From assembly GCF_000265405.1 (NCBI RefSeq), contig NC_018010.1, positions 2,067,501-2,131,500 on the forward strand: a stretch of 64,000 nucleotides of DNA. Reading direction: 5' to 3'. Below, in pieces: positions 1 through 64,000 of this stretch. The position numbers and the translations under genes were made by a program. Each line of letters begins with the position of its first letter. Position 1 is the first letter of the stretch. Under the pieces are notes generated by a model, which saw nothing but the letters and a program-made list of their open reading frames with translations, searched no databases and was not told the origin of the DNA. The DNA comes from Belliella baltica DSM 15883 (GTDB taxonomy: Bacteria > Bacteroidota > Bacteroidia > Cytophagales > Cyclobacteriaceae).

Positions 1-488
<488 letters not shown>

Positions 489-535
489 CATTGGTCTAAG
501 CACTCAATTTTCTGCACACTTGTTATGAATTAAGA

Positions 536-605
536 TTCAAGACGCAAGATATAAGATACAAGACACAAGATTAAAGACTTGATGTTGGACACTTGATACT
601 TGTAT
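536..605. repeat. degenerate AAGACACAAG-type direct repeats
   Basis: The spacer between the 23S and 5S genes holds an AT-rich run of imperfect 9-11 base units resembling CAAGACACAAGA. A related run lies after the 5S gene. It has no coding potential, and its function is unknown. Confidence 0.5.
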
Positions 606-683
606 AAGAACTTAAAAATATTGATCTCGAGAGAGAGCCTGTTGAATTTAATGGTATATCCATGTAAAGGAAACAGTAAGATT

Positions 684-793
684 TAGGCGGCCTAGCGCAG
701 GGGTCCCACCTCTTCCCATCCCGAACAGAGAAGTTAAGCCCTGCAGCGCCGATGGTACTGGGGTTACACCCGGGAGAGTAGGTCGCCGCCACA
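684..793 (+). rRNA. rrf: 5S ribosomal RNA
   Basis: A region of about 110 bases downstream of 23S has the hallmarks of 5S rRNA: CCCATCCCGAACAGAGAAGTTAAGCC in the loop B/C region (about 716-740), and a closing stem between GGCGG near 686 and CCGCC near 787. It is followed directly by a strong terminator, which fits the end of an rRNA operon. Confidence 0.95.
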
Positions 794-800
794 TTATTCA

Positions 801-832
801 GACCCTTTGGTTAAGTCCAAAGGGTCTTTTTG
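801..832 (+). terminator. rRNA operon terminator
   Basis: A perfect hairpin with arms GACCCTTTGG and CCAAAGGGTC encloses TTAAGT and is followed by a T run. It lies 8 bases after the 5S gene and ends the rRNA operon. Confidence 0.9.
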
Positions 833-861
833 CGTTTAATACCTTTTGTAATAAATGACAA

Positions 862-893
862 TAGAAGCAAGACACAAGACACAAGACTCAAGT
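862..893. repeat. AAGACACAAG-type direct repeats, second run
   Basis: Near-identical tandem units (AAGACACAAGACACAAGACT) resemble the run at 536-605. The rest of 833-1092 is AT-rich spacer. I looked for a PyrR-type RNA attenuator ahead of pyrR and saw none. Confidence 0.5.
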
Positions 894-1068
894 CAATCTA
901 TAAAAAGCTTGGTTTATCTTTTTAAAAGAATTAGACTTTTTAACTGAATCACCCAATCACTCAATTAACACTTAACCTTTTAGTATTACAAGCTTCCAAC
1001 TTTCCATCGGCTAGACTCTTTTCAAACCAACTTTAAAACCTTTTCCTTTATTCCAATTCAATTCTTTT

Positions 1069-1076
1069 TATATTTG
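1069..1076 (+). promoter_or_regulatory. -7 element for pyrRB
   Basis: TATATTTG matches the Bacteroidota -7 consensus TAnnTTTG and ends 16 bases before the pyrR start codon. A weak CTTT at 1046-1049, 19 bases upstream, could be the -33 element. Confidence 0.45.
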
Positions 1077-1092
1077 CAACCAAAGTTAGACT

Positions 1093-1635
1093 ATGCATAA
1101 AAAACTAATACTTGATCAAAAACAGATCGAAATCATTCTTAAAAGATTTTGTCATCAATTGATCGAAAACCATGATGTTTTTGAAAATACAGTTTTGTTA
1201 GGACTACAACCAAGAGGCCCTCTTGTTTTAGATAAATTAGCTTTACTTTTAGAAGAAATATCAGGTGTAAAAGTTCCTTATGGTTACTTAGATGCTACCT
1301 TCCATAGAGATGACTTTAGAAGACGTGATTTGCCCTTAAAAGCAAATGAAACAAAAATCAAATTTTTAATTGAAGGTAAAAATGTAATTCTTGTAGACGA
1401 TGTGCTATATAAAGGCAGGTCTGTAAGAGCTGCTATGGATGCTATGATCGCATTTGGAAGACCAGCTAAAGTGGAACTGATGGTTCTAGTAGATAGAAAA
1501 TTTACCAGAGATTATCCGATTATGCCTGACTATTGTGGCTTGAAAGTAAATACGCTCGAAAGCCAATATGTAATGGTAGAATGGGCTGATAATGGTTTTG
1601 AAAATGATGCGATTTGGATAACTGAAAAAGCTTGA
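1093..1635 (+). CDS. pyrR: PyrR, bifunctional pyrimidine regulator / uracil phosphoribosyltransferase
   Basis: Type I phosphoribosyltransferase of 180 aa, the usual PyrR length. The PRPP-binding loop VDDVLYKGRS is at residues 101-110, and the conserved QPRGPLVLDKLA stretch is at 39-50. In Firmicutes PyrR binds pyr mRNA in response to UMP and also makes UMP from uracil and PRPP. Here no upstream attenuator is visible, so the regulatory role is not shown and the enzyme role is the safer part. The start is the first ATG after the TATATTTG promoter element. It is followed 8 bases later by pyrB, so the two form an operon for pyrimidine biosynthesis. Confidence 0.93.
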   Translation: MHKKLILDQKQIEIILKRFCHQLIENHDVFENTVLLGLQPRGPLVLDKLALLLEEISGVKVPYGYLDATFHRDDFRRRDLPLKANETKIKFLIEGKNVILVDDVLYKGRSVRAAMDAMIAFGRPAKVELMVLVDRKFTRDYPIMPDYCGLKVNTLESQYVMVEWADNGFENDAIWITEKA

Positions 1636-1643
1636 AATAAGAT

Positions 1644-2567
1644 ATGTCACAACTGAGTACGAAGCATCTTTTAGGAATTAAGGATATCAGTTCAGAAGAT
1701 ATTCAATTGATCTTTGAAACAGCAGATAATTTTAAGGAAGTCCTTAATCGTCCAATAAAGAAGGTGCCATCCCTTCGTGATATCACGATTGCCAATATAT
1801 TTTTTGAAAACTCTACACGAACCAAATTATCTTTTGAATTAGCGGAAAAAAGATTATCAGCGGATGTAGTGAATTTTTCTTCAAGTAACAGCTCTGTTAA
1901 AAAGGGAGAAACACTAATCGATACGGTTAATAATATCCTATCAATGAAAGTGGATATGGTGGTGATGCGACATAGTAGTCCTGGCGCACCCCATTTTTTA
2001 TCGAGAAACATCAAAGCAAATATCGTCAACGCCGGTGATGGAACACATGAACATCCGACGCAAGCTCTTCTTGATGCGTTTTCTATAAGAGAAAAACTAG
2101 GAGATGTTGCAGGAAAAAAGGTTGCTATTATTGGAGATATTTTACATTCAAGAGTAGCACTTTCTAATATTTTTTGTTTGCAAAAATTAGGTGCTGAAGT
2201 GATGGTTTGTGGCCCAATTACATTGATCCCAAAACATATCACGAGTTTAGGCGTAAAAGTCGAATATGATGTGCAAAAAGCTTTAGCTTGGTGTGATGTG
2301 GCTAATGTATTGCGTATACAATTAGAAAGGCAACAAATCAAATATTTTCCATCCTTAAGAGAATATTCGCTTTATTACGGAGTCAATAAAAAAATGCTTG
2401 ATAGATTGGACAAGGAAATTGTAATTATGCATCCAGGCCCAATCAATCGAGGTGTGGAGCTAAACTCAGACGTGGCAGATAGTGAACATTCAATTATTCT
2501 TAATCAAGTGGAAAATGGTGTTGCGATTAGAATGGCTGTTTTGTATTTGCTTGCTGGGGCGAAGTAA
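1644..2567 (+). CDS. pyrB: aspartate carbamoyltransferase catalytic subunit
   Basis: It joins carbamoyl phosphate and L-aspartate to give carbamoyl aspartate, the committed step of pyrimidine synthesis in the cytoplasm. At 307 aa it has full family length. The carbamoyl-phosphate loop STRT is at residues 57-60, HPTQ at 137-140, and the C-terminal HPGPINRG motif binds aspartate. It lies 8 bases behind pyrR. No pyrI regulatory subunit is adjacent, so this is probably a simple catalytic trimer. Confidence 0.97.
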   Translation: MSQLSTKHLLGIKDISSEDIQLIFETADNFKEVLNRPIKKVPSLRDITIANIFFENSTRTKLSFELAEKRLSADVVNFSSSNSSVKKGETLIDTVNNILSMKVDMVVMRHSSPGAPHFLSRNIKANIVNAGDGTHEHPTQALLDAFSIREKLGDVAGKKVAIIGDILHSRVALSNIFCLQKLGAEVMVCGPITLIPKHITSLGVKVEYDVQKALAWCDVANVLRIQLERQQIKYFPSLREYSLYYGVNKKMLDRLDKEIVIMHPGPINRGVELNSDVADSEHSIILNQVENGVAIRMAVLYLLAGAK

Positions 2568-2704
2568 TTGTTTGGGAATATGATTCTAGAAACTTGACTA
2601 ACTTCGGTATTTAGGTATTCAAGATCAAGAAAGAAAAACCTCTAAAATTTTCCTGATTCCCACTCAAAAGAATTTTCTTTATTCTTTTCCTTGTAGAAGG
2701 ATTC

Positions 2705-3904
2705 TTAATGCGTTTTCAATTCAATTTTTGAAATGCTGAACACTTCTCTATAATCGTCAGTACCATTTTGACTAGTTGATCTGATGATCTCTTTGGAAGT
2801 GACTAAATAGTAATTATCATACCAATGCATCAATTTTTCACTTCCATGCTTTACTTTTACAACTTCATCAATGCCATTGCTTGGAAGAATTGAAAGTCTT
2901 TGATTATCAATCTCTGTTTGCCCATTTTTAATGCTATTAAGTGTCAAAATTCCGTTTTTAAGCATTTTACCATTATTTTTTTTCCGATCTAATCTTTTCT
3001 TTAATTTTGCAGCCTTTCTTTCAGGTAGATAATTATAAAAATTTGGAAAATCATGAAGGTTAAAAAATTTCAACGATTGTCCTCCAAAATCTTCAATAGT
3101 ATTCTGATAATATCCGTAAAAAGCAGACCTCTTTCTCTGGCCATAAGTTCCTACCAAGACTTCTTGGAAGTCATCGTCTGAAGAAAGCATGGATTCCATA
3201 TATTCCATGTTTTTTTCTTCTAAATTATCCATGGTAACATCTCTAATAAGATTACCATCCGTGTCAAAGGAAATTAGAGAAACCTCATAAACTTTATTGA
3301 TTACTTCTTTTCTTATCAAAACATTAAAATAATCTAATTCCCGATCGTGATGAAGTTTCAATACTTTAGCATTATAAAAAAATATTCCGGGCAGGGTTAT
3401 GGTTTCGCCATTTTGTAAGTCAAATAATTGTAAAATGGGACTTTGGTCAAGTGTTCCTTGTAAAACTACTTTCCTACCTACTACTAGAAAATTCTTCAGA
3501 CTCATTTCCGTTAATTTATCGATCGGATATTGTCTTATTCTTTGTTCTTTAAGATCCGCTTCTATTAAAAATCTACTAGTTTCACTGAGGTCTTTTTTCT
3601 CGAAAAGAAGATATAGTTTTGAATCGAATAAATAATATCCGACCATACTATAATAAAGCTGTAAAGGAACTTCATATGCCCTTTCAAACTCCAAATCTTT
3701 ATCTGCAACAAATATTTCAAGTGTGGGGCCAGATGATTGTTTTAATAATGATCGAAAACCTATAATTCCTTCATCTGTATTGATAGTAGTGTATTCTGCT
3801 TCAGCGAATTTGACATCAAATTCAAGTCTATTTTCAATTTGAGCTAATAAGGTAGTGCTTAAAAATAAAAAGATAATTAATAAACCAGTTGATTTAGAGA
3901 TCAT
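2705..3904 (-). CDS. secreted protein, paralogue of the next gene
   Basis: I do not recognise a named family. The 399-aa protein starts with a Sec signal peptide (hydrophobic core at about residues 7-20, likely cleaved after LLAQ). The mature part is rich in charged beta-type segments and has no cysteine pair or enzyme motif I can identify. It aligns along much of its length with the product of 3985-5616: both begin with RLEF, share DEG(I/V)IGFR near residue 45, and carry a YNYLPE motif near residue 290. The paralogue has about 140 more residues near the C-terminus. It is probably a periplasmic or surface propeller-like protein, which is inference only. Confidence 0.75.
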   Translation of the reverse strand: MISKSTGLLIIFLFLSTTLLAQIENRLEFDVKFAEAEYTTINTDEGIIGFRSLLKQSSGPTLEIFVADKDLEFERAYEVPLQLYYSMVGYYLFDSKLYLLFEKKDLSETSRFLIEADLKEQRIRQYPIDKLTEMSLKNFLVVGRKVVLQGTLDQSPILQLFDLQNGETITLPGIFFYNAKVLKLHHDRELDYFNVLIRKEVINKVYEVSLISFDTDGNLIRDVTMDNLEEKNMEYMESMLSSDDDFQEVLVGTYGQRKRSAFYGYYQNTIEDFGGQSLKFFNLHDFPNFYNYLPERKAAKLKKRLDRKKNNGKMLKNGILTLNSIKNGQTEIDNQRLSILPSNGIDEVVKVKHGSEKLMHWYDNYYLVTSKEIIRSTSQNGTDDYREVFSISKIELKTH

Positions 3905-3984
3905 ATAAGAAATTTGGTTTTTAGTATTTTAAAAATGGGATAAAGTTTAAACTTTTTATACGTAATTATTTAGTTCAAGTTTTT

Positions 3985-5616
3985 TTACTTTTCCTCTGGA
4001 TCAAATAAAGCCCCATTGACTTGTATCTTCGTAAGAAAAAAAACGTCTTTAGTTTTTTGCCTCCCATCTTCATCCTGAAATCTGATTGTTTGCTTGCCCG
4101 TCAAGAGATAATTATTCTCATACCACCAATAAAGTATAAGGCTGTATTCATCAGTTTCCCGGATTCTTTCAGTTTCTTCAAGTAATTCAATTTCAAACTT
4201 TTCATTTTCGAAAATAACTTCCCCATCGTAGAGATAACTTAAAGCTAATTTTTCATCTTCCAAATACATGTAGTGAAGTTTATTCCCTGTCAAGCTGATT
4301 TCTCCAAACTTACTTGGGTTATTTGTCACGTTATTTGGTAGACTGACCGAATTATCCCATAATATGCGACCATCTTTATCGAGCTTTAATATTTGGGCTG
4401 CATAAAACTTATATTCTCCTTCTCTAAAAGTATTGAAATTTGGGTTGTAAGGCATGCCTCTATAACCCAAATATGGGTCTCGAAACATCATGTTATTATA
4501 TATCGGATTAAAGGGGTTGATTCGATACATACTATTCGCATACATTCCATCCCTTGGAAAATATCTAGGGTTGTTTGCCATGAACAAATCACTATAAACC
4601 AAATATCCATCATCCATAGTAATGACCTCACGTGTAGAAAGAACGGGTTTGATGTCAGGGGTTTTGCCTTTTTTTAAAGATTTTTCTAAAGATCGTATTC
4701 TTCTGGCGCGTATTTTTTCAGGTAAATAATTATAAAAATTTTCAAAATTCTCCAGTGTATAATATTTTTTGACTGTCTCTCCAAATTCATTAATTTCCGC
4801 AAAGTAAATGCCCTGATAAGCCTCTTGTCTTTGCTTTCCAAAAGTCCCAATCAAAGCTTGTTGATAATCTTCAAATGGGGTAAGAATACCTTCTATTATC
4901 TCTAACTTTGGATCATCTAAATTACCCAAATCAACTTCCCTTAGTTTGCTCCCTTCCATATCAAAGGTTAAAATTGATACTTGCTTCACCTTGTATTGAT
5001 CTCTTTTACTAATCAATACATCTAACACGCCTAATTGCTTATCTTTTCTTAATTGTAAGATTTCAGAATCTTTGGAATAAATTCCTTGAGCCGTGAAAAC
5101 ATTTGTAGTTTCCATGTCAAAAATCTGCACTACCGGAAGTGATTCAGAAACTCCCATAAAAATCGTTTTTCCATTCATGACGTAGAACTCTTTTAACTCC
5201 ATTTCTAAAACATTGGAAACGTCAAATTCTGTAGCTTTATCGGTTCTTAAGGTCATTTCTATGATGTAGCGATCTTCTGCAGAAATAGAGCCCCCTTTTT
5301 GGAAAAGAAGGTAAAATTTATCTTCATCTACATCATATCCAACGAGGTCATGATTTTCTCTAATAGGAAGTTTTTTTATTGAAGTGGCATTGAGGTTATA
5401 GTCAGCCTGAAAAACCTCCAAATGTTTCTGAGATTTGAAGCCTGACTCCTTTACAGTCCTAAAACCAATAACTCCTTCATCATTGAATATTGTCATGTAA
5501 TTACTTTCACCAAACTTAGCCTCAAATTCTAATCTTGCAGCAAAGTCAACTTGAGCTAGACTTGTCAAGCTAAAAAAAGATAAAACAAAAATTGAAATTA
5601 CATATCTCATGATCAT
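3985..5616 (-). CDS. secreted protein, longer paralogue
   Basis: A 543-aa protein with a signal peptide (hydrophobic residues about 5-20, cleavage probably after LAQ). It is a tandem duplicate of the downstream 399-aa protein: RLEFEAKFGE, DEGVIGFRT and FYNYLPEK recur in the same order. The extra C-terminal segment at about residues 350-400 is rich in N, P, Y, M and F and may be a flexible insertion. The gene lies 80 bases upstream of its paralogue on the same strand, so they may be cotranscribed. Function is unknown; export to the periplasm or surface is inferred from the signal peptide. Confidence 0.75.
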   Translation of the reverse strand: MIMRYVISIFVLSFFSLTSLAQVDFAARLEFEAKFGESNYMTIFNDEGVIGFRTVKESGFKSQKHLEVFQADYNLNATSIKKLPIRENHDLVGYDVDEDKFYLLFQKGGSISAEDRYIIEMTLRTDKATEFDVSNVLEMELKEFYVMNGKTIFMGVSESLPVVQIFDMETTNVFTAQGIYSKDSEILQLRKDKQLGVLDVLISKRDQYKVKQVSILTFDMEGSKLREVDLGNLDDPKLEIIEGILTPFEDYQQALIGTFGKQRQEAYQGIYFAEINEFGETVKKYYTLENFENFYNYLPEKIRARRIRSLEKSLKKGKTPDIKPVLSTREVITMDDGYLVYSDLFMANNPRYFPRDGMYANSMYRINPFNPIYNNMMFRDPYLGYRGMPYNPNFNTFREGEYKFYAAQILKLDKDGRILWDNSVSLPNNVTNNPSKFGEISLTGNKLHYMYLEDEKLALSYLYDGEVIFENEKFEIELLEETERIRETDEYSLILYWWYENNYLLTGKQTIRFQDEDGRQKTKDVFFLTKIQVNGALFDPEEK

Positions 5617-5791
5617 TTTTGGATTTTAGAAAATATTGATTTAAAGATCTTTGTGTTTTTTTAACGTCAATAACTTAAATAAAGGTTTATGGTTGTATTT
5701 TGTTCAATTCTTTAAGATAAGCTATAAGATTTTATTTTAAAACAATTAATCGTGACATTTGTCCTAATCTTGAATCAAGCCCTCAAAAAAA

Positions 5792-7495
5792 TTGGATCAG
5801 AAGAATATTACAAAAAAGCTGAAGCTTATTATTAAATTGATGGAGCTTCATGATGAAAATCCCTTTAAAATCAGAAGCTACCAATCTGCAGTCAATACCC
5901 TCGAAAGAGGTGAGGATATTTCTGTTGAAGGGAAAAATATAGATGAACTTCAGGAAATCGGTGGTATTGGAAAAAGTATCGCTGAAGTTATTTTTTCTCT
6001 GGGTACAACAGAATCGCATGCCTATTTGGAGACTTTGTTAGAAAAGACACCAAAAGGGATTTTAGAAGTGTTGGAAGTCAAAGGACTTGGTCCAAAAAAA
6101 GTAAAAGTCCTGTGGGAAGAAATGAATATTACTTCCATCCACGAGCTTTTAGAAGCTTGCCAGGCAGGACAAGTAGCCAAAATCAAGGGTTTTGGAGAAA
6201 AAACACAAGAAAGTATCATTCAAGCTTTGGAATTTAAAGCATCAAATGAAGGAAAATGGCTTTTCGCTGATATTGAAAAGGCAGTATTAGCAATAGACGA
6301 AGAATTTGGAAATATTGAAGGTATTTCATCCAAAGCCATTGTGGGTGAATTTGCCCGGAAATTAGAAATCATCAATAATGTAGAATGGCTTTTTGATGTA
6401 AATGATAAACCGAAAGTCTTAAAACACTTAGAATCAATATCAATTTTAGAACAAGACTTGAAACGTAGCAGTCCATTTAAGTGGAGGGGAAAGATCATAG
6501 ATCCTGAAGTGACTGTCATGATTCATTTTACAGATTCTACTAATTTCATCAAAGAGAAAATCCTCAGAATAGGAAGCAAAGCACATTTACTGTATCCAAT
6601 GGAAGGTAATCTTCCATTTGTAGATGTTTTACAAACTGCTGAATTCACTTCAGAAGAAGAAGTTTATGAAAAAGCTGGCTTCGTTTGGATTCCTGAAGAG
6701 TTGAGAGAAGGTTTTTTTGAGTTTGACTGGGCAAAAGATGGCGCAAAACCACTACTTGAAGAAAAAGACTTGAAAGGGATTTTGCACAATCACTCAACCT
6801 ATAGTGATGGAAAACATACCCTGCGTCAAATGGCTGAGCACTGTAAAGCGCTAGGTTATGAATATTTGGGAATGTCAGATCATAGCCGAACTGCATCCTA
6901 TGCTGGTGGATTAGTTATAGAAAAAGTCCAAAAGCAACAAGCTGAAATTGATCAATTGAATAAGGAATTAGCCCCGTTCAAAATTTTCAAAGGAATAGAA
7001 AGTGATATTTTGATCGATGGAAGTTTGGATTACCCTAATGATATTTTGGCTAGTTTTGACTTTATTGTTTCTTCCATACACTCAGGATTGAGTATGGACA
7101 GAAAGAAAGCTACAGCAAGAATTCTAAAGGCAATAGAAAATCCATATACTACCATTTTGGGACACCCAACCGGTAGACTTTTGTTGAGAAGGGAAGGATA
7201 TCCTTTAGACCACAAAATGATCATAGATGCTTGTGCTGACAATGGTGTCATCATAGAAATCAATGCCAATCCATGGAGATTAGATTTGGATTGGAGGTGG
7301 GTTCATTATGCAATAGAAAAGGGTGTGAAGCTTGCTATCAATCCCGATGCACATGCTATGGAAGGCTATTCGGATATGCGTTATGGTGTTTTGGTTGGGA
7401 GGAAAGGAGGTTTGACTGCTGATATGACTTTTAATACCTTGGGTAGGGAGGAAATCAGTAAATATTTTGAAGAGAGGAAAAACAAAATCAAATAA
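5792..7495 (+). CDS. polX: DNA polymerase/3'-5' exonuclease PolX
   Basis: Bacterial family X polymerase of 567 aa, of usual length, implicated in gap-filling repair. Helix-hairpin-helix motifs lie at about residues 52-66 (IGGIGKSIA) and 95-106 (VKGLGPKKVKVL). The nucleotidyltransferase part is in the middle. A C-terminal PHP phosphoesterase domain begins with HNHSTYSDG at about 332 and ends with NPDAHAMEG at about 517. The start is a TTG: it gives MDQKNITKKL, which matches the family N-terminus, whereas the first ATG would cut off 16 residues of the first helix. The small gene that follows begins 10 bases after its stop. Confidence 0.9.
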   Translation: MDQKNITKKLKLIIKLMELHDENPFKIRSYQSAVNTLERGEDISVEGKNIDELQEIGGIGKSIAEVIFSLGTTESHAYLETLLEKTPKGILEVLEVKGLGPKKVKVLWEEMNITSIHELLEACQAGQVAKIKGFGEKTQESIIQALEFKASNEGKWLFADIEKAVLAIDEEFGNIEGISSKAIVGEFARKLEIINNVEWLFDVNDKPKVLKHLESISILEQDLKRSSPFKWRGKIIDPEVTVMIHFTDSTNFIKEKILRIGSKAHLLYPMEGNLPFVDVLQTAEFTSEEEVYEKAGFVWIPEELREGFFEFDWAKDGAKPLLEEKDLKGILHNHSTYSDGKHTLRQMAEHCKALGYEYLGMSDHSRTASYAGGLVIEKVQKQQAEIDQLNKELAPFKIFKGIESDILIDGSLDYPNDILASFDFIVSSIHSGLSMDRKKATARILKAIENPYTTILGHPTGRLLLRREGYPLDHKMIIDACADNGVIIEINANPWRLDLDWRWVHYAIEKGVKLAINPDAHAMEGYSDMRYGVLVGRKGGLTADMTFNTLGREEISKYFEERKNKIK

Positions 7496-7505
7496 ATAAT
7501 CACCT

Positions 7506-7793
7506 ATGAATTGGATGAATAAAGACGAAAACTTGCTTTTAGAAAGATCATTCCTCTTCGGCGTGACGGGTATAGTTTTGTGTCTATTAGCATTAGCGAA
7601 TTCTTACTTTAAGCTTTTAGAAGCGCCAATGGGCCCGCTGAATGGAGTTGGGATTGCACTACAGTTTGTAGGATTGAGTATCGCTGTACTGGTACTTAGG
7701 AAAACAAAAATCACCGAGGCTACAAAAGATAAATCAAAGAAAATGGTTTTGGTTTTGGGTGTAGCATTATTCTTTTTTTTCTTGGTCATTTGA
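7506..7793 (+). CDS. small membrane protein
   Basis: A 95-aa protein with three predicted membrane segments (about residues 15-35, 50-64 and 79-95) and a lysine-rich loop between the second and third. I do not recognise a family. It sits 10 bases after polX and 22 bases before a lipoprotein gene on the same strand, so the three may be one transcript. No function is proposed. Confidence 0.7.
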   Translation: MNWMNKDENLLLERSFLFGVTGIVLCLLALANSYFKLLEAPMGPLNGVGIALQFVGLSIAVLVLRKTKITEATKDKSKKMVLVLGVALFFFFLVI

Positions 7794-7815
7794 CCTTAAA
7801 TACTAAAATCAACAT

Positions 7816-8463
7816 TTGAACATGACCCGACTTTCAAATACATTTTTGATTCTTCTCTTCTTTGTTTCTATTTCTTGTATCACAAAAGAGCAATTTCAAG
7901 AGGGAGATATTTTATTCCAAAATGGTGATTGTGGAGATTTTTGTGATGCTATCAGAAAGGTGACTCACGGCTATCAGGGAAAGGAGTTTTCCCATAATGG
8001 ATTGCTTATGAAAGAAGCAGACGATTGGTTTGTATTGGAAGCAATCGGGAAAGGAGTAAGCAAAACTCCACTTCAAGATTTTTTGAATCGGCATGTAGAT
8101 AATGAGGGTAATCCAAAGATTATGATTGGAAGACTCAAGCCGGAATATAGAAATTTGATTCCTGAGGCCATTGAAGAAGCACAGAAACATCTTGGAAAAC
8201 CCTATGACTGGGTTTTTGATTTTGAAAATGATGCGTTTTATTGTTCTGAACTGATTCACTTTGCATTCAAAGATGCGAATAATGGGAAAGATTTATTTTC
8301 ACCACAACCAATGACCTACAATGATCCAGACACTGGGGAGCTTTTTCCGATTTGGGATAAATATTTTTCAGAGCTTGGCCATGAAGTCCCTGAAGGAAAA
8401 CCCGGACTCAATCCAGGTGGAATGTCTTTGGAACCAGTTTTGGTGATGCAAGAGATTAGATAA
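7816..8463 (+). CDS. YiiX/YebB-like permuted papain-fold lipoprotein
   Basis: A 215-aa lipoprotein: the hydrophobic segment ends in ISC with the acylated cysteine at residue 21. The mature part resembles the YiiX/YaeF (DUF830) branch of NlpC/P60-like enzymes. EGDILFQNG is at the start, a candidate catalytic His lies in FSHNG near residue 60, and the candidate catalytic Cys is in FYCSELI near 142. Members are thought to cleave amide or ester bonds, perhaps in the envelope; the substrate is not known. The family call rests on motif order, and the reaction is inference. The start is the first ATG, which gives a normal lipoprotein signal. Confidence 0.75.
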   Translation: MNMTRLSNTFLILLFFVSISCITKEQFQEGDILFQNGDCGDFCDAIRKVTHGYQGKEFSHNGLLMKEADDWFVLEAIGKGVSKTPLQDFLNRHVDNEGNPKIMIGRLKPEYRNLIPEAIEEAQKHLGKPYDWVFDFENDAFYCSELIHFAFKDANNGKDLFSPQPMTYNDPDTGELFPIWDKYFSELGHEVPEGKPGLNPGGMSLEPVLVMQEIR

Positions 8464-8822
8464 TGTATTAAAGTTGTTGTGGTATTTTTAGTCTTGAAGA
8501 TTTTTCAAGAGAAAATTAATAAAACTCAAACCCTTATAATTCCATATCAATTTTTTTCTTAATTGTAACTTTTGTCGCTGTGGATAGTTCTTCAAGAGCT
8601 ATACATTAGCGTTTTCTAAATGATTCGATGTTAAAAAATATCTTTAAGTATCAGGTTGGCGTTTTTGATTTCCTTGACGAGCATTGGGAAGGTGCTGTCG
8701 TGTCTAAACTGATTTCGAATATAGTCTTATCATTTTTCATATTTGGCTTGGTAGTCGGCTTATTGAATTATCTGGGTGTTATTTTTTACAGTGATGTTAT
8801 CAGTCCATTTTTTGCCATAGAA

Positions 8823-8830
8823 CTGGCATT
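8823..8830. repeat. left target-site duplication of IS66
   Basis: CTGGCATT directly precedes the left end of the element and is repeated exactly at 10414-10421 after the right end. Eight bases is the known duplication length for the IS66 family. Confidence 0.95.
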
Positions 8831-10413
8831 GTAACTACTCAGGTACATTATTTACTGACCAATATTCAAGTATTTGGAGTCTTGTTGCCCTCTGTGGTGT
8901 ATTGATGCGTATTTGTATGTGAATGTACGAAAATCAGCTTTAAAGTTGGTTTATCCACATTTTTTTGTGGGGAAAAACAGCGTGGATTATTGGTATTCAT
9001 GGGATTATGTGCTGATATTCAGGAAACATTTCTATAGTATATTGGACCACAGGGATACGCTTATTCAGGAACTGATCAAGATGAACCTCCAGCTTATGGA
9101 GCAGGTCAAGTCTTTAAAATCTAGGGTATCCGATTTGGAAAATGAGCTTGCCCGTTACCGTAATCCCAAAAACAGCCGCAACAGCTCGGTTCCCCCTTCA
9201 AAAGACGAGAACCGCCCCAAAAAAAATCAGAGTCTCCGTCAGGATACAGGGCGCAAAACCGGCGGTCAGCCTGGACACAAAGGCCATACCCTTGAAATGA
9301 CATCCTCCCCGGACATAATAGAAAACCACATCCCTTTATTCTGTACCTGCTGTGGTGGTGATCTGTCGGCGGTTCCAGCAGAACTGTCCTCCAAAAGACA
9401 GGTCCTGGATCTTCCTGTGATTAAAGTGGTATGTACCGAGCATAGAATCTTTTCCAAAAACTGTTCCTGTGGAGAAAAGATCAGTGGGTCATTCCCTGAC
9501 AATATCAATGCCCCCATACAGTACGGGAGCGGTGTTGAAACCATTGTCGGTTATCTGCATGCCAGACAGTATGTTCCCTATAGAAGGATGAAAGAACTTC
9601 TCAGGGACTGCTTCGGTATTAATCTCAGCGAGGGGAGTATCGATAACATTATCGGTAGGTTTGCCCGCAAGTCTGCACCAATATATGCAAAGATAAAGAC
9701 GGCAGTCTCTAAAAGTCCTGTGATAGGAGCTGACGAGACTGGGGCTAAAGTGGATGGAAACAAACAGTGGGTCTGGACTTATCAGACCGAGGAACTCACC
9801 CTGTTAGCTATATCTGAATCACGTGGACTTAAGGCGATGAATACACATTTTCCCGATGGGTTCGGAAAGGCAGTATTGTGCCACGATGCATGGAGGGCAT
9901 ACTTCAACTATTCGGAAAACCTGCACCAGCTCTGTTGTGCACATCTGCTTAGGGAGCTCAACTACATTGTTGAACGCTATAAATCTAAATGGGCTGACAG
10001 CCTTAGGGCCCTGTTCAGGGAAGCTATCTCACTGAAGAGAAAACTCAAAAAACTATCAGATCCAGAGAATAGCAGGAGTATTGCTTCCATTGAAGAGAAG
10101 ATGGATAACCTACTCGCCCAACCTGTAGAGTCAAAACATAAAGAAGCAGTATCCCTACAAAAAAGACTCCTGAAATACAGAAAGTCACTTTTTACTTTTC
10201 TCTATCACCAAAAAGTACCACCGGATAACAATGCCTCTGAAAGAGCCATACGCAACATCAAGGTGAAACAAAAAATATCAGGACAGTTCAAATCCAACAA
10301 TGGAGCTGAAAACTTCAGTGTTATAAGATCCGTCGTGGATACCCTGATCAAACGTTCGGGAAATATCTTAGAAAATCTAAATCATATAGCTAATTTACAA
10401 CCTGAGTAGTTAC
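8831..10413 (+). mobile_element. IS66-family insertion sequence, 1583 bp
   Basis: The terminal inverted repeat GTAACTACTCAGGT at 8831-8844 is matched by its complement at 10400-10413. The ends begin with GTAA, as in IS66, and flank a perfect 8-bp target duplication. It carries a single transposase gene and no tnpA or tnpB, as in the ISBst12 subgroup. The intact ends, exact duplication and intact transposase point to recent insertion. Confidence 0.95.
9042..10409 (+). CDS. tnpC: IS66-family transposase (TnpC)
   Basis: DDE-type transposase of about 455 aa. An N-terminal coiled coil (MEQVKSLKSRVSDLENEL) is followed by the conserved GGQPGHKGHTL segment, a zinc-ribbon-like region with CTCCGG and CSCG cysteines, and the catalytic core with ADETGAKVDG and CHDAWRAYF. 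The C-terminal motif PPDNNASERAIRN carries the final acidic residue. I chose the TTG at 9042 (LDHRDTLIQEL), because the region upstream does not look like transposase; the ATG at 9081 is the other option. The stop codon TAG lies inside the right terminal repeat. The codon usage is more GC-rich than its neighbours, as expected for a recent arrival. Confidence 0.92.
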   Translation: MDHRDTLIQELIKMNLQLMEQVKSLKSRVSDLENELARYRNPKNSRNSSVPPSKDENRPKKNQSLRQDTGRKTGGQPGHKGHTLEMTSSPDIIENHIPLFCTCCGGDLSAVPAELSSKRQVLDLPVIKVVCTEHRIFSKNCSCGEKISGSFPDNINAPIQYGSGVETIVGYLHARQYVPYRRMKELLRDCFGINLSEGSIDNIIGRFARKSAPIYAKIKTAVSKSPVIGADETGAKVDGNKQWVWTYQTEELTLLAISESRGLKAMNTHFPDGFGKAVLCHDAWRAYFNYSENLHQLCCAHLLRELNYIVERYKSKWADSLRALFREAISLKRKLKKLSDPENSRSIASIEEKMDNLLAQPVESKHKEAVSLQKRLLKYRKSLFTFLYHQKVPPDNNASERAIRNIKVKQKISGQFKSNNGAENFSVIRSVVDTLIKRSGNILENLNHIANLQPE

Positions 10414-10421
10414 CTGGCATT
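10414..10421. repeat. right target-site duplication of IS66
   Basis: An exact copy of CTGGCATT at 8823-8830. Removing the element with this copy restores the reading frame of the host gene. Confidence 0.95.
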
Positions 10422-11234
10422 TAATGTTTTGTTGATTTTTGAGGTATTAGGATTGATTTTCTTGATTCCAAAGTCTGTAGCCGATTCTGTTGGAAAGCAA
10501 TTTGAGATTATATCTTTAGTGCTTTTGCGTGATGCGTTTAAAGAATTTGGACATTATTTGGAGGAAGTCAATTGGGAATTGGAGTTTGTAATGGAGTTGC
10601 TTCCAATTGTATCTGATGCATTTGGTGCGATTTTGATTTTCTTCATCACAGGTGTATTTTATAGGGTTCAAAAGCATGCTCGAATAACCCAAAGTCAAGA
10701 GGAACAAAAAAGATTTACAGCTATTAAAAAAATACTTTCCTTGTATCTGGGACTTTCTTTTTTATTTCTTGGCGTCTATGATGTGATTTTAGCTTATCAA
10801 GTACACGAGATTGTTTATAGCATTGAGTTGTTTTACACATTGTTAATTTTTACAGATGTATTTATACTTCTTTTTTCTTTGAGATATACAACAAAATACT
10901 TCAACTTATTTAGGTATTCATCTTTTGCTTTGGCAACGATCTTTTTAAGATTGACATTATCAGCTCCTGCTTATTACAATGTAATCTTGGCTATAATAGC
11001 TGGATTGATGGTTTTGGGAGTGAGTTATATTTATAATCGCCTCTTATCAAAACAAGTTATAGAAGATTGAAAAGTAGTGCTTCAAATATCGAAAAAATAA
11101 GTCCTTGATATAGAGCATAAAATAAGTTTAAGGCTTGTAAATGGGATTTTTTTTATAGGAGAGTTTGGAAAAAAACAAACATCCTGCTATGTTTGCATCA
11201 CAATAACGGAAAGCGTTGTTGTTTTCAATAAAAT

Positions 11235-11308
11235 TCCTCCTTAGCTCAGTTGGTTAGAGCACATGACTGTTAATCATGGGGTCCTAGGTTCAAGCCCTAG
11301 AGGGGGAG
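11235..11308 (+). tRNA. tRNA-Asn (anticodon GTT)
   Basis: The cloverleaf is complete. Acceptor arms TCCTCCT (11235-11241) and AGGGGGA (11301-11307) pair with one G-T pair, the D-arm TTAGCTCAGTTGGTTAGAGC is canonical, the anticodon loop is CTGTTAA, and the T-arm is CTAGG-TTCAAGC-CCTAG. The encoded 3' end reads GCA. About 160 bases upstream (11071-11234) hold nothing else I recognise. Confidence 0.97.
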
Positions 11309-11312
11309 CAAA

Positions 11313-11339
11313 AGCCTTGCAGAAATGCAAGGTTTTTTT
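11313..11339 (+). terminator. tRNA-Asn terminator
   Basis: A hairpin with arms GCCTTGCA and TGCAAGGT around GAAA is followed by a run of T residues just after the tRNA. Confidence 0.85.
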
Positions 11340-11420
11340 GTTTTAGACAACTCTAGAAACCATTTATTTTTTTCAATACAATAGTTGAGTAACTTAGTTT
11401 TTTATTGAGCTGTAATAGAG

Positions 11421-12212
11421 ATGAACAAACAACTACTAATTCTAAGCAATGATTTACTTTCAGAGTACTTGGAAAAAGCGCCGAAAGGTTTAAATCATGC
11501 TTTTGAAGCATTGAAAGACGCCGAAATCTCAACAGATAGCTTTAGTTTTTACACCTCTGTATCCTCCGTATACAGTAGCAAAATAGAAGGAGAGGCTATG
11601 GAATTAGATAGTTACGTTAAACACAAGAAATTCGGCATTGAGTTTTCACCAGATTTCACTAGAAAAATAGATGACCTGTACGACGCCTACACCTTTGCAA
11701 AGGTCAATGAGCTCAATAAGGAAACCATTGCCCAAGCCCATTCATTGCTCAGCAAAAATATCCTTACTAAAAACAGGCAGGGAACGTACCGCACACAAAA
11801 CATGTATGTCTCCACTCCTGATGGCCGTATTGAATATGTAGCGGCCTCACCTTTTGAATTAGAGGCAGAAATGGAAAAGTTTTATACCGATTTGACGCTA
11901 CTACTCAAAACAGAAATGTCTATCGAAGAAGCTTTTTTTTATGCCTCAATGATTCATTTGGTTTTTGTCAAAATACATCCTTGGAATGATGGAAACGGCA
12001 GAAGTGCCAGATTAATAGAAAAATGGTTTTTAGCAGAAAAATTAGGCGATAAGGCCTGGTTTATACAAAGTGAAAAAATGTATTACGACCATCATCGAAC
12101 CTACTACTCAAACATCAGACTTTTAGGCTTAGAATACTCTATGTTGGATTATAAAAATGCGCTTGCTTTTTTATTGATGCTTCCATCTTCTATACAAATC
12201 GGAAGAAATTAA
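11421..12212 (+). CDS. Fic-family protein (AMP transferase)
   Basis: A 263-aa Fic protein, a family that usually moves AMP from ATP to a hydroxyl side chain of a target protein. The core motif HPWNDGNGRSAR begins near residue 186 and keeps the catalytic His and the anion-binding GNGR. An N-terminal helix carries SSKIEGE at about residues 52-58, matching the (S/T)xxxE(G/N) inhibitory motif of class II Fic enzymes, so activity is probably self-restrained. The target is unknown, and no cognate antitoxin gene is adjacent. It stands alone downstream of tRNA-Asn, a place where acquired genes often sit. Confidence 0.88.
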   Translation: MNKQLLILSNDLLSEYLEKAPKGLNHAFEALKDAEISTDSFSFYTSVSSVYSSKIEGEAMELDSYVKHKKFGIEFSPDFTRKIDDLYDAYTFAKVNELNKETIAQAHSLLSKNILTKNRQGTYRTQNMYVSTPDGRIEYVAASPFELEAEMEKFYTDLTLLLKTEMSIEEAFFYASMIHLVFVKIHPWNDGNGRSARLIEKWFLAEKLGDKAWFIQSEKMYYDHHRTYYSNIRLLGLEYSMLDYKNALAFLLMLPSSIQIGRN

Positions 12213-12219
12213 GATATTC

Positions 12220-12471
12220 TCAAATCACCCTTGTCTCCGAATATAAATCATAAGCAGCGACAAGGAGATGATGATCGGGGCCTTGTCCGTAGCGAGTGTA
12301 TTGTTGTAAATCTTTTCTATCCTCGACATATTCTGGTGAGTAAGCAGCATAAAGTTCATCCCATATAATCATCAAATAAGCATAAGGAATTTTACTATTG
12401 CGACCTAGTTCGAGCCATTCCTCAAAAACCGACTCATCAAGTGATTTGGGATAGTCTGGTCCGTCAAACAT
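12220..12471 (-). CDS. small hypothetical protein
   Basis: An 83-aa acidic protein with many aromatic residues and no signal peptide or membrane segment. I do not recognise a family. It converges with the Fic gene, with 7 bases between their stops, and starts with MFDGPDYPKSLDE. It could be cytoplasmic. Nothing in it suggests an antitoxin of the Fic gene, which is on the opposite strand. Confidence 0.6.
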   Translation of the reverse strand: MFDGPDYPKSLDESVFEEWLELGRNSKIPYAYLMIIWDELYAAYSPEYVEDRKDLQQYTRYGQGPDHHLLVAAYDLYSETRVI

Positions 12472-12539
12472 ATTTATTGTATTTATTTCTTAAAATCAAA
12501 TTTAAATATCTCTTGTAGAAGAAAATATAAGTTTACTTC

Positions 12540-13901
12540 CTAACTGCTAACTTTTTTCACTTTCAAAGAAGTGCCTTCTGTACTGATGACTATGACTTTC
12601 TCACCTTTGTCAATAAACTCGCCCCTTGAATATGCATCATAAACTTCATCTTCCAGGAGAATTTTACCACTTGGCATCAGTCGAGTATGAGCAATTCCTC
12701 CTTTGCCTAATAAATCATTTTGATACGAAGTGGAGGTGTAGCCCTCAGAACGCTGCTGTGTAGTCGCTAATGCGATTGTACTAAATGCTTTCCATTGATT
12801 GATTTTTGGGGCAAAGAAAAAGATCAAAGCCATGGCGACAATTGCAGCCAAAATTACAGTAAGAAGCGCAACAAATAAATCACCTGATGGAACAAAAGTA
12901 AAATCAAATGCATCATTTGGAATCATCCCAAGAGTCAGTCCTGTTAAAATCCCAATAATCCCTAGAATTCCAAAAATACCAAAACCAGGAATCACGAAAA
13001 GCTCGATCAGAAGTAAAATCACGCCAACTACGAAAACTGCGATTTCCCAATTTTGAGCAAGGCCGGTCAGGTAGTATGGGATGAAATAGAGTATTATCGC
13101 AATCACCGAGGCTGCTATAGGAAAGCCCACTCCAGGAGTTTGGATTTCAAAATAGATCCCTGCAAAAATAATTAAAATTAAAAAACCACTTACAGCAGGG
13201 TTGAGGAAGATAGAAATTACTTTCTCCACATTTGACTCAGTGTATTTTATGATTTCAAAAGACTCAATGCCTTGTTTTTCTATGACCTCTGTAAGGCTAA
13301 TAACTTCACCCTCGCTAAATCCATTAGCAATAGCTTCTGACACTGAAAAAGTAATTACAGATCCTTTTTCGCTTATGCCTTCCACTTCTAAGTTTTGATC
13401 AACCATAGCTTCTGCGATTTTTGGATCTCTTCCTTTTGCTTCTGCGGTGCTTCGCATCATCGAGCGCATATATGACTGGTATTTGTCAGGAGCAGCTTCT
13501 CCACCTCCTCCCATTACCACTGTAGCAGCTCCAATACTTGAGCCAGGTGCCATATATATACTATCACAAGCAATAGAAATTAATGCTCCAGCAGATGCAG
13601 CATCTTTGTTGATCCACACATGAATTGGAACTTGTGTTTCTAGTACCATAGTTCGGATATCATCAGCATCATTGACAGCGCCTCCATAAGTGTCCATTTC
13701 TATAATGATCAAATCTGCCTCTTTGGATTCAGCTTCTTCAAGGGCTAGTTTTACTTTTCGGTTCATCCTAGGGTCAATGTCACTTTTGATTTCAAATGTG
13801 TAAACTTTCTTTTTGACATTTTGAAGACTATCTTGTTTTGAATAAGCAGAGTTTAGGACTAAGAAAAAAAGAAGGAATGTTAGCGTCAATATATTTTTCA
13901 T
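12540..13901 (-). CDS. nfeD: NfeD-family membrane-bound serine protease
   Basis: A 453-aa protein with a signal peptide (residues 1-21), a ClpP/SppA-like serine protease domain (about 30-230; the candidate nucleophile is the Ser in ASAGAL near residue 103, with the upstream GG turn in DTYGGAVND), then about five membrane segments (about 230-360), and a C-terminal OB-fold NfeD domain (about 390-450) ending in a lysine-rich strand. Such full-length NfeD proteins usually work with a stomatin partner in membrane protein quality control. No stomatin gene is adjacent here. It is divergent from the LysM gene. Confidence 0.9.
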   Translation of the reverse strand: MKNILTLTFLLFFLVLNSAYSKQDSLQNVKKKVYTFEIKSDIDPRMNRKVKLALEEAESKEADLIIIEMDTYGGAVNDADDIRTMVLETQVPIHVWINKDAASAGALISIACDSIYMAPGSSIGAATVVMGGGGEAAPDKYQSYMRSMMRSTAEAKGRDPKIAEAMVDQNLEVEGISEKGSVITFSVSEAIANGFSEGEVISLTEVIEKQGIESFEIIKYTESNVEKVISIFLNPAVSGFLILIIFAGIYFEIQTPGVGFPIAASVIAIILYFIPYYLTGLAQNWEIAVFVVGVILLLIELFVIPGFGIFGILGIIGILTGLTLGMIPNDAFDFTFVPSGDLFVALLTVILAAIVAMALIFFFAPKINQWKAFSTIALATTQQRSEGYTSTSYQNDLLGKGGIAHTRLMPSGKILLEDEVYDAYSRGEFIDKGEKVIVISTEGTSLKVKKVSS

Positions 13902-14115
13902 AAACTAATTGATTTGATTTTTGAATATACCAATATTTAAGAGATAAGCATTCAGTTCACCTTTTTGATAAGAAAAAACTTTTTAAAATAAATTATGAGG
14001 TGCCTATGACGTTTAAAAAAAGAGTATGGAACGATTTATGGAAGCCTCCGTTTCTATACTTGGATTTGATAAAATTAATCACAAATTTGTACCACAGTAT
14101 CTACCCCGATAAATT

Positions 14116-15294
14116 ATGAAAAAAAATATCCTAGTTGCGGTTTTAATTGCTTTGAGCTTTCATGTGAACGCGTCTAATTTAATAAAATTGGATTCCATTG
14201 GAATTGAAAAGGTAGGCGACAAGACTTTTATTATACATCAAGTCGAGGAAAAAGAAACCATGTTTGGAATATCGAAAAGATATTCAACATCTGTCAACGA
14301 AATCATTACAAATAATGACGAGTTGAAAGCAGGGTTGAAAATGGGGCAAAGAATTCGGATACCATACATTGCTCCAGCAGCTTTGCCTGCAGGTTCTAAA
14401 CTACATAATGTCGCTCAGGGAGAAACTTTATTCTCTATAGCTAAAACTTATGGAGTAACTGTAAGTGATATTATGGCTTGGAATAATCTGAAAGGTAATG
14501 ACCTTAGTCTAGGTCAAGGTTTAATTATACAAGGAGTTGCAAAGCCAGAGGCTCCAAAAGTAGTGGCTGAAGCAAAAGCAACTGTTCCTGCAGTAGCAAC
14601 AGCTGGAAAAGCGAAAGCAGCGGAAAACAAAGAAAGAGCTGCTGATAAGAAAGAAGAAGCGCGCAACAAAGCTGAAGAAGTTAAAAAAGAAGTGTCTCGA
14701 CCAAATGAGGCAGCTGCGAAAGCAAAAGAGGAAGTGAGGTCTGTAGAAAATGTTACAAATATTTATCCTGGAGAGTGGATTACGCATACAGTAGAACAAG
14801 GGGAAACTTTATTTGCGGTAGCGAAAAGATACGATTCGAAAGTTGAGGATTTGATTACTTGGAATGGGTTGTCATCAAATAACCTTTCAGTAGGTCAGAA
14901 ATTGAAAGTAGGTAGAGGAGCGGCAGGACCATCGACAGTCCCTGTGGTAAGCTCAACTGTTCCAGTTATTGTCAATAATGAAAAAACAGATGCTACTTTG
15001 ACTACTCCAAAAACTGATGATGCTCCTTATAGAAATATCAAAGAAACAGGTTTGGCTGAGGTGATAGATGGGACAGGAAATCATAAAAAATATCTTGTTT
15101 TACATAAGGAGGCTCCTGTTGGGACAATTATGCGTGTAAGGAATGAAGAAAATGATATTACTATTTTTGCACGTGTTGTCGGGAAATTGCCAAATACTGG
15201 AGACAATAGCAGACTTGTAGTCAAACTCTCTAAAGCTGCTTTTGATCAATTGAGAGCTGTTAACTCGAGGTTCCCAGTTGAAGTTTCTTACTAA
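14116..15294 (+). CDS. secreted protein with three LysM domains
   Basis: A 392-aa protein with a Sec signal peptide (residues 1-19) and three LysM peptidoglycan-binding domains: about 40-85 (EEKETMFGISKRYS), 95-140 (QGETLFSIAKTYGV) and 220-268 (QGETLFAVAKRYDS). A lysine/alanine/glutamate-rich linker at about 150-210 separates the second and third. The C-terminal 85 residues resemble the double-psi beta-barrel end found in related Bacteroidota LysM proteins. It probably binds cell-wall glycan in the periplasm. No peptidase or hydrolase catalytic motif was seen, so the role is structural or unknown. Confidence 0.85.
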   Translation: MKKNILVAVLIALSFHVNASNLIKLDSIGIEKVGDKTFIIHQVEEKETMFGISKRYSTSVNEIITNNDELKAGLKMGQRIRIPYIAPAALPAGSKLHNVAQGETLFSIAKTYGVTVSDIMAWNNLKGNDLSLGQGLIIQGVAKPEAPKVVAEAKATVPAVATAGKAKAAENKERAADKKEEARNKAEEVKKEVSRPNEAAAKAKEEVRSVENVTNIYPGEWITHTVEQGETLFAVAKRYDSKVEDLITWNGLSSNNLSVGQKLKVGRGAAGPSTVPVVSSTVPVIVNNEKTDATLTTPKTDDAPYRNIKETGLAEVIDGTGNHKKYLVLHKEAPVGTIMRVRNEENDITIFARVVGKLPNTGDNSRLVVKLSKAAFDQLRAVNSRFPVEVSY

Positions 15295-15467
15295 TGCTTT
15301 ATAAACGATATTTTGAAAGTGGTTTGAAATATTATTTCTACGAAATTTTGAAATCCAAATAGAAAGAAATCCGTTTCTTCTCAAAGCACATATACCGATT
15401 GAGGTTCGATTCTTGATCGGTTTTTTCATTTATGTTTGTCATGTATTTCTCTTCCTGAAAGATCAAC

Positions 15468-15498
15468 TTTGGTATTCATAATTAAGCTTGTACTTTTG
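15468..15498 (+). promoter_or_regulatory. Bacteroidota-type promoter for the 15513 gene
   Basis: TTTG at 15468-15471 and TACTTTTG at 15491-15498 are separated by 19 bases, matching the TTTG-N19-TAnnTTTG consensus. The start codon follows after 14 bases, so the leader would be very short. Confidence 0.6.
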
Positions 15499-15512
15499 TA
15501 AGAGAAAAATTC

Positions 15513-16067
15513 ATGAACAAACTTCAACTCATATTACATCACGCTTTCAGGTATGTCTGGAATGCACTTTTTATCCTCAGTTACCCTGTATTGGCTACTT
15601 TTGGGCTACTTTTTATTGGAGTCACATATACTTTTTCAGGTTTATCGAAGTTGCTTACAAAATTACGGTCAGAACAAACACCTGGAATCCCTCAGAAATC
15701 AGATTGGGAAGTTCTATCGAATACAAATAATTTGTTAGAAGCAAAAATCCATAAACAAATCATGTTTGGCCCCACTTGCTTTCAATTGAGAAGAAAAGAT
15801 GGTGTGCCTTCAGTTTTGCAGGACTTTTACTTCGGAGGGAAAGTGAGAATTATGGAAGAAGGTATTCTTTTAGAAAAATGGAATGCTACCGATTCTAAAC
15901 AGCTTCCAGATTTTGATATTTGTTTGTATTTTCCAGATGAAGATAGATTGAAATCACTCACCAATATTAAATGTTTTGATTGGCATCTATCAGAGATAGA
16001 GGAGCAAAGCCTTTCTTTCAAATGGTTTGATGGAATTCAAGGTGGCGAAGTAAAAGTGGCGCTTTAA
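15513..16067 (+). CDS. hypothetical membrane-anchored protein
   Basis: A 184-aa protein with one long hydrophobic region, or two short segments (about residues 12-50), followed by a soluble domain of about 130 residues. I do not recognise the family. The start ATG is 14 bases behind a good promoter. The next gene starts 1 base after its stop, so the two are translated from one message. Confidence 0.7.
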   Translation: MNKLQLILHHAFRYVWNALFILSYPVLATFGLLFIGVTYTFSGLSKLLTKLRSEQTPGIPQKSDWEVLSNTNNLLEAKIHKQIMFGPTCFQLRRKDGVPSVLQDFYFGGKVRIMEEGILLEKWNATDSKQLPDFDICLYFPDEDRLKSLTNIKCFDWHLSEIEEQSLSFKWFDGIQGGEVKVAL

Positions 16068-16068
16068 A

Positions 16069-16833
16069 ATGGATTTAAAAGAGTTTTTAGATTCAAAAGT
16101 AGCAGAATATAATCAGCCAGGATTTATTGATTTAGATCCTATTTCTATTCCACATAGATTTTCAAAAAAGCAAGACATAGAAATTTCGGGTTTTATTGCG
16201 TCAATTTTGGCTTGGGGACAGCGTAAGACCATCATCAAAAAAAGTATTGAGCTGTTTGAAATGATGGACAATGTGCCTCATGAATTTATGCTAAACCATA
16301 CAGAAAATGATCTAAGGCCATTTCTTAAATTCAAGCATAGGACTTTTAATGATATAGATACTTTATATTTTATTGAATTTTTTTCTTGGTATTACAAAAA
16401 ATACGAAAGTTTAGAATTTGCCTTTTTACAAGGCTTCTCAAATGAAGTAGATGTCATGGAAAAATTACTCTCCAATTTTCATGACTTTTTCTTTCAACTG
16501 CCAGATGCTCCTCTTCGGACTAGAAAACATATTGCAACTCCTAAAAGGAAGGCTGCATGTAAGCGAATCAATATGTTTCTCAGATGGATGGTCAGGCAGG
16601 ATGACAAAGGTGTCGATTTTGGCATTTGGAAGACCATTCAGCCGAGTCAGTTGATCTGTCCATGTGATTTGCATGTGGACAGGGTGGGAAGGAAGCTTGG
16701 ACTGATTAATAGAAAACAAACCGACTGGATCACAGCTACAGAGCTTACGCAAAAGCTCCGAGAATTTGATCCAGTCGATCCTGTCAAATATGATTTTGCT
16801 CTTTTTGGCTTGGGTGTAGAGGAGAAATTTTAA
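16069..16833 (+). CDS. TIGR02757 family protein
   Basis: A 254-aa cytoplasmic protein that matches the conserved Bacteroidota family TIGR02757. Typical stretches are PISIPHRFSKKQDIEI near residue 24, GFIASILAWGQRKTI near 41, and CPCDLHVDRVGRKLG near 199. Its function has not been established, although the overall length and a helix-rich pattern recall HhH-GPD-like folds. It is coupled to the upstream membrane-anchored gene (1 base gap) and converges with the M24 peptidase gene, with 1 base between the stops. Confidence 0.85.
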   Translation: MDLKEFLDSKVAEYNQPGFIDLDPISIPHRFSKKQDIEISGFIASILAWGQRKTIIKKSIELFEMMDNVPHEFMLNHTENDLRPFLKFKHRTFNDIDTLYFIEFFSWYYKKYESLEFAFLQGFSNEVDVMEKLLSNFHDFFFQLPDAPLRTRKHIATPKRKAACKRINMFLRWMVRQDDKGVDFGIWKTIQPSQLICPCDLHVDRVGRKLGLINRKQTDWITATELTQKLREFDPVDPVKYDFALFGLGVEEKF

Positions 16834-16834
16834 A

Positions 16835-18178
16835 TTACTTTATCAAGATCAGCTCTTTCTGCGGCTCGATCAAATACCTAGCACCATCGGATGTGACCAC
16901 AGCAGTTTCTTCAACAGACATGGTCTTGGTACCGCCATTAGGTAAATTCCAAGCATGAAACCCATCAAAAGCGAAGAGCATACCTACTTTGAGTGGTTTG
17001 ACAGCAGCAGGCCTGCTTGCAGGATTTTCGAGCATGCCACCCCCTAGATTTGGGCCGATGTCATGGGCTACATATCCCACAGGGTGACCTGTACTCCACA
17101 TGACATACTCAGAGCCACGCTCTGCCATCCAGTCACGCTGTGCTTTATCCACTTGGTAGCCAAGTACACCGGGTTTCATGGCGTCCAGTGCAATTCGATT
17201 TCCTCCTATTGAAGAGTCAAAATAGAATTGTACTGAGTCAGGAGCCTGGGTTTCTCCATCTCTCAATACATAAGCGAACCTTTGAATATCAGAAACCCAC
17301 ATATCAAAGACCCGAATACCAAAGTCAATCTGGATGACATCTCCAGGTATTATGACCTTATCTGTGGCATGCGAATGACCACGGTCTGGACCTGAATTTA
17401 CATTTGGATTTTGATCTGGTGACCATGCATCGGTTACATCATATTGTTCCATTTTCTTTTTGAGAAATTTTGCAATATCTGCATCAGTACTTTTTCCAGG
17501 GATAATTTCTGCATATGCCTCATATTGCCAATCAGAAGTGAATTGAGCGGCCTGAGTCATGATTTCTACCTCTGCGGGTAATTTGATTGCCAAAAATTCA
17601 TAAACTAGTTCATCGGAGGAAATAAGCTTGCCTGCTTGCTCTCCAAGTGCTTCTTCTAAAGCTTTTCTTTGTGTATAACTCAGTCCATCTGCAAGTTCAT
17701 TTTCAGCAGAACTATTGACTGCAATGGTGCTGAAATTTTGAGTTTTGATAAATGCTGCAGCTTGATAAATGGCTGAAGCGCCTCTTTCTACTGGAATCAC
17801 TTCATCATGAATTTTGAGATCTGCCAAAGCTGTAGCTTCGCCTACGGGTGAAAATACAGTGGATTTGATTCCGTTTCCAGATTTGTGAAAAAGAAAGACA
17901 GCCGTTCCTCCAGCATTTTCCCCACCTACATGATGTGCGATAGGATCATTGTTGTTCTCTCTACAAATGATCGCCCAAGCATCTACACTAGCAGCTTCCA
18001 TGGCTTGAGGAAGGAGTTTCTGTAGCCTTTCTTTTCTGATTTCAGGCCAAGGACTAGGTCCTGCAAATGGATTTTCGAAATTAGATTTTGTAGAAATTTT
18101 CTCCTGGCAAGAGCTCAAAGAGAATAAAATAAATAATACAAACAAGAATGATTTCAATGCATTAAATAAGTGCTTCAT
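16835..18178 (-). CDS. M24-family metallopeptidase lipoprotein (Xaa-Pro aminopeptidase-like)
   Basis: A 447-aa protein with a lipoprotein signal (LFSLSSC, acylated Cys at about residue 24), so it is anchored in the envelope. The C-terminal half has the pita-bread M24 fold with metal-ligand motifs: QIDFGIRV and WVSDIQR (the two Asp), STGHPVGYVAHDIGP (His), and the final Glu in SVEETAVV. The N-terminal half is a creatinase-like domain. Family members remove an N-terminal residue ahead of proline or cleave related amide bonds; the substrate cannot be fixed from sequence. Confidence 0.85.
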   Translation of the reverse strand: MKHLFNALKSFLFVLFILFSLSSCQEKISTKSNFENPFAGPSPWPEIRKERLQKLLPQAMEAASVDAWAIICRENNNDPIAHHVGGENAGGTAVFLFHKSGNGIKSTVFSPVGEATALADLKIHDEVIPVERGASAIYQAAAFIKTQNFSTIAVNSSAENELADGLSYTQRKALEEALGEQAGKLISSDELVYEFLAIKLPAEVEIMTQAAQFTSDWQYEAYAEIIPGKSTDADIAKFLKKKMEQYDVTDAWSPDQNPNVNSGPDRGHSHATDKVIIPGDVIQIDFGIRVFDMWVSDIQRFAYVLRDGETQAPDSVQFYFDSSIGGNRIALDAMKPGVLGYQVDKAQRDWMAERGSEYVMWSTGHPVGYVAHDIGPNLGGGMLENPASRPAAVKPLKVGMLFAFDGFHAWNLPNGGTKTMSVEETAVVTSDGARYLIEPQKELILIK

Positions 18179-18401
18179 ATATTTTTAAGTTGATCAATTG
18201 TTCAGCAATCTTGAAATTAAGAAGAATAAAACTAAATGTAAAATACTTTTTTCCAGTTAAGTTTTTGATTCACTTTGGTTTTTTAAATGAAAAAATGAGT
18301 TTTATAGCTGAAGAATCGGGAGTAATATGTTGATTTAAGATTTCTCATCTTGACTTCAAGAAAAATTCTTTAAATTCGAATTCGAAAAAAATCAAAACCA
18401 T

Positions 18402-18983
18402 ATGAAAAAATCAAATGCTTGGATGATTGCCATTCTATTGGCTGGATCAATTACCTTTTACGGATGCGGTGGAGAGAGCAAAACAGAGGAGGAAACAACC
18501 ACAGAAATGGAAGGAATGGAGGAAGTTGCACCTGTTGAAGAACGTGCAAGTCCATTAAGAACTACCGAAGGTACTGTAGGTGACAATGTGAATTTAAGTG
18601 TTCAGTACGGTGCACCTTCTGTAAAAGGCAGAGTTTTGTGGGGAGATCTGGTTCCTTACAATGAAGTTTGGAGAACAGGGGCAAATGAAGCTACTTTTGT
18701 TGAATTTGGCTCAGATATAATAGTAGAAGGTTCCGTGCTTCCAGCTGGTAAATACTCTTTATTTACTATTCCTAAAGAGTCAGGTAAATGGACTGTGATT
18801 TTCAATTCTGAATGGGATTTAGAACATGGACATTTTCAATACAAAGAAGAATTCGATGTGCTTAGAGTAGAATCTACACCTACTTGGGTAGAAGAAAGCC
18901 AAGAGCAACTTTCTATTTCTGTCGAAGCTCCCGGAATTGTGGTGAAGTGGGAAAAACTAGTGTTGCCAATCGTAATTGGATAA
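18402..18983 (+). CDS. DUF2911 lipoprotein
   Basis: A 193-aa lipoprotein (hydrophobic residues 8-21, then FYGC with Cys at 22). After an acidic E/T-rich linker comes one DUF2911 domain with the family-typical [32 protein letters not shown] and [12 protein letters not shown] stretches. Function of the domain is unknown. It is a single gene followed by a terminator. Confidence 0.88.
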
Positions 18984-19048
18984 AATAAAGTAGTTACTGA
19001 TTGATTGAGAGATTAGTTGAACAGTAAGTTTCAATCAATAAGTTAGGA

Positions 19049-19079
19049 GGGAAGAGTATCTGATGCTCTTCCCTTTTAT
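19049..19079 (+). terminator. terminator after the DUF2911 gene
   Basis: A hairpin with arms GGGAAGAG (19049-19056) and CTCTTCCC (19066-19073) is followed by TTTTATTT. Confidence 0.85.
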
Positions 19080-19085
19080 TTAGTT

Positions 19086-19116
19086 GACCTAATAGGTTTT
19101 CAAAACCTATTAGGTC
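19086..19116. repeat. 31-bp perfect palindrome
   Basis: Arms GACCTAATAGGTTTT and AAAACCTATTAGGTC surround a single C. It lies between convergent genes directly after another terminator. On the plus strand it is followed by TTTTCTTCTT, so it may also terminate transcription, but the long perfect palindrome suggests a dispersed repeat. Confidence 0.75.
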
Positions 19117-19131
19117 TTTTCTTCTTACAGA

Positions 19132-20301
19132 TCATCTCGACTTTTCCAATGCACGCTCTACATCTTTGATGATGTCCTCTTGGTGTTCGAGGCCTACAGA
19201 AAGTCTGATCAGTCCATCGCTGATCCCTACTTTTTCACGCTCCTCTTCAGTGAGTTTGCTATGGGTAGTGGAGGCTGGATGCGTGATAATACTTCTACTG
19301 TCTCCCAGATTTGCTGTTACAGAAATCATTTGCAATTGATCGATAAATTTTTGAGCTCTTGAGATTCCGCCTTTTAGAGTTAGTGTAATGATTCCTCCTC
19401 CATGCTTCATCTGCTTTTTGGCCAAATCATATTGCGGATGAGATTTAAGAAATGGATATTTCACAAAATCCAAGTCAGTGCTATCTTGGAAATACTTAGC
19501 TACAGCAAGGGCGTTTTCACAATGTCTATCCATCCTGACAGCCAAGGTTTCCATACTTTTTGCAAGAATCCAAGCGTTGAATGGAGATATAGATGGCCCA
19601 GTATGTCGGGCAAAAAATTGTACCTCTTGGATCAATTCTTTTTTTCCAAGAATCAAACCACCCAAAACCCTTCCTTGTCCATCAATGAATTTGGTCGCTG
19701 AGTGTGTTACGATATGTGCTCCCCATTTGGCTGGTTGCTGAAGGTATGGCGTTGCGAAGCAATTGTCCACTACAAGGATCAAATTATGTGCTGCTGCAAA
19801 CTGTCCTACCCATTCCAAATCTATGATCTCCAAGCCTGGGTTAGAAGGTGTTTCGATAAAGAGCATTTTGGTATTGGGTTGTACTAATTTTTCCCAATTG
19901 GAGATGTCAGAGATATCTCCATAAGTAGAACTAATCCCCCATTTTGGAAATACTCTAGTCAAAAGTTGATGTGTAGAGCCGAATAGCGAGCGAGAAGCTA
20001 AAATATGATCGCCCTGCTGCAACAGTGCCGCCATGCTTCCAAACATTGCTGCCATTCCTGAGGCAGTTGCTATACCATCCTCAGTACCTTCTGCTGCACA
20101 TACTTTATCAATAAGTTCAGACGAGTTTGGGTTAGCATATCGAGAATAAATATTCCCTTGAATTTCTTCTGCAAACATGGCTCTGGCCTCCTCTGCGGAA
20201 TCGAAAGTGAAACTTGAAGTTAAATATAGTGGTGCAGAATGTTCTCTTTGATTTGATTTGGATGCGTTAATTCTTATTGCATCAGTTTCGAAATGGGACA
20301 T
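19132..20301 (-). CDS. metZ: O-succinylhomoserine sulfhydrylase
   Basis: A PLP enzyme of the Cys/Met metabolism family, 389 aa. It makes homocysteine from O-succinylhomoserine (or the acetyl ester) and sulfide in methionine synthesis. The PLP lysine is K204 in THSATKFIDGQGR; the GQGRVLGG sequence that follows is typical of MetZ rather than of cystathionine gamma-synthase. Other cofactor-site stretches are YSRYANPN (52-59) and VVDNCFATP (177-185). A SAM riboswitch lies about 210 bases upstream on the same strand, which supports a methionine role and means expression should fall when SAM is abundant. Confidence 0.92.
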   Translation of the reverse strand: MSHFETDAIRINASKSNQREHSAPLYLTSSFTFDSAEEARAMFAEEIQGNIYSRYANPNSSELIDKVCAAEGTEDGIATASGMAAMFGSMAALLQQGDHILASRSLFGSTHQLLTRVFPKWGISSTYGDISDISNWEKLVQPNTKMLFIETPSNPGLEIIDLEWVGQFAAAHNLILVVDNCFATPYLQQPAKWGAHIVTHSATKFIDGQGRVLGGLILGKKELIQEVQFFARHTGPSISPFNAWILAKSMETLAVRMDRHCENALAVAKYFQDSTDLDFVKYPFLKSHPQYDLAKKQMKHGGGIITLTLKGGISRAQKFIDQLQMISVTANLGDSRSIITHPASTTHSKLTEEEREKVGISDGLIRLSVGLEHQEDIIKDVERALEKSR

Positions 20302-20511
20302 TTTGTATTGGTTAACTGTGGAATAGTTATTAGGGACAGGGACAAGAAATTTGAGAATATGAAATAGCTATGGTGTAGTAGAGATACGATTGAAATAAAG
20401 TGAATATAATGGAAAGATATCGTGGTATATGGTAATTCTATTCACATTTTTGAGAATGTAAATGGATTTAAAAGAATAAGGATACCATTTGTAAATTTGC
20501 ATAACATCTAA

Positions 20512-20606
20512 CTTATAGTTCCCACATTGGGCAGGTTTTGGCACCTTTCAGCTGGGATGTGATGGTTGCCAGAGGGTCACAGAGCCTGTTCTCTCACCTC
20601 TTCTTT
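20512..20606 (-). promoter_or_regulatory. SAM riboswitch (SAM-I / S-box type) upstream of metZ
   Basis: Read on the minus strand this region has the S-box core. GAGGTGAGAGAACAGG is near the 5' end, GGCAACC comes at plus positions 20564-20570, and GGTGCCAAAACCTGCCC at 20529-20545, which is the SAM-contacting P3 region of the family. A short P1 helix can form between UUAUA and UAUAA at the ends. The expression platform must be in the 210 bases before metZ (20302-20511), where I see no strong terminator, so translational or unrecognised transcriptional control is possible. Confidence 0.88.
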
Positions 20607-20630
20607 ATAAATCAGTAAACTGAATTGCTA

Positions 20631-20661
20631 CAAAGTAAAGCCCTAAATCTTAAAATTCAAA
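20631..20661 (-). promoter_or_regulatory. promoter for SAM riboswitch-metZ
   Basis: On the minus strand TTTG (20658-20661) is followed after 19 bases by TTACTTTG (20631-20638), one mismatch from TAnnTTTG. This puts the transcript start just ahead of the riboswitch. Confidence 0.5.
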
Positions 20662-20793
20662 AAATTGACCTCGCAGATTTCTATCTAATTTTAGATTTAA
20701 GAAGGTAGATTTTAGATTTGATGAAACTATCCCTGATTTTGCAGATGGATTATTTTTAAATCTAAAATCAGAAAAATAATATCTTAAATCTCT

Positions 20794-21354
20794 TCATTCA
20801 TTAAACTGCATCATGGTCATATTGATACCAATTGTGCAAAAAGATATGATCATTTCAACTGCTTTATCCATAAATATTGGAAGTTCCTCAATCTCTTTTG
20901 CTGTCCAACGTCCCAAGACATAGTCCACTTGCCGTCCTTTTGGAAAATCGTCACCTATTCCAAATTTTAATCTTGGGTAATCTTGACCTCCTGTCAATTC
21001 TTCAATATTTTTTAGTCCATTATGACCTGCTGCTGATCCTTTGCCTCGCATTCTCAACTTCCCAAACGGTAGCGCAACATCATCAACAATAACCAAAATA
21101 TTTTCTTTAGGAATATTTAATTCTTTCATCCAGTAGTTTACAGCCTTTCCACTGAGATTCATGTAGGTTGTTGGTTTGATCAGATAAAATTGTCTGCCTT
21201 TGAATTTGAACTCAGTGGTAAATGCCAAACGCCCACTTTTCCATGAAACCCCCTGTTTATCTGCTAATCTATCTAAAGTTAGGAAACCTACATTGTGTCG
21301 CGTCAATTCATATTCAGGGCCGATGTTTCCCAATCCAACTATTAAGTATTTCAT
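20794..21354 (-). CDS. pth: peptidyl-tRNA hydrolase
   Basis: It releases tRNA from prematurely dropped peptidyl-tRNA in the cytoplasm. At 186 aa it has the family length. The catalytic His is H20 in [35 protein letters not shown] residues follow near 90-115, including the conserved Asp and the GSAAGHNG loop. It lies downstream of rplY with a terminator between them; the pairing of rplY and pth is common in bacteria. Upstream bases 20662-20793 hold only AT-rich sequence with loose ATTTTAGATTT repeats. Confidence 0.96.
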
Positions 21355-21414
21355 TTTATTGTACCTAAATCTACTTTATACCTGATTTCTACAAAATTGT
21401 GAGTAAAAAAATAA

Positions 21415-21444
21415 AAAATCCTGCTCGCGAACAAGCAGGATTTT
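21415..21444 (-). terminator. terminator after rplY
   Basis: A hairpin with arms AAAATCCTGCT (21415-21425) and AGCAGGATTTT (21434-21444) is followed on the minus strand by a T-rich tail. It lies between rplY and pth, so pth transcription may be partly independent. Confidence 0.8.
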
Positions 21445-21466
21445 ACAATATTCAAGAAAGCCGTGA

Positions 21467-22039
21467 TTATTCAGCTTTTTTACCTCTAAGTGCTCTTGGA
21501 ATACCGATCGTAGCGATAGATACATTAGGGCTTGTCAAAATTTCGAAACCTTCTACAGAAAGCTCACTTACTTTAACAGACTTGCCTAAGTCAAGATGAG
21601 AAATGTCAACAGGGATTCTGTCAGGAAGATTTGAAGCCAATCCTTTTACTTTCAAGGTTCTAGCTTTCATTTCTAATTTACCCCCTTTGATGATACCTGG
21701 AGAAGTACCCATGATTTCAACAGGGATATCCATTTTGATCTCTTTGTTTTCAGTATACGCTAAGAAGTCAGCGTGAAGCAATACCTCAGATACTGGGTGG
21801 AATTGCGCTTCTCTCAAGATCGCTTTTACCTTAGTACCTTCGATGTTCAAGTCTACCATGTGAACATCAGGAGTGTAGATCAAGTCTCTGAAAAGGATAG
21901 CTGGAGAGTAGAAATGAATCTGCTCTTTGATGCCTGGACCGTAAACTACACAAGGAACGTTTCCTTCTTCTCTGATTTCTTTCAGTGCAGCTCCGTCGAG
22001 ATTTGCTCTTTTAAACCCTATAATCTCTAAAGATTTCAT
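21467..22039 (-). CDS. rplY: 50S ribosomal protein L25/general stress protein Ctc
   Basis: Binds 5S rRNA in the large ribosomal subunit. The 190-aa form has the N-terminal L25 domain (about 1-92) plus the C-terminal TL5/CTC beta domain (about 93-180). Recognisable stretches are VPCVVYG near 28-34 and FHPVSEVLLHADFLAY at about 97-112. It follows prs by 43 bases on the same strand. Confidence 0.94.
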   Translation of the reverse strand: MKSLEIIGFKRANLDGAALKEIREEGNVPCVVYGPGIKEQIHFYSPAILFRDLIYTPDVHMVDLNIEGTKVKAILREAQFHPVSEVLLHADFLAYTENKEIKMDIPVEIMGTSPGIIKGGKLEMKARTLKVKGLASNLPDRIPVDISHLDLGKSVKVSELSVEGFEILTSPNVSIATIGIPRALRGKKAE

Positions 22040-22082
22040 AAATTTTAAAATTGATTGTTTATATATAATTGAGTAATAATTC

Positions 22083-23009
22083 TTAAATAAATAGTGCTGA
22101 AATAGAGGTGTTTCCAGTTACTGCATGTATAGCTTTCGCAAATAAATCTGAAACTGAAATCACTCTAATTTTTTCAGAAGGCTGTTTTGTAGGAATTGTG
22201 TCAGTGATTACAAGCTCTTTCAAAACAGAATTTTCTATGTTTTCATACGCTTTTCCAGATAAAACTCCATGAGTAGCAATGGCTCTAACAGAAAGTGCAC
22301 CCTTATCCATGATGATCTGAGCAGCTTTGCAAAGTGTACCTGCAGTATCGACTAAGTCATCTACCAAAACCACATCTTTTCCTTCCACATCCCCAATTAC
22401 CTGCATGGAGGCTACTTCATTAGCTCTTTTTCTGTGCTTATCACAGACTACCATTTCTACTTCAAAATGCTTCGCATATGACCTTGCTCGTGCTACTCCT
22501 CCTACATCAGGCGCTGCAAATATTAGGTTTTGAGCATCTAGCCTTTCCAAATAGGGCACAAAGATAGCTGAACCATTCAAATGATCCAAAGGTATATCAA
22601 AAAATCCTTGAATTTGTCCTGCATGTAAGTCACATGTCATGATTCTATCTGCTCCCGCAGATGTCAAAATATTTGCTACAAGCTTCGCTGCGATAGAAAC
22701 TCTTGGGCGATCTTTTCTATCCTGTCGTGCATATCCATAATATGGAATGACAGCACAGACTTTGTAGGCACTTGCTCTTTTGGCAGCGTCAATCATTAAG
22801 CAAAGTTCAAGCAAATTATCCGCGGATGGATTTGTAGATTGAATTAGAAAAACGGTACAGCCTCGGACAGATTCGTTGAAGCTGGGCGACATTTCCCCAT
22901 CACTGAATTTTGACATTGTCAAATCACCAAGTTTTTTGCCGTAGTGCTTTGCAATTTTTTCTGCTAATAATTTGCTGTTGGTTCCGGAGAAGAGTTTTAC
23001 CTCTGACAT
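22083..23009 (-). CDS. prs: ribose-phosphate pyrophosphokinase
   Basis: It makes PRPP from ribose 5-phosphate and ATP, feeding nucleotide and amino-acid synthesis. At 308 aa it has the normal length. Key stretches include the N-terminal SGTNSKLLAEKIA, the flexible-loop region YGYARQDRKDRPR (about 96-108), and the PRPP-binding loop VVLVDDLVDTAGTL (about 211-224). It probably forms an operon with rplY. Confidence 0.97.
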   Translation of the reverse strand: MSEVKLFSGTNSKLLAEKIAKHYGKKLGDLTMSKFSDGEMSPSFNESVRGCTVFLIQSTNPSADNLLELCLMIDAAKRASAYKVCAVIPYYGYARQDRKDRPRVSIAAKLVANILTSAGADRIMTCDLHAGQIQGFFDIPLDHLNGSAIFVPYLERLDAQNLIFAAPDVGGVARARSYAKHFEVEMVVCDKHRKRANEVASMQVIGDVEGKDVVLVDDLVDTAGTLCKAAQIIMDKGALSVRAIATHGVLSGKAYENIENSVLKELVITDTIPTKQPSEKIRVISVSDLFAKAIHAVTGNTSISALFI

Positions 23010-23112
23010 TTTTTGTGAAGGGTTTTGGGAGTGAATCTATTTGTTTTAAGATGCATGTAAATGTAGCTATTTTTGCAGGCTTTGAGAAAGATTATTAAAG
23101 CTTTGTGAAATT

Positions 23113-23841
23113 TTATTTGGTTTTAATCATTTGTGCGACAAGTTCTTGACCTTGCAGCCTTCCGATGATTGGGAATAAATTCAAACTCAGGCAAAAATCT
23201 ATATCTGCCTCAATCTGATGATTTTGGAGTCTTTTAGCGTGTGAAGCTTGCGCTAGAAACCCCGCTAAATCGGATTTATTGGATTCGTAAAGACCTTTCA
23301 TGGCGATAGCTCCATCACAGTCAAATTCGAAATTTTCTTCCAATAAGCTAACCAAAGCTCCAGCATATAAGGAATCTTCTAGGTTGAATTTTCCTTTCCA
23401 GCCAGCACAGTGAATGAGTACATTTTGGTTTTGTGAAGTCAAATAATGTGCTGTGGCTTGTAGATTGACAAAAGCACCTATCAATACTTGCTTGGAGCCC
23501 GCTTTGGATTTTTCTATAGCCAAAGTGCCATTTGTCGTGGTCATGGCTATTTTTTGATTTGCATATGCGCCATCAAGATAAGCTAAGGGGGAATTGCCTA
23601 GCGTGAAGCCCTCAGCAGTTTGGCCATTTCTTTCTCCTGCGATGACATAACCCTCGGACTGCATGGCTCTACAAGTTTCTAAATCGGCAACAGGAGTGAT
23701 GCTCGCAACACCATTCCCCAATGCTGTGATCATGGTGGAGGTAGCGCGGAATATGTCCACTACGACCACAATCTTATTTTCTAATTCATGAAGATGAATC
23801 AATTCAGGGCTGAAGCAGACTTCTATTTTTCTCTTTGTCAT
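23113..23841 (-). CDS. comB: 2-phosphosulfolactate phosphatase family protein
   Basis: The family removes phosphate from 2-phosphosulfolactate, a step first described in coenzyme M synthesis, but it is widespread in bacteria where the real substrate is often unknown. The 242-aa protein contains VVDIFRATST, GERNGQTAEGF and TTTNGT, which carry the active-site residues of the family. I start at the ATG at 23841 (MTKRKIEV). The more upstream ATG at 23862 lies in the terminator hairpin of gcvT and is unlikely. It follows gcvT by about 50 bases. Confidence 0.85.
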   Translation of the reverse strand: MTKRKIEVCFSPELIHLHELENKIVVVVDIFRATSTMITALGNGVASITPVADLETCRAMQSEGYVIAGERNGQTAEGFTLGNSPLAYLDGAYANQKIAMTTTNGTLAIEKSKAGSKQVLIGAFVNLQATAHYLTSQNQNVLIHCAGWKGKFNLEDSLYAGALVSLLEENFEFDCDGAIAMKGLYESNKSDLAGFLAQASHAKRLQNHQIEADIDFCLSLNLFPIIGRLQGQELVAQMIKTK

Positions 23842-23852
23842 GGGCAAAAGAA

Positions 23853-23884
23853 AAACCCGCAAGGCAATATTGTCTTGCGGGTTT
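23853..23884 (-). terminator. terminator after gcvT
   Basis: A hairpin with arms AAACCCGCAAG (23853-23863) and CTTGCGGGTTT (23874-23884) is followed on the minus strand by TTTCTTTTG. It lies between gcvT and comB and argues for the shorter comB start. Confidence 0.85.
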
Positions 23885-23890
23885 CTGTAA

Positions 23891-24985
23891 TTATTTTTTG
23901 TATAAAGGCAGCTTTTCTATTTTGGCTGCAATATTCTTGTTTCTGATCTGAATCGCAATCTCGGTACCTGGAGCAGCAAACTCTGACTTGACATAGCCTA
24001 AGCCTATACCTACCCCCATAGATGGTGACTGCGTTCCGGAGGTCACTTCACCGATTACCTCACCAGCTTTATTGACAATAGGGTAGTGGGCCCTAGGGAT
24101 TCCTCTTTCTTGGAGGATGAATCCGACTAGTTTTTTGTCAACTCCTGCTTCTTTTTGTTTTTTCAGGTTTTCACTGTTGATGAAATCTTTGGTGAATTTG
24201 GTAATCCAACCTAAGCCTGCTTCCAGTGGAGATGTTTCGTCATTGATGTCATTGCCGTAGAGACAATAGCCCATTTCCATTCTCAAAGTATCTCTAGCGC
24301 CTAGACCTATTGGCTTGATGTCATAGGATTTTCCAGCTTCAAAGATAGCATTCCATACTTGTTCAGCATTCTCGTTTTTGACATAAATCTCAAACCCACC
24401 AGCACCAGTGTACCCCGTACCTGAGATAATCACATCATGTACACCTGCAAATTCACCTACTGTAAAGTGATAAAATTTCACTTCTGAAAGATTCACTGGT
24501 GTTAGGGATTGAACGGCTTCGATGGCTTTTGGTCCTTGAACAGCAAAAAGAGAAAGTGTATCAGAAATATTCTCCAAATCAGCACCCATAGTATTGTGCT
24601 GATTGATCCATGCCCAATCTTTGTCTATGTTGGAAGCATTGACTACAAGCATGTATTTTTCATATTCAAACTTGTAGACGATCAGGTCATCTACTATACC
24701 ACCTTTGTCATTTGGGAAACAAGCGTATTGTGCTTGTCCATTGATCAGTTTGGAAGCATCATTTGAAGTTACTTTTTGGATCAATTCCAACGCTTTTGGA
24801 CCTGTGACCATAAATTCTCCCATGTGTGAAACATCAAAAACACCCACTCCTTCACGTACTGTTTTGTGTTCTTCTATGTCAGAAGAGTAGCGCACAGGCA
24901 TATTGTAGCCTGCAAAAGGAACCATTTTTCCTCCCAAAGCTACGTGGAGGTCATTGAGTTGGATTTTTTTGATAGTATCTTCCAT
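23891..24985 (-). CDS. gcvT: glycine cleavage system T protein (aminomethyltransferase)
   Basis: It transfers the one-carbon unit from aminomethyl-lipoyl H protein to tetrahydrofolate and releases ammonia. At 364 aa it has family length. The N-terminal domain shows [10 protein letters not shown] and [11 protein letters not shown]. The folate-site Asp region [11 protein letters not shown] is near 95, and the C-terminal barrel has [14 protein letters not shown] and [10 protein letters not shown]. The gene stands alone; gcvH and gcvP are not in the window. Confidence 0.97.
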
Positions 24986-25193
24986 GATCGGGTTTATTTC
25001 TTAAGGGGGCAAAGGTAAAGAATAGCGAAGAAGAATGCGAAGGAGATTTTGAAATAATTTCGTAGTTTGGTAAGAACTTAAGATGGTACAGTTTGATCTA
25101 TGAAAATGAAGAGAAATTTATGACTTTACTTTTTGGAATTCCATATAGTATATATATATATCGATGTACGTACAATAAATTTTTGATCAAAGA

Positions 25194-25331
25194 ATGTTTA
25201 ACTTTAAAAACAAATTATTTAAGAAAAAGATGATTTATGCAGTTTTTGCATGTTTAATGATGACGTTTGCATTTGCAGTAAATGCACAAGAAGAAGAGGA
25301 AGAATTAGGTGGTATGAGTCTAGGGAGGTAA
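25194..25331 (+). CDS. short secreted peptide, possibly frameshifted
   Basis: A 45-codon frame starting MFNFKNKLFKKKMIYAV. A positively charged N-terminus, a hydrophobic core (about residues 13-30) and a VNAQ cleavage site form a clear signal peptide. It is followed by a run of glutamates and GGMSLGR before the stop. Directly after it, in the -1 frame, 25334-25417 reads CPGGSQKEVV with two further cysteines before a TGA. That tail resembles the mature part of the short Bacteroidota peptides encoded next to 6-bladed propeller lipoproteins (NVEALA-type neighbourhoods). A single lost base would explain the split, or the short form may be real. Confidence 0.5.
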   Translation: MFNFKNKLFKKKMIYAVFACLMMTFAFAVNAQEEEEELGGMSLGR

Positions 25332-25432
25332 TATGTCCAGGTGGTAGCCAAAAAGAAGTAGTTAGGTGTATTTGGGTGATGTATGATTCATATTGTGACC
25401 CAAGTACTCAGGAATGATGTTAAAAATAAAAT

Positions 25433-27267
25433 GAGGCTGTCTCAAAAGTAAATTTGAATAAATTTAAATTTTAAAAACAGCCTAATTTAGCAATAGAGGC
25501 CGATTTTCAACAAATCGGCTTCTTATTTTTTGAACTCTAGTCAAAAAGCATGGTTTATTACTCTATTTGATTTGGTGATGTTTCTCTTATATTTTTGATT
25601 TAAATCTTCCCTAAAATGATAATTATGCTGCTTTTGCTGCCTTTCTGGAAAGGTTGTGGGCGATTGCATGAAGACCTGTTTCAATTTCCACCTTTTCCAG
25701 TCCCCTGAGCACATACCTCTTCATCCCCTTGTTTTGCTTAAGGTGTCCGAATACAGGTTCGACGTCTGTGGCCCGCTGCTTTCTTTTTTGGATTCCCTCG
25801 GGAGAGGTCAGCTTTTGTTTTGCTTCTGATTTATACCGTTCCAATGCCCTGTTGACTTCAATGGTTTTGTTTCCCTTTCCCGGCCTGCAGGAAGCAGCCA
25901 AAGGACATCCCACACATTTTGATGCCGTATATCTTGCGTATTCTTGTTTGTATCCTGTCGCTGTTGTCCTGGTTCTGGTACCGTTCCTTTCCATTGGCTG
26001 TCCCATCGGGCAGATATACCTGTCCTTTTGGCTGTCGTAATACAGGTTTTCAAGTAGTCTGTATTCCCTGTTTTTCCTGTTTTCTTCTCTGAGTTCTTTA
26101 TGGAAGTAATTATACTTTACATAAGCTGATGTACCGTTCTGCTCGAGGGCGGCATAATTTTCCTCGCTTCCGTACCCCGCATCGGCAGTCAGTGTTTCGG
26201 GGTAAGCTCCGTACATCTGCCGATAGGCATTCATATGTGGGATAAGTGTGGTGGTATCGTTGGGTTTTTGGTGCAGGGTATAGTTGACCACAAAGTGTCC
26301 GTGGGTACTGAGCTGAAGGTTATAGCCGGGTTTAAGCTGCCCGTTTTTCATGTGATCTTCCTTCATCCGCATAAAAGTGGCATCTTCATCAGTTTTTGAA
26401 TAGCTGTTGCGTTCCTGTAAGGTCTCCTCCTTCTGTTCATATTCGGCAAGCTTTCCTGGCCAGTTTTTCTCTGCATACCTGAGCTTCTGTCTCACTTTGG
26501 GGTCAACTTCTTTACTCTGGAGTGCCGTGTTGATCTTCTCAACGGTTTCAAGTACTTTTTGGGGACTGGGATTCTCAAACTTCTCTTCGGGCTGTCCGAG
26601 TTCTTCCTTTGCCGTTTCGGCAGCGTAATCCCAGAGCTCCTGAAGCTGCTTTGCAATCCTCTCCCTGCTCTTCTTGACAGCCTTTCCCCAGACAAAGGTG
26701 TACCTGTTGGCGTTGGCCTCTATTTTAGTCCCGTCTGTATAAACGTCTTTTATGTCCAGAAGCCCTTCGTCGTAAAGCATGAGCACTACCTGCGAAAAAA
26801 TCTCCCGGATCACTTCACGGAGCTTTTCCCCCCGGAAACGGTTGATGGTATTATGGTCGGGTCGCTGCATGCCCGAGAGCCACATGAAACCGATATTTTC
26901 ACGGACAGCTTTCTCAAGCTTACGGGAGGAATAGCAGTTTTCCAGATAACCGTATATTAGTACCTTCAACAGCATACGGGGATGGTAACTGCTCGCTCCC
27001 ATATTGCTGTACTGCGAAAAGATCGGCTGGATGTTTATCTTGTCTACGACCGTGCTGACTACACGGACGGGATGCTCTGATGGAAGAAGGTCACCCAAAT
27101 TGTGGGGAAGGAGCATCAACTGGTTGTGATCATAGTCTTTAAAGACTATATTTGAGTTTTGTTTTTGCACACCTCAAAATAACAATTTTGAGTTAAACAA
27201 GAAAAAGGCTACCCGAGAAATTTGGTAGCCTTTCATTTTTTTAAAAAGAGACTTATGAGACAGCCTC
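25433..27267 (-). mobile_element. IS1182-family insertion sequence, about 1.84 kb
   Basis: The terminal inverted repeat GAGGCTGTCTCAAAAGT at 25433-25449 matches the complement at 27251-27267 with one mismatch. The flanks (AAAAT before, ATTTTT after) let the repeat extend about four more bases, so the exact ends are uncertain and no clear target duplication is seen. It carries one transposase gene on the minus strand. A hairpin-rich region near 25480-25525 precedes the left end of the gene. Confidence 0.88.
25623..27170 (-). CDS. IS1182-family transposase
   Basis: Intact 515-aa DDE transposase. The N-terminal DUF772-type domain holds YHPRMLLKVLIYGYLEN and RPDHNTINRFR. The catalytic Asp lies in VYTDGTKIEANANRY, a second in TADAGYGSEENY, and the final Glu in DVEPVFGHLKQNKGMKRY. 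A CxxC-rich segment (CVGCPLAASC) lies near residue 430. Codon usage is GC-richer than in the flanking genes. The copy looks functional. Confidence 0.93.
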   Translation of the reverse strand: MQKQNSNIVFKDYDHNQLMLLPHNLGDLLPSEHPVRVVSTVVDKINIQPIFSQYSNMGASSYHPRMLLKVLIYGYLENCYSSRKLEKAVRENIGFMWLSGMQRPDHNTINRFRGEKLREVIREIFSQVVLMLYDEGLLDIKDVYTDGTKIEANANRYTFVWGKAVKKSRERIAKQLQELWDYAAETAKEELGQPEEKFENPSPQKVLETVEKINTALQSKEVDPKVRQKLRYAEKNWPGKLAEYEQKEETLQERNSYSKTDEDATFMRMKEDHMKNGQLKPGYNLQLSTHGHFVVNYTLHQKPNDTTTLIPHMNAYRQMYGAYPETLTADAGYGSEENYAALEQNGTSAYVKYNYFHKELREENRKNREYRLLENLYYDSQKDRYICPMGQPMERNGTRTRTTATGYKQEYARYTASKCVGCPLAASCRPGKGNKTIEVNRALERYKSEAKQKLTSPEGIQKRKQRATDVEPVFGHLKQNKGMKRYVLRGLEKVEIETGLHAIAHNLSRKAAKAA

Positions 27268-27287
27268 ATTTTTTTAAATTTTACAGT

Positions 27288-28472
27288 ATGAAGCTTATTA
27301 CCCTTTTTACCTTAGTATTTATTATAAGTTGTAGTCCTAAAACCCCTTCAATAAATGAGGGTTCAATTTCAATTGACCTTGATAAATCAGAGCTAGGATA
27401 CATCTCTGAAATTGTAACTGAAATCGATTATGTTCTTTTAGGTTCAGAAAGTTCAAGTTATTTGTCTGAACCCAAAAAGATAAAGTTCGATCAAAATCAG
27501 AACATCTATGTTAGTGATGGTTTGCTTTATTCACTTTTTGTTTTTCACCCAAGTGGGGAATTGAATTACTCTCTAACTCCTTCCGGAAAAGGACCTCGTG
27601 AGTTTCTAAAAATTTCTGACTATAATTTACTTGATGATTCAATACTGATCCTTGATAATGCAATTGGTAAGGTCCTTAAATTTGATTTAGCTGGAAATTT
27701 TATTGAAGAATTTAAGTTCAGAGATAAGTCAACTCATTTCTTTCAAAAAAATGACTATTTATTAAAATTTACAAGCTATAGATCAGATTATGATGGGTTC
27801 AATTTCTTGAAGTATAATCTTATTGATGGAAGTAGTTCGGGTATTGTCCCATATCCAATTGAAAAAGAGTCTATTGGGAATTTTAGTTTCCAGTATAGTT
27901 TTATAAATCCCTTAAGGGATAATTCGGTGTATTATAATATTCCTTATTCTTATGAAGTTGCGGAATTTGATGTCGATTCAGGAGATTTGAAGGACTTATT
28001 GATTTTCGATTTTGGTAAATATAGTTTAAACACATCTGACTATGAGCTGCTCAAAGAAGGGAGAACAGGAAGAGATAAGTTCAATAGTGAAGTCTCAGAG
28101 AAAAAGCTTATCCGTTATGTGGCTACTTTTCTTCCTTTTGAGAAAATAAATTACATGAGTGTTGTTCAGGGAGATAATTCTTCAAGGCATACGATTTTGA
28201 TGGACAAAAAGAAAAATATAATTTTTCAGAAAAAAGATTTATCCAACGATTTGGATGGTGTGAATTTGAATAGAAATCCTTGGTCATTTACTGATGATGC
28301 TATTGTATATTTGGATCATGCGAGCGGGTTTCTGGATAAGTATAAAAGCAAAAATGAATTAAAAAATGGATATTCAAAGAGTAATCTTGAAGAGTTTGTC
28401 TCGAAGTACAAAAATGAATTGGAAGATGACTCTTGGATTTTAGCCAAATATAAACTCAAGAATTTAAACTAA
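27288..28472 (+). CDS. 6-bladed beta-propeller lipoprotein
   Basis: A 394-aa lipoprotein: the signal segment ends IISC with Cys at residue 13. The mature part resembles the 6-bladed beta-propeller (DUF5128/BF3164-like) proteins of Bacteroidota, with repeated motifs such as KIKFDQNQNIYVSD, KGPREFLKI and VLKFDLAGNFIEEF. Start choice: the ATG at 27288 follows the IS end and gives a normal lipoprotein signal. An upstream in-frame start at 27222 would read through the IS terminal repeat. Without the IS the gene would begin about 40 bases after the short-peptide gene, so the two probably once formed an operon. The IS has probably removed the native promoter. Confidence 0.8.
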   Translation: MKLITLFTLVFIISCSPKTPSINEGSISIDLDKSELGYISEIVTEIDYVLLGSESSSYLSEPKKIKFDQNQNIYVSDGLLYSLFVFHPSGELNYSLTPSGKGPREFLKISDYNLLDDSILILDNAIGKVLKFDLAGNFIEEFKFRDKSTHFFQKNDYLLKFTSYRSDYDGFNFLKYNLIDGSSSGIVPYPIEKESIGNFSFQYSFINPLRDNSVYYNIPYSYEVAEFDVDSGDLKDLLIFDFGKYSLNTSDYELLKEGRTGRDKFNSEVSEKKLIRYVATFLPFEKINYMSVVQGDNSSRHTILMDKKKNIIFQKKDLSNDLDGVNLNRNPWSFTDDAIVYLDHASGFLDKYKSKNELKNGYSKSNLEEFVSKYKNELEDDSWILAKYKLKNLN

Positions 28473-28475
28473 AAA

Positions 28476-28509
28476 AAAACGTCTTTCCGCAAAGCGAGAA
28501 GACGTTTTT
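28476..28509. terminator. bidirectional terminator
   Basis: A hairpin with arms AAAAACGTCTT and AAGACGTTTTT lies between the convergent propeller and iscA-type genes and has A/T runs on both sides. Confidence 0.85.
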
Positions 28510-28530
28510 GATTACTAAACCACTGTTGGC

Positions 28531-28857
28531 CTAGACAGAGAAGCTTTCTCCACATCCACAGGTGCGAGAAGCGTTTGGGTTCACGAACTGGAATCCCTTG
28601 CCATTTAAGCCATCTGTAAATTCTAAGGTGGTTCCAGCCAAGTATAGCAAGCTCTTGCGATCAACTAGGATTTTGATACCCTTGTCTTCAAATACATGAT
28701 CTGTATCGGTCAAAGAAGCATCGAAACCCAAGTCATACATCAGTCCAGAGCAACCTCCACCTTTGACAGAAACTCTAATATTTTCATTTTCAGATCGGCC
28801 TTCCTCTTTTCTAAGCTCCAAGATTCTTTCTTTTGCCTTTTCAGAAACTACTATCAT
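28531..28857 (-). CDS. HesB/IscA-family iron-sulfur cluster assembly protein
   Basis: A 108-aa A-type carrier that receives and passes on Fe-S clusters. The three conserved cysteines are present: one in VKGGGCSGLMYDL near residue 36 and two in the C-terminal TCGCGESF. Whether it is IscA, ErpA or SufA cannot be told from sequence alone. It is a single gene between a terminator and a 150-base AT-rich spacer ahead of nosY. Confidence 0.93.
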   Translation of the reverse strand: MIVVSEKAKERILELRKEEGRSENENIRVSVKGGGCSGLMYDLGFDASLTDTDHVFEDKGIKILVDRKSLLYLAGTTLEFTDGLNGKGFQFVNPNASRTCGCGESFSV

Positions 28858-28954
28858 ATCTTATAATTTTCATTTATCTCAAAGCAAAACACGCTAGGAT
28901 TTGAAATGATTCAATTACAAATATACTTTTGAAGTGACTAAGTAGCAAATCTCT

Positions 28955-29000
28955 TTATGGTGCTGATTAGGGAAATGTTATGGTGCTGATTAGGGAAATG
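28955..29000. repeat. 23-bp perfect tandem duplication
   Basis: The unit TTATGGTGCTGATTAGGG plus AAATG occurs at 28955-28977 and again at 28978-29000 without a mismatch. It lies 10 bases after the nosY stop codon, in the 3' end of the nos transcript. Confidence 0.9.
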
Positions 29001-29010
29001 GATTTTGGGA

Positions 29011-29778
29011 TTAGAAATCTTTTCTTTTGAATATCCGCATGGCTGTGGCAATAGGCCATGAAATCCAAAGCAACATGATGCTACTCGATAAGAACATTCC
29101 CTTGGCACTGCCGAAGAAATTTTGAAAAAATGCTCCTGTATAGCCCATCAAGGCTGAAATGTCTAATTTCATCAGCATGATGATCCTGCCTAGATCTACT
29201 GGATTGAGAAAGACTAGACTGAGTGTCGTTTTTTCCAATGGGTAATCTGAAAGGCTGTAAATCAAATAGAGCACAAAGCCATCATAAATCAAAGAAAAGT
29301 AAATCCAAAATGAAAGGCTGATACCGATTGCCTTGGCCTTGTCCCGTGTCAAGACAGAAGCTAGGAAAGCTAGTCCAGCAAACACAATTGAAAGGGCTAT
29401 TCCAATGGTTAGTAGAATCAGGATGCTTTCATCGGCTCCCCATATCAGCATCGGGATACCGAAACCGATCAGAATCGCAGCACTTAGCATGATGATGACA
29501 GCCAAGATTTGACTTAGAAATACATTTCTTCTTTTCACAGGCTGTGCCAACATCAGCTCAGTAAACTCTAGGTTATTGAAAAAGTGTGTCGTTGCAAATA
29601 CTGCGGCAATCAAGGGAACGATCATCAGCATGATATTGAGCAAGCTCAATGAGACCTTGGTCAGGTCTTCTGATACTTGGTAGATGGATACAGCCACCAA
29701 AACCATGAAGATGGTGTAGAGTATGGCAAATCTACTTTTGAGAATATCGTATAGCGAATATTTGAGTAGCTTAAACAT
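29011..29778 (-). CDS. nosY: NosY, ABC transporter permease for NosZ maturation
   Basis: A 255-aa membrane protein of the ABC-2 type with about six membrane segments. It forms the NosDFY transporter with the ATPase encoded just upstream. The complex supports assembly of the copper sites of N2O reductase in the periplasm, acting on sulfur or copper delivery. It overlaps nosF by 8 bases, so the pair is translationally coupled. It is the last gene of the nos operon. Confidence 0.9.
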   Translation of the reverse strand: MFKLLKYSLYDILKSRFAILYTIFMVLVAVSIYQVSEDLTKVSLSLLNIMLMIVPLIAAVFATTHFFNNLEFTELMLAQPVKRRNVFLSQILAVIIMLSAAILIGFGIPMLIWGADESILILLTIGIALSIVFAGLAFLASVLTRDKAKAIGISLSFWIYFSLIYDGFVLYLIYSLSDYPLEKTTLSLVFLNPVDLGRIIMLMKLDISALMGYTGAFFQNFFGSAKGMFLSSSIMLLWISWPIATAMRIFKRKDF

Positions 29779-30514
29779 GGCTCATTTCAGTTTTAGGTTG
29801 CTTTTTTTTTAAACTCCATTCCATCAATCTGGCAATAGCAGTGGTGAATCGATCTTCTCCAGTTGTTTCCTTGAGGGCGTCCACACTGTTGTTGAAGAAA
29901 ATATCTCCTTCATAGATATAAATGGCCTGATCTGTCAACTCATCTAACTCACTCAATATATGTGAAGTGATTAGAATCAATTTTCCTAAGTCTCTTTCTT
30001 TTTTGATTTTATTCTTAAGTGTTTCTACAGCCATGGGATCAAGTCCTGCCGTAGGCTCATCTAGGATTAGGATGTCTGCATTGAACATAAAAGCCAAGGC
30101 TGCACTGACTTTTTGCCTCGTTCCTCCGCTGAGGGTATGCATAGGCTTTTCCATCATCTGATCTAATCCAAATGCCCCAATCAATTCCAAGTCGTATTCC
30201 TTGATCTCAGGGCGCATATCTTGCATCATTCTGAAGAGTTGTCCGATCTTCATATTATCAGGATAGCGGCCGATCTGAGGCATATAACCAATATTAGATC
30301 GATATTTGAAATTATTTTTGATGGACTCTCCCTGTACGATGATGTCTCCTTTGTTGGGAATGACCATACCGAGGATGATTTTGATCAAGGTGGTTTTGCC
30401 AGATCCATTAGGCCCCATCAATGCATAGCTTTTTCCTGCTTCAAACTCCAAGTTGAATTCACGGAGTACTTCTAGCTTTCCGAATTTCTTCGATATATTT
30501 CTAACTGAGATCAT
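29771..30514 (-). CDS. nosF: NosF, ABC transporter ATPase
   Basis: A 247-aa ATP-binding subunit. The Walker A motif GPNGSGKTT is at about residues 34-42, the signature LSGGTRQ near 128, and Walker B ILILDEPTAGLDP near 149. It energises the NosDFY complex. Its start overlaps the nosD end by 14 bases and its end overlaps nosY by 8, which is strong evidence for one unit. Confidence 0.93.
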   Translation of the reverse strand: MISVRNISKKFGKLEVLREFNLEFEAGKSYALMGPNGSGKTTLIKIILGMVIPNKGDIIVQGESIKNNFKYRSNIGYMPQIGRYPDNMKIGQLFRMMQDMRPEIKEYDLELIGAFGLDQMMEKPMHTLSGGTRQKVSAALAFMFNADILILDEPTAGLDPMAVETLKNKIKKERDLGKLILITSHILSELDELTDQAIYIYEGDIFFNNSVDALKETTGEDRFTTAIARLMEWSLKKKQPKTEMSHV

Positions 30515-31724
30515 AAGGTTTCATTTTAGGGTTGTTGTCAATCATGTTTTCTGGTGTGATGGCAGGAATTATTTTTTCCATTCTATCGAGTAGCATCACC
30601 ATAAAACTTCTCCAGAGAATGACAGCTGAAGGAATTTTTTCTACGATGACTGAAAACAAGCTGATGGGTCTGTATGGTACATCTCCGATTTTATCTTTGT
30701 TTAAGTCATAGCCTTCGTATTTGTCCCAGTAGTTTTCCTTGAGGGTGTTGAGAACAACGCTTCCATTGGTACTGATGTCGAAGGTGTTTGCAATGAAGTT
30801 ATTTGCTTCAAAAGTATTATTGTCGCAGCTCGCCATCAATTTAAGCGCCCAGCCATTGCTGGTAAATGCGTTGTTTTTGAATAGGGTCCGGCTACTTCCT
30901 TCCATGTAGATTCCGATAGTATTTTTCCTGAAAATATTACCTACTACTTCAGAATCTGTGATGTCTTTGAGTAGAATGCCGTAGGAACTTGGACCTTCAT
31001 TTTCTTCGAATATATTATCTCGCATGACTACATTTCGCGTGTACATGACAGCTACGCCAGCTCCATTTTTACGGAAGGTGTTTTTGATGTAGCTGTTGTC
31101 ATGGGAAAACATAAAGTGCAAGCCGTATCGCTTGTTTCCATCTACAGTATTGTGTTGACTGATGGTATTGGTGACAAATTCCAAATAAATGCCATCACGA
31201 TGCCCTTCCACATAGTTACCTTCAATCATGGAGTCTTTGCATTTCCAAAGGTGGATGCCATTACCTGTCTGATATTCTCTTTCGGCTCTAGAGATGAGCT
31301 TATTGTTTTTTATGGTGAGGTTTGATGAATTGGAAAAATGCAAGCCAAAAAAAGTATTGTCAAGTTCTACGCCTTCAACGCTACAGTTTTGGGAGTCATA
31401 GAATTTGATCGCAGCAGAGTCATCAATATTTGATTTCCCAGTATTGGTGATCCTCAAGTTTTTAAAATGAATGTTTTCTCCCGCAACAATGAACACATCT
31501 CCTTGATCTTTTCCATTGATTGTAGGCATTCCTTCACCTTGTATGGTAAGTGCTTTGCGGATGATGATTTCGTGTTCGCTGTATTCTCCAGTGCTCAAGA
31601 TAATCACGTCACCTTCCTGGGCTTTTGCAACAGCCTCTTTGATAGAGTCTCCAGGCTTTAGCCGCACAGTACCTGCTAAGACAGGACTACTAAGCAGGAA
31701 TAAGAATAAGAGTAGTGTTTTCAT
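30501..31724 (-). CDS. nosD: NosD, periplasmic copper-site maturation protein
   Basis: A 407-aa secreted parallel beta-helix protein (CASH/PbH1 repeats from about 40 to 340). It belongs to the NosDFY machinery that inserts the CuZ copper-sulfur centre into NosZ. I place the start at 31724, where MKTLLLFLFLLSSPVLAG gives a clean signal peptide; an ATG 39 bases upstream would add a charged extension before it. Upstream 31725-31812 contains two TTCATAATTCAT copies and no gene. Confidence 0.9.
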   Translation of the reverse strand: MKTLLLFLFLLSSPVLAGTVRLKPGDSIKEAVAKAQEGDVIILSTGEYSEHEIIIRKALTIQGEGMPTINGKDQGDVFIVAGENIHFKNLRITNTGKSNIDDSAAIKFYDSQNCSVEGVELDNTFFGLHFSNSSNLTIKNNKLISRAEREYQTGNGIHLWKCKDSMIEGNYVEGHRDGIYLEFVTNTISQHNTVDGNKRYGLHFMFSHDNSYIKNTFRKNGAGVAVMYTRNVVMRDNIFEENEGPSSYGILLKDITDSEVVGNIFRKNTIGIYMEGSSRTLFKNNAFTSNGWALKLMASCDNNTFEANNFIANTFDISTNGSVVLNTLKENYWDKYEGYDLNKDKIGDVPYRPISLFSVIVEKIPSAVILWRSFMVMLLDRMEKIIPAITPENMIDNNPKMKPYDLS

Positions 31725-31758
31725 GATATTGATATTTAGAGATACGTGATGAGAAAGA

Positions 31759-31798
31759 TTCATAATTCATACTTCTTATTTCTCCCTTCATAATTCAT
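31759..31798. repeat. two TTCATAATTCAT direct repeats
   Basis: The 12-base unit occurs at 31759-31770 and 31787-31798 in the nosL-nosD spacer. This type of short repeat is common in Bacteroidota spacers. No function is visible. Confidence 0.6.
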
Positions 31799-31812
31799 CT
31801 TTCATCCTTCTT

Positions 31813-32247
31813 TCATTTAAATTGTGTCAGCAGTTCACCCCATGCCATGTAGACTCCACCATGGTCTTTTTTGTATTTTTTGAGGGTTTCGTAGTCTGAG
31901 AAAGCGACAATATTGCTTGCCATTGGGGTCTTGAATTTTTCAGATTTCAAGTAAAAGGCAGTAGTTGCATCTGTCAATGTTTCGCCTTGATTATAGTCAG
32001 TGATTAGGATATGTTTAAGCACTGTTGAGCCGACTTCACCGGATTCCATGAAGGTCATCAGGCAATTGACATCATCGAAAATGAAGATTTTACCTTTTTG
32101 CGTCACCACTTCTGCACCGTATTGAGGATCCATGAGTTTCATTTTGCAGTGATGGCAAACATCCTCTCCATAATTGATAGCTCTGGGGTCTGCACTGCAA
32201 GAGAGTAGGAAAATGACTGAGAATAGGGTTAAGATTTGCGTTTTCAT
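31813..32247 (-). CDS. nosL: NosL, copper chaperone lipoprotein
   Basis: A 144-aa lipoprotein (LLSC, Cys at about residue 17). The mature part has the NosL copper-binding segment DVCHHCKMKLMDPQYGAEV, with CxxC and the Met residues that bind Cu(I). It delivers copper to apo-NosZ in the periplasm. It lies between the unknown 203-aa membrane protein and nosD. Confidence 0.93.
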   Translation of the reverse strand: MKTQILTLFSVIFLLSCSADPRAINYGEDVCHHCKMKLMDPQYGAEVVTQKGKIFIFDDVNCLMTFMESGEVGSTVLKHILITDYNQGETLTDATTAFYLKSEKFKTPMASNIVAFSDYETLKKYKKDHGGVYMAWGELLTQFK

Positions 32248-32293
32248 GGATTACATATTTAGCGGATTGAATAGACTTTTTTAGGTTTTTTGA

Positions 32294-32905
32294 CTAGTCT
32301 TTTCTGTATGGATTTTGAAGTTTGATTTTCTTATCTTCAAAAAAGAATCTACTGAGAACGATGACTAATAAAATTCCAGAGAAGGCAATGATCCAGCCAC
32401 CCGTGTCAGGTCCAGAATAAGCGAGGAAGTTTAAGAGTTCTTTGTATCCTAGCAGTGGAGGCTGATAAGCCATGCCAGGGACTTTGATGGCTGCAGTTGG
32501 GTCTAGATTGTGTCCGTAATCATAACCCCATAGATACATATCCACCAATACGCCAATTCCAAGTAGAGAAATCATAGCGAAGAAGGAGTAAACAGCCCAT
32601 CTTCTAGCAATCAAAGCAGCCAAAACTCCAAATGCAATAATGAATGCAAAGACATAAATCAGGTAAGTAAATTCTGGAAACATCTCCACACCGATAAGCT
32701 TCATGCCAATATAATGGTTGACCCCATTGATGATATCTACATCTCCGCTAAGCCTGTCTATCCATATTTTCATATTTAGCCCCTCAGGATATTGGGGAGC
32801 CCATAGACTGATTTGCCAAAGCGGCGTGAAGTATGCTGTGATCATCAGCAATGCAGCGATCAAAACCAATGCGCGATTAGATGAATCTATTTTTTTCATA
32901 ACCAT
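32294..32905 (-). CDS. membrane protein of the nos cluster
   Basis: A 203-aa protein with about four membrane segments (about residues 12-28, 80-100, 104-124 and 168-186) and a periplasmic loop after the first that holds W, P and D residues and a HYIGMK motif. The gene sits between nosZ and nosL, with 39- and 46-base spacers. I recall similar membrane proteins at this place in other Bacteroidota clade II nos clusters, but no function is established. A role in electron supply to or assembly of NosZ is a reasonable inference. The start may be the ATG at 32905 or the one two codons later. Confidence 0.8.
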   Translation of the reverse strand: MVMKKIDSSNRALVLIAALLMITAYFTPLWQISLWAPQYPEGLNMKIWIDRLSGDVDIINGVNHYIGMKLIGVEMFPEFTYLIYVFAFIIAFGVLAALIARRWAVYSFFAMISLLGIGVLVDMYLWGYDYGHNLDPTAAIKVPGMAYQPPLLGYKELLNFLAYSGPDTGGWIIAFSGILLVIVLSRFFFEDKKIKLQNPYRKD

Positions 32906-32944
32906 GGAGGTAAACCACCGGCATTGCTGCCGGTGGTATTGGGT

Positions 32945-34903
32945 TTATTCGCCTGTAGAGAATTTGATTTCGGGATCGCTTCCTGCTGGAGATACGCGGA
33001 GGTATCCTTGCATTTCTTGGTGCAGGGCAGAGCAGAAGTCAGTACAGTAGAATGGGAATATTCCAACTCTATCTGGCATCCACTTGAGCGTTGCTGTTTC
33101 TCCTGGCATTACAAGTAATTCTGCTGTATTAGCACCTTTCACTGCAAAACCATGCGGCACATCCCAGTCTTGTTCCAAATTGGTCACGTGGAAGTAAACT
33201 TCGTCTCCAACTCTGACGCCTTCGATATTGTCTGGTCTGAAGTTGGATCTGATGGTGGTCATGTAAATATGGACCTTGTTGCCTTCACGCTCCACGCGGG
33301 CATTATTGATACCTTTGAGTGCTCTTGGGTGATTGTTTTTTTCTAAAGGATAGAACTTCACCTGCTTGTCTTTGATCAAAGAGGCTGGGAAAGCTTCAGC
33401 ATAGTGAGGTTCACCGATAGTTGGGAAGTCAAGCAGCAGCTGCATTTTGTCCCCCGAGATGTCATATAGTTGAGCAGAGTGAGCCAATTCAGGACCTGTA
33501 GGCAAGTATCTATCTTTTGTGATTTTGTTGTAGGCTACCATATACTTTCCATGTGGTTTTCCTGTCGGTCCACCAGGAATCATCAAGTGACCCACTGAAT
33601 AGTAAGTGGGTACTCTATCCAAAACCTGAAGGGTTTCGATGTTCCATTTTACGATTTCAGAAGAAACAAACATGGAAGTGTATGCATTTCCTTGTCCATC
33701 AAATTCCGTGTGAAGAGGGCCAAGACCTGGTTTTTCTACTTCCCCATGCAGTACAGATTCATATTTCAAAACTGGCATGCCATCAATAGTACCCTCGAAG
33801 TCTTGGTTTTCAATAGCATTAAGCATTTTTGTGAAAGAGAAGACAGGAATGATCGCGGCTAATTTTCCTGAACCAATGATATACTCTCCAGTTGGGTCAG
33901 TATCCGTACCGTGTGGAGATTTTGGACAAGGGATAAAGTAGATGATATCTTTCAGTTCTTTTGGATCCAAAGTCAGAATGTCTTCCTTGATGGTAGAAGT
34001 AGCCATGTGGGTATCTTCATCCCAAACATTGTGTGCATACTTGGCCTTGGTTTTTTTGCCTTTTCCTTCTTTGATGTATTGTTCTGCTTTTTTCCAGTTT
34101 ACAGCCATGATGAAGTCCTTGTCCTTTTGTGAAGCATTTACTTCCAAAAGTGTATGAGCCATCTCGGTGTTGTAAGTAGAGAAAAAGAACCAGCCATGTG
34201 ACTTTTTCTTGCCTGCTCGAGCCAAATCAAAATTGAAAGGTGGAGCTTCGATTTGGAAAGCCAAATCCATGTTTCCATGTTCTTTATCAACTGAAATAAA
34301 TGAAATCGTACCTTTGAAGTTCTCTTTATAGGTTTCTATAGGCAGATCTCTATTGTCTCCTGTTGGGACAGAGAATCGGGTTCCAGCTACCACATATTCT
34401 GTGTTTTCAGTAATGAAAGGGGAGGAGTGGTTTCCGGCAGAGTTTGGGATTTCAATAATTTCGACCGTTTTGAATGTTGTCAAATCTACCCTCGCTATTC
34501 TAGGCGTATTATTAGCATTGCCGAAAGCCCATCTTGCATCATGCTCCGCGTTGGTAGTAGAAATGGCAATGTGGTGCAAGTCATCCCAAGGGACAAAACC
34601 ATGTGCTGTATTTAGCATAGGTTTGGATTCTTCTGAGAAGCCATAGCCATTTTCTGGATGAACAGAGAATACAGGTAAAATTTTAAAAACTCTTCCTGAA
34701 GGAAGACCTACGACGGACATTTGTCCATTGAAACCTCCGGAGACGATATTGTAGAATTCATCGTGCTCTCCTGGAGCTACATAAACTTTGCTGGCAGCAT
34801 CACCAGAAAGGGCTGATTGAGCACCTTTTGGTTTACAGCCCGGGGCAAATGCTATGGCCACCATAGCTCCTGCCAATAACCATAATTTTGTTTTCATTTT
34901 CAT
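32945..34903 (-). CDS. nosZ: nitrous-oxide reductase NosZ, clade II type
   Basis: It reduces N2O to N2 in the periplasm. The 652-aa protein has a Sec-type signal ending APGC, so it is a lipoprotein or Sec-exported form with no twin-arginine motif, the mark of clade II enzymes. The N-terminal seven-blade propeller carries the CuZ histidines; the SGGFNGQMSVVG region is near residue 55. The C-terminal cupredoxin holds the CuA motif CTDFCSALHQEM, with C-x3-C-x3-H-x2-M spacing. NosR is absent from the cluster, as is usual in clade II. Electrons probably come from the cytochrome c encoded directly upstream. Confidence 0.97.
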   Translation of the reverse strand: MKMKTKLWLLAGAMVAIAFAPGCKPKGAQSALSGDAASKVYVAPGEHDEFYNIVSGGFNGQMSVVGLPSGRVFKILPVFSVHPENGYGFSEESKPMLNTAHGFVPWDDLHHIAISTTNAEHDARWAFGNANNTPRIARVDLTTFKTVEIIEIPNSAGNHSSPFITENTEYVVAGTRFSVPTGDNRDLPIETYKENFKGTISFISVDKEHGNMDLAFQIEAPPFNFDLARAGKKKSHGWFFFSTYNTEMAHTLLEVNASQKDKDFIMAVNWKKAEQYIKEGKGKKTKAKYAHNVWDEDTHMATSTIKEDILTLDPKELKDIIYFIPCPKSPHGTDTDPTGEYIIGSGKLAAIIPVFSFTKMLNAIENQDFEGTIDGMPVLKYESVLHGEVEKPGLGPLHTEFDGQGNAYTSMFVSSEIVKWNIETLQVLDRVPTYYSVGHLMIPGGPTGKPHGKYMVAYNKITKDRYLPTGPELAHSAQLYDISGDKMQLLLDFPTIGEPHYAEAFPASLIKDKQVKFYPLEKNNHPRALKGINNARVEREGNKVHIYMTTIRSNFRPDNIEGVRVGDEVYFHVTNLEQDWDVPHGFAVKGANTAELLVMPGETATLKWMPDRVGIFPFYCTDFCSALHQEMQGYLRVSPAGSDPEIKFSTGE

Positions 34904-34920
34904 TGGGTTTAATTTTTCTA

Positions 34921-36744
34921 TTAGTTAAGGGCTGCATCGCTGCTACCTGTTCTCTCTCTGTCGTTTTTTCTAAAGTATTCGAGGATTTGTCTGGATTCAT
35001 CTAAAGAGATATTTTGATTAGGCATCCTCGTTAAGCATTCTTCCAATAATTTTTGTGCAACAGGATCTTCGTCAAGCATCACATCTACATTGGTGATCAT
35101 ATTCATGATCCATTCAGGTCTCCTTCTATTGGTGACTCCTTCAAAGCCGGGCCCTACTACACGTTTACCATCAAATTGGTGGCAAGCTGTACATTTCATG
35201 TCTAAGATAGCTTTTCCTTTTTCTGCTAAAGCCTGATCAATATCTTCGCCTAGGTTAACTTCTTTGATTTCTCCTATCCCTTTGGGATCTGCTATTTTTT
35301 CCTTTTGAGCGCTTGGAGGAGTGTATGAACCTTGATTTTCACTACTCCCTCCACCGCAGCTCGCCATCAGGAGCATTATTAATATTCCTGCGGACATCAA
35401 AACTGTACTTTTCATAGTTTCTGTGTTTTTAGATTTGTGTTGACTTTGTTGATTATATATTGAATTTGGGGATTTCAGAAAATGAGGATATGATGTCCAT
35501 TGAGCAATTAGCAACAGGCTAAGTCCAACAGGGAAAAAGATTGAAGAAATGAAAATCAATAGGTGGTAATGGGGAATGAATCCCAACTTTGCCCAGAGTA
35601 AGGTGCCTTGACCTAGAAGGAGTAATTCTGAAGAGATAAACCCAAAAGAAAGAAATGTCCAGGCTGTTTTACTCAATGAGCTATTGCTAAGCCAATTATT
35701 TTTCAAAGCCAAAGCTCCCAAGCCAAAAGTAATGGCTCCAAGCATGACCAAATGAACAAATCCAATCACATAATTTCTGATCGTATAGGCAATATTAGCC
35801 ACATCTGGAAGTATGAGAGTTGCTTGAATCAAGGCTTTGGCTAGAAGGCTAATGATGCCTATCCATAGTAGGGAATTGATCCAGTTTTTTGGAAAAGTGT
35901 AGACGTTGTACAGGTGTCTGATTATTGGTTTCAAGATGATGAAATAAGCGATCACTTGAAGTATAACCCCCAGCCCATTCAGGTACAAAAGGCCAGTGAT
36001 GGGCGTACTCCAAGCAACTGAAAGTGCATAGGTTAAAAAAAGTGATAAATGAAGCGCAAAAAGTGTTTTTGAGTTTATATTTATAAGGTTGCCTTTGGTC
36101 TCCATGTAGCCTAATAATAAGCCAAGAAAGGCGTAAACAAACCACCCGTTTAATTGTAAGTGTAAAAACCATTGAACTGACATAAAGTAGAGTGGGTGCA
36201 ATCGTCCTAGAGTAGTGCCTATGGGTGCAATAGCCCAAAGTCCTATGCTTGAAATTATCATCCAGATGATGCTGAGTTTGATTAAGTTTTTGGCGGTACT
36301 AGAAGGTGATTTTTTTAAATCCTGAAAGAAGAAATAAGCAAAAACATAGCTCATCACAAGGTGCATGGTAGAAAATGCTATGCTAAATCCTCCGTAGCCT
36401 TGGAAAGGAAAACTAAGCATCATTCCTAAATTGGCGATGATGGTCAGTATTAATATTTTTTTGTAGATCTGAAGTCTAAGAGGGCTTCTAACATAGCTGA
36501 AAGTCAATAAACCAGTTACCAGTAGATATCCCCAACCTAATAATGCTACATGAGAATGTGCGTGGAGGAGGTGCTTGTACTCAAAAAATGGTACTTCTCC
36601 GATAAAGAAATAGCGCATGGCTAGACCAAATATAGCAGCGCAAAAGAAAAAGAATACTGCCCAAGTCATCCAAGTCTTGGGAAGTGACTTGGAGACTATG
36701 GAAGGCATTTGCAATTTGTCCATATGGCTACGAGCAGTATTCAT
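34921..36744 (-). CDS. multi-spanning membrane protein fused to a c-type cytochrome
   Basis: A 607-aa frame in two parts. Residues 1-440 hold about twelve membrane segments with a histidine-rich HLLHAHSHVALLGWGYL and later MHLVMSY and WFLHLQ, resembling heme-copper oxidase subunit I-like or NnrS-like proteins; I cannot assign a heme set. From residue 444 the sequence reads MKSTVLMSAG and MASCGGG, which is a complete lipoprotein signal. It is followed by a cytochrome c domain with CTACH at about 518-522 and an axial Met in TRMPNQN. So this is either one fused protein, two genes that lost the stop between them, or an internal start at 35415 that makes the cytochrome separately. The gene lies 17 bases upstream of nosZ and is its likely electron donor. 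Confidence 0.75.
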   Translation of the reverse strand: MNTARSHMDKLQMPSIVSKSLPKTWMTWAVFFFFCAAIFGLAMRYFFIGEVPFFEYKHLLHAHSHVALLGWGYLLVTGLLTFSYVRSPLRLQIYKKILILTIIANLGMMLSFPFQGYGGFSIAFSTMHLVMSYVFAYFFFQDLKKSPSSTAKNLIKLSIIWMIISSIGLWAIAPIGTTLGRLHPLYFMSVQWFLHLQLNGWFVYAFLGLLLGYMETKGNLININSKTLFALHLSLFLTYALSVAWSTPITGLLYLNGLGVILQVIAYFIILKPIIRHLYNVYTFPKNWINSLLWIGIISLLAKALIQATLILPDVANIAYTIRNYVIGFVHLVMLGAITFGLGALALKNNWLSNSSLSKTAWTFLSFGFISSELLLLGQGTLLWAKLGFIPHYHLLIFISSIFFPVGLSLLLIAQWTSYPHFLKSPNSIYNQQSQHKSKNTETMKSTVLMSAGILIMLLMASCGGGSSENQGSYTPPSAQKEKIADPKGIGEIKEVNLGEDIDQALAEKGKAILDMKCTACHQFDGKRVVGPGFEGVTNRRRPEWIMNMITNVDVMLDEDPVAQKLLEECLTRMPNQNISLDESRQILEYFRKNDRERTGSSDAALN

Positions 36745-36750
36745 GATTGA

Positions 36751-37473
36751 TTAAGCATTGAGTTTTTGATATAATTTCACTGCTTTAGGGAATAGAATAT
36801 TATTTTCTAAATGAATGTGGGTGTGGAGGTCCTCTTCAAATTCTTTCAGCATGGCAAATGCTACCTTGTAAGTCTGACAGCCATCAGGTGGACAAGTATA
36901 TCCATCTGTCAATGCTGCTATCTTTCTGAATCGCTCCCCTTCTGTGTCATGCTCGTGCTCCATCATGGCTATAGGATTATTGATATGTCCAAAATGAGCC
37001 TCTGATATACTGAATCCGCTGCTATCGGCTTCTTCCATGGCTTTGATATAAGGGAAAAGGATCAACTCTTCTTTTTTCATGTGAGTAGTCAAGGCATCAG
37101 CTGCTAGCAAAAACTCCTGTGCCACAGCGAAAAGCTCTGGATGACGGCCACCATGTACAGCTGCGAGTTTAGGGAGGTAGATTTTTAATGCTGGGATAGT
37201 CTCTTCTACATAGCTATGATGCTTGGTCACGATATGGTCTATCAGTTGACTTAATCCAAAATCCTTGTAATGAACCTCCTCGGGTTGGACGACTATTTGT
37301 TCCAAATCTGCAAGAATGCTGGATAGTTCTACACCATTCTTTTCGCAAGCATCAGTCACACTGATGCCACCTTTACAGCAGAAGTCTATTCCGTATTGTG
37401 TGAAAACCTTGGCTGTTTTGAAGTTTTCTGCGACGATTCCGCCTACTTTTCTATTTGCTAGTTCCTTTATCAT
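36751..37473 (-). CDS. ric: iron-sulfur cluster repair di-iron protein (Ric/ScdA/YtfE)
   Basis: A 240-aa protein that repairs Fe-S clusters damaged by NO or oxidants, in the cytoplasm. The N-terminal ScdA_N domain holds YGIDFCCKGG near residues 27-36. The hemerythrin-like domain follows, with iron-binding histidines and glutamates in HHSYVEE, HGGRHPELF, HMKKEELILFPY, EHEHDTEG and HIHLENNILFP. It lies between the Rrf2 regulator (53 bases upstream) and the nos genes (6 bases), so NO defence and N2O reduction are on one transcript. Confidence 0.93.
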   Translation of the reverse strand: MIKELANRKVGGIVAENFKTAKVFTQYGIDFCCKGGISVTDACEKNGVELSSILADLEQIVVQPEEVHYKDFGLSQLIDHIVTKHHSYVEETIPALKIYLPKLAAVHGGRHPELFAVAQEFLLAADALTTHMKKEELILFPYIKAMEEADSSGFSISEAHFGHINNPIAMMEHEHDTEGERFRKIAALTDGYTCPPDGCQTYKVAFAMLKEFEEDLHTHIHLENNILFPKAVKLYQKLNA

Positions 37474-37526
37474 TTCTTTTTGTGGTTTATGGAAGACTGT
37501 TTTATTTTTTATTGGTGTAAATTTTT

Positions 37527-37958
37527 TTAATATTTCAGGAAGCTTATACCATCATTGACCCGTGTAGCTATGTCTTTTAGATTGGTAGTCAACATCATAC
37601 CTGTCAGATGGTCTCGCACTGCCTTAAACTTGTGGTGAACAGGGCAAGGGTGATCTTCTGAGCATTTTTCTAAGCCTAGTGCACACCCTGTAAAGATCAG
37701 GTCACCATCTATGCTACCTACTATTTGTGCAATAGTAATGGTATTTGGATCCCCTTGAATTTCAAAGCCCCCGTGTGGGCCTTTTGCTGAGTTCAGCAAT
37801 TTATCTTTGACGAGTTGCTGAAGTATTTTAGCAGTAAATGCTTCTGGCGAATTGATTGCTTTTGCGATTTCTTTCAAGCCAACACGCTGCCCATTCTCAG
37901 ATAAGGAAGCCACATATATCATGGCGTTGATGGCATATTTGCAGGCTTTGGAAAACAT
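37527..37958 (-). CDS. Rrf2-family regulator, probably NO- or Fe-S-sensing
   Basis: A 143-aa Rrf2 protein. A winged helix (residues 1-80) is followed by a loop with three cysteines, CALGLEKCSEDHPC, in the pattern that binds an Fe-S cluster in NsrR, IscR and RsrR. With ric and nos genes directly downstream, an NsrR-like NO sensor is likely. I start at 37958 (MFSKACKYA): this matches the family, and the promoter -7 element lies at 37977-37984, which puts the ATG at 37979 at or upstream of the transcript start. It probably represses its own operon through the box at 37999-38019. Confidence 0.88.
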   Translation of the reverse strand: MFSKACKYAINAMIYVASLSENGQRVGLKEIAKAINSPEAFTAKILQQLVKDKLLNSAKGPHGGFEIQGDPNTITIAQIVGSIDGDLIFTGCALGLEKCSEDHPCPVHHKFKAVRDHLTGMMLTTNLKDIATRVNDGISFLKY

Positions 37959-37976
37959 CTCTTCTTTAATACAGGA

Positions 37977-38007
37977 CAAATATACCCTTTATTTAAATAA
38001 AGACAAA
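37977..38007 (-). promoter_or_regulatory. promoter of the rrf2-ric-nos operon
   Basis: On the minus strand TTTG (38004-38007) is followed after exactly 19 bases by TATATTTG (37977-37984), a perfect Bacteroidota promoter. The transcript would start near 37970, about 12 bases before the Rrf2 start codon. Confidence 0.75.
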
Positions 38008-38019
38008 AATATCTTTTAA
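37999..38019. promoter_or_regulatory. putative Rrf2/NsrR-like operator (AAAGAY-N7-TCTTTTAA)
   Basis: A 21-bp site with the dyad AAAGA and TCTTT. It covers the -33 element of the rrf2-ric-nos promoter, a placement suited to repression. Matching copies occur at 54546-54566 and 61466-61486. Confidence 0.6.
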
Positions 38020-38088
38020 TATTTTTAAGAAATATTTTAAACTAATCAGATTTATATGAAGTTTGAAAGCTAAATAGTATTGACAATA

Positions 38089-38550
38089 ATGGACTTTTTG
38101 GTTAATCAACAAGAATTAGAGCTCAAGTATGTCCCAGGAAAAGGAGCATGGACATATCATATCATCATTCCTAACTCTAAAGACATTAAAGGGAAATGGG
38201 GTGATATCAAAGTATCAGGAAGTATTGATGGCTATCCGATTAATCATATGAATTTGGCTCCAATGGGTGATCAGGATAAGCGCTTATCGATCAATGGTAC
38301 AATCCGTCATGCTATCCAAAAATCGGGAGGGGATAAGGTGATAGTGACACTTTTTCTTGAGTCAGAAAATCAACAACTTAAGCAAAAAGAGATTATAGAT
38401 ACTTTTAAAGAATCTGGAGTCTTGGCGAAATTTGAAAAGCTTTCAAAAGAGAAACAGCAGGAAATGTTTGAGAAAATTTTAAAGTCCACTTCTGAAGAAA
38501 AGCAAGTGCAATTGATGGTGGATCTTATAGAATTTTTGTTTAAATCTTAA
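38089..38550 (+). CDS. DUF1905 / YdeI-like protein
   Basis: A 153-aa protein with an N-terminal DUF1905 domain (about 10-90: LELKYVPGKGAWTYH, KGKWGDIKVSGSIDGYP, SINGTIRHAI) and a helical C-terminus of the type seen with YdeI-like proteins (KEKQQEMFEKILKS). Function is unknown. The start is the ATG at 38089; a TTG three codons earlier is possible. It is divergent from the rrf2-nos operon and followed by a shared terminator. Confidence 0.8.
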   Translation: MDFLVNQQELELKYVPGKGAWTYHIIIPNSKDIKGKWGDIKVSGSIDGYPINHMNLAPMGDQDKRLSINGTIRHAIQKSGGDKVIVTLFLESENQQLKQKEIIDTFKESGVLAKFEKLSKEKQQEMFEKILKSTSEEKQVQLMVDLIEFLFKS

Positions 38551-38563
38551 TAATTGTCATAAA

Positions 38564-38592
38564 AAAATCCCGACTTCTTTTGCCGGGATTTT
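38564..38592. terminator. bidirectional terminator
   Basis: A hairpin with arms AAAATCCCG and CGGGATTTT sits between the convergent DUF1905 and nitroreductase genes. Confidence 0.85.
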
Positions 38593-38595
38593 AAT

Positions 38596-39228
38596 TTAAA
38601 TTTTGACAAATAATTTATCTTTTGGTCTCCTGACTTTCTTGGCAATCACCATGTGGTCAGCACTGTCATCTCTGTAGCCTAAGGCTAACAATGATGAAGC
38701 ACCTAAACCTTTTTCCTTTAATCCTAAAATCTCGTCTACTTCAGCTGGATTGAAACCTTCCATTGGTGTACTATCGACTTTTTCCTCTGCAGCAGACACC
38801 AAAGCTGTCCCCAATGCAATATAAGCCTGCTTAGAAGTCCAGTTGAAAATTTCTGTTTCAGATTGGTTTGTGAAGTGGTCTTTCAAAAAATTGGCATACT
38901 GAACTAGAGCTCCTTTTTCCATACCTCTTTCTTCATAAACCATATCAAAGTATGCATCGATTTGCTCGGCTGTGATGCTTTTCCATGCAGCAAACACCAG
39001 AAGATGTGATCCTTCAATGACTTGCGGTTGCTTCACAGCTGAATTGAAAAGTTTTTCTCTGGTCTCCTTATCTTCAAGGACCAATACCGTGAATGGTTGT
39101 AAGCCATTTGAAGTAGCGGTCAATCTGATAGATTCCAAGATGTTTTCTAGTTTTTCAGCAGGAACTTCCTGCCCATTCATTCTTTTGGCTGCATAGCGCC
39201 AATTCAAACTGTTTATTGTAGTACTCAT
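38596..39228 (-). CDS. NAD(P)H-dependent nitroreductase-family protein
   Basis: A 210-aa flavoprotein of the nitroreductase family (NfsB-like). N-terminal WRYAAKRMNG supplies the FMN phosphate contact, RLTATSNGLQPF is typical of the second FMN strand, and GFNPAEVDEILGL and ALGYRDDSADH lie near the C-terminus. It reduces nitro compounds or quinones with NAD(P)H; the natural substrate is not known. The start is the ATG at 39228, since an upstream frame start adds 18 residues foreign to the family. 39229-39439 holds nothing I recognise. Confidence 0.88.
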   Translation of the reverse strand: MSTTINSLNWRYAAKRMNGQEVPAEKLENILESIRLTATSNGLQPFTVLVLEDKETREKLFNSAVKQPQVIEGSHLLVFAAWKSITAEQIDAYFDMVYEERGMEKGALVQYANFLKDHFTNQSETEIFNWTSKQAYIALGTALVSAAEEKVDSTPMEGFNPAEVDEILGLKEKGLGASSLLALGYRDDSADHMVIAKKVRRPKDKLFVKI

Positions 39229-39439
39229 TTTATTTGCTTTATTAATTGATGTATATACATTTAATAGGGTCAAATAGTTCACAAATTGTAAAAAATTAGC
39301 AGAGTCAATTTCGTTTAGATGAAACTATAAATTGATTTAGAACTATTCCAAAGTTGGATTAAAAATGCGAACAAACGTTGGTAAATCTGAACTTTGAAAA
39401 AGTCATTCTTAACCAAATTGACTGTAAGAAGCAGGGTTT

Positions 39440-40354
39440 TCAATGTCTATACTTTGGTCCTTCCAATACTTTGAATATGTGTAAAACAGCAGGGAAGATG
39501 GCGTCCATGGATTCTTCGGCGCCTTTGGTAGATCCTGGTAGGGCCAGTACGAGCGTATTGCCAATGAGTCCTGCGACAGACCTGGAGAGCATGGAATAGG
39601 GCATACGGGCTTGCCCAAAGCTGCGGATGGTCTCTTCAATGCCGGGTACTTCCCGCTCTATCAGCGGTCTGATGGCCTCAGGGGTTACATCTTTGGGTGA
39701 AAGTCCTGTACCTCCTGTAAAGATGACCATGTCCATACCTGCATCAACAAATCCTTTGAGCTTGCTTTGGATCTTTTCTTTTTCGTCAGGGATGATGGAA
39801 TAATCTTCAATGCTGACTTTTAAAGCTTCTAATTTTTGGATAATGACTTTACCTGCCTGGTCTTCTTTTTGACCTGAAGCTATGCTATCCGAACAGACAA
39901 TTACAGCGGCTTTGAGGTTTTGCTCCTTGTCTTTGGCATAATCTGTTTTTCCCCCTTTTTTCTCGATCAATTTGATCTGCTCTATGCTGATGTTTTTGTC
40001 TATGGGTTTGAGCATGTCATACATGGTCAGGGCCACCACAGATGCAGCATGCATGGCTTCCACCTCCACGCCTGTTTTGTAGATGGTGTGGATTTCTACC
40101 AAGACATAAATCTCCAAACCTTTGATTTCGTAATTCACGGAAGTAAACTCAACAGGAAGAGGATGGCAATCCGGAATCATGTCAGCAGTACGCTTGGCAG
40201 CAAAAAGTCCCGCCACCTTGGCCATTTCAAATACATCTCCCTTGGGCACTGTTTTATTGACCACAGCGGCGATGGTTTCGTCCGAACTCACTTTAACAAT
40301 GGCCTGCGCTATGGCTTTTCTAAGGGTGGTGGATTTGTGGGTGATGTTGATCAT
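39440..40354 (-). CDS. moaCB: MoaC-MoaB fusion, molybdenum cofactor biosynthesis
   Basis: A 304-aa two-domain protein. The N-terminal MoaC domain (about 1-150; GLFAAKRTADMIPDCHPL, VEVEAMHAASVVALTMYDM) completes cyclic pyranopterin monophosphate synthesis after MoaA. The C-terminal MoaB/MogA domain (about 160-304; VIFTGGTGLSPKDVTPEA) adenylylates molybdopterin. The same fusion is known in other Bacteroidota. The gene closes the Moco and transport block. Confidence 0.93.
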   Translation of the reverse strand: MINITHKSTTLRKAIAQAIVKVSSDETIAAVVNKTVPKGDVFEMAKVAGLFAAKRTADMIPDCHPLPVEFTSVNYEIKGLEIYVLVEIHTIYKTGVEVEAMHAASVVALTMYDMLKPIDKNISIEQIKLIEKKGGKTDYAKDKEQNLKAAVIVCSDSIASGQKEDQAGKVIIQKLEALKVSIEDYSIIPDEKEKIQSKLKGFVDAGMDMVIFTGGTGLSPKDVTPEAIRPLIEREVPGIEETIRSFGQARMPYSMLSRSVAGLIGNTLVLALPGSTKGAEESMDAIFPAVLHIFKVLEGPKYRH

Positions 40355-40387
40355 TGTATTTTTAGGTTAGAGAGAATTGTATTGAGA

Positions 40388-40520
40388 TAAAATTGAAATA
40401 AGGTGGAAATATGGTGGAAATAAAATAGAAATAGGGTTGGAATAATGTGGAATTATTTCGTCGAACCTGCTTGCTAGTAGGAATGGGCATGTTTCTACTA
40501 TATTTCGCCGAAGGCATATA
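40388..40520. repeat. GGTGGAAATA / TTTCGCCGAAGGCATA repeat region
   Basis: The moaE-moaCB spacer has several short copies of (G)GTGGAAATA and ends with a TTTCGCCGAAGGCATA element at about 40503-40518. Related pieces recur at 41075-41399 and 46960-47256. Confidence 0.65.
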
Positions 40521-40525
40521 TCTTT

Positions 40526-40972
40526 TTAAGTATTCACCTTCCACTCAGATTTTTCATTATCCAGGATTTCCTTTCCCCAGATGGGCAATTCTTTTTTGAT
40601 GCGCTCGACGAGTTCTTCACAGGCATCGATAGCAGCTTTGCGATGTTTGGAGGAAGTAAAGACAAAGAGGCAGATTTCTCCTGTTTTGACCTCGCCCAAG
40701 CTATGGTAAATATGCATGCAGGTCAATGGATATTTGGCAAAGATGGCTTCACGGATTTCGAAGGCTTGCTGCAAAGCCATGTCTTCATAGGCTGTATATT
40801 CGATAGCCACTACCGAGCCCTCTTCTTTTTTATCAGCTCTAACCTGTCCGAGAAAGATGCTATGTCCGCCAATATCTGTTTTTGTGCTGTGATTGGCGAT
40901 GGATTTCGCGATTTTATCAGGAGAGATTGCTCCTTCTACAAATATGTTTTTTGGTGTTCTTTTCTTTTCCAT
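40526..40972 (-). CDS. moaE: molybdopterin synthase catalytic subunit
   Basis: A 148-aa MoaE. Together with MoaD it adds two sulfurs to precursor Z to form molybdopterin. Family stretches are GGHSIFLGQVRADK, VVAIEYTAYEDMA, YHSLGEVKTGEICLFVF and KKELPIWGKEI, including the active-site Lys residues. It lies between moaCB and moeB, separated from each by repeat-filled spacers. Confidence 0.94.
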   Translation of the reverse strand: MEKKRTPKNIFVEGAISPDKIAKSIANHSTKTDIGGHSIFLGQVRADKKEEGSVVAIEYTAYEDMALQQAFEIREAIFAKYPLTCMHIYHSLGEVKTGEICLFVFTSSKHRKAAIDACEELVERIKKELPIWGKEILDNEKSEWKVNT

Positions 40973-41074
40973 GGTTTTTTTATTTAGGCCACAAAGGCAC
41001 TAAGTTAATAATGGTTTTGGCCACAAAGGTACTAAGGCACTAAGGTAATATTGGTTTGGGCTTTTTGGAGTTTC

Positions 41075-41399
41075 TTTTTGATAGAAATACGGTGGAAATA
41101 TTATAGAAATATTGTTGAAATAGGGTTTGTCTTCGTGTTTCATTCAGGTTTTTCGAAGCATATTTCCATTCTATTTCTACTATATCCCGAATCACTTCGC
41201 TCTCGGGATCTCCATTTCACTCCGATTTCGCCGAAGGCATATTTCAATATCCACCAATATCCAATATCCACTAATATCCTTTCTTCTATATCCCGAATCA
41301 ATTATCTCCTCTGGTTTGCGCAAGAGCTCTGGGCTGAAAATATTTCGCCGAAGGCATATTTCTACTGTATTTCGCGAAGCATATTTCAATATCTAATAT
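41075..41399. repeat. mosaic intergenic repeat cluster
   Basis: The 427-base moeB-moaE spacer (40973-41399) has no gene. It holds GGTGGAAATA-type units at about 41088-41125, the hairpin element CCCGAATCACTTCGCTCTCGGG minus its ends (about 41186-41207), TTTCGCCGAAGGCATATTTC at about 41226-41245 and again at 41343-41362, shorter variants near 41151 and 41371, and tandem AATATCCA-type units. A closely matching hairpin block recurs at about 47028-47086. A further pair of GCCACAAAGGCACTAAG-like units lies at 40988-41043. Confidence 0.75.
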
Positions 41400-42485
41400 C
41401 TACTTTAAATCCCCAAAATATCTAATAATTCCCCCCTCAACAGATTGAATATTTTTATCCGGAAACTGACTTTTGACCATGTCGACGGCTTTCAGGCTTC
41501 TGCTACCTGATTGACAGAAAAGGAGGATGTTCTGAAAGGATGCTAGCTGACTTCTGGAATTGGGTAAGTCAGCTAAAGGAATCTGGAGGTGGTCAATATC
41601 GTCCAGTTCCGGTTGTTCCCCATGTTCCCGAACATCCACCAACACGGACTGATTGGCGTTTTTCAATAAGCTCAAAGCAGCTTCCCAATCCGTTTGTGCA
41701 CTCAAGCCACAGAAGTCCTGATAGTCCATTTCTTGGAGTTCGGAATGGTTTTTTGGCCTGCTTTGATTGCTGCCTGGATTTTTGGCAAGTTGAACCTGAT
41801 AGGAATTGTGGTTTTGCAGGTCGTAGAAGAGCATTTTGTCTTCAAGAGAGTCCCCATATCCAGTCAGGTATTTGATACATTCTGCAGCCATCCACGTTCC
41901 GATGATCCCTGGTAGCACACCCAATACACCTGTTTCATTGCAGTTGGGTACTTCACGAGCTGATGGTGGAGTGGGGTAGAGATCCCTGTAATTAATAGAA
42001 TGGCGTCCTTTGGCATTGAAAATAGCTACTTGTCCCTCGTGCTGATAGATGGCTCCGAAAACCAAAGGTTTGCCAGCGATCAGGCAAGCATCATTGACCA
42101 AATACCGCGTGGGGAAATTGTCCGAACCATCTAAGATCAGGTCGTAGTTTTTGATGATGCCCAGAATGTTTTCTTTCGTCAGGAAATAGGGGAAAGCTTC
42201 TACCTCTATGTCATCGTACTTTTTCTGAATGATTTCGGCAGCAGATTCAGCTTTGTTTTTTCCGAGATCTTCTTTTCCGAACAGGACCTGTCTGTTAAGG
42301 TTGGAAAGTGAAACCAAATCTCCATCTATGATGCCGATTTTTCCGATTCCTGCTGCGCTGAGGTAAAGCAAGGCCGGGCAACCCAAACCGCCGGCACCTA
42401 TGATCAGAACTGAAGTTTTTCTGAGTTTTTGTTGTGATGCGGGACCAAAGCCAGGTAGTATATATTGTCTTTCAAATCTATCCAT
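41400..42485 (-). CDS. moeB: MoeB/ThiF-family adenylyltransferase with rhodanese domain
   Basis: A 361-aa fusion. The N-terminal E1-like domain (about 1-245; GAGGLGCPALLYLSAAGIG at about 31-49, DNFPTRYLVND) adenylylates the C-terminal glycine of MoaD. The C-terminal rhodanese domain (about 265-361) has the persulfide loop CQSGSRS and can supply sulfur for the MoaD thiocarboxylate. Oddly, the two CxxC pairs that bind zinc in E. coli MoeB are missing: INYRDLYP and NPGSNQS stand where they would be. It ends 3 bases... from moaD, whose stop lies just upstream, so the two are coupled. Confidence 0.9.
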   Translation of the reverse strand: MDRFERQYILPGFGPASQQKLRKTSVLIIGAGGLGCPALLYLSAAGIGKIGIIDGDLVSLSNLNRQVLFGKEDLGKNKAESAAEIIQKKYDDIEVEAFPYFLTKENILGIIKNYDLILDGSDNFPTRYLVNDACLIAGKPLVFGAIYQHEGQVAIFNAKGRHSINYRDLYPTPPSAREVPNCNETGVLGVLPGIIGTWMAAECIKYLTGYGDSLEDKMLFYDLQNHNSYQVQLAKNPGSNQSRPKNHSELQEMDYQDFCGLSAQTDWEAALSLLKNANQSVLVDVREHGEQPELDDIDHLQIPLADLPNSRSQLASFQNILLFCQSGSRSLKAVDMVKSQFPDKNIQSVEGGIIRYFGDLK

Positions 42486-42488
42486 GGA

Positions 42489-42716
42489 TCATCCTCCGGA
42501 GAATGGTGGCAGCAAAGCTACCTCAGCACCTGTGGCTATGCTTATATTTTCGTTGACTTGTTTTTTATCTATGGCAATGCTGAATTTAAGGTCTTTCAAT
42601 GCGGGGTATTGTTGCTGCAAATAGCCCAATAGGATATCCGTATTTGGAAAATCTTCAATTTCTATCTCCTGCTTTCCAATGATCTCTGCTATTTTTCCGA
42701 AGGCTAATAGTTTCAT
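42489..42716 (-). CDS. moaD: molybdopterin synthase sulfur carrier subunit
   Basis: A 75-aa ubiquitin-like protein ending in PPFSGG. The double-glycine tail is activated by MoeB and carries the sulfur used by MoaE. The length is typical. It is 3 bases upstream of moeB and 39 bases downstream of narK. Confidence 0.93.
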   Translation of the reverse strand: MKLLAFGKIAEIIGKQEIEIEDFPNTDILLGYLQQQYPALKDLKFSIAIDKKQVNENISIATGAEVALLPPFSGG

Positions 42717-42755
42717 AATAATGTTACTTGGCTTTTTTCAAAGATAAACATTCTT

Positions 42756-44258
42756 TCACTCCACCCGATCAATTTTATGGGCGATTTCTGGAGATTCAGT
42801 TTTGACTATGTTTCTTGTGACTCTTAGCATCCAAAACAAACACACTACAGAAAGGATAAACATCAGGATCCAACTGCTGGTCCAAAGGCCTGTCCAGTCC
42901 AACAAATAGCCAAATAGGATGGGACAAACAAAACCTCCCAAACCTCCGATTACCCCAACCATACCACCAACGGTTCCCACTTCATTGGGGAAATAGTCTG
43001 GAATAAACCTGTAAACTCCCGCTTTGCCTATTCCCCAAACTATCCCAATCAACAATACCAATACGGCATACACCCACATGTTTGCTTCAAAAGAAATCTG
43101 TGTAACCCCTTTTGCTAACAATTCTTTTTTTCCAACTTCCTGTCCAGGCCTTACTACCGGTTCTTGCCAGCTATATTTATGTGGTAAAAAAGAAGCAGTA
43201 GCGGATGGATCATTCATTCGCTCCATTGCGTCATCTTTTGAAGCCAGCGCATAATTTCTATTCCCCACTTCAATTGCTTGGTCTGTAACTCCACTTACTT
43301 CACCAGCCTGTGTAGCCATGATGCCCTTTCCAGGTGTAATGATGTCCATTTTGGGAACCATCAAAAGAGCCGCTAAGATAATCGACCATCTAAAAGTCCC
43401 CAACATGACTCTTCTTGCACCTAACTTGTCACTCATCCACCCACCAAGTACACGAATCACTCCGGAAGGAAAGGAGAATAAGGAAGCAAATAGTCCGGCT
43501 ACAACCAAGCTTGCTCCATATACATTGACAAAGTATGGTACGAGCCATTGGGCAAAAGCTACGAAGCAACCGAATACCAAGAAGTAATAAAAGCCAAATC
43601 GCCACACGCGGATGCTTTGAAGCGGTTTTAATATCACTGCCATGGTTCGTGCAGGGGCGTTTGATTTTTTATTGACTGAAAAGAACATAAAAACCAATGC
43701 CATCACAACCAAAACCCCGGCATAGTACTGAGGCAAAAGCCTCCAGTTTTCAGGATTTAATCCATTAGCTGTGAAATTATTCAAAAGGGTAGGAGCCAAT
43801 AGGGTGGTCAATGCCGCTCCTGCATTCCCTGCACCGAAAATCCCCAGTGCTCGACCTTGCCAGCTTTTTGGGAACCAGACAGAAGTATAGCCTATACCAA
43901 CTGCAAATCCAGCACCGGCAAATCCAAAGAAAAAACTGAGGACTGCGTAAAACATGAAGCTGTCCGCAAAAGAAATCAGGTACATGGGGATGGCGCAGAA
44001 TAGTAACAAAGCAGCAAAAATCCATTTCCCTCCATATTTATCCGTAAGAATTCCCAAGGGAAGTCTGAAAATTGCTCCTGTCAAAATCGGGATTCCCAAA
44101 AGCCAGCCAATCTCTACAGGACCCCATTCAAAAATTCCATTGTCGGTCAGGTAAGTCACCATGACCCCGTTGAAAGTCCAAACAGCAAAGCAGATAGTGA
44201 ATGCCAAGGTATTCAAAAAAAGCATTCTGTAGGAAAGAGAGTTGATTTGTTCCTGCAT
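42756..44258 (-). CDS. narK: NarK-family nitrate/nitrite transporter
   Basis: A 500-aa major facilitator protein with about 12 membrane segments. The nitrate signature is present near the C-terminus as GTVGGMVGVIGGLGGF, and the N-terminal half has the MFS loop motif RLPLGILTDKYGGK. It moves nitrate or nitrite across the inner membrane. Odd point: a hydrophilic insertion of about 80 residues (about 305-388) sits between two membrane segments in the second half. It lies inside the Moco gene block, between mobA and moaD. A second transporter is at 53099-54439. Confidence 0.9.
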   Translation of the reverse strand: MQEQINSLSYRMLFLNTLAFTICFAVWTFNGVMVTYLTDNGIFEWGPVEIGWLLGIPILTGAIFRLPLGILTDKYGGKWIFAALLLFCAIPMYLISFADSFMFYAVLSFFFGFAGAGFAVGIGYTSVWFPKSWQGRALGIFGAGNAGAALTTLLAPTLLNNFTANGLNPENWRLLPQYYAGVLVVMALVFMFFSVNKKSNAPARTMAVILKPLQSIRVWRFGFYYFLVFGCFVAFAQWLVPYFVNVYGASLVVAGLFASLFSFPSGVIRVLGGWMSDKLGARRVMLGTFRWSIILAALLMVPKMDIITPGKGIMATQAGEVSGVTDQAIEVGNRNYALASKDDAMERMNDPSATASFLPHKYSWQEPVVRPGQEVGKKELLAKGVTQISFEANMWVYAVLVLLIGIVWGIGKAGVYRFIPDYFPNEVGTVGGMVGVIGGLGGFVCPILFGYLLDWTGLWTSSWILMFILSVVCLFWMLRVTRNIVKTESPEIAHKIDRVE

Positions 44259-44299
44259 AGTTTTGAGGTTTTAGTTTTTTCCTTTACCGTTTAAGATAA

Positions 44300-44887
44300 T
44301 CAATGATTTTTCTTCAGCCAAGTTGCAGCTTGGGCTATGTCTGTTGGCGTGTTGATATTTATAAATTCTATAGGGCTTAATTTATGGCGTTCATCCAAAG
44401 CGAAAAATTGATGGGGCTTTTCTTGGATGAAACTTTGAAGTTTTAATTTATCGTTGACCACATGCTCTTCAACGGCGGAAATTAAGCTTTCTGGGTATAC
44501 TCCTGGAAAGGGGAGTGTTCTGTCTTTTAACCTTGAAACTGTGATGTAGTTTTCTCTGGATTGAGTGATCAAAGCATTCAAAGTTTCTGTCTTTAAAAAA
44601 GGCATATCACAGCTTAAAAGGCAAACGTTATTTCCCTTAGCATTAGTCAAAGCGGTTAATAACCCTCCAAGTGGGCCTTTCTCTGGGATAGTGTCTTCAA
44701 TAACTTTCAGGTCAAACTGCCGATATGCAGGGTCATGTGCGATTATTCGAAGAGGGTAGGGAAGAGTACCTATTGATTCGATCAAATACTGAATCATAGG
44801 CTTACCAGTGATTTTGACCAGACCTTTGTCACTGCCCATTCTACTGCTTTTTCCGCCTGCCAAAATGTAAATTTCTAATTCTTTCAT
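44300..44887 (-). CDS. mobA: molybdenum cofactor guanylyltransferase
   Basis: A 195-aa MobA that adds GMP to Mo-molybdopterin to form the guanine dinucleotide cofactor needed by nitrate reductase of the DMSO-reductase family. It begins LAGGKSSRMGSDKGLV (about residues 8-23), the nucleotide-binding signature, and has SCDMPFLK near 97. I start at the ATG at 44887, which overlaps the stop of the TSUP gene by 4 bases (ATGA). An upstream start would lie deep in that gene. Confidence 0.92.
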   Translation of the reverse strand: MKELEIYILAGGKSSRMGSDKGLVKITGKPMIQYLIESIGTLPYPLRIIAHDPAYRQFDLKVIEDTIPEKGPLGGLLTALTNAKGNNVCLLSCDMPFLKTETLNALITQSRENYITVSRLKDRTLPFPGVYPESLISAVEEHVVNDKLKLQSFIQEKPHQFFALDERHKLSPIEFININTPTDIAQAATWLKKNH

Positions 44888-45618
44888 GCCCAAATTAATT
44901 TTATAGCAGCAAAGAAAAGGACGGTTGTAAGGATGTATTTTACAACATTTACATTGAAGCGCTTTGCTCCCAAATAAGCGCCAATCGCTCCTCCAGCTAC
45001 AGTCAAGGGCATCAAATACCAAAGCTTAGCATCGATGGAAATATTTACTGCATCAGCTCCTATGTATCCAGCTACTGAGTTGAAGAAGATGAATAAGGCA
45101 CTCAATGCAGCAGTTTCTTTCATTGAGGTCCAACCCAGCATTAGCAAGATGGGAGATAGGATGATACCACCTCCTATGCCGATCAAGCCAGAAAAGAAAC
45201 CTATCGAAATGCCTAATATTGGTGCCATCCACCATACTCTTTGAATTACCCGCTCTTTGGCTATTGGGAATACATTTAAAAAACGTAGGATTGGGAAGAA
45301 CAAAAGCATCCCTAATATTTGCTTGTATAGAACAGTATCGACTAAAATCGTTCCCCCTAGGTATGCAGCAGGGATAGAAAAGATAATTAGAGAAAGGAAT
45401 AGGTTAGTAGGAAATGCAACTGTTTTCCGATATGCTAAAAATGCAAGCAGGGATACCACCATATTCAGCATCAAAGCTGTAGGTCGAATCTGCTCTGGAG
45501 CAAAATTAAAAAGTGCCAAAAACATCAGGTAGCTACTGGCGCCACCATGCCCAACTGCCGCATAGAGGAATGCAGCCAAAGGCATCAAGACGAATAGCAT
45601 AATCCAAGCCTCGTCCAT
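44884..45618 (-). CDS. TauE/SafE (TSUP) family membrane transporter
   Basis: A 244-aa protein with about eight membrane segments and the family motifs GHGGASSYL near residue 22 and GLIGIGGGIILSPILL near 144. TSUP proteins move sulfite, sulfoacetate or other small anions. The place between moeA and mobA suggests an anion linked to the cofactor, such as molybdate or a sulfur oxyanion, but this is inference. The start at 45618 (MDEAWIML) is 4 bases after the moeA stop. Its own stop overlaps mobA. Confidence 0.85.
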   Translation of the reverse strand: MDEAWIMLFVLMPLAAFLYAAVGHGGASSYLMFLALFNFAPEQIRPTALMLNMVVSLLAFLAYRKTVAFPTNLFLSLIIFSIPAAYLGGTILVDTVLYKQILGMLLFFPILRFLNVFPIAKERVIQRVWWMAPILGISIGFFSGLIGIGGGIILSPILLMLGWTSMKETAALSALFIFFNSVAGYIGADAVNISIDAKLWYLMPLTVAGGAIGAYLGAKRFNVNVVKYILTTVLFFAAIKLIWA

Positions 45619-45622
45619 GTTA

Positions 45623-46798
45623 TTACCAATGATACACATTTATCAAAGAGCCTGCCGCCATCTCTTCAGTTTCTTCTGCAACTTCAGCAAAACAGTCAGC
45701 TGCTCCAAAGGAGATCAGATTGAATGATTCCTGCCCAGTCAAGATGTGCACCTGGTTATTTTCAATCTTGGCTTTTAGGAAGAAAGTGAGTCCCGCTTTT
45801 CTTTTTAGAGGTTCGGCCAAAGGAAGCTTTGCTGTAGGTTGCCAGGAATTCTTATGCCCCATGTATTGTAAAAGTGATGGCTTGACATATTGATTGAAAC
45901 AAGTAATGACAGAAGCAGGGTTACCTGGTAAGGCGAAGATTAATTTTTCACCCAAAATCCCAACGTAAAGGGGCTTCCCAGGTCTTTGTTTTATTTTGTA
46001 AAATAATTCCTCAACTCCTGCTTTTGTTAATCCTGTTTTTACATAGTCATAATCTCCGACAGAAATACCGCCAGAAAGAATCAGGATATCAGCGTTTGCA
46101 AGGGAGTTTTCTATGGCTTTTTGCAATTCATGTGGTTCATCAATGGCTTGCGTACTCTGCACCTCCTCTACACCTAAGGTATTTAAGTAACTTTGCAGAA
46201 CAGGTCCATTTGAATTGTAAATTTGGCCAAAAGATAGGGGCTTTCCCAGCTCTTGCAATTCGTTTCCAGTGATAATTACCGCAACTTTTGGAGGGCTGTA
46301 CACAGGAATTTCAGCAATCCCCACAGATGCTAAAAGACCTATGCCGCCGGGGTTGATTAGCGCACCTTTTTTTAAAATAATACCTCCAGCTTCCGTCTGA
46401 GCTCCTTTTAGACGAACGTTGCTGCCTCTTGTGAAGCTGCTTTTGTCAAATGTAATTTGATTTCCATCTCTTTCAACCCATTCTTGTGGGATTACAGTAT
46501 CCGCTCCTTTAGGTATCGGGGCTCCGGTAAAAATTCTACTGGCTTGGCCTTTTTGCAATACATGAAATTCACCATCTCCAGCAGCTACTTCTGATACCAC
46601 TTGCCATGGCTCTTGCTGATCATCCCAGCTAATAGCGTAGCCATCCATCGCTGAATTGTCAAAAGAAGGAACTGCAATCGGGGAATGAATGTCTTTGGTG
46701 CAGATCAAGCCTATGGCTTTTTCGAGCGGTAAAATGTTAGATTTCGCTGAAGGGGTGTGCTTTTGAAGTATTGATTTAGCCTGATTGACTGAGATCAT
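45623..46798 (-). CDS. moeA: molybdopterin molybdenumtransferase
   Basis: A 391-aa MoeA that inserts molybdate into adenylylated molybdopterin. Typical stretches are VPSFDNSAMDGYAI (about 43-56), RIFTGAPIPKGAD, ITGNELQELG, NSNGPVLQSYL, LSGGISVGDYDYVK and ALPGNPASVI. It heads the run moeA-TSUP-mobA-narK-moaD-moeB. I see no clear promoter in the 458-base spacer ahead of it, and its first 130 bases contain TTTGACAAAGTA-like dyads of unknown meaning. Confidence 0.94.
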   Translation of the reverse strand: MISVNQAKSILQKHTPSAKSNILPLEKAIGLICTKDIHSPIAVPSFDNSAMDGYAISWDDQQEPWQVVSEVAAGDGEFHVLQKGQASRIFTGAPIPKGADTVIPQEWVERDGNQITFDKSSFTRGSNVRLKGAQTEAGGIILKKGALINPGGIGLLASVGIAEIPVYSPPKVAVIITGNELQELGKPLSFGQIYNSNGPVLQSYLNTLGVEEVQSTQAIDEPHELQKAIENSLANADILILSGGISVGDYDYVKTGLTKAGVEELFYKIKQRPGKPLYVGILGEKLIFALPGNPASVITCFNQYVKPSLLQYMGHKNSWQPTAKLPLAEPLKRKAGLTFFLKAKIENNQVHILTGQESFNLISFGAADCFAEVAEETEEMAAGSLINVYHW

Positions 46799-46959
46799 AT
46801 TTGTATTTTACTAAAATGGGCTTCTTCTATTTTTTCTTTTTGGAACTTCTTTGACTGATTAGTCTTACTTTGTCAAAGTAGCAGATTAGATCAACCTGCC
46901 AGGTTTATAAGCTAAAGCAGGGTTAGAGGTTAGAACTACATCTTTTCAATCATATATCC

Positions 46960-47256
46960 ATCATTTTCCAAAACCAACTTTACCCAAAATATCCAATAGT
47001 ATTTCTATTTCTAAATATTTCAATTGTATTTCTACCATATCCCGAATCACTTCGCTCTCGGGATCTCCGTTTCACTCCGATTTCGCTAAGCATATTTCAA
47101 TATCCCAATATCCAATATCTCTTAATATCCATTAATGTCATTTATTTCGAAGAATATCTATTTCTAAATATTTCAATTGTATTTCTACCATATTTCAAAA
47201 ACAAACTTCCCCTCAAAATATCCATCAATATCCACTAATATCAATTAATATCCTTT
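46960..47256. repeat. mosaic intergenic repeat cluster, second copy
   Basis: The moaA-moeA spacer (46799-47256, no gene) holds a block at about 47028-47086 nearly identical to 41172-41230, including the same CCCGAATCACTTCGCTCTCG hairpin. It also holds an AAATATTTCAATTGTATTTC unit that occurs twice (near 47013 and 47166), and AATATCCA-type units through to 47250. AACCTGCCAGGTTT near 46894 is a separate small palindrome. Confidence 0.75.
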
Positions 47257-48237
47257 TTATCCCCCAATCTTAATCATACTACGATTTTCGATTTTGTCAG
47301 CTTCAGCCTTTTGGTAATCAGGGGAAAATTGACCGCCTAATGCAGCATGTTTGTTGTATAGAGAGAGTCGAATCAGTGGTTCAATTTCCTTACCCGCTCT
47401 CAGGGTACCGAGAAGATCCATTTCTTCTTTTCCGAAAAGGCAGTTTTTCATTTTGCCATCAGCAGTGATTCGCATACGATTACAACTACCACAAAAATGC
47501 TCGCTCATAGTCGTAATAAAAGCAAAAGTGCCTTCATGACCAATTGCTTTGTATTTTTTGGCCGTGGCATGGGGTTCGTCCTTGAGTTTGACTACATCAA
47601 ACTCTTCTTTGACCATATCTAACATTTTCTGAGCAGTCAGCACCTTCGAACTATCCCAAAGATTGCCAGCAAAGGGCATAAACTCTATGAACCTTACATG
47701 AAGGGGAAGTTCTTTGGTGATTTTTACAAAATCCAAAAGTTCATTTTCAATAATACCATTAAGTGCAACTACATTGATTTTTATACGAAAATCATGTTTT
47801 AGAAGTAATTCTATGTTGTCCCAGACTTGTTGGAATTTATCCCTTTTGGTTAGCTTGAAGAATGTTTCTTGCTTGAGAGAATCCAAGCTTACATTCAATG
47901 ACCGGATACCGGCTTTTTTGAAAAGACCTAAATATTGATGAACCAAGACCCCATTGGTTGTAAGGGTGAGTTCTACAGGAAGTTTTGCCAATCGTTCTAC
48001 AATTTCGGCAAACTCCTTGCGAACCATTGGTTCTCCTCCTGTCAGTCTGATTTTTTTCACACCTAGTGAAACGAATATTTTGGCAATGGTCTCGATTTCA
48101 TCCGGCTGCATCAGATGTGCATTGGGCATGCACTGGATATTTTCCTCAGGCATACAATAAGTACAACGGAAGTTGCAGCTATCTGTCAGAGAGATTCTTA
48201 GGTAATCATGTACACGTTGAAACCGATCTTGGAGCAT
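47257..48237 (-). CDS. moaA: GTP 3',8-cyclase MoaA
   Basis: A 326-aa radical SAM enzyme that starts Moco synthesis from GTP. The SAM cluster motif CNFRCTYC is at about residues 21-28. The C-terminal cluster is CGSCNRMRITADGKMKNC, and the protein ends in GG, which is needed for activity. It starts 7 bases after the 84-aa membrane gene, so it belongs to the nitrate reductase operon rather than to the Moco block. Confidence 0.96.
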   Translation of the reverse strand: MLQDRFQRVHDYLRISLTDSCNFRCTYCMPEENIQCMPNAHLMQPDEIETIAKIFVSLGVKKIRLTGGEPMVRKEFAEIVERLAKLPVELTLTTNGVLVHQYLGLFKKAGIRSLNVSLDSLKQETFFKLTKRDKFQQVWDNIELLLKHDFRIKINVVALNGIIENELLDFVKITKELPLHVRFIEFMPFAGNLWDSSKVLTAQKMLDMVKEEFDVVKLKDEPHATAKKYKAIGHEGTFAFITTMSEHFCGSCNRMRITADGKMKNCLFGKEEMDLLGTLRAGKEIEPLIRLSLYNKHAALGGQFSPDYQKAEADKIENRSMIKIGG

Positions 48238-48244
48238 GTTGCTT

Positions 48245-48499
48245 TTATTCTTTGATTTTGGGTTTTCTTGGCTCAGGTAAATAGCGTAAAAGCCAAGCTG
48301 CTGCTATAAACAAAACTGATGACCCGATAAATGTTCCCAATGCGATATTGAAATTATCGGTCAGGGCATTGTTTAATGCCGAATATAAGAACCAAATCTG
48401 AATACTGACCAACAGAATCAGTAATAGCGTGATGCCTGTCATCAGGGTATTGGTTTTATTAGGGTGTGCTTCTTTTTGGGAATATCTGAAATTACTCAT
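48245..48499 (-). CDS. small membrane protein of the nitrate reductase operon
   Basis: An 84-aa protein with two membrane segments (about residues 19-41 and 50-70) and a basic C-terminus. I do not recognise the family. It lies 5 bases after the Rieske gene and 7 bases before moaA. It may be an accessory membrane subunit of the reductase complex; this rests on position only. Confidence 0.75.
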   Translation of the reverse strand: MSNFRYSQKEAHPNKTNTLMTGITLLLILLVSIQIWFLYSALNNALTDNFNIALGTFIGSSVLFIAAAWLLRYLPEPRKPKIKE

Positions 48500-48504
48500 A
48501 TCGT

Positions 48505-49017
48505 TTAGGCTTTATGGCTTTTAGCTTTGACAAACACTTTCCCATTTTCAATCACTACTTCCAATTGAGGCAAAGGTCTAGGAGGTGGACCCTGGGTCAC
48601 AACACCAGTTTTGGGATCAAAATAGCCCTTGTGACATGGACACTCAATCAAATTTAAATCTTTTCGGTAAATGACTGCACAGGCCAAGTGCGTACATTTC
48701 TGTTCAAAGGCCCTCCATTCTCCATCTTCCAAATGGATCAGAATATAAGGAATGACCTTATCGCCCTCAATCTCAAATTGGAGCATTTCGCCCATAGGAA
48801 CTTGACCTTCTTCACAAATGAAATGCTGGCCTTCCAGTTCTTTTTCAGGAAAGGCGATGCTTTTGAGCACAATAGCTCCATTTCCAAGGGCAAGTGCGCC
48901 GGAGAATAGGGTGAGGAACTTGGCAAACTCTCTTCTGGAAACGTGGGTAGCTTCCTCCTTGTCTATAGGGAAATCATTTTTCCACTGTGGTGTTTCACCT
49001 GCTTTTTCTTCTTTCAT
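48505..49017 (-). CDS. Rieske [2Fe-2S] protein with Tat-type N-terminus
   Basis: A 170-aa protein. Residues 27-55 form a twin-arginine-type anchor: SRREFAKFL followed by a hydrophobic stretch. The Rieske cluster ligands are CTH near 100 and CPCH near 120, with the intervening LIE. Such an anchor resembles the Rieske subunit of cytochrome bc complexes. Here the gene follows the four-cluster ferredoxin of a nitrate reductase by 12 bases, so the protein may pass electrons between quinol or a periplasmic donor and the complex. No cytochrome b of the bc type is nearby except the NarI-like protein at 51871. Confidence 0.88.
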   Translation of the reverse strand: MKEEKAGETPQWKNDFPIDKEEATHVSRREFAKFLTLFSGALALGNGAIVLKSIAFPEKELEGQHFICEEGQVPMGEMLQFEIEGDKVIPYILIHLEDGEWRAFEQKCTHLACAVIYRKDLNLIECPCHKGYFDPKTGVVTQGPPPRPLPQLEVVIENGKVFVKAKSHKA

Positions 49018-49029
49018 AGTACTGGCTGA

Positions 49030-49602
49030 TTATTGCACTTTGAGGTAATTGCTGCCTTTCGGCATCATAATTTTTACTTTGGTCTTTACTTCCTGCTCCC
49101 CGAAGAAAAAGGTGTCAACAGGAACACTGTCAGGTCTCTTTTTCTCGATTTCTTCTCTGGTTCCATAAAACAGTGCCTGTGAAGGGCAAACTGTAGCGCA
49201 CATCGGTTTTTTACCTGCTGAGGTACGGTCATAACACATGTTACACTTCATCATCAGTTCAGCTTTTTCCTGTTTTTGCGGAACTCCAAAAGGACAGGCC
49301 AACACGCAGTTAGAGCAACCGATACAGCGGGATGTCTCTGCGGTATGAACTACACCAAATTCGTCTTTGGAAATGGCATCTGCTGGACAGACATTGGCAC
49401 AGGCAGGGTCTTCGCAATGCATACAGACTTGAACGGTAGTCTGCGTAGAAACAGCCCTTTCCACATAGTGAATATGGATCATGCTTTCCTGGCCGTTGGT
49501 TTCACATTCAGCGCAGGCCATTTCGCAGGCATGGCAGCCGATACACCGCTGCATGTCAATGAAAAATCCCATTTGCTGGTCATATTTTGTACTACTAGGC
49601 AT
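49030..49602 (-). CDS. four-cluster [4Fe-4S] ferredoxin subunit (NrfC/DmsB-like)
   Basis: A 190-aa protein with 16 cysteines in four groups: [11 protein letters not shown] (from residue 20), [24 protein letters not shown] and CNMC with CATVC. This is the pattern of DmsB, NrfC and PsrB electron-transfer subunits. No signal peptide is present, so it is cytoplasmic. It should connect the molybdenum subunit encoded just upstream (12 bases) with membrane partners. Confidence 0.92.
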
Positions 49603-49614
49603 AATTGATGTGGT

Positions 49615-51846
49615 TTATGGTTTTAGGGTTTCGTGGCTTTGAAATGCCAATGAATCAGTGGCTGGGGCAGCCCATTTTTTGAGCGGCTCCAATTTGCAGG
49701 CACAGACTTTAAATTCCGGAATTTTGGATACAGGATCCAATGTGCCAATGGTCAATTGATTGGCAGATTGGCTGCCTCCCCAGTGGTAGGGAATAAAAAC
49801 TGTGTCGGGCCGGATAGTCTCTACAATTTGGGCAGGGAAAACGGCTTCTCCTCTTCTGGTAGATACCCTGACCAATTCCCGCTCCTTGATGCCAAACTGC
49901 TGGGCCAAGCTTGGATGGATCTCCAAAAGCGGTTCAGGGTATTGGTCTACAAGTTTGCCGATTCTTCTGGTTTGCGTTCCAGACAGATATTGGGACACTA
50001 CCCTTCCTGTGGTGAGGGTCACCGGGAATTCTTTATCGGTCACCTCAGAAGGTTCCCTGTAGGGTACTGCATTGAAGTGAGCTTTTCCATCAGGGGTTTT
50101 GAATTTTTTATCTTCCCAAAGTCTAGGGGTTCCTGGATGGTCTTCGGATGGACATGGCCAGAAAATGCCCATGTTTTCCTCGATTTTTTTGTAGGTAATG
50201 CCGTAATAATCCGCCGTGCCTCCTTTGGAAGCTACCCGGAGCTCGTTGAAGATGTCTTCAGCTTTGCTGTAATTAAACTTGTCACCTGCACCTAATCTTT
50301 GTGCCAGTTCTATCAGGATATCACTATCTTTTCTGGCTTGGCCTGGAGGAGTGATGGCTTGGTTGATTTTTACTACCCTACCTTCGGCTGTGGTTACCGT
50401 GCCGTCTTCTTCTTCGTGTAACGAACCCGCCATGATGACATCCGCATGCCGGGCAGTTTCATTGAGGAAAAAGTCTATGCACATATAATACTCCAGTTTT
50501 TCCAGTGCTTCTCTCACAAAATTGTTATTAGGAAGAGAAACGAGGGGGTTGAAACAGATGGAAATCAATCCTTTGATTTCTCCTCTATGAATGGCCTCTA
50601 TAATTTCGTAGGCAGAGAGACCTTTGCCGGGAATTTCTTTTTCTTCTACGCCCCAGACTTCAGCGATGTATTTTCTGTGCTCGGGATTGGTGATGTCTCT
50701 ATTGCCAGGCAATTGATCACATTTATGTCCATGCTCGCGACCTCCTTGCCCATTCCCTTGACCTGTAATGGTTCCATATCCGCAATATGGCTTTCCAATA
50801 CGGCCGGTAGCCAATACAATATTGATACAGCTGACCACATTATCCACCCCTTTGGTATGGTGCTCAATGCCTCTGGCGTGTAGCAGAAAGGAAGTATCTG
50901 CTTTGCCCCACCATTCGGCGGCCAGTCTGATTTTTTCTTTATCTATGCCTGTAGTCGCTTCTGCCCAGTCCAGATCATATTCTTTAACTGCGTCTATAGC
51001 TTCTTCAAAACCACTTGTATGGTTATCTATAAAGTCGTGATCTAGCCAATCATTGTCTACCAATTGCTTGAGAATGGCTCCAAAAAGTGCCGAGTCTCTG
51101 CCAGGTTTAACGGGCAGATGCAGATCAGCAGTTCTGGCTATAGGCGTAACTCTTGGATCCACCACGATCAATTTAGCTCCATTGTCCCTAGCTTCCCATA
51201 TGTAGTGGGTAAGGGTAGGGAAGCACTCACTGATATTGGTTCCTGCTATGATGATCACTTTGGCATGCTTCAAATCTGCCCAGGAATTGGAAATTCTATC
51301 CAAGCCAAAAGCTTTCTTGTTTCCTGCCCCCGCTGAAACCATACAAAGCCGGCCATTATAGTCAAGGTTTTTGGTTTTGAGTGCCAATCGGGCAAATTTA
51401 CCCACCATGTAGCTCTTTTCGTTGGTCAGAGATACGCCGGATAGCATGGCAAAGGCATCATTACCATAGGTAGATTGAATTCTTTTGATTTCATTGACGG
51501 TACGGCCCATGGCTGATTCCCAGTCAATGGGTTCAAAACCTTTGCCTTCTACGCGTTGAAGAGGGCTTAATATTCTATCCGGATGGTTGTTTTGCAGGTA
51601 GCGTTGTACACCTTTGGGACAGAGCCTTCCTTCGTTGAAAGGAAATTCCATCCAGGGTTCAAAGCCTGCTATCTGATTGTCTTTTACCTTGAGCTGTATA
51701 CCGCACTGCATGCCACAAAAGCAGCAGTGGGTTTTGACCAATCGGTCAGGTTCATTGGATCCTTCGAAACCACCCAATGGGGTGTAGTTCTTTTTGGGAC
51801 CGTATTGTTTTATGATTTTTTCAGCGGAAACTGGTAGTTTGGCCAT
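49615..51846 (-). CDS. molybdopterin nitrate reductase catalytic subunit (NasA/NarB-like)
   Basis: A 743-aa enzyme of the DMSO-reductase family. A [4Fe-4S] motif C-x2-C-x3-C-x27-C lies at residues 41-76 ([15 protein letters not shown]). The probable molybdenum ligand is the Cys in [11 protein letters not shown] near residue 168, as in Nas/Nap enzymes. The C-terminal molydopterin-binding domain begins near [14 protein letters not shown]. There is no Tat signal, so it acts in the cytoplasm. It lacks the C-terminal [2Fe-2S] domain of many NasA proteins. Nitrate as substrate is inferred from the narK genes on both sides and from family resemblance. The composition of the operon is unusual for either Nas or Nar. 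Confidence 0.85.
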
Positions 51847-51870
51847 AATGGGATTATTCAGAATTATTGT

Positions 51871-52926
51871 TTAACCGAAGAATTTTCCAGAAGCTTGTCT
51901 GGCCTCGAAATGTGCTTTTGCCAGGGCAGACCTTTTTCCTTCGGGAGAGAGGTCTAAATGGCTGCTGCCATCAGCAAGTGTAAAGTCAAAGCCAACTTCT
52001 TTGGTAACTCTTTTGAGATCATTGATGTGTGTTTGAGTGGCAAACTCTTCTTTGGTATGTGGGCAGACTGCCATGCCTCGTTTTTTTCCTTCAATTTTAT
52101 ACAAGTTTGCTCCAAGTTGGGCCAGCCTCTGGAAAATGTGAAAGAATTTTCCGAAAGGCATCCAAATCAAAAAGAGAATCACTGTGATGGCATGGGTTAC
52201 GGCCATAAACTGGTGCGTCCTTCCATCCAAAAAGGTGTAATCGTAACCTATACCCAATCCTGTTACCGAAATAGCGATCAACAAGACCAAGGGAAGCCAA
52301 TCGCCTTCCAATGACTGGGTTGCGATTACTCCACCATCTTTCACTCTTCTTTTCATCATGATCACTGCTCCGATGATGACAGGGAAAGAAGTCAGGAATA
52401 AGGCTTTGAAGGCTAATATTGATATTAGTCCTCCCAATTCAAAAGAGCCTACTTTGAATCCGAAAAAATTGGCATTGTAGATTTCATAGCTTCCGGGCTC
52501 CAAGGTGAAATGTATCCATCCAAAAGTCAATGGGACGGTTATGGCAAAAGACAACAGACATCCTGTGGCCAATAAAAAGTGTCCCCACCATCTGGTTCTG
52601 CTTCTGTAGGCTATAAAACGCTGAAAAAGGATGTTTCTAAATAGAAGATACACGGATCTGCTGGCATAAGTGATAAAATCCTTGCTGAATAAAAACTGCA
52701 TACTACGTCTCCAGTAAAGCCGAGTGGGTGGTCTTTGTAACCACACAGAATAACGGTAAGCTATTCCAAAAACGGCAAAGATGGTTCCGAACAGGTAGGC
52801 GATAAGCGCTGCATCAAAATTTTGCAGATTCCTGGAACCAATAAACACCAAAATCACCACTGCCAGAGCGGCAATGGTGGCTTTGATAAAGGCTACCCGG
52901 TTTAGCGTTTGAAATAATTTCAGCAT
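51871..52926 (-). CDS. NarI-like membrane protein, putative heme b quinol oxidase subunit
   Basis: A 351-aa protein with about six membrane segments and a soluble C-terminal region of about 90 residues. Histidines within or near the membrane segments (GHFLLATG, WIHFTL, THQFMAVTHA, FFHIFQ) fit the heme b ligands of NarI, HdrE or DsrM-type quinol dehydrogenases. The soluble tail has no cysteine pair, only CPHTKEEF. It lies between narK and the molybdenum subunit and is the likely quinol-oxidising partner. Heme binding is inferred, not shown. Confidence 0.75.
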   Translation of the reverse strand: MLKLFQTLNRVAFIKATIAALAVVILVFIGSRNLQNFDAALIAYLFGTIFAVFGIAYRYSVWLQRPPTRLYWRRSMQFLFSKDFITYASRSVYLLFRNILFQRFIAYRSRTRWWGHFLLATGCLLSFAITVPLTFGWIHFTLEPGSYEIYNANFFGFKVGSFELGGLISILAFKALFLTSFPVIIGAVIMMKRRVKDGGVIATQSLEGDWLPLVLLIAISVTGLGIGYDYTFLDGRTHQFMAVTHAITVILFLIWMPFGKFFHIFQRLAQLGANLYKIEGKKRGMAVCPHTKEEFATQTHINDLKRVTKEVGFDFTLADGSSHLDLSPEGKRSALAKAHFEARQASGKFFG

Positions 52927-53098
52927 AGTGTGGTTCTATTAATAATGATTTTGTGAGTATTATAGTCTAGTAAAGAAATTTATATTTTGACAAATCTTTT
53001 CGAAAGCCCCGATATCAATCAATTGCTAGAATCCATTACTTTCAAACATTCTGGACATCATTTGGCTTCTTGAATTCACTTTACACCTAAAGCATTTA

Positions 53099-54439
53099 TT
53101 ATGAAGGTCTCTCAGCTCCTTTTCTATCGTAGAAATACCAGTTGATAACTGTCGCGAGGACCAGGAAGATAGCAAGTATCCAGAAGAAGCCTTCTGCATG
53201 GCCAGTGCTCCCGATAAAGGCACCAAGGGCCAAGGAGAATATAAATGGGCCATATGCCGCAATTGCCGCTGTCCAACCAATTACCCCGGCCGCTTGTCTA
53301 GGGTTATGCTTAAATATAATAGGAAATTGTCGAAAAGTCGAGGCATTTCCGATTCCTGTGAAAAAAAACAAGGCCATCATGGTGCCCACAAAGAGTGGAA
53401 ACTGCTCCATTCCCGTTGGATTGACCAATCCAAATGAAAGCAAGACGATCACTCCGCCTAAGAGTCCTACACCTGTTATAGTAGTCAAAACAGCCCCGCC
53501 GGTTTTATCTGCCACAAATCCAAAAAGAATTCTGGATGCAGAGCCCACTAAGGGCCCGTAAAAAGCATATTTCAATGGATCCAAGCTGGGGTCAAAGCTG
53601 CCATAAAGTACCTTCATCAGCAAGGGGAAGGCAGCTGAAAGTCCAGCAAAAGTACCAAAGGTCATAAAGTAGGTGATGGTACAATACCAGGTATGTTTGT
53701 CTCCAAAAATATCCAACTGTTCTTTGAAAGAGGCTTTGATTGGAATACTTTTTAGGTATTTCCAACTAATGATACCCATGATGATCAAAAGAGGAGCATA
53801 CCAAAAAGCACCACTTTGCAGGTAAATCTCTTTTGAAACCACTTCTCCTGTTGCCTTATCTACACTTTGGAAAAGCTGAGGTGCTCCATATAAGGCTACT
53901 CCGATCATGACAGGGGTCATGAACTGGGCTATGCTGACACCAAAATTACCGATGCCTGCCTGAATTCCCAAAGCTGTTCCCTTTAACCTGGCTGGGAAAA
54001 ACATATTGGTCGATGGCATAAAAGAAGAGAAATCTCCTCCTCCAAATCCTGCCGTAAGGGCAAGAACTACAAATACCCAGAAAGGTGTTCCAGGATTCAT
54101 CACTGCCAAACCAATCCCAATCACCGGGACAAGTTTAAGTATTGTAGCTACTGTAATGGTATGTCTGCTGCCATAGATCGGGATCAGGAATGTATGGACA
54201 ATCCTTAAAGTTCCTGCAGCCAGTCCGGGGAGAGCAGCAAGCCAAAACAGTTGGTTATCTGTGAATGAAAAGCCGATACCCGGTAGTCGGGTGACGATAG
54301 CGGACATCATAAACCAGGTACAAAACGACAGGGTCAATGCGATAGTAGTGATCGTGAGGGTACGCCAAGCAATTTTTTTTCCGGTTGATTCCCAAAAATC
54401 GTTGTCTTCAGGATTCCATTCTTTCAGCCAAGTAGCCAT
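53099..54439 (-). CDS. narK: NarK-family nitrate/nitrite transporter
   Basis: A 446-aa MFS transporter with about 12 membrane segments. Nitrate-porter stretches include AGFGGGDFSSFMPSTNMFFP near residue 130, LKGTALGIQAGIGNFG, and GVIGWTAAIAAYGPF near 385. It is the first gene of the operon that includes the reductase, so it should bring in nitrate, perhaps in exchange for nitrite. The intergenic region upstream holds an FNR/DNR-like dyad at a class II activator position. 52927-53098 has no gene. Confidence 0.92.
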   Translation of the reverse strand: MATWLKEWNPEDNDFWESTGKKIAWRTLTITTIALTLSFCTWFMMSAIVTRLPGIGFSFTDNQLFWLAALPGLAAGTLRIVHTFLIPIYGSRHTITVATILKLVPVIGIGLAVMNPGTPFWVFVVLALTAGFGGGDFSSFMPSTNMFFPARLKGTALGIQAGIGNFGVSIAQFMTPVMIGVALYGAPQLFQSVDKATGEVVSKEIYLQSGAFWYAPLLIIMGIISWKYLKSIPIKASFKEQLDIFGDKHTWYCTITYFMTFGTFAGLSAAFPLLMKVLYGSFDPSLDPLKYAFYGPLVGSASRILFGFVADKTGGAVLTTITGVGLLGGVIVLLSFGLVNPTGMEQFPLFVGTMMALFFFTGIGNASTFRQFPIIFKHNPRQAAGVIGWTAAIAAYGPFIFSLALGAFIGSTGHAEGFFWILAIFLVLATVINWYFYDRKGAERPS

Positions 54440-54461
54440 AGTTTTTTGCTTTTATTGGAAG

Positions 54462-54469
54462 CAAAGGTA
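54462..54469 (-). promoter_or_regulatory. -7 element of the narK promoter
   Basis: On the minus strand TACCTTTG matches TAnnTTTG, 22 bases ahead of the start codon. No good TTTG lies at the right distance upstream, as expected for a promoter that depends on an activator. Confidence 0.55.
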
Positions 54470-54491
54470 ATTTACTAAAACACAACAAAAG

Positions 54492-54505
54492 ATGACAAAA
54501 GTCAT
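54492..54505. promoter_or_regulatory. FNR/DNR-like box upstream of narK
   Basis: ATGAC-AAAA-GTCAT is a perfect palindrome with the four-base spacer of Crp/Fnr sites. Its centre is about 42 bases upstream of the start expected from the TACCTTTG element. Confidence 0.6.
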
Positions 54506-54545
54506 AAAGAATGATGATACAAATGAAATGAAAACCTTTGCATTT

Positions 54546-54566
54546 AAAGATAAATTTGTCTTTTAA
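54546..54566. promoter_or_regulatory. second AAAGAY-N7-TCTTTTAA site
   Basis: A 21-bp match to the putative Rrf2 operator, here in the narK/queD divergent region. It overlaps TAAATTTG (54551-54558), a likely -7 element of queD 24 bases before its start codon, so the match could in part reflect the promoter. Confidence 0.5.
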
Positions 54567-54581
54567 ATAAAGGTTTAAATT

Positions 54582-54989
54582 ATGTTGAGTATTACAAAAA
54601 TTTTCACATTTGAAGCAGCGCACCGGATTTCAGATCATGATGGAGCCTGCAGTCAACTACATGGGCATAGCTATAGTCTGCATGTGACAGTATCAGGAGA
54701 TGATTTGAAAAAGGACATGCTGCTGGATTTTAAAGATTTGAAGAAAATAGTACAAGAGGAGGTGATTGAAGTATTTGATCATGCCCTTCTTTTAAAAGAA
54801 TCCGAAAAAAACCTGATTGATTTTGAAAAAATTGGCCAGAAGATTTTTTGGATGCCTTATGAACCTACGGCAGAACGGATATTGCTTTGGATGAAAGATA
54901 GGATTGCTCCCCAATTGCCTTCCCATGTAAAATTGGAAGGTTTGACCCTCTATGAAACTGCGACTTGCTATGCAAGATGGAAAGATTGA
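54582..54989 (+). CDS. queD: 6-carboxy-tetrahydropterin synthase family protein
   Basis: A 135-aa QueD/PTPS-fold enzyme that makes 6-carboxytetrahydropterin from dihydroneopterin triphosphate, on the queuosine path. Zinc ligands are in FEAAHRIS (about 8-15) and LHGHSYSLHV (about 26-35). The catalytic Cys is in GACSQLHG, and DHALLLKE and PTAERI complete the family set. It is divergent from the nitrate operon and alone, so the neighbourhood says nothing about its job. Confidence 0.9.
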   Translation: MLSITKIFTFEAAHRISDHDGACSQLHGHSYSLHVTVSGDDLKKDMLLDFKDLKKIVQEEVIEVFDHALLLKESEKNLIDFEKIGQKIFWMPYEPTAERILLWMKDRIAPQLPSHVKLEGLTLYETATCYARWKD

Positions 54990-55002
54990 TGACCGTATTC
55001 TG

Positions 55003-55134
55003 CTGTTAGGGATTTGCAATCCCGAACCTAGATAAAGAGGATTTCAAATCCTCTTTTCCGGTTTAGGGTAAAATGAAATTTAAAATTCACGTTATCTGTA
55101 CCTCGAAATTGCAAATTTCGAGGAGCAAGGATAA
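55003..55134. repeat. four-hairpin intergenic repeat, copy 1
   Basis: About 130 bases with the order: GGGATTTGCAATCCCG, CTAGATAAA, AGGATTTCAAATCCT, CCGGTTTAGGGTA, a decayed third hairpin, and CCTCGAAATTGCAAATTTCG ending in AGG. Copies 2 and 3 share the same order. The third hairpin is damaged in this copy. The remainder of 54990-55368 shows no gene. Confidence 0.85.
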
Positions 55135-55368
55135 GATAAAGTTCTGCCGTCCACAGCTGGCTTATGGCGGGCGTGGTTTTGGTTTTGTTGATGGTGAGAA
55201 TTGGATGATTACCAGATTGATAAAATAAGTATTATCTATGGTTCTCTGTGAAAATATTATAGGAATTGTCTCAATTGAACTAGTGTACAATGGTAAAAAA
55301 GTTTGAAAGAATGTAAATCTATTGGCACAATAATTGAAAATGTGATTGGATAAACCAACAACTTAGCT

Positions 55369-56244
55369 ATGCTTTTAATTTCACAATTCTTATCACGAAA
55401 AAAGATTGGTGCCTTATTTTTAAAATCCTTTTCAAGGCAAAAAAAAATTCTATTTAGTTTTGTTGCATTCTCCTTTTTTTTCTCCAGCTCCTTTGCTCAA
55501 TCCATGTATGTCAGCTCCACTGTTGGAGCAAACTTAAGAAATGGGCCTGGAACTGATTACAATGTGATCAGTACAGTTGGGTACAACAATCAGGTAAAAG
55601 TAGTCGGGAATGAAGGTTCCTGGAAAAGAGTCGAATACAATGGGAATACAGGGTATATCAGCTCTTCTCTGCTTAGCGAAAAGCAAGGCAGGTCCTCTCA
55701 AAATAATTCATCTTATTCGAATAGGGGCAGTTGAGGTGCAAGAACATCAAGCGTTGCGAGAGGTGCTTCCGGATATACTACTGCTATTGGTTTGAGAGGT
55801 GGATTTACCTCTGGAGTTTCTTTGAAACACTTTATCAGTTCGAGAGGTGCTCTTGAATTCGTTGTTGGTTCTCGATGGCATGGAGTTTCCATTTCGGGGA
55901 TGTATCAGATGCATCAATCTGGAGCCTTGGGAGTGCCTGAACTTTCATGGGTATATGGACTCGGTGCAAGGGTAGGTCATTATGATAGGTATTACTATTA
56001 TTATGGCTATAGAGGTCCGGGAAATTGTCAGGATCCGAATAATCCGAGATGTTACCCCTATTATAACCGCTATCGTACAGGTGGGTTTACAGCAGTGGGA
56101 TTACTGGGGATTGGAGGTTTGGAATATAAATTTAAGGATATCCCATTTACGCTCGGCATAGACCTTATTCCTTATTTTTATTTCAACCATTGGGGAGGGA
56201 GTTTTATAGATGGAAGTATTTCAGTCCGTTATATTTTGAAGTAG
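55369..56244 (+). pseudogene. secreted SH3b-domain protein with an in-frame stop
   Basis: A single reading frame runs from 55369 to 56244 (about 291 codons) except for one TGA at 55732-55734. The first part has a basic N-terminus, a hydrophobic signal ending SSSFAQ near residue 45, and an SH3b domain (ANLRNGPGTDYNVISTVG, GNTGYISSSLL). After the stop the frame continues GARTSSVARGAS into a tyrosine- and glycine-rich beta domain that ends in an aromatic strand like an outer-membrane or surface barrel (GTDLIPYF-type, SVRYILK). A CGA-to-TGA change would explain the stop. Either this is a new pseudogene, a sequencing error, or the short SH3b protein alone is made. Confidence 0.8.
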
Positions 56245-56288
56245 ATACTGGCTGTTAGGGCTGCCCAGCTGCCAGCTGTTCCCAGCCG

Positions 56289-56416
56289 TTCGGGATTTGC
56301 AATCCCGAACCTAGATAAATAGGATTTGTAATCCTTTTTCCGGTTTAGGGTAGAATGGAATTAGAAATTCCTTTTAACTGTACCTCGAAATTGCAAATTT
56401 CGAGGAGCAAGGATAA
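56289..56416. repeat. four-hairpin intergenic repeat, copy 2
   Basis: All four palindromes are intact: TTCGGGATTTGCAATCCCGAA, cut here to its core GGGATTTGCAATCCC, then AGGATTTGTAATCCT, GGAATTAGAAATTCC and CCTCGAAATTGC with its partner arm. It lies directly after the stop of the 56421 gene. Confidence 0.9.
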
Positions 56417-56420
56417 CGGT

Positions 56421-56735
56421 TCAAGTTTTCCCGGAACCAATTCTGATATTTTCCCAAAACATCTCGGTTGACTTTGGAATAGCTGAATTAAAATCACTCT
56501 TAATTTTCTCTTCAAAATCAATTCCTACAAGGTAAAATGCGAGATCCAGGCTTGAAAAATGGGTTCGGTATTCATCCCGAATCTCTGCCACTTCTCTAAG
56601 ACAAAGATTGGCTGTGGGGTTGTTGTCAGGAAGGTATGTCAAGTTTAATTCTTTTTGTATTGAATTGGTCATATCCTGAAATTCCCCTGCCTGAATTTTT
56701 TGAAGTAGATTTTGAAGTTCAGAGGTATTAGCCAT
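56421..56735 (-). CDS. small hypothetical protein after the HPP gene
   Basis: A 104-aa cytoplasmic protein, mainly helical and charged, beginning MANTSELQNLLQKI. I do not recognise a family. I chose the ATG at 56735, 4 bases after the HPP stop; an earlier ATG would overlap that gene by 53 bases. A partner role with the HPP transporter is possible only from position. Confidence 0.65.
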   Translation of the reverse strand: MANTSELQNLLQKIQAGEFQDMTNSIQKELNLTYLPDNNPTANLCLREVAEIRDEYRTHFSSLDLAFYLVGIDFEEKIKSDFNSAIPKSTEMFWENIRIGSGKT

Positions 56736-56739
56736 TTGC

Positions 56740-57375
56740 TTAAAATTCAGTCTGTTTGGTTTCCTTTTTCCAAAAATAGACTTTCTCTCCATATTTTAAA
56801 GGCCGGATTTCTTCATCTCTGTATGGATAAACCCTGTTTTTGGATAAATTATTAAATAAAATAGCCATTACAAAAAGAATGATGATACCGGTCAGGATCG
56901 GGTTGATGACATAAAAGTATCCCATTGATTTGATTTCATCCGAACCGATGTTGGCAATCAAGGCAATGGCACCCCCGGGAGGATGTAAAGTTTTGGTGTA
57001 TTGCATGGCCAGAATAGCCAATGAAACAGACAATGCAGGTGAAAACCAGATCATTGATTCAATGTAAAAAAACTTATAAACTGTAACTCCAATAACTGCC
57101 GAGATTAAGCTTCCCAAGAATAAATTTCTGGGTTGAGCAAATGGACCGTGAGGATTGCCGAATAATATGACTGAGGTGGCTCCAAATGCTCCAATCAAAA
57201 ATAAAATATCCGAATTGTCATCAGTGTGGAAGAGTCCTTGAAGGATGCCTATAGTACTTAAACCTAAAAAGCCACCAAAAAAAGACCATGCATTATCCCT
57301 TGGGTTGTGTCTCGTTTCTTTATAGACAATGTATCGGGCTTTTTGGAAGGACTTTTTCAGCTTTTTCTTTTTCAT
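56740..57375 (-). CDS. HPP-family membrane protein
   Basis: A 211-aa protein with about five membrane segments and the family signature TLHPPGGAIALIA near residue 125. Other HPP proteins (in cyanobacteria and chloroplasts) have been linked with nitrite transport. Its place beside the nirK cluster fits export or import of nitrite, which is inference. The start at 57375 (MKKKKLKKSF) is preferred to an ATG 18 bases upstream. Confidence 0.82.
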   Translation of the reverse strand: MKKKKLKKSFQKARYIVYKETRHNPRDNAWSFFGGFLGLSTIGILQGLFHTDDNSDILFLIGAFGATSVILFGNPHGPFAQPRNLFLGSLISAVIGVTVYKFFYIESMIWFSPALSVSLAILAMQYTKTLHPPGGAIALIANIGSDEIKSMGYFYVINPILTGIIILFVMAILFNNLSKNRVYPYRDEEIRPLKYGEKVYFWKKETKQTEF

Positions 57376-57458
57376 GGCTGCAAAAATAGGCAAATTGCCT
57401 TATGTCATGTTTTAAACCATCTTAGATTTCAAAAAATGACCAAGGACCAACCTAAGCT

Positions 57459-57578
57459 GTTCGGGATTTGCAATCCCAAACCTAGATAAATAGGATTTGT
57501 AATCCTTTTTCCGGTTTAGGGTAAAATGGAATTTAAAATTCCTTTTATCAATCCTCGAAATTGCAAATTTCGAGGTAC
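57459..57578. repeat. four-hairpin intergenic repeat, copy 3
   Basis: It has the same order as copies 1 and 2, with GGGATTTGCAATCCC, AGGATTTGTAATCCT, GGAATTTAAAATTCC and the CCTCGAAATTGC hairpin. It runs up to the stop codon of the SCO gene at 57581, so it may act as its transcript end. Confidence 0.9.
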
Positions 57579-57580
57579 AG

Positions 57581-58171
57581 CTAATTTTTTGCCACAGCCA
57601 CAATCTTGTTTACGATCTCCTCATTGACCAATCCAAGCCCTTCTTTTTGGTACTTCATGACTCCTTGACGGTCAAAAACGGAGATGATGTTGGAATGGGA
57701 AAAATCTATGGGATTGATTTGTTTGTACTTGACGGCCATGATATTGGCAAAATCCCTCACGCCATCTTCGGTGCCTTGTAGGAAAAGCCATTCCGGGCCT
57801 TCCATTTGGTTGTCCTTGGCAAATTGCTTTAGTTTTTCAGGGGTATCATTGATAGGGTCAATACTGACCATCACGTATTGGATATCTTTCATTTTTTTGG
57901 ATGAAACTCTTTCCTCGATCATGCGCATATCTGCTACCAATCTAGGACAGGCTGTTCTACAGGCCGTATAGATCATCACTACGACCAATGGTTTTCCTTT
58001 GAGGTCTTTGAACTCGATGGTCTGGCCATCCTGGGTATTCCATTCAGAAGGAAGCTGATAAATAGAGAGGTCATCCATGGTCTCTTCCATATTTTCAGAT
58101 TGTTCTATTTGGGTGTTTTCCTGACAAGAGAAAAGGAAAAAAGATAGAAGTATAAGGCTGAAGTAACGCAT
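57581..58171 (-). CDS. SCO1/SenC/PrrC-family copper protein
   Basis: A 196-aa lipoprotein (LFSC near residue 16) with the SCO thioredoxin-like fold: CRTACPRL supplies the CxxxC copper site and the His in IDFSHSN the third ligand. In oxidase systems it delivers copper or reduces the site. Here it follows nirV and nirK, so it may load copper into NirK. I use the ATG at 58171, giving MRYFSLILLS; the frame upstream overlaps nirV. It probably overlaps the end of nirV's operon unit with 7 bases between. Confidence 0.9.
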   Translation of the reverse strand: MRYFSLILLSFFLFSCQENTQIEQSENMEETMDDLSIYQLPSEWNTQDGQTIEFKDLKGKPLVVVMIYTACRTACPRLVADMRMIEERVSSKKMKDIQYVMVSIDPINDTPEKLKQFAKDNQMEGPEWLFLQGTEDGVRDFANIMAVKYKQINPIDFSHSNIISVFDRQGVMKYQKEGLGLVNEEIVNKIVAVAKN

Positions 58172-58178
58172 GACAGGT

Positions 58179-58967
58179 TTATTTAAATGTGAGTTGATTT
58201 TGTGGGCCGGCATCTTTGGCACATCTGAACCCCAGAGTTGTGAGGGAGAAGTTGGCCTTCAGGCTGGAGCGCATGGCAAAGCGCATAAATGCTGCGTAAT
58301 TCATCATGTCTTTGGCACCGATAGCACCTGCGGCGCAGAATAATCCTGCATCTGTGTTGCCGTTGTTTCTGGATTCTCCGGTCAGGATGATGGAATTGAA
58401 GTCCTGAGTCCATTCCCAGACCATGCCATGCATGTCTTGGACTCCCCAGTAATTGGCTTCAGAGTTCCCTACGGTTTTCATGTAGGTTTTGGGTTGTTCG
58501 TAGCTTCTGAGTATGGATACATTATAGAGGCTGTCTGAGCGGGCATCTCTTTTGGAAGTTGAGGCCATGGCAGCATATTCCCATTCATCCACTGTAGGAA
58601 GTCTTTTTCCCTGACACTCGCAGTAAGCTTTGGCAGCAAACCAAGATACCATAGTGACAGGCTTGTCCATCAGATTGGCAGGCGCTTTCAGGTCATTTTC
58701 CCAGTTGGACAAATACCTGTTGTCAGCAAATAACTTGGTGACATTGGATTTTTGCCATTTGGAGTGATTTCGGACAAATTCCTGAAAGTCCGCATAGGTG
58801 ACAGGGTGTTTGTCCAAATAGAAGTCCCCCACAGCAGTTTCGGGCTGTTCACCTACTCCGTAGAGGGGAGTATAATTCCCCCCTTCTATCAGAGCCATTT
58901 GATTATTTTGGGCTGAGGCATTGCTGATCAGAAAAAAGCCTGCCATCAGTAAGATTAACTTTCTCAT
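58179..58967 (-). CDS. nirV: NirV-like formylglycine-generating-enzyme-family protein
   Basis: A 262-aa secreted protein (signal peptide residues 1-19, cut after ASAQ) made of one SUMF1/FGE-sulfatase domain: FYLDKHPVTYADFQEF, PVTMVSWFAAKAYC, RLPTVDEWEYAA, VWEWTQDF and LGFRCAKD. NirV proteins accompany copper nitrite reductases in several denitrifiers; their task is not settled. The gene starts in the last bases of nirK (4-base overlap), so the two are coupled. Confidence 0.9.
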   Translation of the reverse strand: MRKLILLMAGFFLISNASAQNNQMALIEGGNYTPLYGVGEQPETAVGDFYLDKHPVTYADFQEFVRNHSKWQKSNVTKLFADNRYLSNWENDLKAPANLMDKPVTMVSWFAAKAYCECQGKRLPTVDEWEYAAMASTSKRDARSDSLYNVSILRSYEQPKTYMKTVGNSEANYWGVQDMHGMVWEWTQDFNSIILTGESRNNGNTDAGLFCAAGAIGAKDMMNYAAFMRFAMRSSLKANFSLTTLGFRCAKDAGPQNQLTFK

Positions 58968-60442
58968 TTCTTTCTTCTTTTGTTCACCATTTCAGGGGTG
59001 ACTTCGGAACCGTTATTCCCCCAGCTGTTGTACACATAAGTCAATACGGCTGCTACCTCTTCATCCTTGAGCTGCTGGGAAGGCATGATGCTGTTGTATT
59101 TTTTTCCGTTTACTGTGATTTCACCTGAAAGCCCATGAAGTAATGCATCTATAGAGCGATTGACGTCAGCATTCAGATAGTCGGCATTGGCTAGGGGAGG
59201 GAAGGCATTAGCTACCCCTTCACCATTGGCTTGGTGACAGGCAAAGCAGGTCTGCATGTAGATTTTCTTTCCTGTATCGATCAGCTCACTTTTGGTCATA
59301 GTCACTGGAGGGCTTACATCATTGCCATCTTTGGGCATTTTCTGAATGGTACTTCCTTCAGGGAGATAGATCCCTTCCATGATTTCTCCGGCAAAGATTT
59401 TTTCATTTTCTTCACCAGTTACACTTAAGATTCCCAAAGCACCTTTGTTGAATGCCCTGAAAATGGAGTGGTCTACGAGGACAAGGTTAGAGGGTACATC
59501 AGCTTTGAATTCCAGGATCGCAGCTCCACCTGCCGGGACCAAAGTAGTACCCACATTGGAATTGATCTGATCACCACCGTCTACATAGACTTTATCGAAA
59601 ATTTCTCCGATGACGTGGAAGGAAGAAGCCAGGTTAGGGCCACCGTTTCCAAAGAAGATCCTGATGGTTTCACCTGCTTTTGCTTGGAGTGCATTTTCTC
59701 CGCTGAGCCCATTGACGCTACCGTTGAATACCACATAATCAGGTCTTTCGTCGTAAGCTTTTTGCATGTCGAAAGGCTGTAAACCAGGTTCTCCAAATCT
59801 ACCTTCAGTATAAAAGTCTCCTTGCATCACATAGAACTCTTTGTCTACTGGAGGTAAACCGCCTTCTGGTTCTACGAGAATCAGTCCATACATTCCGTTG
59901 GCGATGTGCATGCCCACTGGAGCTGTAGCACAGTGATATACATAAAGCCCAGGATTGATCAATTTGAAAGAGAAGGTTTTTTCATGGCCTGGTGCAACAA
60001 ATGAAGCTTCGGCGCCACCTCCCTGACCTGTCACCGCGTGGAGGTCAATATTGTGAGGAAGCTTATTATCAGGGTGATTTTTGATTTTAAATTCCACTTC
60101 ATCACCAACCCTAGCGCGGATAAATGATCCTGGTACAGTTCCGCCAAATGTCCAGAAAAGGTAAGATACCCCATCGGCCATTTCCATTTCCTCTTCGGTG
60201 ATTTCCATTTCCATGTAGAGTTTCATGGCTGGTCTGTTTCCAACAGGTGGAGGTACATGGGGAGGTGCAGTCAGTTCTGCTACCATTTCTCCGAATACTT
60301 TGGTTTTGCTGTAATCCTTTGTGTAGCTTTTGGCACCTGTGTTCCTAGACTGGCTTTGGGTGCAGGCTGTAAAAGCTAAAGCTAATATAAAGAGTAAAGG
60401 ATAGAAATATCCTTTAATTGGGCTAATGTTTTTGTAGTTCAT
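58964..60442 (-). CDS. nirK: copper nitrite reductase NirK with C-terminal cytochrome c
   Basis: It reduces nitrite to NO in the periplasm. The 492-aa lipoprotein (FTAC, Cys near residue 27) has two cupredoxin domains. Type 1 and type 2 copper ligands are visible in HNIDLHAVTG and YHCATAPVGMHI, and the second-domain His lies in SSFHVIGE and LVDHSIFRAF. A class I cytochrome c follows (about 385-485), with CFACH and Met in NSIMPSQQ, so the electron donor domain is built in. It heads the nirK-nirV-SCO operon. An FNR/DNR-like box lies 101 bases upstream of the start. Confidence 0.95.
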   Translation of the reverse strand: MNYKNISPIKGYFYPLLFILALAFTACTQSQSRNTGAKSYTKDYSKTKVFGEMVAELTAPPHVPPPVGNRPAMKLYMEMEITEEEMEMADGVSYLFWTFGGTVPGSFIRARVGDEVEFKIKNHPDNKLPHNIDLHAVTGQGGGAEASFVAPGHEKTFSFKLINPGLYVYHCATAPVGMHIANGMYGLILVEPEGGLPPVDKEFYVMQGDFYTEGRFGEPGLQPFDMQKAYDERPDYVVFNGSVNGLSGENALQAKAGETIRIFFGNGGPNLASSFHVIGEIFDKVYVDGGDQINSNVGTTLVPAGGAAILEFKADVPSNLVLVDHSIFRAFNKGALGILSVTGEENEKIFAGEIMEGIYLPEGSTIQKMPKDGNDVSPPVTMTKSELIDTGKKIYMQTCFACHQANGEGVANAFPPLANADYLNADVNRSIDALLHGLSGEITVNGKKYNSIMPSQQLKDEEVAAVLTYVYNSWGNNGSEVTPEMVNKRRKK

Positions 60443-60512
60443 GGTTTCGTATTTTTTAATTTCATGGATTTACTTCGTTGACTTCAAAAGGCGATTAGGC
60501 TTTTTGTCACTA

Positions 60513-60556
60513 CAAAGAAAATAGATAAGCTATAGAATGCTCATGATTGGAGTCAA
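60513..60556 (-). promoter_or_regulatory. nirK promoter with FNR/DNR-like box
   Basis: Read on the minus strand, TTGAC-TCCA-ATCAT (60543-60556) matches the FNR consensus TTGAT-N4-ATCAA at 8 of 10 positions. A TTTCTTTG at 60513-60520 may be the -7 element, which would put the box at about -42. No better promoter was seen in 60443-60608. Confidence 0.5.
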
Positions 60557-60608
60557 TCCGATTTAACTATTTTGGCAGAAAAATATCTGCGAAATCGCAG
60601 GTTTGGGT

Positions 60609-61313
60609 TTAATATTGTGTTGCAAAAGCATAGTGGCTGATAACTTCTTTCAGTTTTCGGATATCACAGAGCAAAATTGCCCTTTCATGGGTTCCTATCA
60701 GGCCATCTTTTTTGAGAGAAGAAAGAACCCTGCTGACCTGTTCGGAATTGGTACCTATGATCTGGGCAATTTCCTGTCTGCTGAGATTGATCTCTACCTG
60801 ATTATCATTTGGATCGGGTAAGTAATTGTCAGCTATGTACAATAAACCTAAAATTACCTTCTCTTCATTGTTCATCAAGGCAAGACACTTAGTTCTGATT
60901 TCACTTTTTCTTAACTCTCTTGAATAAAACCGCATCACCTCAAAAGTGAATTTGGGATTCTCAATAAATGCATCCTGCAAAGTTCGATTATCAATAAAGC
61001 AAACCTGAGAATCTGTCAGGGTGACAGCACCAATACTGTATTTTTCCATATCTATGGCTGTATGGCCCAGCATATGGCCTTCTCGTGCCAATCGGACGGT
61101 ATGTTCTTTGCCATCCAAGCTTGAACTGATAACTTTTACTTTTCCTTTCAGAATAAAATAAGCACCCATCACCAAACTCCCTTCCATAAAAATAAACTGC
61201 CCTTTGGGGTAAATAGGTGAGTTTTTGGCAAGAGACAATTTATCCAGCCACTCCTCGCTACAATTTTTTACAAGGCAAGAAGAAGTTATACATACTTTAC
61301 AATTGACTTCCAT
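60609..61313 (-). CDS. Crp/Fnr-family regulator, FNR/DNR-like
   Basis: A 234-aa regulator with a cyclic-nucleotide-type beta-roll (about 25-140), a long dimer helix and a C-terminal helix-turn-helix (about 175-225; SRQEIAQIIGTNSEQVSRVLSSLKKDGLI). The E-SR residues in EQVSR are those that contact TGA in Fnr sites. The N-terminus MEVNCKVCITSSCLVKNC carries four cysteines in the first 18 residues, as in Fnr, so an oxygen- or NO-sensitive Fe-S cluster is plausible. Its place between nirK and norC fits control of both. I start at 61313 rather than the ATG 15 bases upstream. Confidence 0.88.
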   Translation of the reverse strand: MEVNCKVCITSSCLVKNCSEEWLDKLSLAKNSPIYPKGQFIFMEGSLVMGAYFILKGKVKVISSSLDGKEHTVRLAREGHMLGHTAIDMEKYSIGAVTLTDSQVCFIDNRTLQDAFIENPKFTFEVMRFYSRELRKSEIRTKCLALMNNEEKVILGLLYIADNYLPDPNDNQVEINLSRQEIAQIIGTNSEQVSRVLSSLKKDGLIGTHERAILLCDIRKLKEVISHYAFATQY

Positions 61314-61373
61314 AATTTGAAGATGCAAGTAAACTTTTGTTGAAGCTTTTTTTTCTGACCTGCGCCAAGTCTA

Positions 61374-61393
61374 AACCTGATCTACATCAGGTT
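61374..61393. promoter_or_regulatory. FNR/DNR-like palindrome between crp and norC
   Basis: Perfect 8-base arms AACCTGAT and ATCAGGTT surround CTAC. The four-base spacer and TGAT/ATCA core fit a Crp/Fnr-family site. It may serve both the regulator gene and norC. Confidence 0.65.
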
Positions 61394-61427
61394 TTTTTCA
61401 ATTTAGTAATTTTTTTTCAAAATCCTA

Positions 61428-61457
61428 TTTGATTTTTCAATTCTGGTTGTACCTTCG
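61428..61457 (+). promoter_or_regulatory. norC promoter
   Basis: TTTG at 61428-61431 and TACCTTCG at 61450-61457 are 18 bases apart, one base short of the usual spacing and with one mismatch in TAnnTTTG. The FNR-like palindrome would then sit near -81. Confidence 0.45.
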
Positions 61458-61465
61458 TTTCATTA

Positions 61466-61486
61466 AAAGATAAAAAGGTCTTTTAA
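61466..61486. promoter_or_regulatory. third AAAGAY-N7-TCTTTTAA site, norC operator
   Basis: A 21-bp match inside a longer perfect dyad, ATTAAAAGA-N8-TCTTTTAAT (61463-61488 region). It lies just behind the norC -7 element, where a bound repressor would block transcription. Confidence 0.6.
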
Positions 61487-61513
61487 TACTAAAATATTTA
61501 AACCCGGTTATAT

Positions 61514-61954
61514 ATGCTATCAAAATCACAGGCAAGGACATTCTTTCTGGGTGGTACGGTGGTGACCTTTCTGATATTTATCGGATTGACCATTTATTCC
61601 ATGGCTCCCAGCAATGACCAGTCCAATCATCAGAACATTACCGAACAGGTAATCAAAGGCAAGCACATTTGGGAAACCAATAATTGCATGGGTTGCCACG
61701 CTATTCTGGGAGAAGGTGGCTACTATGCTCCTGAGCTTACCAAAGTCATCGATAGGAAGGGAGCCCCTATGGTAAAGGCTATCCTTCAATCTCCGATTCC
61801 ATGGGCTCCCAATGGAAGGAAAATGGTAGCCTATGAAATGAGCGACGAAGATGCAGAAGCCATGGTTGAATACCTCAAGTGGATTGGGGAGATCGACCTC
61901 AATGGCTTTGAGAGGATTGTTTCACCATTGGCAAAAGACAAAATAAAAGACTAG
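61514..61954 (+). CDS. norC: nitric oxide reductase cytochrome c subunit
   Basis: A 146-aa protein with one N-terminal membrane anchor (about residues 10-31) and a periplasmic cytochrome c with CMGCH near residue 59 and an axial Met in GRKMVAYEM. It passes electrons to NorB. It is the first gene of the nor operon, behind a promoter with putative FNR-type and Rrf2-type sites. Confidence 0.94.
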   Translation: MLSKSQARTFFLGGTVVTFLIFIGLTIYSMAPSNDQSNHQNITEQVIKGKHIWETNNCMGCHAILGEGGYYAPELTKVIDRKGAPMVKAILQSPIPWAPNGRKMVAYEMSDEDAEAMVEYLKWIGEIDLNGFERIVSPLAKDKIKD

Positions 61955-61958
61955 AACT

Positions 61959-62072
61959 ATGAAATCGAGCATGTCAAAAATCTCTTTTAGAGACAAAATG
62001 CTGTCATGCGAGATTCCACCCCGATTATCGGGGCAGGTTATGACCATTGTAAACAAAAAAACAAACACATGA
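61959..62072 (+). CDS. possible 37-aa small protein between norC and norB
   Basis: An ATG 4 bases after the norC stop opens a frame of 37 codons whose TGA overlaps the norB start (ATGA). The peptide (MKSSMSKISFRDKMLSCEIP at its start) is basic and has no membrane segment. The frame contains a CCCCGATTATCGGGG palindrome at 62019-62033 that has no T run. It could be a coupling leader for norB, a real small protein, or chance. Confidence 0.3.
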   Translation: MKSSMSKISFRDKMLSCEIPPRLSGQVMTIVNKKTNT

Positions 62073-63424
62073 AATATAAATCACAACAGGTAGCCTACTG
62101 GTTTTTTGCCTTATGTATGCTGCTCTTCGCTCTACAGATCGTCTATGGATTTATCATGGGATTTGCCAGAATCGGCATGGATGGACTCCATGACTGGATT
62201 CCCTTCAATACCGCGAGGGCGGTTCATACCAATTTATTGGTTGTTTGGTTGCTGACCGGATTTATGGGTGCAGCATATTACATCATTCCGGAAGAAGCCC
62301 AAAGGGAACTCGTCAGTGTAAAACTGGCTTACGTGCAGCTGATTTCTCTGGCTGTGGTTGGGGTGGCTGCCATCACAGGTTACCACTTTAATATTTGGGA
62401 GGGAAGGAAATTTCTGGAAATTCCACGTGAATTGGATTATCTGGTAGTCGTCAATGTACTGCTCTTTTTAGGGATCATACTAGCTACTTTGTTTAAAGGG
62501 AAAAGGCAGACTACTACAGCATTGGTCATGACCATGGGGCTGGTATTTGCTGCGCTTTTGTATCTTCCTGGAATGATCTGGTTTGATTCACAGGTGACTG
62601 ACTCCTTTTTTAGATGGTGGGTAGTTCATCTTTGGGTAGAGGGTGTTTGGGAACTGATCATGGGCGGAATATTAGCCTTCCTTCTGATCAAATTGACAGG
62701 GGTAGATAGGGAAGTCATTGAAAAATGGCTTTATGTGATTGTTGGTTTGACCTTCCTGTCAGGAATTCTTGGTACAGGTCATCACTATTATTACATCGGT
62801 GTCAACAAAATCTGGTTGGTCGTAGGGGGAGTATTCTCTGCCTTGGAGCCACTTGCATTCTTGGCCATGGCCTTGTTTGCAGTCTATATGTACCGCAAAG
62901 GTGAGAAAAACCACCCCAACAAAATAGCCCTTTTCTGGACTATCGGAGCGGCTATTGTTTCTTTTATCGGTGCAGGGTTGCTGGGCTTTGCCCATACACT
63001 TCCTCAGACCAATCTCTACACCCACGGTACTTTGGTAACGGCTATGCATGGGCATTATGCTTTCTGGGGTGCTTATGTGATGATTGTATTGGCCATCATC
63101 AGTTATGCCATGCCTAATATCACCGGCAGAAAACGACATGACAAAACCAACGGGCATCTTGCTTTCTGGCTGTCAAATATCGGTATGCTCGGGATGGTGG
63201 TAGCACTTGGAGTTGCAGGTGTAGTACAAGTCTATCTGGAAAGAAGACTCAGCATGGATTTTATGGTGGCTCAGGAAGAAGTCAAAATCCACTTTGTGGT
63301 CATGCTGCTTTGTGCTACCATGTTTGCAACCGGAATCGGAATCTATATTTATGAATTTATCAAATATGGTAGGCCTACTGATGAAGCACTAACCAAAAAT
63401 GAAGAAGCTGTTTTGGTTAGTTAA
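62069..63424 (+). CDS. norB: nitric oxide reductase catalytic subunit
   Basis: A 451-aa heme-copper oxidase-family protein with about 12 membrane segments; it makes N2O from NO. Heme and FeB histidines are in VHTNLLVVWLL, VVHLWVEGVWEL, TGHHYYYIGV and HGHYAFWGAY. Glutamates typical of cNor are present (EGVWELIMGG). I start at 62069 (MKYKSQQVAYW); the frame is open further upstream, but those residues are not part of the family. Confidence 0.95.
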   Translation: MKYKSQQVAYWFFALCMLLFALQIVYGFIMGFARIGMDGLHDWIPFNTARAVHTNLLVVWLLTGFMGAAYYIIPEEAQRELVSVKLAYVQLISLAVVGVAAITGYHFNIWEGRKFLEIPRELDYLVVVNVLLFLGIILATLFKGKRQTTTALVMTMGLVFAALLYLPGMIWFDSQVTDSFFRWWVVHLWVEGVWELIMGGILAFLLIKLTGVDREVIEKWLYVIVGLTFLSGILGTGHHYYYIGVNKIWLVVGGVFSALEPLAFLAMALFAVYMYRKGEKNHPNKIALFWTIGAAIVSFIGAGLLGFAHTLPQTNLYTHGTLVTAMHGHYAFWGAYVMIVLAIISYAMPNITGRKRHDKTNGHLAFWLSNIGMLGMVVALGVAGVVQVYLERRLSMDFMVAQEEVKIHFVVMLLCATMFATGIGIYIYEFIKYGRPTDEALTKNEEAVLVS

Positions 63425-63554
63425 AGCCTTCATTTTAATTCTCAAACAGGAAAATAGGCCATCGGTCTGTTTCTTTATCAGATTTGCCGATTCCTGATTT
63501 TAGCTGGATTGTCTCTTCTGGCAGCCCGGCTTTCAAAACTCAAAACTCAACATT

Positions 63555-64000
63555 ATGGTCATCGAAGCACCTTATTATCATCAGACACATCAGGAATCGG
63601 AGGTTTTTTTACAAACCTTCCAAAACCGCATGCCTTTACTGCTAAAAGGGCCAACAGGAAGTGGGAAATCCCGGTTTGTGGAATATATGGCCCACACAAC
63701 AGGTCAGAAACTGATCACTATTTCCTGCCATGAAGAAACATCCTCTACGGATTTGATAGGTAGGTTTATTATCAAAGGAGCTGAAACGGTATGGATAGAT
63801 GGCCCACTGACCACCGCTGTTAGAGAAGGAGCCATCCTTTACCTGGATGAAGTGGCAGAGGCCCGGCCCGATGTGATTGTTGCGATCCATTCTTTGACAG
63901 ACCATAGAAGAGAGCTGTTTATAGATAAATTGGGAGAGACGGTAAAAGCGCACGAAAACTTTATGTTGATTGCTTCCTTCAATCCAGGTTACCAAAGAGG
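63555..64000 (+). CDS. norQ: NorQ/CbbQ-type AAA+ ATPase, partial
   Basis: The first 148 residues of a MoxR-type ATPase. Walker A GPTGSGKS is at 32-39, Walker B AILYLDE at 93-99, and FNPGYQ near the cut. NorQ with NorD activates the nor complex, probably by inserting FeB. The gene continues past the window end. The 130 bases after norB hold no gene, and the start is the first good ATG after them. Confidence 0.92.
   Translation, partial: MVIEAPYYHQTHQESEVFLQTFQNRMPLLLKGPTGSGKSRFVEYMAHTTGQKLITISCHEETSSTDLIGRFIIKGAETVWIDGPLTTAVREGAILYLDEVAEARPDVIVAIHSLTDHRRELFIDKLGETVKAHENFMLIASFNPGYQR

Follow-up and report, generated by a model that had tools for sequence, protein, structure and literature searches.

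Within the window analysed here (the whole stretch of 64,000 nucleotides, contig NC_018010.1), Belliella baltica DSM 15883 carries a whole denitrification island with nirK, norCB and nosZ. The first-pass annotation had singled out five genes as a respiratory module, comprising a molybdenum subunit, a DmsB-like ferredoxin, a NarI-like membrane protein, a Tat-type Rieske protein and an 84-residue two-span protein. All five open reading frames lie where it had placed them, on the minus strand between 48245 and 52926, with intergenic gaps of 24, 12, 12 and 5 nt in the order C-A-B-Rieske-DUF6755:

51871..52926, minus strand: C subunit, 351 aa, candidate NarI-fold membrane cytochrome b
49615..51846, minus strand: A subunit, 743 aa, NasC-like Mo-bisPGD catalytic subunit with the RLCM motif of a nitrate-reductase-type active site; signal peptide absent
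49030..49602, minus strand: B subunit, 190 aa, DmsB-like ferredoxin with four [4Fe-4S] sites
48505..49017, minus strand: Rieske protein, 170 aa, PF00355, twin-Arg anchor
48245..48499, minus strand: DUF6755 protein (PF20540), 84 aa, two transmembrane spans

The five gene products probably form a single membrane complex that acts as a respiratory menaquinol:nitrate oxidoreductase; this reading is built on the computed gene set, its conservation, the absence of Nar and Nap from the genome, the companion genes and the predicted folds. The set is unusual in placing a Rieske centre within a NarI-type quinol module and in its altered set of conserved histidines, and no description of it was found in the open-access literature searched (preprints excluded).

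The A subunit carries the Pfam domains PF00384, PF01568 and PF04879 and is the sole PF00384 protein of the one-contig 4.2 Mb genome (99.98% complete), which thus has no Nar and no Nap. The earlier remark that no nar or nap set lies in the window therefore extends to the whole genome, and an operon of this kind elsewhere, named beforehand as counter-evidence, was not found in B. baltica; a protein of NarG size may be present in two relatives. The best model for A is NF047855 (NasC assimilatory nitrate reductase; 868.9 bits, below the cut-off of 1100); the NapA models gave 271-278 bits (cut-offs 904-931). No NarG model appears among the 25 listed of the 27 models matching A, and the Deinococcus A scored 69 bits against the NarG model (cut-off 1084). 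A description as NasA/NarB-like has to be corrected, as a tree of 29 rows places A on a NasC-like branch and separates it from NasA/NapA. The Cys-Met molybdenum-ligand motif and a TGQ...GRE motif are found in A as in nitrate reductases (29 sequences compared), and a stretch of ten residues is present in 81 of 81 A sequences. The predicted lack of an export signal holds for the orthologs compared: none of the 85 has a twin arginine in residues 1-45, and the N-terminus is never strongly hydrophobic. Judged by these sequence features, A would be a nitrate-reducing subunit with a cytoplasmic active site.

Subunit B scored 113.5 bits against the DmsB-like model TIGR02951, below the cut-off of 214.1, and all 17 of its cysteines are invariant across 85/85 sequences. 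The DUF6755 protein, with its two hydrophobic spans, occurs in 8/395 genomes of the phylum, exactly those with C and no others.

Subunit C has no Pfam match over threshold (PF02665 is below it), and a PDB search with the single sequence and with a profile gave no related match. Its predicted fold appears NarI-like by VIA-align, which was used after Foldseek alone on the model had returned GPCRs as top rows with E above 0.1 and was set aside. We take positions 56, 66, 187 and 205 of NarI to be its four heme-ligand histidines. In the alignment, H187 corresponds to H245 of C and H205 to H263, and H66 is without an equivalent, there being no His at 123 or 126 in 240/240 sequences. H174 of C is kept in 237/240 relatives, and Lys takes its place in B. 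baltica and four relatives; a His elsewhere in C (Lys in B. baltica) may replace NarI H66. A single-heme C, with H66 lost and nothing in its stead, is weakened by the conservation of H174, despite the Lys174 of these five. In one locus (L045), C is split in two pieces.

The Rieske protein has cluster ligands C108, H110, C126 and H129, and C113 and C128 make up the extra pair of bc type. Its CTHxxC and CPCH boxes, extra Cys pair and twin-Arg anchor, bc-type features shared with bc1/b6f Rieske proteins, are found in 81/81 sequences; the anchor (R28-R29) is present in all 81 Bacteroidota rows and in four Deinococcus proteins. Among solved structures, its fold is closest to 8hn2, the Rieske protein of Chlorobaculum. 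In contrast to bc1/b6f, the block is without a bc-type cytochrome b (C lacks such a Pfam match), and the Rieske protein has a conserved N-terminal tail, W12-D15-F16 (W-K-x-D-F), whose residues are invariant across two phyla even though identity between the Deinococcus proteins and that of B. baltica is only 35%. Near the cluster, Gly and Phe occupy the positions of the Ser and Tyr of bc1. The Rieske domain is probably outside and A inside, an arrangement for which a new electron path had been suggested. Since a NarI-fold C would span the membrane between the two, no exotic path is needed.

The search for the same gene order elsewhere, proposed as a check, recovered the block intact in 79/80 Bacteroidota loci, in a further locus (L101) and in 4/4 Deinococcus plasmids. 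In the exception, L039, the contig begins 226 bp ahead of A, so that C cannot be seen. The flanks vary around the block (35 arrangements listed), and retention of the five-gene order against this background is beyond chance. In 55 of the 79 complete blocks a NarK gene lies upstream of C at a distance of no more than 400 nt, and MFS/NarK genes adjoin the block on each of the four Deinococcus plasmids. The homologue lists comprise the best 120 of 2595, 4314 and 8000 proteins; among the matches listed, relatives of A are named assimilatory nitrate reductase, molybdopterin oxidoreductase family protein or nitrite reductase, and those of C are often named 'MFS transporter' and in some cases 'respiratory nitrate reductase subunit gamma'.

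The surroundings of the block in B. baltica are those of denitrification and of molybdenum cofactor synthesis:

29011..34903, minus strand: NosZ (clade II, Sec-type; TIGR04246 926 bits, cut-off 625), NosL, NosD and ABC transporter parts
36751..37979, minus strand: Rrf2 regulator and RIC/ScdA nitrosative-damage repair protein
39440..42485, minus strand: MoeB, MoaE and a MoaC-MoCF fusion (molybdenum cofactor)
42756..44258, minus strand: second NarK-like MFS transporter, 500 aa (TIGR00886 172.7 bits, below cut-off)
44884-45639, then 44300-45022, after MoeA: TauE-like transporter, then MobA
45623..46798, minus strand: MoeA
47257..48237, minus strand: MoaA (molybdenum cofactor synthesis; Pfam), 7 nt downstream of the block
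53099..54439, minus strand: NarK-family nitrate/nitrite transporter, directly upstream of C (TIGR00886 263.5 bits, cut-off 311.7)
58964..60442, minus strand: NirK copper nitrite reductase with a C-terminal cytochrome c domain (TIGR02376 337 bits, cut-off 296.3; PF00034)
61514..63424, plus strand: cNor, with cytochrome c at 61514-61954 and NorB at 62006-63424 (NorB against cNor 3o0r_B, E 5.7e-112)

NrfA is present in the genome, outside the window. Neither NarJ nor a flavoprotein electron donor was found among the operon genes scanned. A scan for FNR boxes (TTGAT-N4-ATCAA, up to two mismatches) gave 102 matches against 81 expected (0/100 shuffles reach 102), none of them clearly at the operon.

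The companion genes were followed in 49 genomes drawn from the 80 loci (50 loci chosen, all non-Flavobacterium and part of Flavobacterium, of which L064 was left out); several are drafts, so that absence there is weaker evidence. Separate NasA-size and NirB-size proteins occur in 37/49, both in the same 37, and neither in 12/49, as in B. baltica. NirK over the cut-off (leaving out the match of G046 below it) or full-length NrfA is found in 37/49, with 12/49 lacking both. For NrfA, 16 full-length proteins were counted from 19/49 matches, after removal of a fragment with a stop (G012) and two weak matches (G019, G020). Among the 12 relatives that lack the assimilatory pair, NrfA was not significantly enriched. 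Cytochrome cd1 was considered as a candidate for the nitrite reductase missing from 12 relatives; weak matches came from four genomes, none of them convincing. In the phylum sample, C occurs in 8/395 genomes, with NirK in 7/8 of these versus 57/387 others (Fisher p 1.5e-5; 8.3e-5 without B. baltica itself), the genomes being non-independent and 5/8 belonging to one genus. The respiratory role proposed at the outset is thus supported by an A that is the only PF00384 enzyme in a genome with NrfA, NirK, cNorB and NosZ, and by the 37/49 relatives that have the assimilatory pair besides the set.

The block resembles several known systems and coincides with none of those compared. Like NarGHI, it combines a signal-less, cytoplasmic-type catalytic subunit with a four-cluster ferredoxin, a NarI-like membrane subunit and an adjoining NarK. 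Unlike NarGHI, its catalytic subunit is ~740 aa and NasC-like, Rieske and DUF6755 proteins are added, NarJ is lacking among the operon genes scanned, and C, without the H66 equivalent, is extended relative to NarI by an additional helix at the N-terminus and a domain at the C-terminus. With NasC/NasA/NarB, A shares its size, the Fe4S4 domain, the CM motif and the absence of a signal peptide; it differs in scoring below the NasC cut-off, in a branch separate from NasA/NapA and in being partnered by membrane and FeS subunits instead of a flavoprotein. Arsenite oxidase AioAB is also a Mo enzyme with a Rieske subunit, but it consists of two subunits and lacks B and C, and A scored 156 bits against TIGR02693 (AioA-type, cut-off 359). 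The partners of QmoC/EtfD-type NarI-domain proteins likewise differ from those of the block. For Asinibacterium, which belongs to the Bacteroidota, a review lists a narB 'ferredoxin nitrate reductase' (PMC13211072). In Haloferax mediterranei, whose pNar genes include narB, narC, narG and narH, a Rieske protein and a cytochrome b are encoded with a nitrate reductase; its NarG is Tat-exported and faces the outside (PMC2483277), whereas A is signal-less and C resembles NarI.

From these data we infer the substrate, topology, complex formation, heme pairing, quinone type, activity, electron path and the role of the Rieske protein as follows. NarK would bring nitrate into the cytoplasm, where the bis-PGD molybdenum site of A would convert it to nitrite. 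Menaquinol would be oxidised near the periplasmic face of C, at a quinol site next to the periplasmic Rieske cluster, which would be held by an uncleaved Tat-type helix and probably takes the first electron; the conserved Rieske N-tail would lie in the cytoplasm, able to touch A and B. Electrons would cross the membrane via the b hemes of C, the proximal one ligated by H116/H263 and the distal one by H245 and H174, or Lys174 in B. baltica, and would be relayed from C to A by the four [4Fe-4S] clusters of B. DUF6755 may be a small structural membrane subunit. Nitrite would exit via NarK and feed NirK/NorCB/NosZ or NrfA.

A more daring version, which we hold to be tentative and rather unlikely, makes C and Rieske a NarI/Rieske hybrid quinol oxidase distinct from bc1, in which the Rieske cluster, not the distal NarI heme, takes the first menaquinol electron; one electron may be sent outward to periplasmic cytochromes (NirK, cNor, NosZ) and the other inward via b heme and B to cytoplasmic nitrate, a bifurcation linking both halves of denitrification within a single complex. 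Related to it is the possibility, on balance unlikely, that the Rieske protein is a separate periplasmic outlet, C and Rieske splitting menaquinol electrons between nitrate and cytochrome c, NirK, cNor or NosZ. The bc-type extra Cys pair and the Chlorobaculum-like fold are consistent with such an outlet, as are the presence of only two Rieske matches in the genome (that of the block and a 116-aa frame), the fusion of NirK to cytochrome c in the same island, and the Q-cycle for Nar proposed in haloarchaea for Rieske and other small proteins (PMC2483277). The Rieske gene is, however, retained in loci whose genomes lack both NirK and full-length NrfA, and also on Deinococcus plasmids, where the surrounding 10-12 kb show no annotated denitrification genes (the annotation is incomplete), and the block has no conserved exit cytochrome.

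It is quite unlikely that the enzyme is an assimilatory nitrate reductase drawing on the quinol pool, with ammonium from NirB or NrfA used for growth. The preference of A for NF047855, the assimilatory names given by IMG to its relatives among the matches listed, and the 12/49 relatives without NirK and full-length NrfA point that way. So do an unmatched ORF cluster in 30/80 loci, whose resemblance to uroporphyrinogen methyltransferase suggests siroheme synthesis, and a uroporphyrinogen methyltransferase-like ORF between MobA and MoeB in L103. Against this, 37/49 relatives already own a separate NasA-size and NirB-size pair, and in F. johnsoniae CI04 the assimilatory and five-gene sets lie side by side. 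The only NIR_SIR protein of the B. baltica genome, a 704-aa frame, is not of NirB size, the block sits in a denitrification island, and a soluble assimilatory enzyme would need no NarI-fold subunit, Rieske anchor or DUF6755.

That Rieske and DUF6755 are merely cotranscribed, as part of another complex or of maturation, is very improbable: DUF6755 has only 7 invariant residues across 85 sequences, but the two genes are never separated in the 79 complete blocks, L101 or the four plasmids of another phylum, and the second counter-evidence named beforehand, a Rieske gene unrelated to the set, was not seen in the complete blocks; DUF6755 is in no phylum-sample genome without C, and there is one other Rieske match in the genome. 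Equally remote is a substrate other than nitrate, as in formate dehydrogenase-like chemistry, for although the best solved-structure matches of A are formate dehydrogenases, with which it shares a side of the midpoint-rooted tree, the Mo-ligand Cys is followed by Met in 14/14 rows of the A family, as in NasA/NapA, versus His in 6 formate dehydrogenase rows (grouped by us; one, L112, is without annotation), in line with CM in nitrate reductases versus CH/UH in formate dehydrogenases, and the TGQ...GRE motif and the adjoining NarK genes argue for nitrate.

We thus favour a respiratory menaquinol:nitrate oxidoreductase. Denitrification surveys look for narG and napA, and with A often labelled assimilatory and C a transporter in databases, surveys for the classic enzymes only could miss the set. 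A 2026 review describes soil metagenomics in which narG and napA are not specifically associated with Bacteroidota or are even absent from them (PMC13211072), and a 2024 sludge genome survey based on KEGG lists assigns 77% of the nosZ clade II 'non-denitrifying' genomes (no nirK/S, norB/C) to Bacteroidota (PMC11409646). If the five-gene set respires nitrate, some Bacteroidota counted as being without a respiratory nitrate reductase own one under another label. In B. baltica, the block would complete denitrification from nitrate to N2, and a quinol:nitrate enzyme that combines a Rieske centre with an active site in the cytoplasm would be a direct test bed for how a Rieske cluster serves a NarI-type module.

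All five open reading frames of the nitrate reductase proposed in the first-pass annotation are present on the minus strand at 48245-52926, separated by gaps of 24, 12, 12 and 5 nt. The block lies within a larger island, whose parts are as follows.

53099-54439, upstream of the block: NarK-family transporter
51871-52926, minus strand: C, 351-aa NarI-fold membrane subunit, cytochrome b candidate
49615-51846, minus strand: A, 743-aa Mo-bisPGD catalytic subunit
49030-49602, minus strand: B, 190-aa four-cluster ferredoxin
remainder of 48245-52926, minus strand: Rieske protein (170 aa), then two-span DUF6755 protein (84 aa)
downstream of the block, in order: MoaA (7 nt away), MoeA, TauE-like transporter, MobA, second NarK-like transporter, MoeB, MoaE, MoaC fusion
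one side of the island: NosZ (Sec-dependent clade II type), NosL, NosD, RIC/ScdA, Rrf2 regulator
other side of the island: NirK-cytochrome c fusion, Crp/Fnr regulator, cytochrome c, NorB

With the nitrate reductase block, NirK, NorB (which matches the solved cNor, entry 3o0r, with E 5.7e-112) and NosZ, the window therefore carries candidate genes for each of the reductions that lead from nitrate to N2. NirK (58964-60442) has its cytochrome c domain at the C-terminus; next come genes for an FGE-sulfatase-like protein and SCO1. Adjoining NosZ is a 607-aa protein (34921-36744), again with a C-terminal cytochrome c domain, which is otherwise unmatched in Pfam and has no hit among NCBIfam models at E 1e-20.

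The lack of nar and nap genes, first noted for the window, extends to the whole genome (one contig, 4,196,595 bases, 99.98% complete). Subunit A is its only PF00384 protein, and so NarG, NapA and other enzymes of this family are absent. NrfA is present. The single NIR_SIR protein (704-aa frame) is read as a sulfite reductase, since the NirB-size proteins of relatives measure 834-878 aa, and a 116-aa frame is the only Rieske match besides that of the block.

The best named model for A is the assimilatory NasC, at 868.9 bits against a cut-off of 1100. The 14 sequences of the A family grouped together in a 29-row tree, with support of 100/100. The nearest row was an unannotated Arthrobacter protein, itself scoring best with NasC, with formate dehydrogenases coming next; NasA, the fused Bacteroidota NasA and NapA fell on the other side, with the midpoint root serving for drawing only and the placement of the long Arthrobacter and NapA rows unsure. 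A shares with nitrate reductases the Met following the Mo-ligand Cys and the TGQ...GRE type of motif, whereas the six formate dehydrogenase rows have His after the Mo-ligand residue. A ten-residue stretch is identical in all 81 A sequences compared. No signal peptide was seen in any of 85 A sequences, which together with the neighbouring NarK gene points to a cytoplasmic active site.

The genomes of 49 relatives, selected for holding A, were queried for other enzymes. A second PF00384 protein, in a frame of ~1160-1200 aa, occurs in 37 of them, and exactly the same 37 encode a NIR_SIR protein of 834-878 aa; the other 12 have neither, as in Belliella. Flavobacterium johnsoniae CI04 illustrates the larger group: a 1180-aa protein (14970-18509 of locus L102), read from its sequence as a fused NasA whose C-terminal part is a flavoprotein and whose end is Cys-rich, shares a stretch with putative NirB-size and NirD-like proteins and adjoins the five-gene set in the opposite direction. 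Assimilation would thus be served by separate genes in this strain. Two genomes, G011 (of locus L017) and G017 (of L023), hold an additional PF00384 protein (1211-1220 aa), perhaps NarG-like, whose domain span is longer than that of A.

NirK scored over the cut-off in 30 of the 49 relatives and full-length NrfA was found in 16, with one or the other in 37. The 12 relatives without NirK and full-length NrfA yielded no convincing cytochrome cd1, and eight of them have a NirB-size protein; these genomes count against a uniform role in denitrification. Across 395 evenly drawn genomes of the phylum, NirK is present in 7/8 genomes with C and 57/387 without it (p 1.5e-5, a value inflated by shared descent, as five of the eight belong to one genus).

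The order of the block is conserved. A genome scan for A gave 80 loci, the best 80 of 238 confirmed and all closely related (best-segment identity of A 77% or higher), and the five genes are intact, ordered and on one strand in 79; in the exception, L039, the contig starts just before A. C is split into two pieces in L045. The flanks vary, with NarK within 400 nt upstream in 55/79 loci and MoeA or MoaA downstream in 42/79. In the phylum sample, C (counted at E up to 1e-20) and DUF6755 occur in the same eight genomes and in none other, including one outside the class of Belliella (G328) with the full block. A search of 72,556 plasmid records yielded four with C, each from Deinococcus (C 37-38% identical, A 60-80%, 64.4% in the one listed), with the same gene order and an adjoining MFS or NarK gene in each. 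These plasmids (L106-L109) also carry a second MFS/NarK gene (4/4), a GAF-domain protein (3/4) and an FmdE-family protein (3/4). Among the protein matches listed, relatives of A occur in Acidimicrobiia and those of C in Armatimonadota and others.

The stretch from NarK through the nar and Moco genes (43618-54447) is 99.8% identical in nucleotides to a locus of Indibacter alkaliphilus (L012, L091), compared with about 91-98% for other parts of the island and just 75% for the flanking PTPS protein. Arthrospiribacter ruber also has the island, at 93-99.9% identity. Because its genome differs from that of Belliella in size and enzyme content despite the shared island, these identities suggest recent transfer or recombination of the nitrate reductase block. 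Short interspersed repeats of ~70-130 nt lie between island genes (55001-55134, 56284-56416 and 57455-57587; 41160-41231 and 47015-47086), and the A. ruber locus (L007) lacks a 116-nt stretch (47041-47156) that overlaps one copy.

Residue 174 of C is Lys in Belliella and four near relatives (L007, L008, L009, L012) and His in 237 of the 240 relatives listed, which may mean that a ligand at a heme or at the quinol site has changed. In the five non-Bacteroidota relatives of C listed (P0161, P0165, P0179, P0184, P0216), the C-terminal domain carries two CxxC pairs, in place of which Bacteroidota proteins have a Cys/His set.

No account of the five-part set was found in the open-access library searched. 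Database names run from 'assimilatory nitrate reductase' through 'molybdopterin oxidoreductase family protein' to 'nitrite reductase' for A, and C is often an 'MFS transporter', in some records a 'respiratory nitrate reductase subunit gamma'; annotation pipelines have thus already noticed single subunits, under names that in part hide the set. Haloarchaeal nar operons likewise pair a nitrate reductase with a Rieske protein and a cytochrome b, according to passages of PMC2483277, where NarG is described as exported, unlike A with its lack of a signal peptide. The Rieske protein is a candidate relay, gate or outward electron branch, the last being unlikely. Most likely, menaquinol would be oxidized on the periplasmic side of C, beside the Rieske cluster, and electrons would traverse the hemes of C to reach B and then A, with the proton loop operating as it does in NarGHI.
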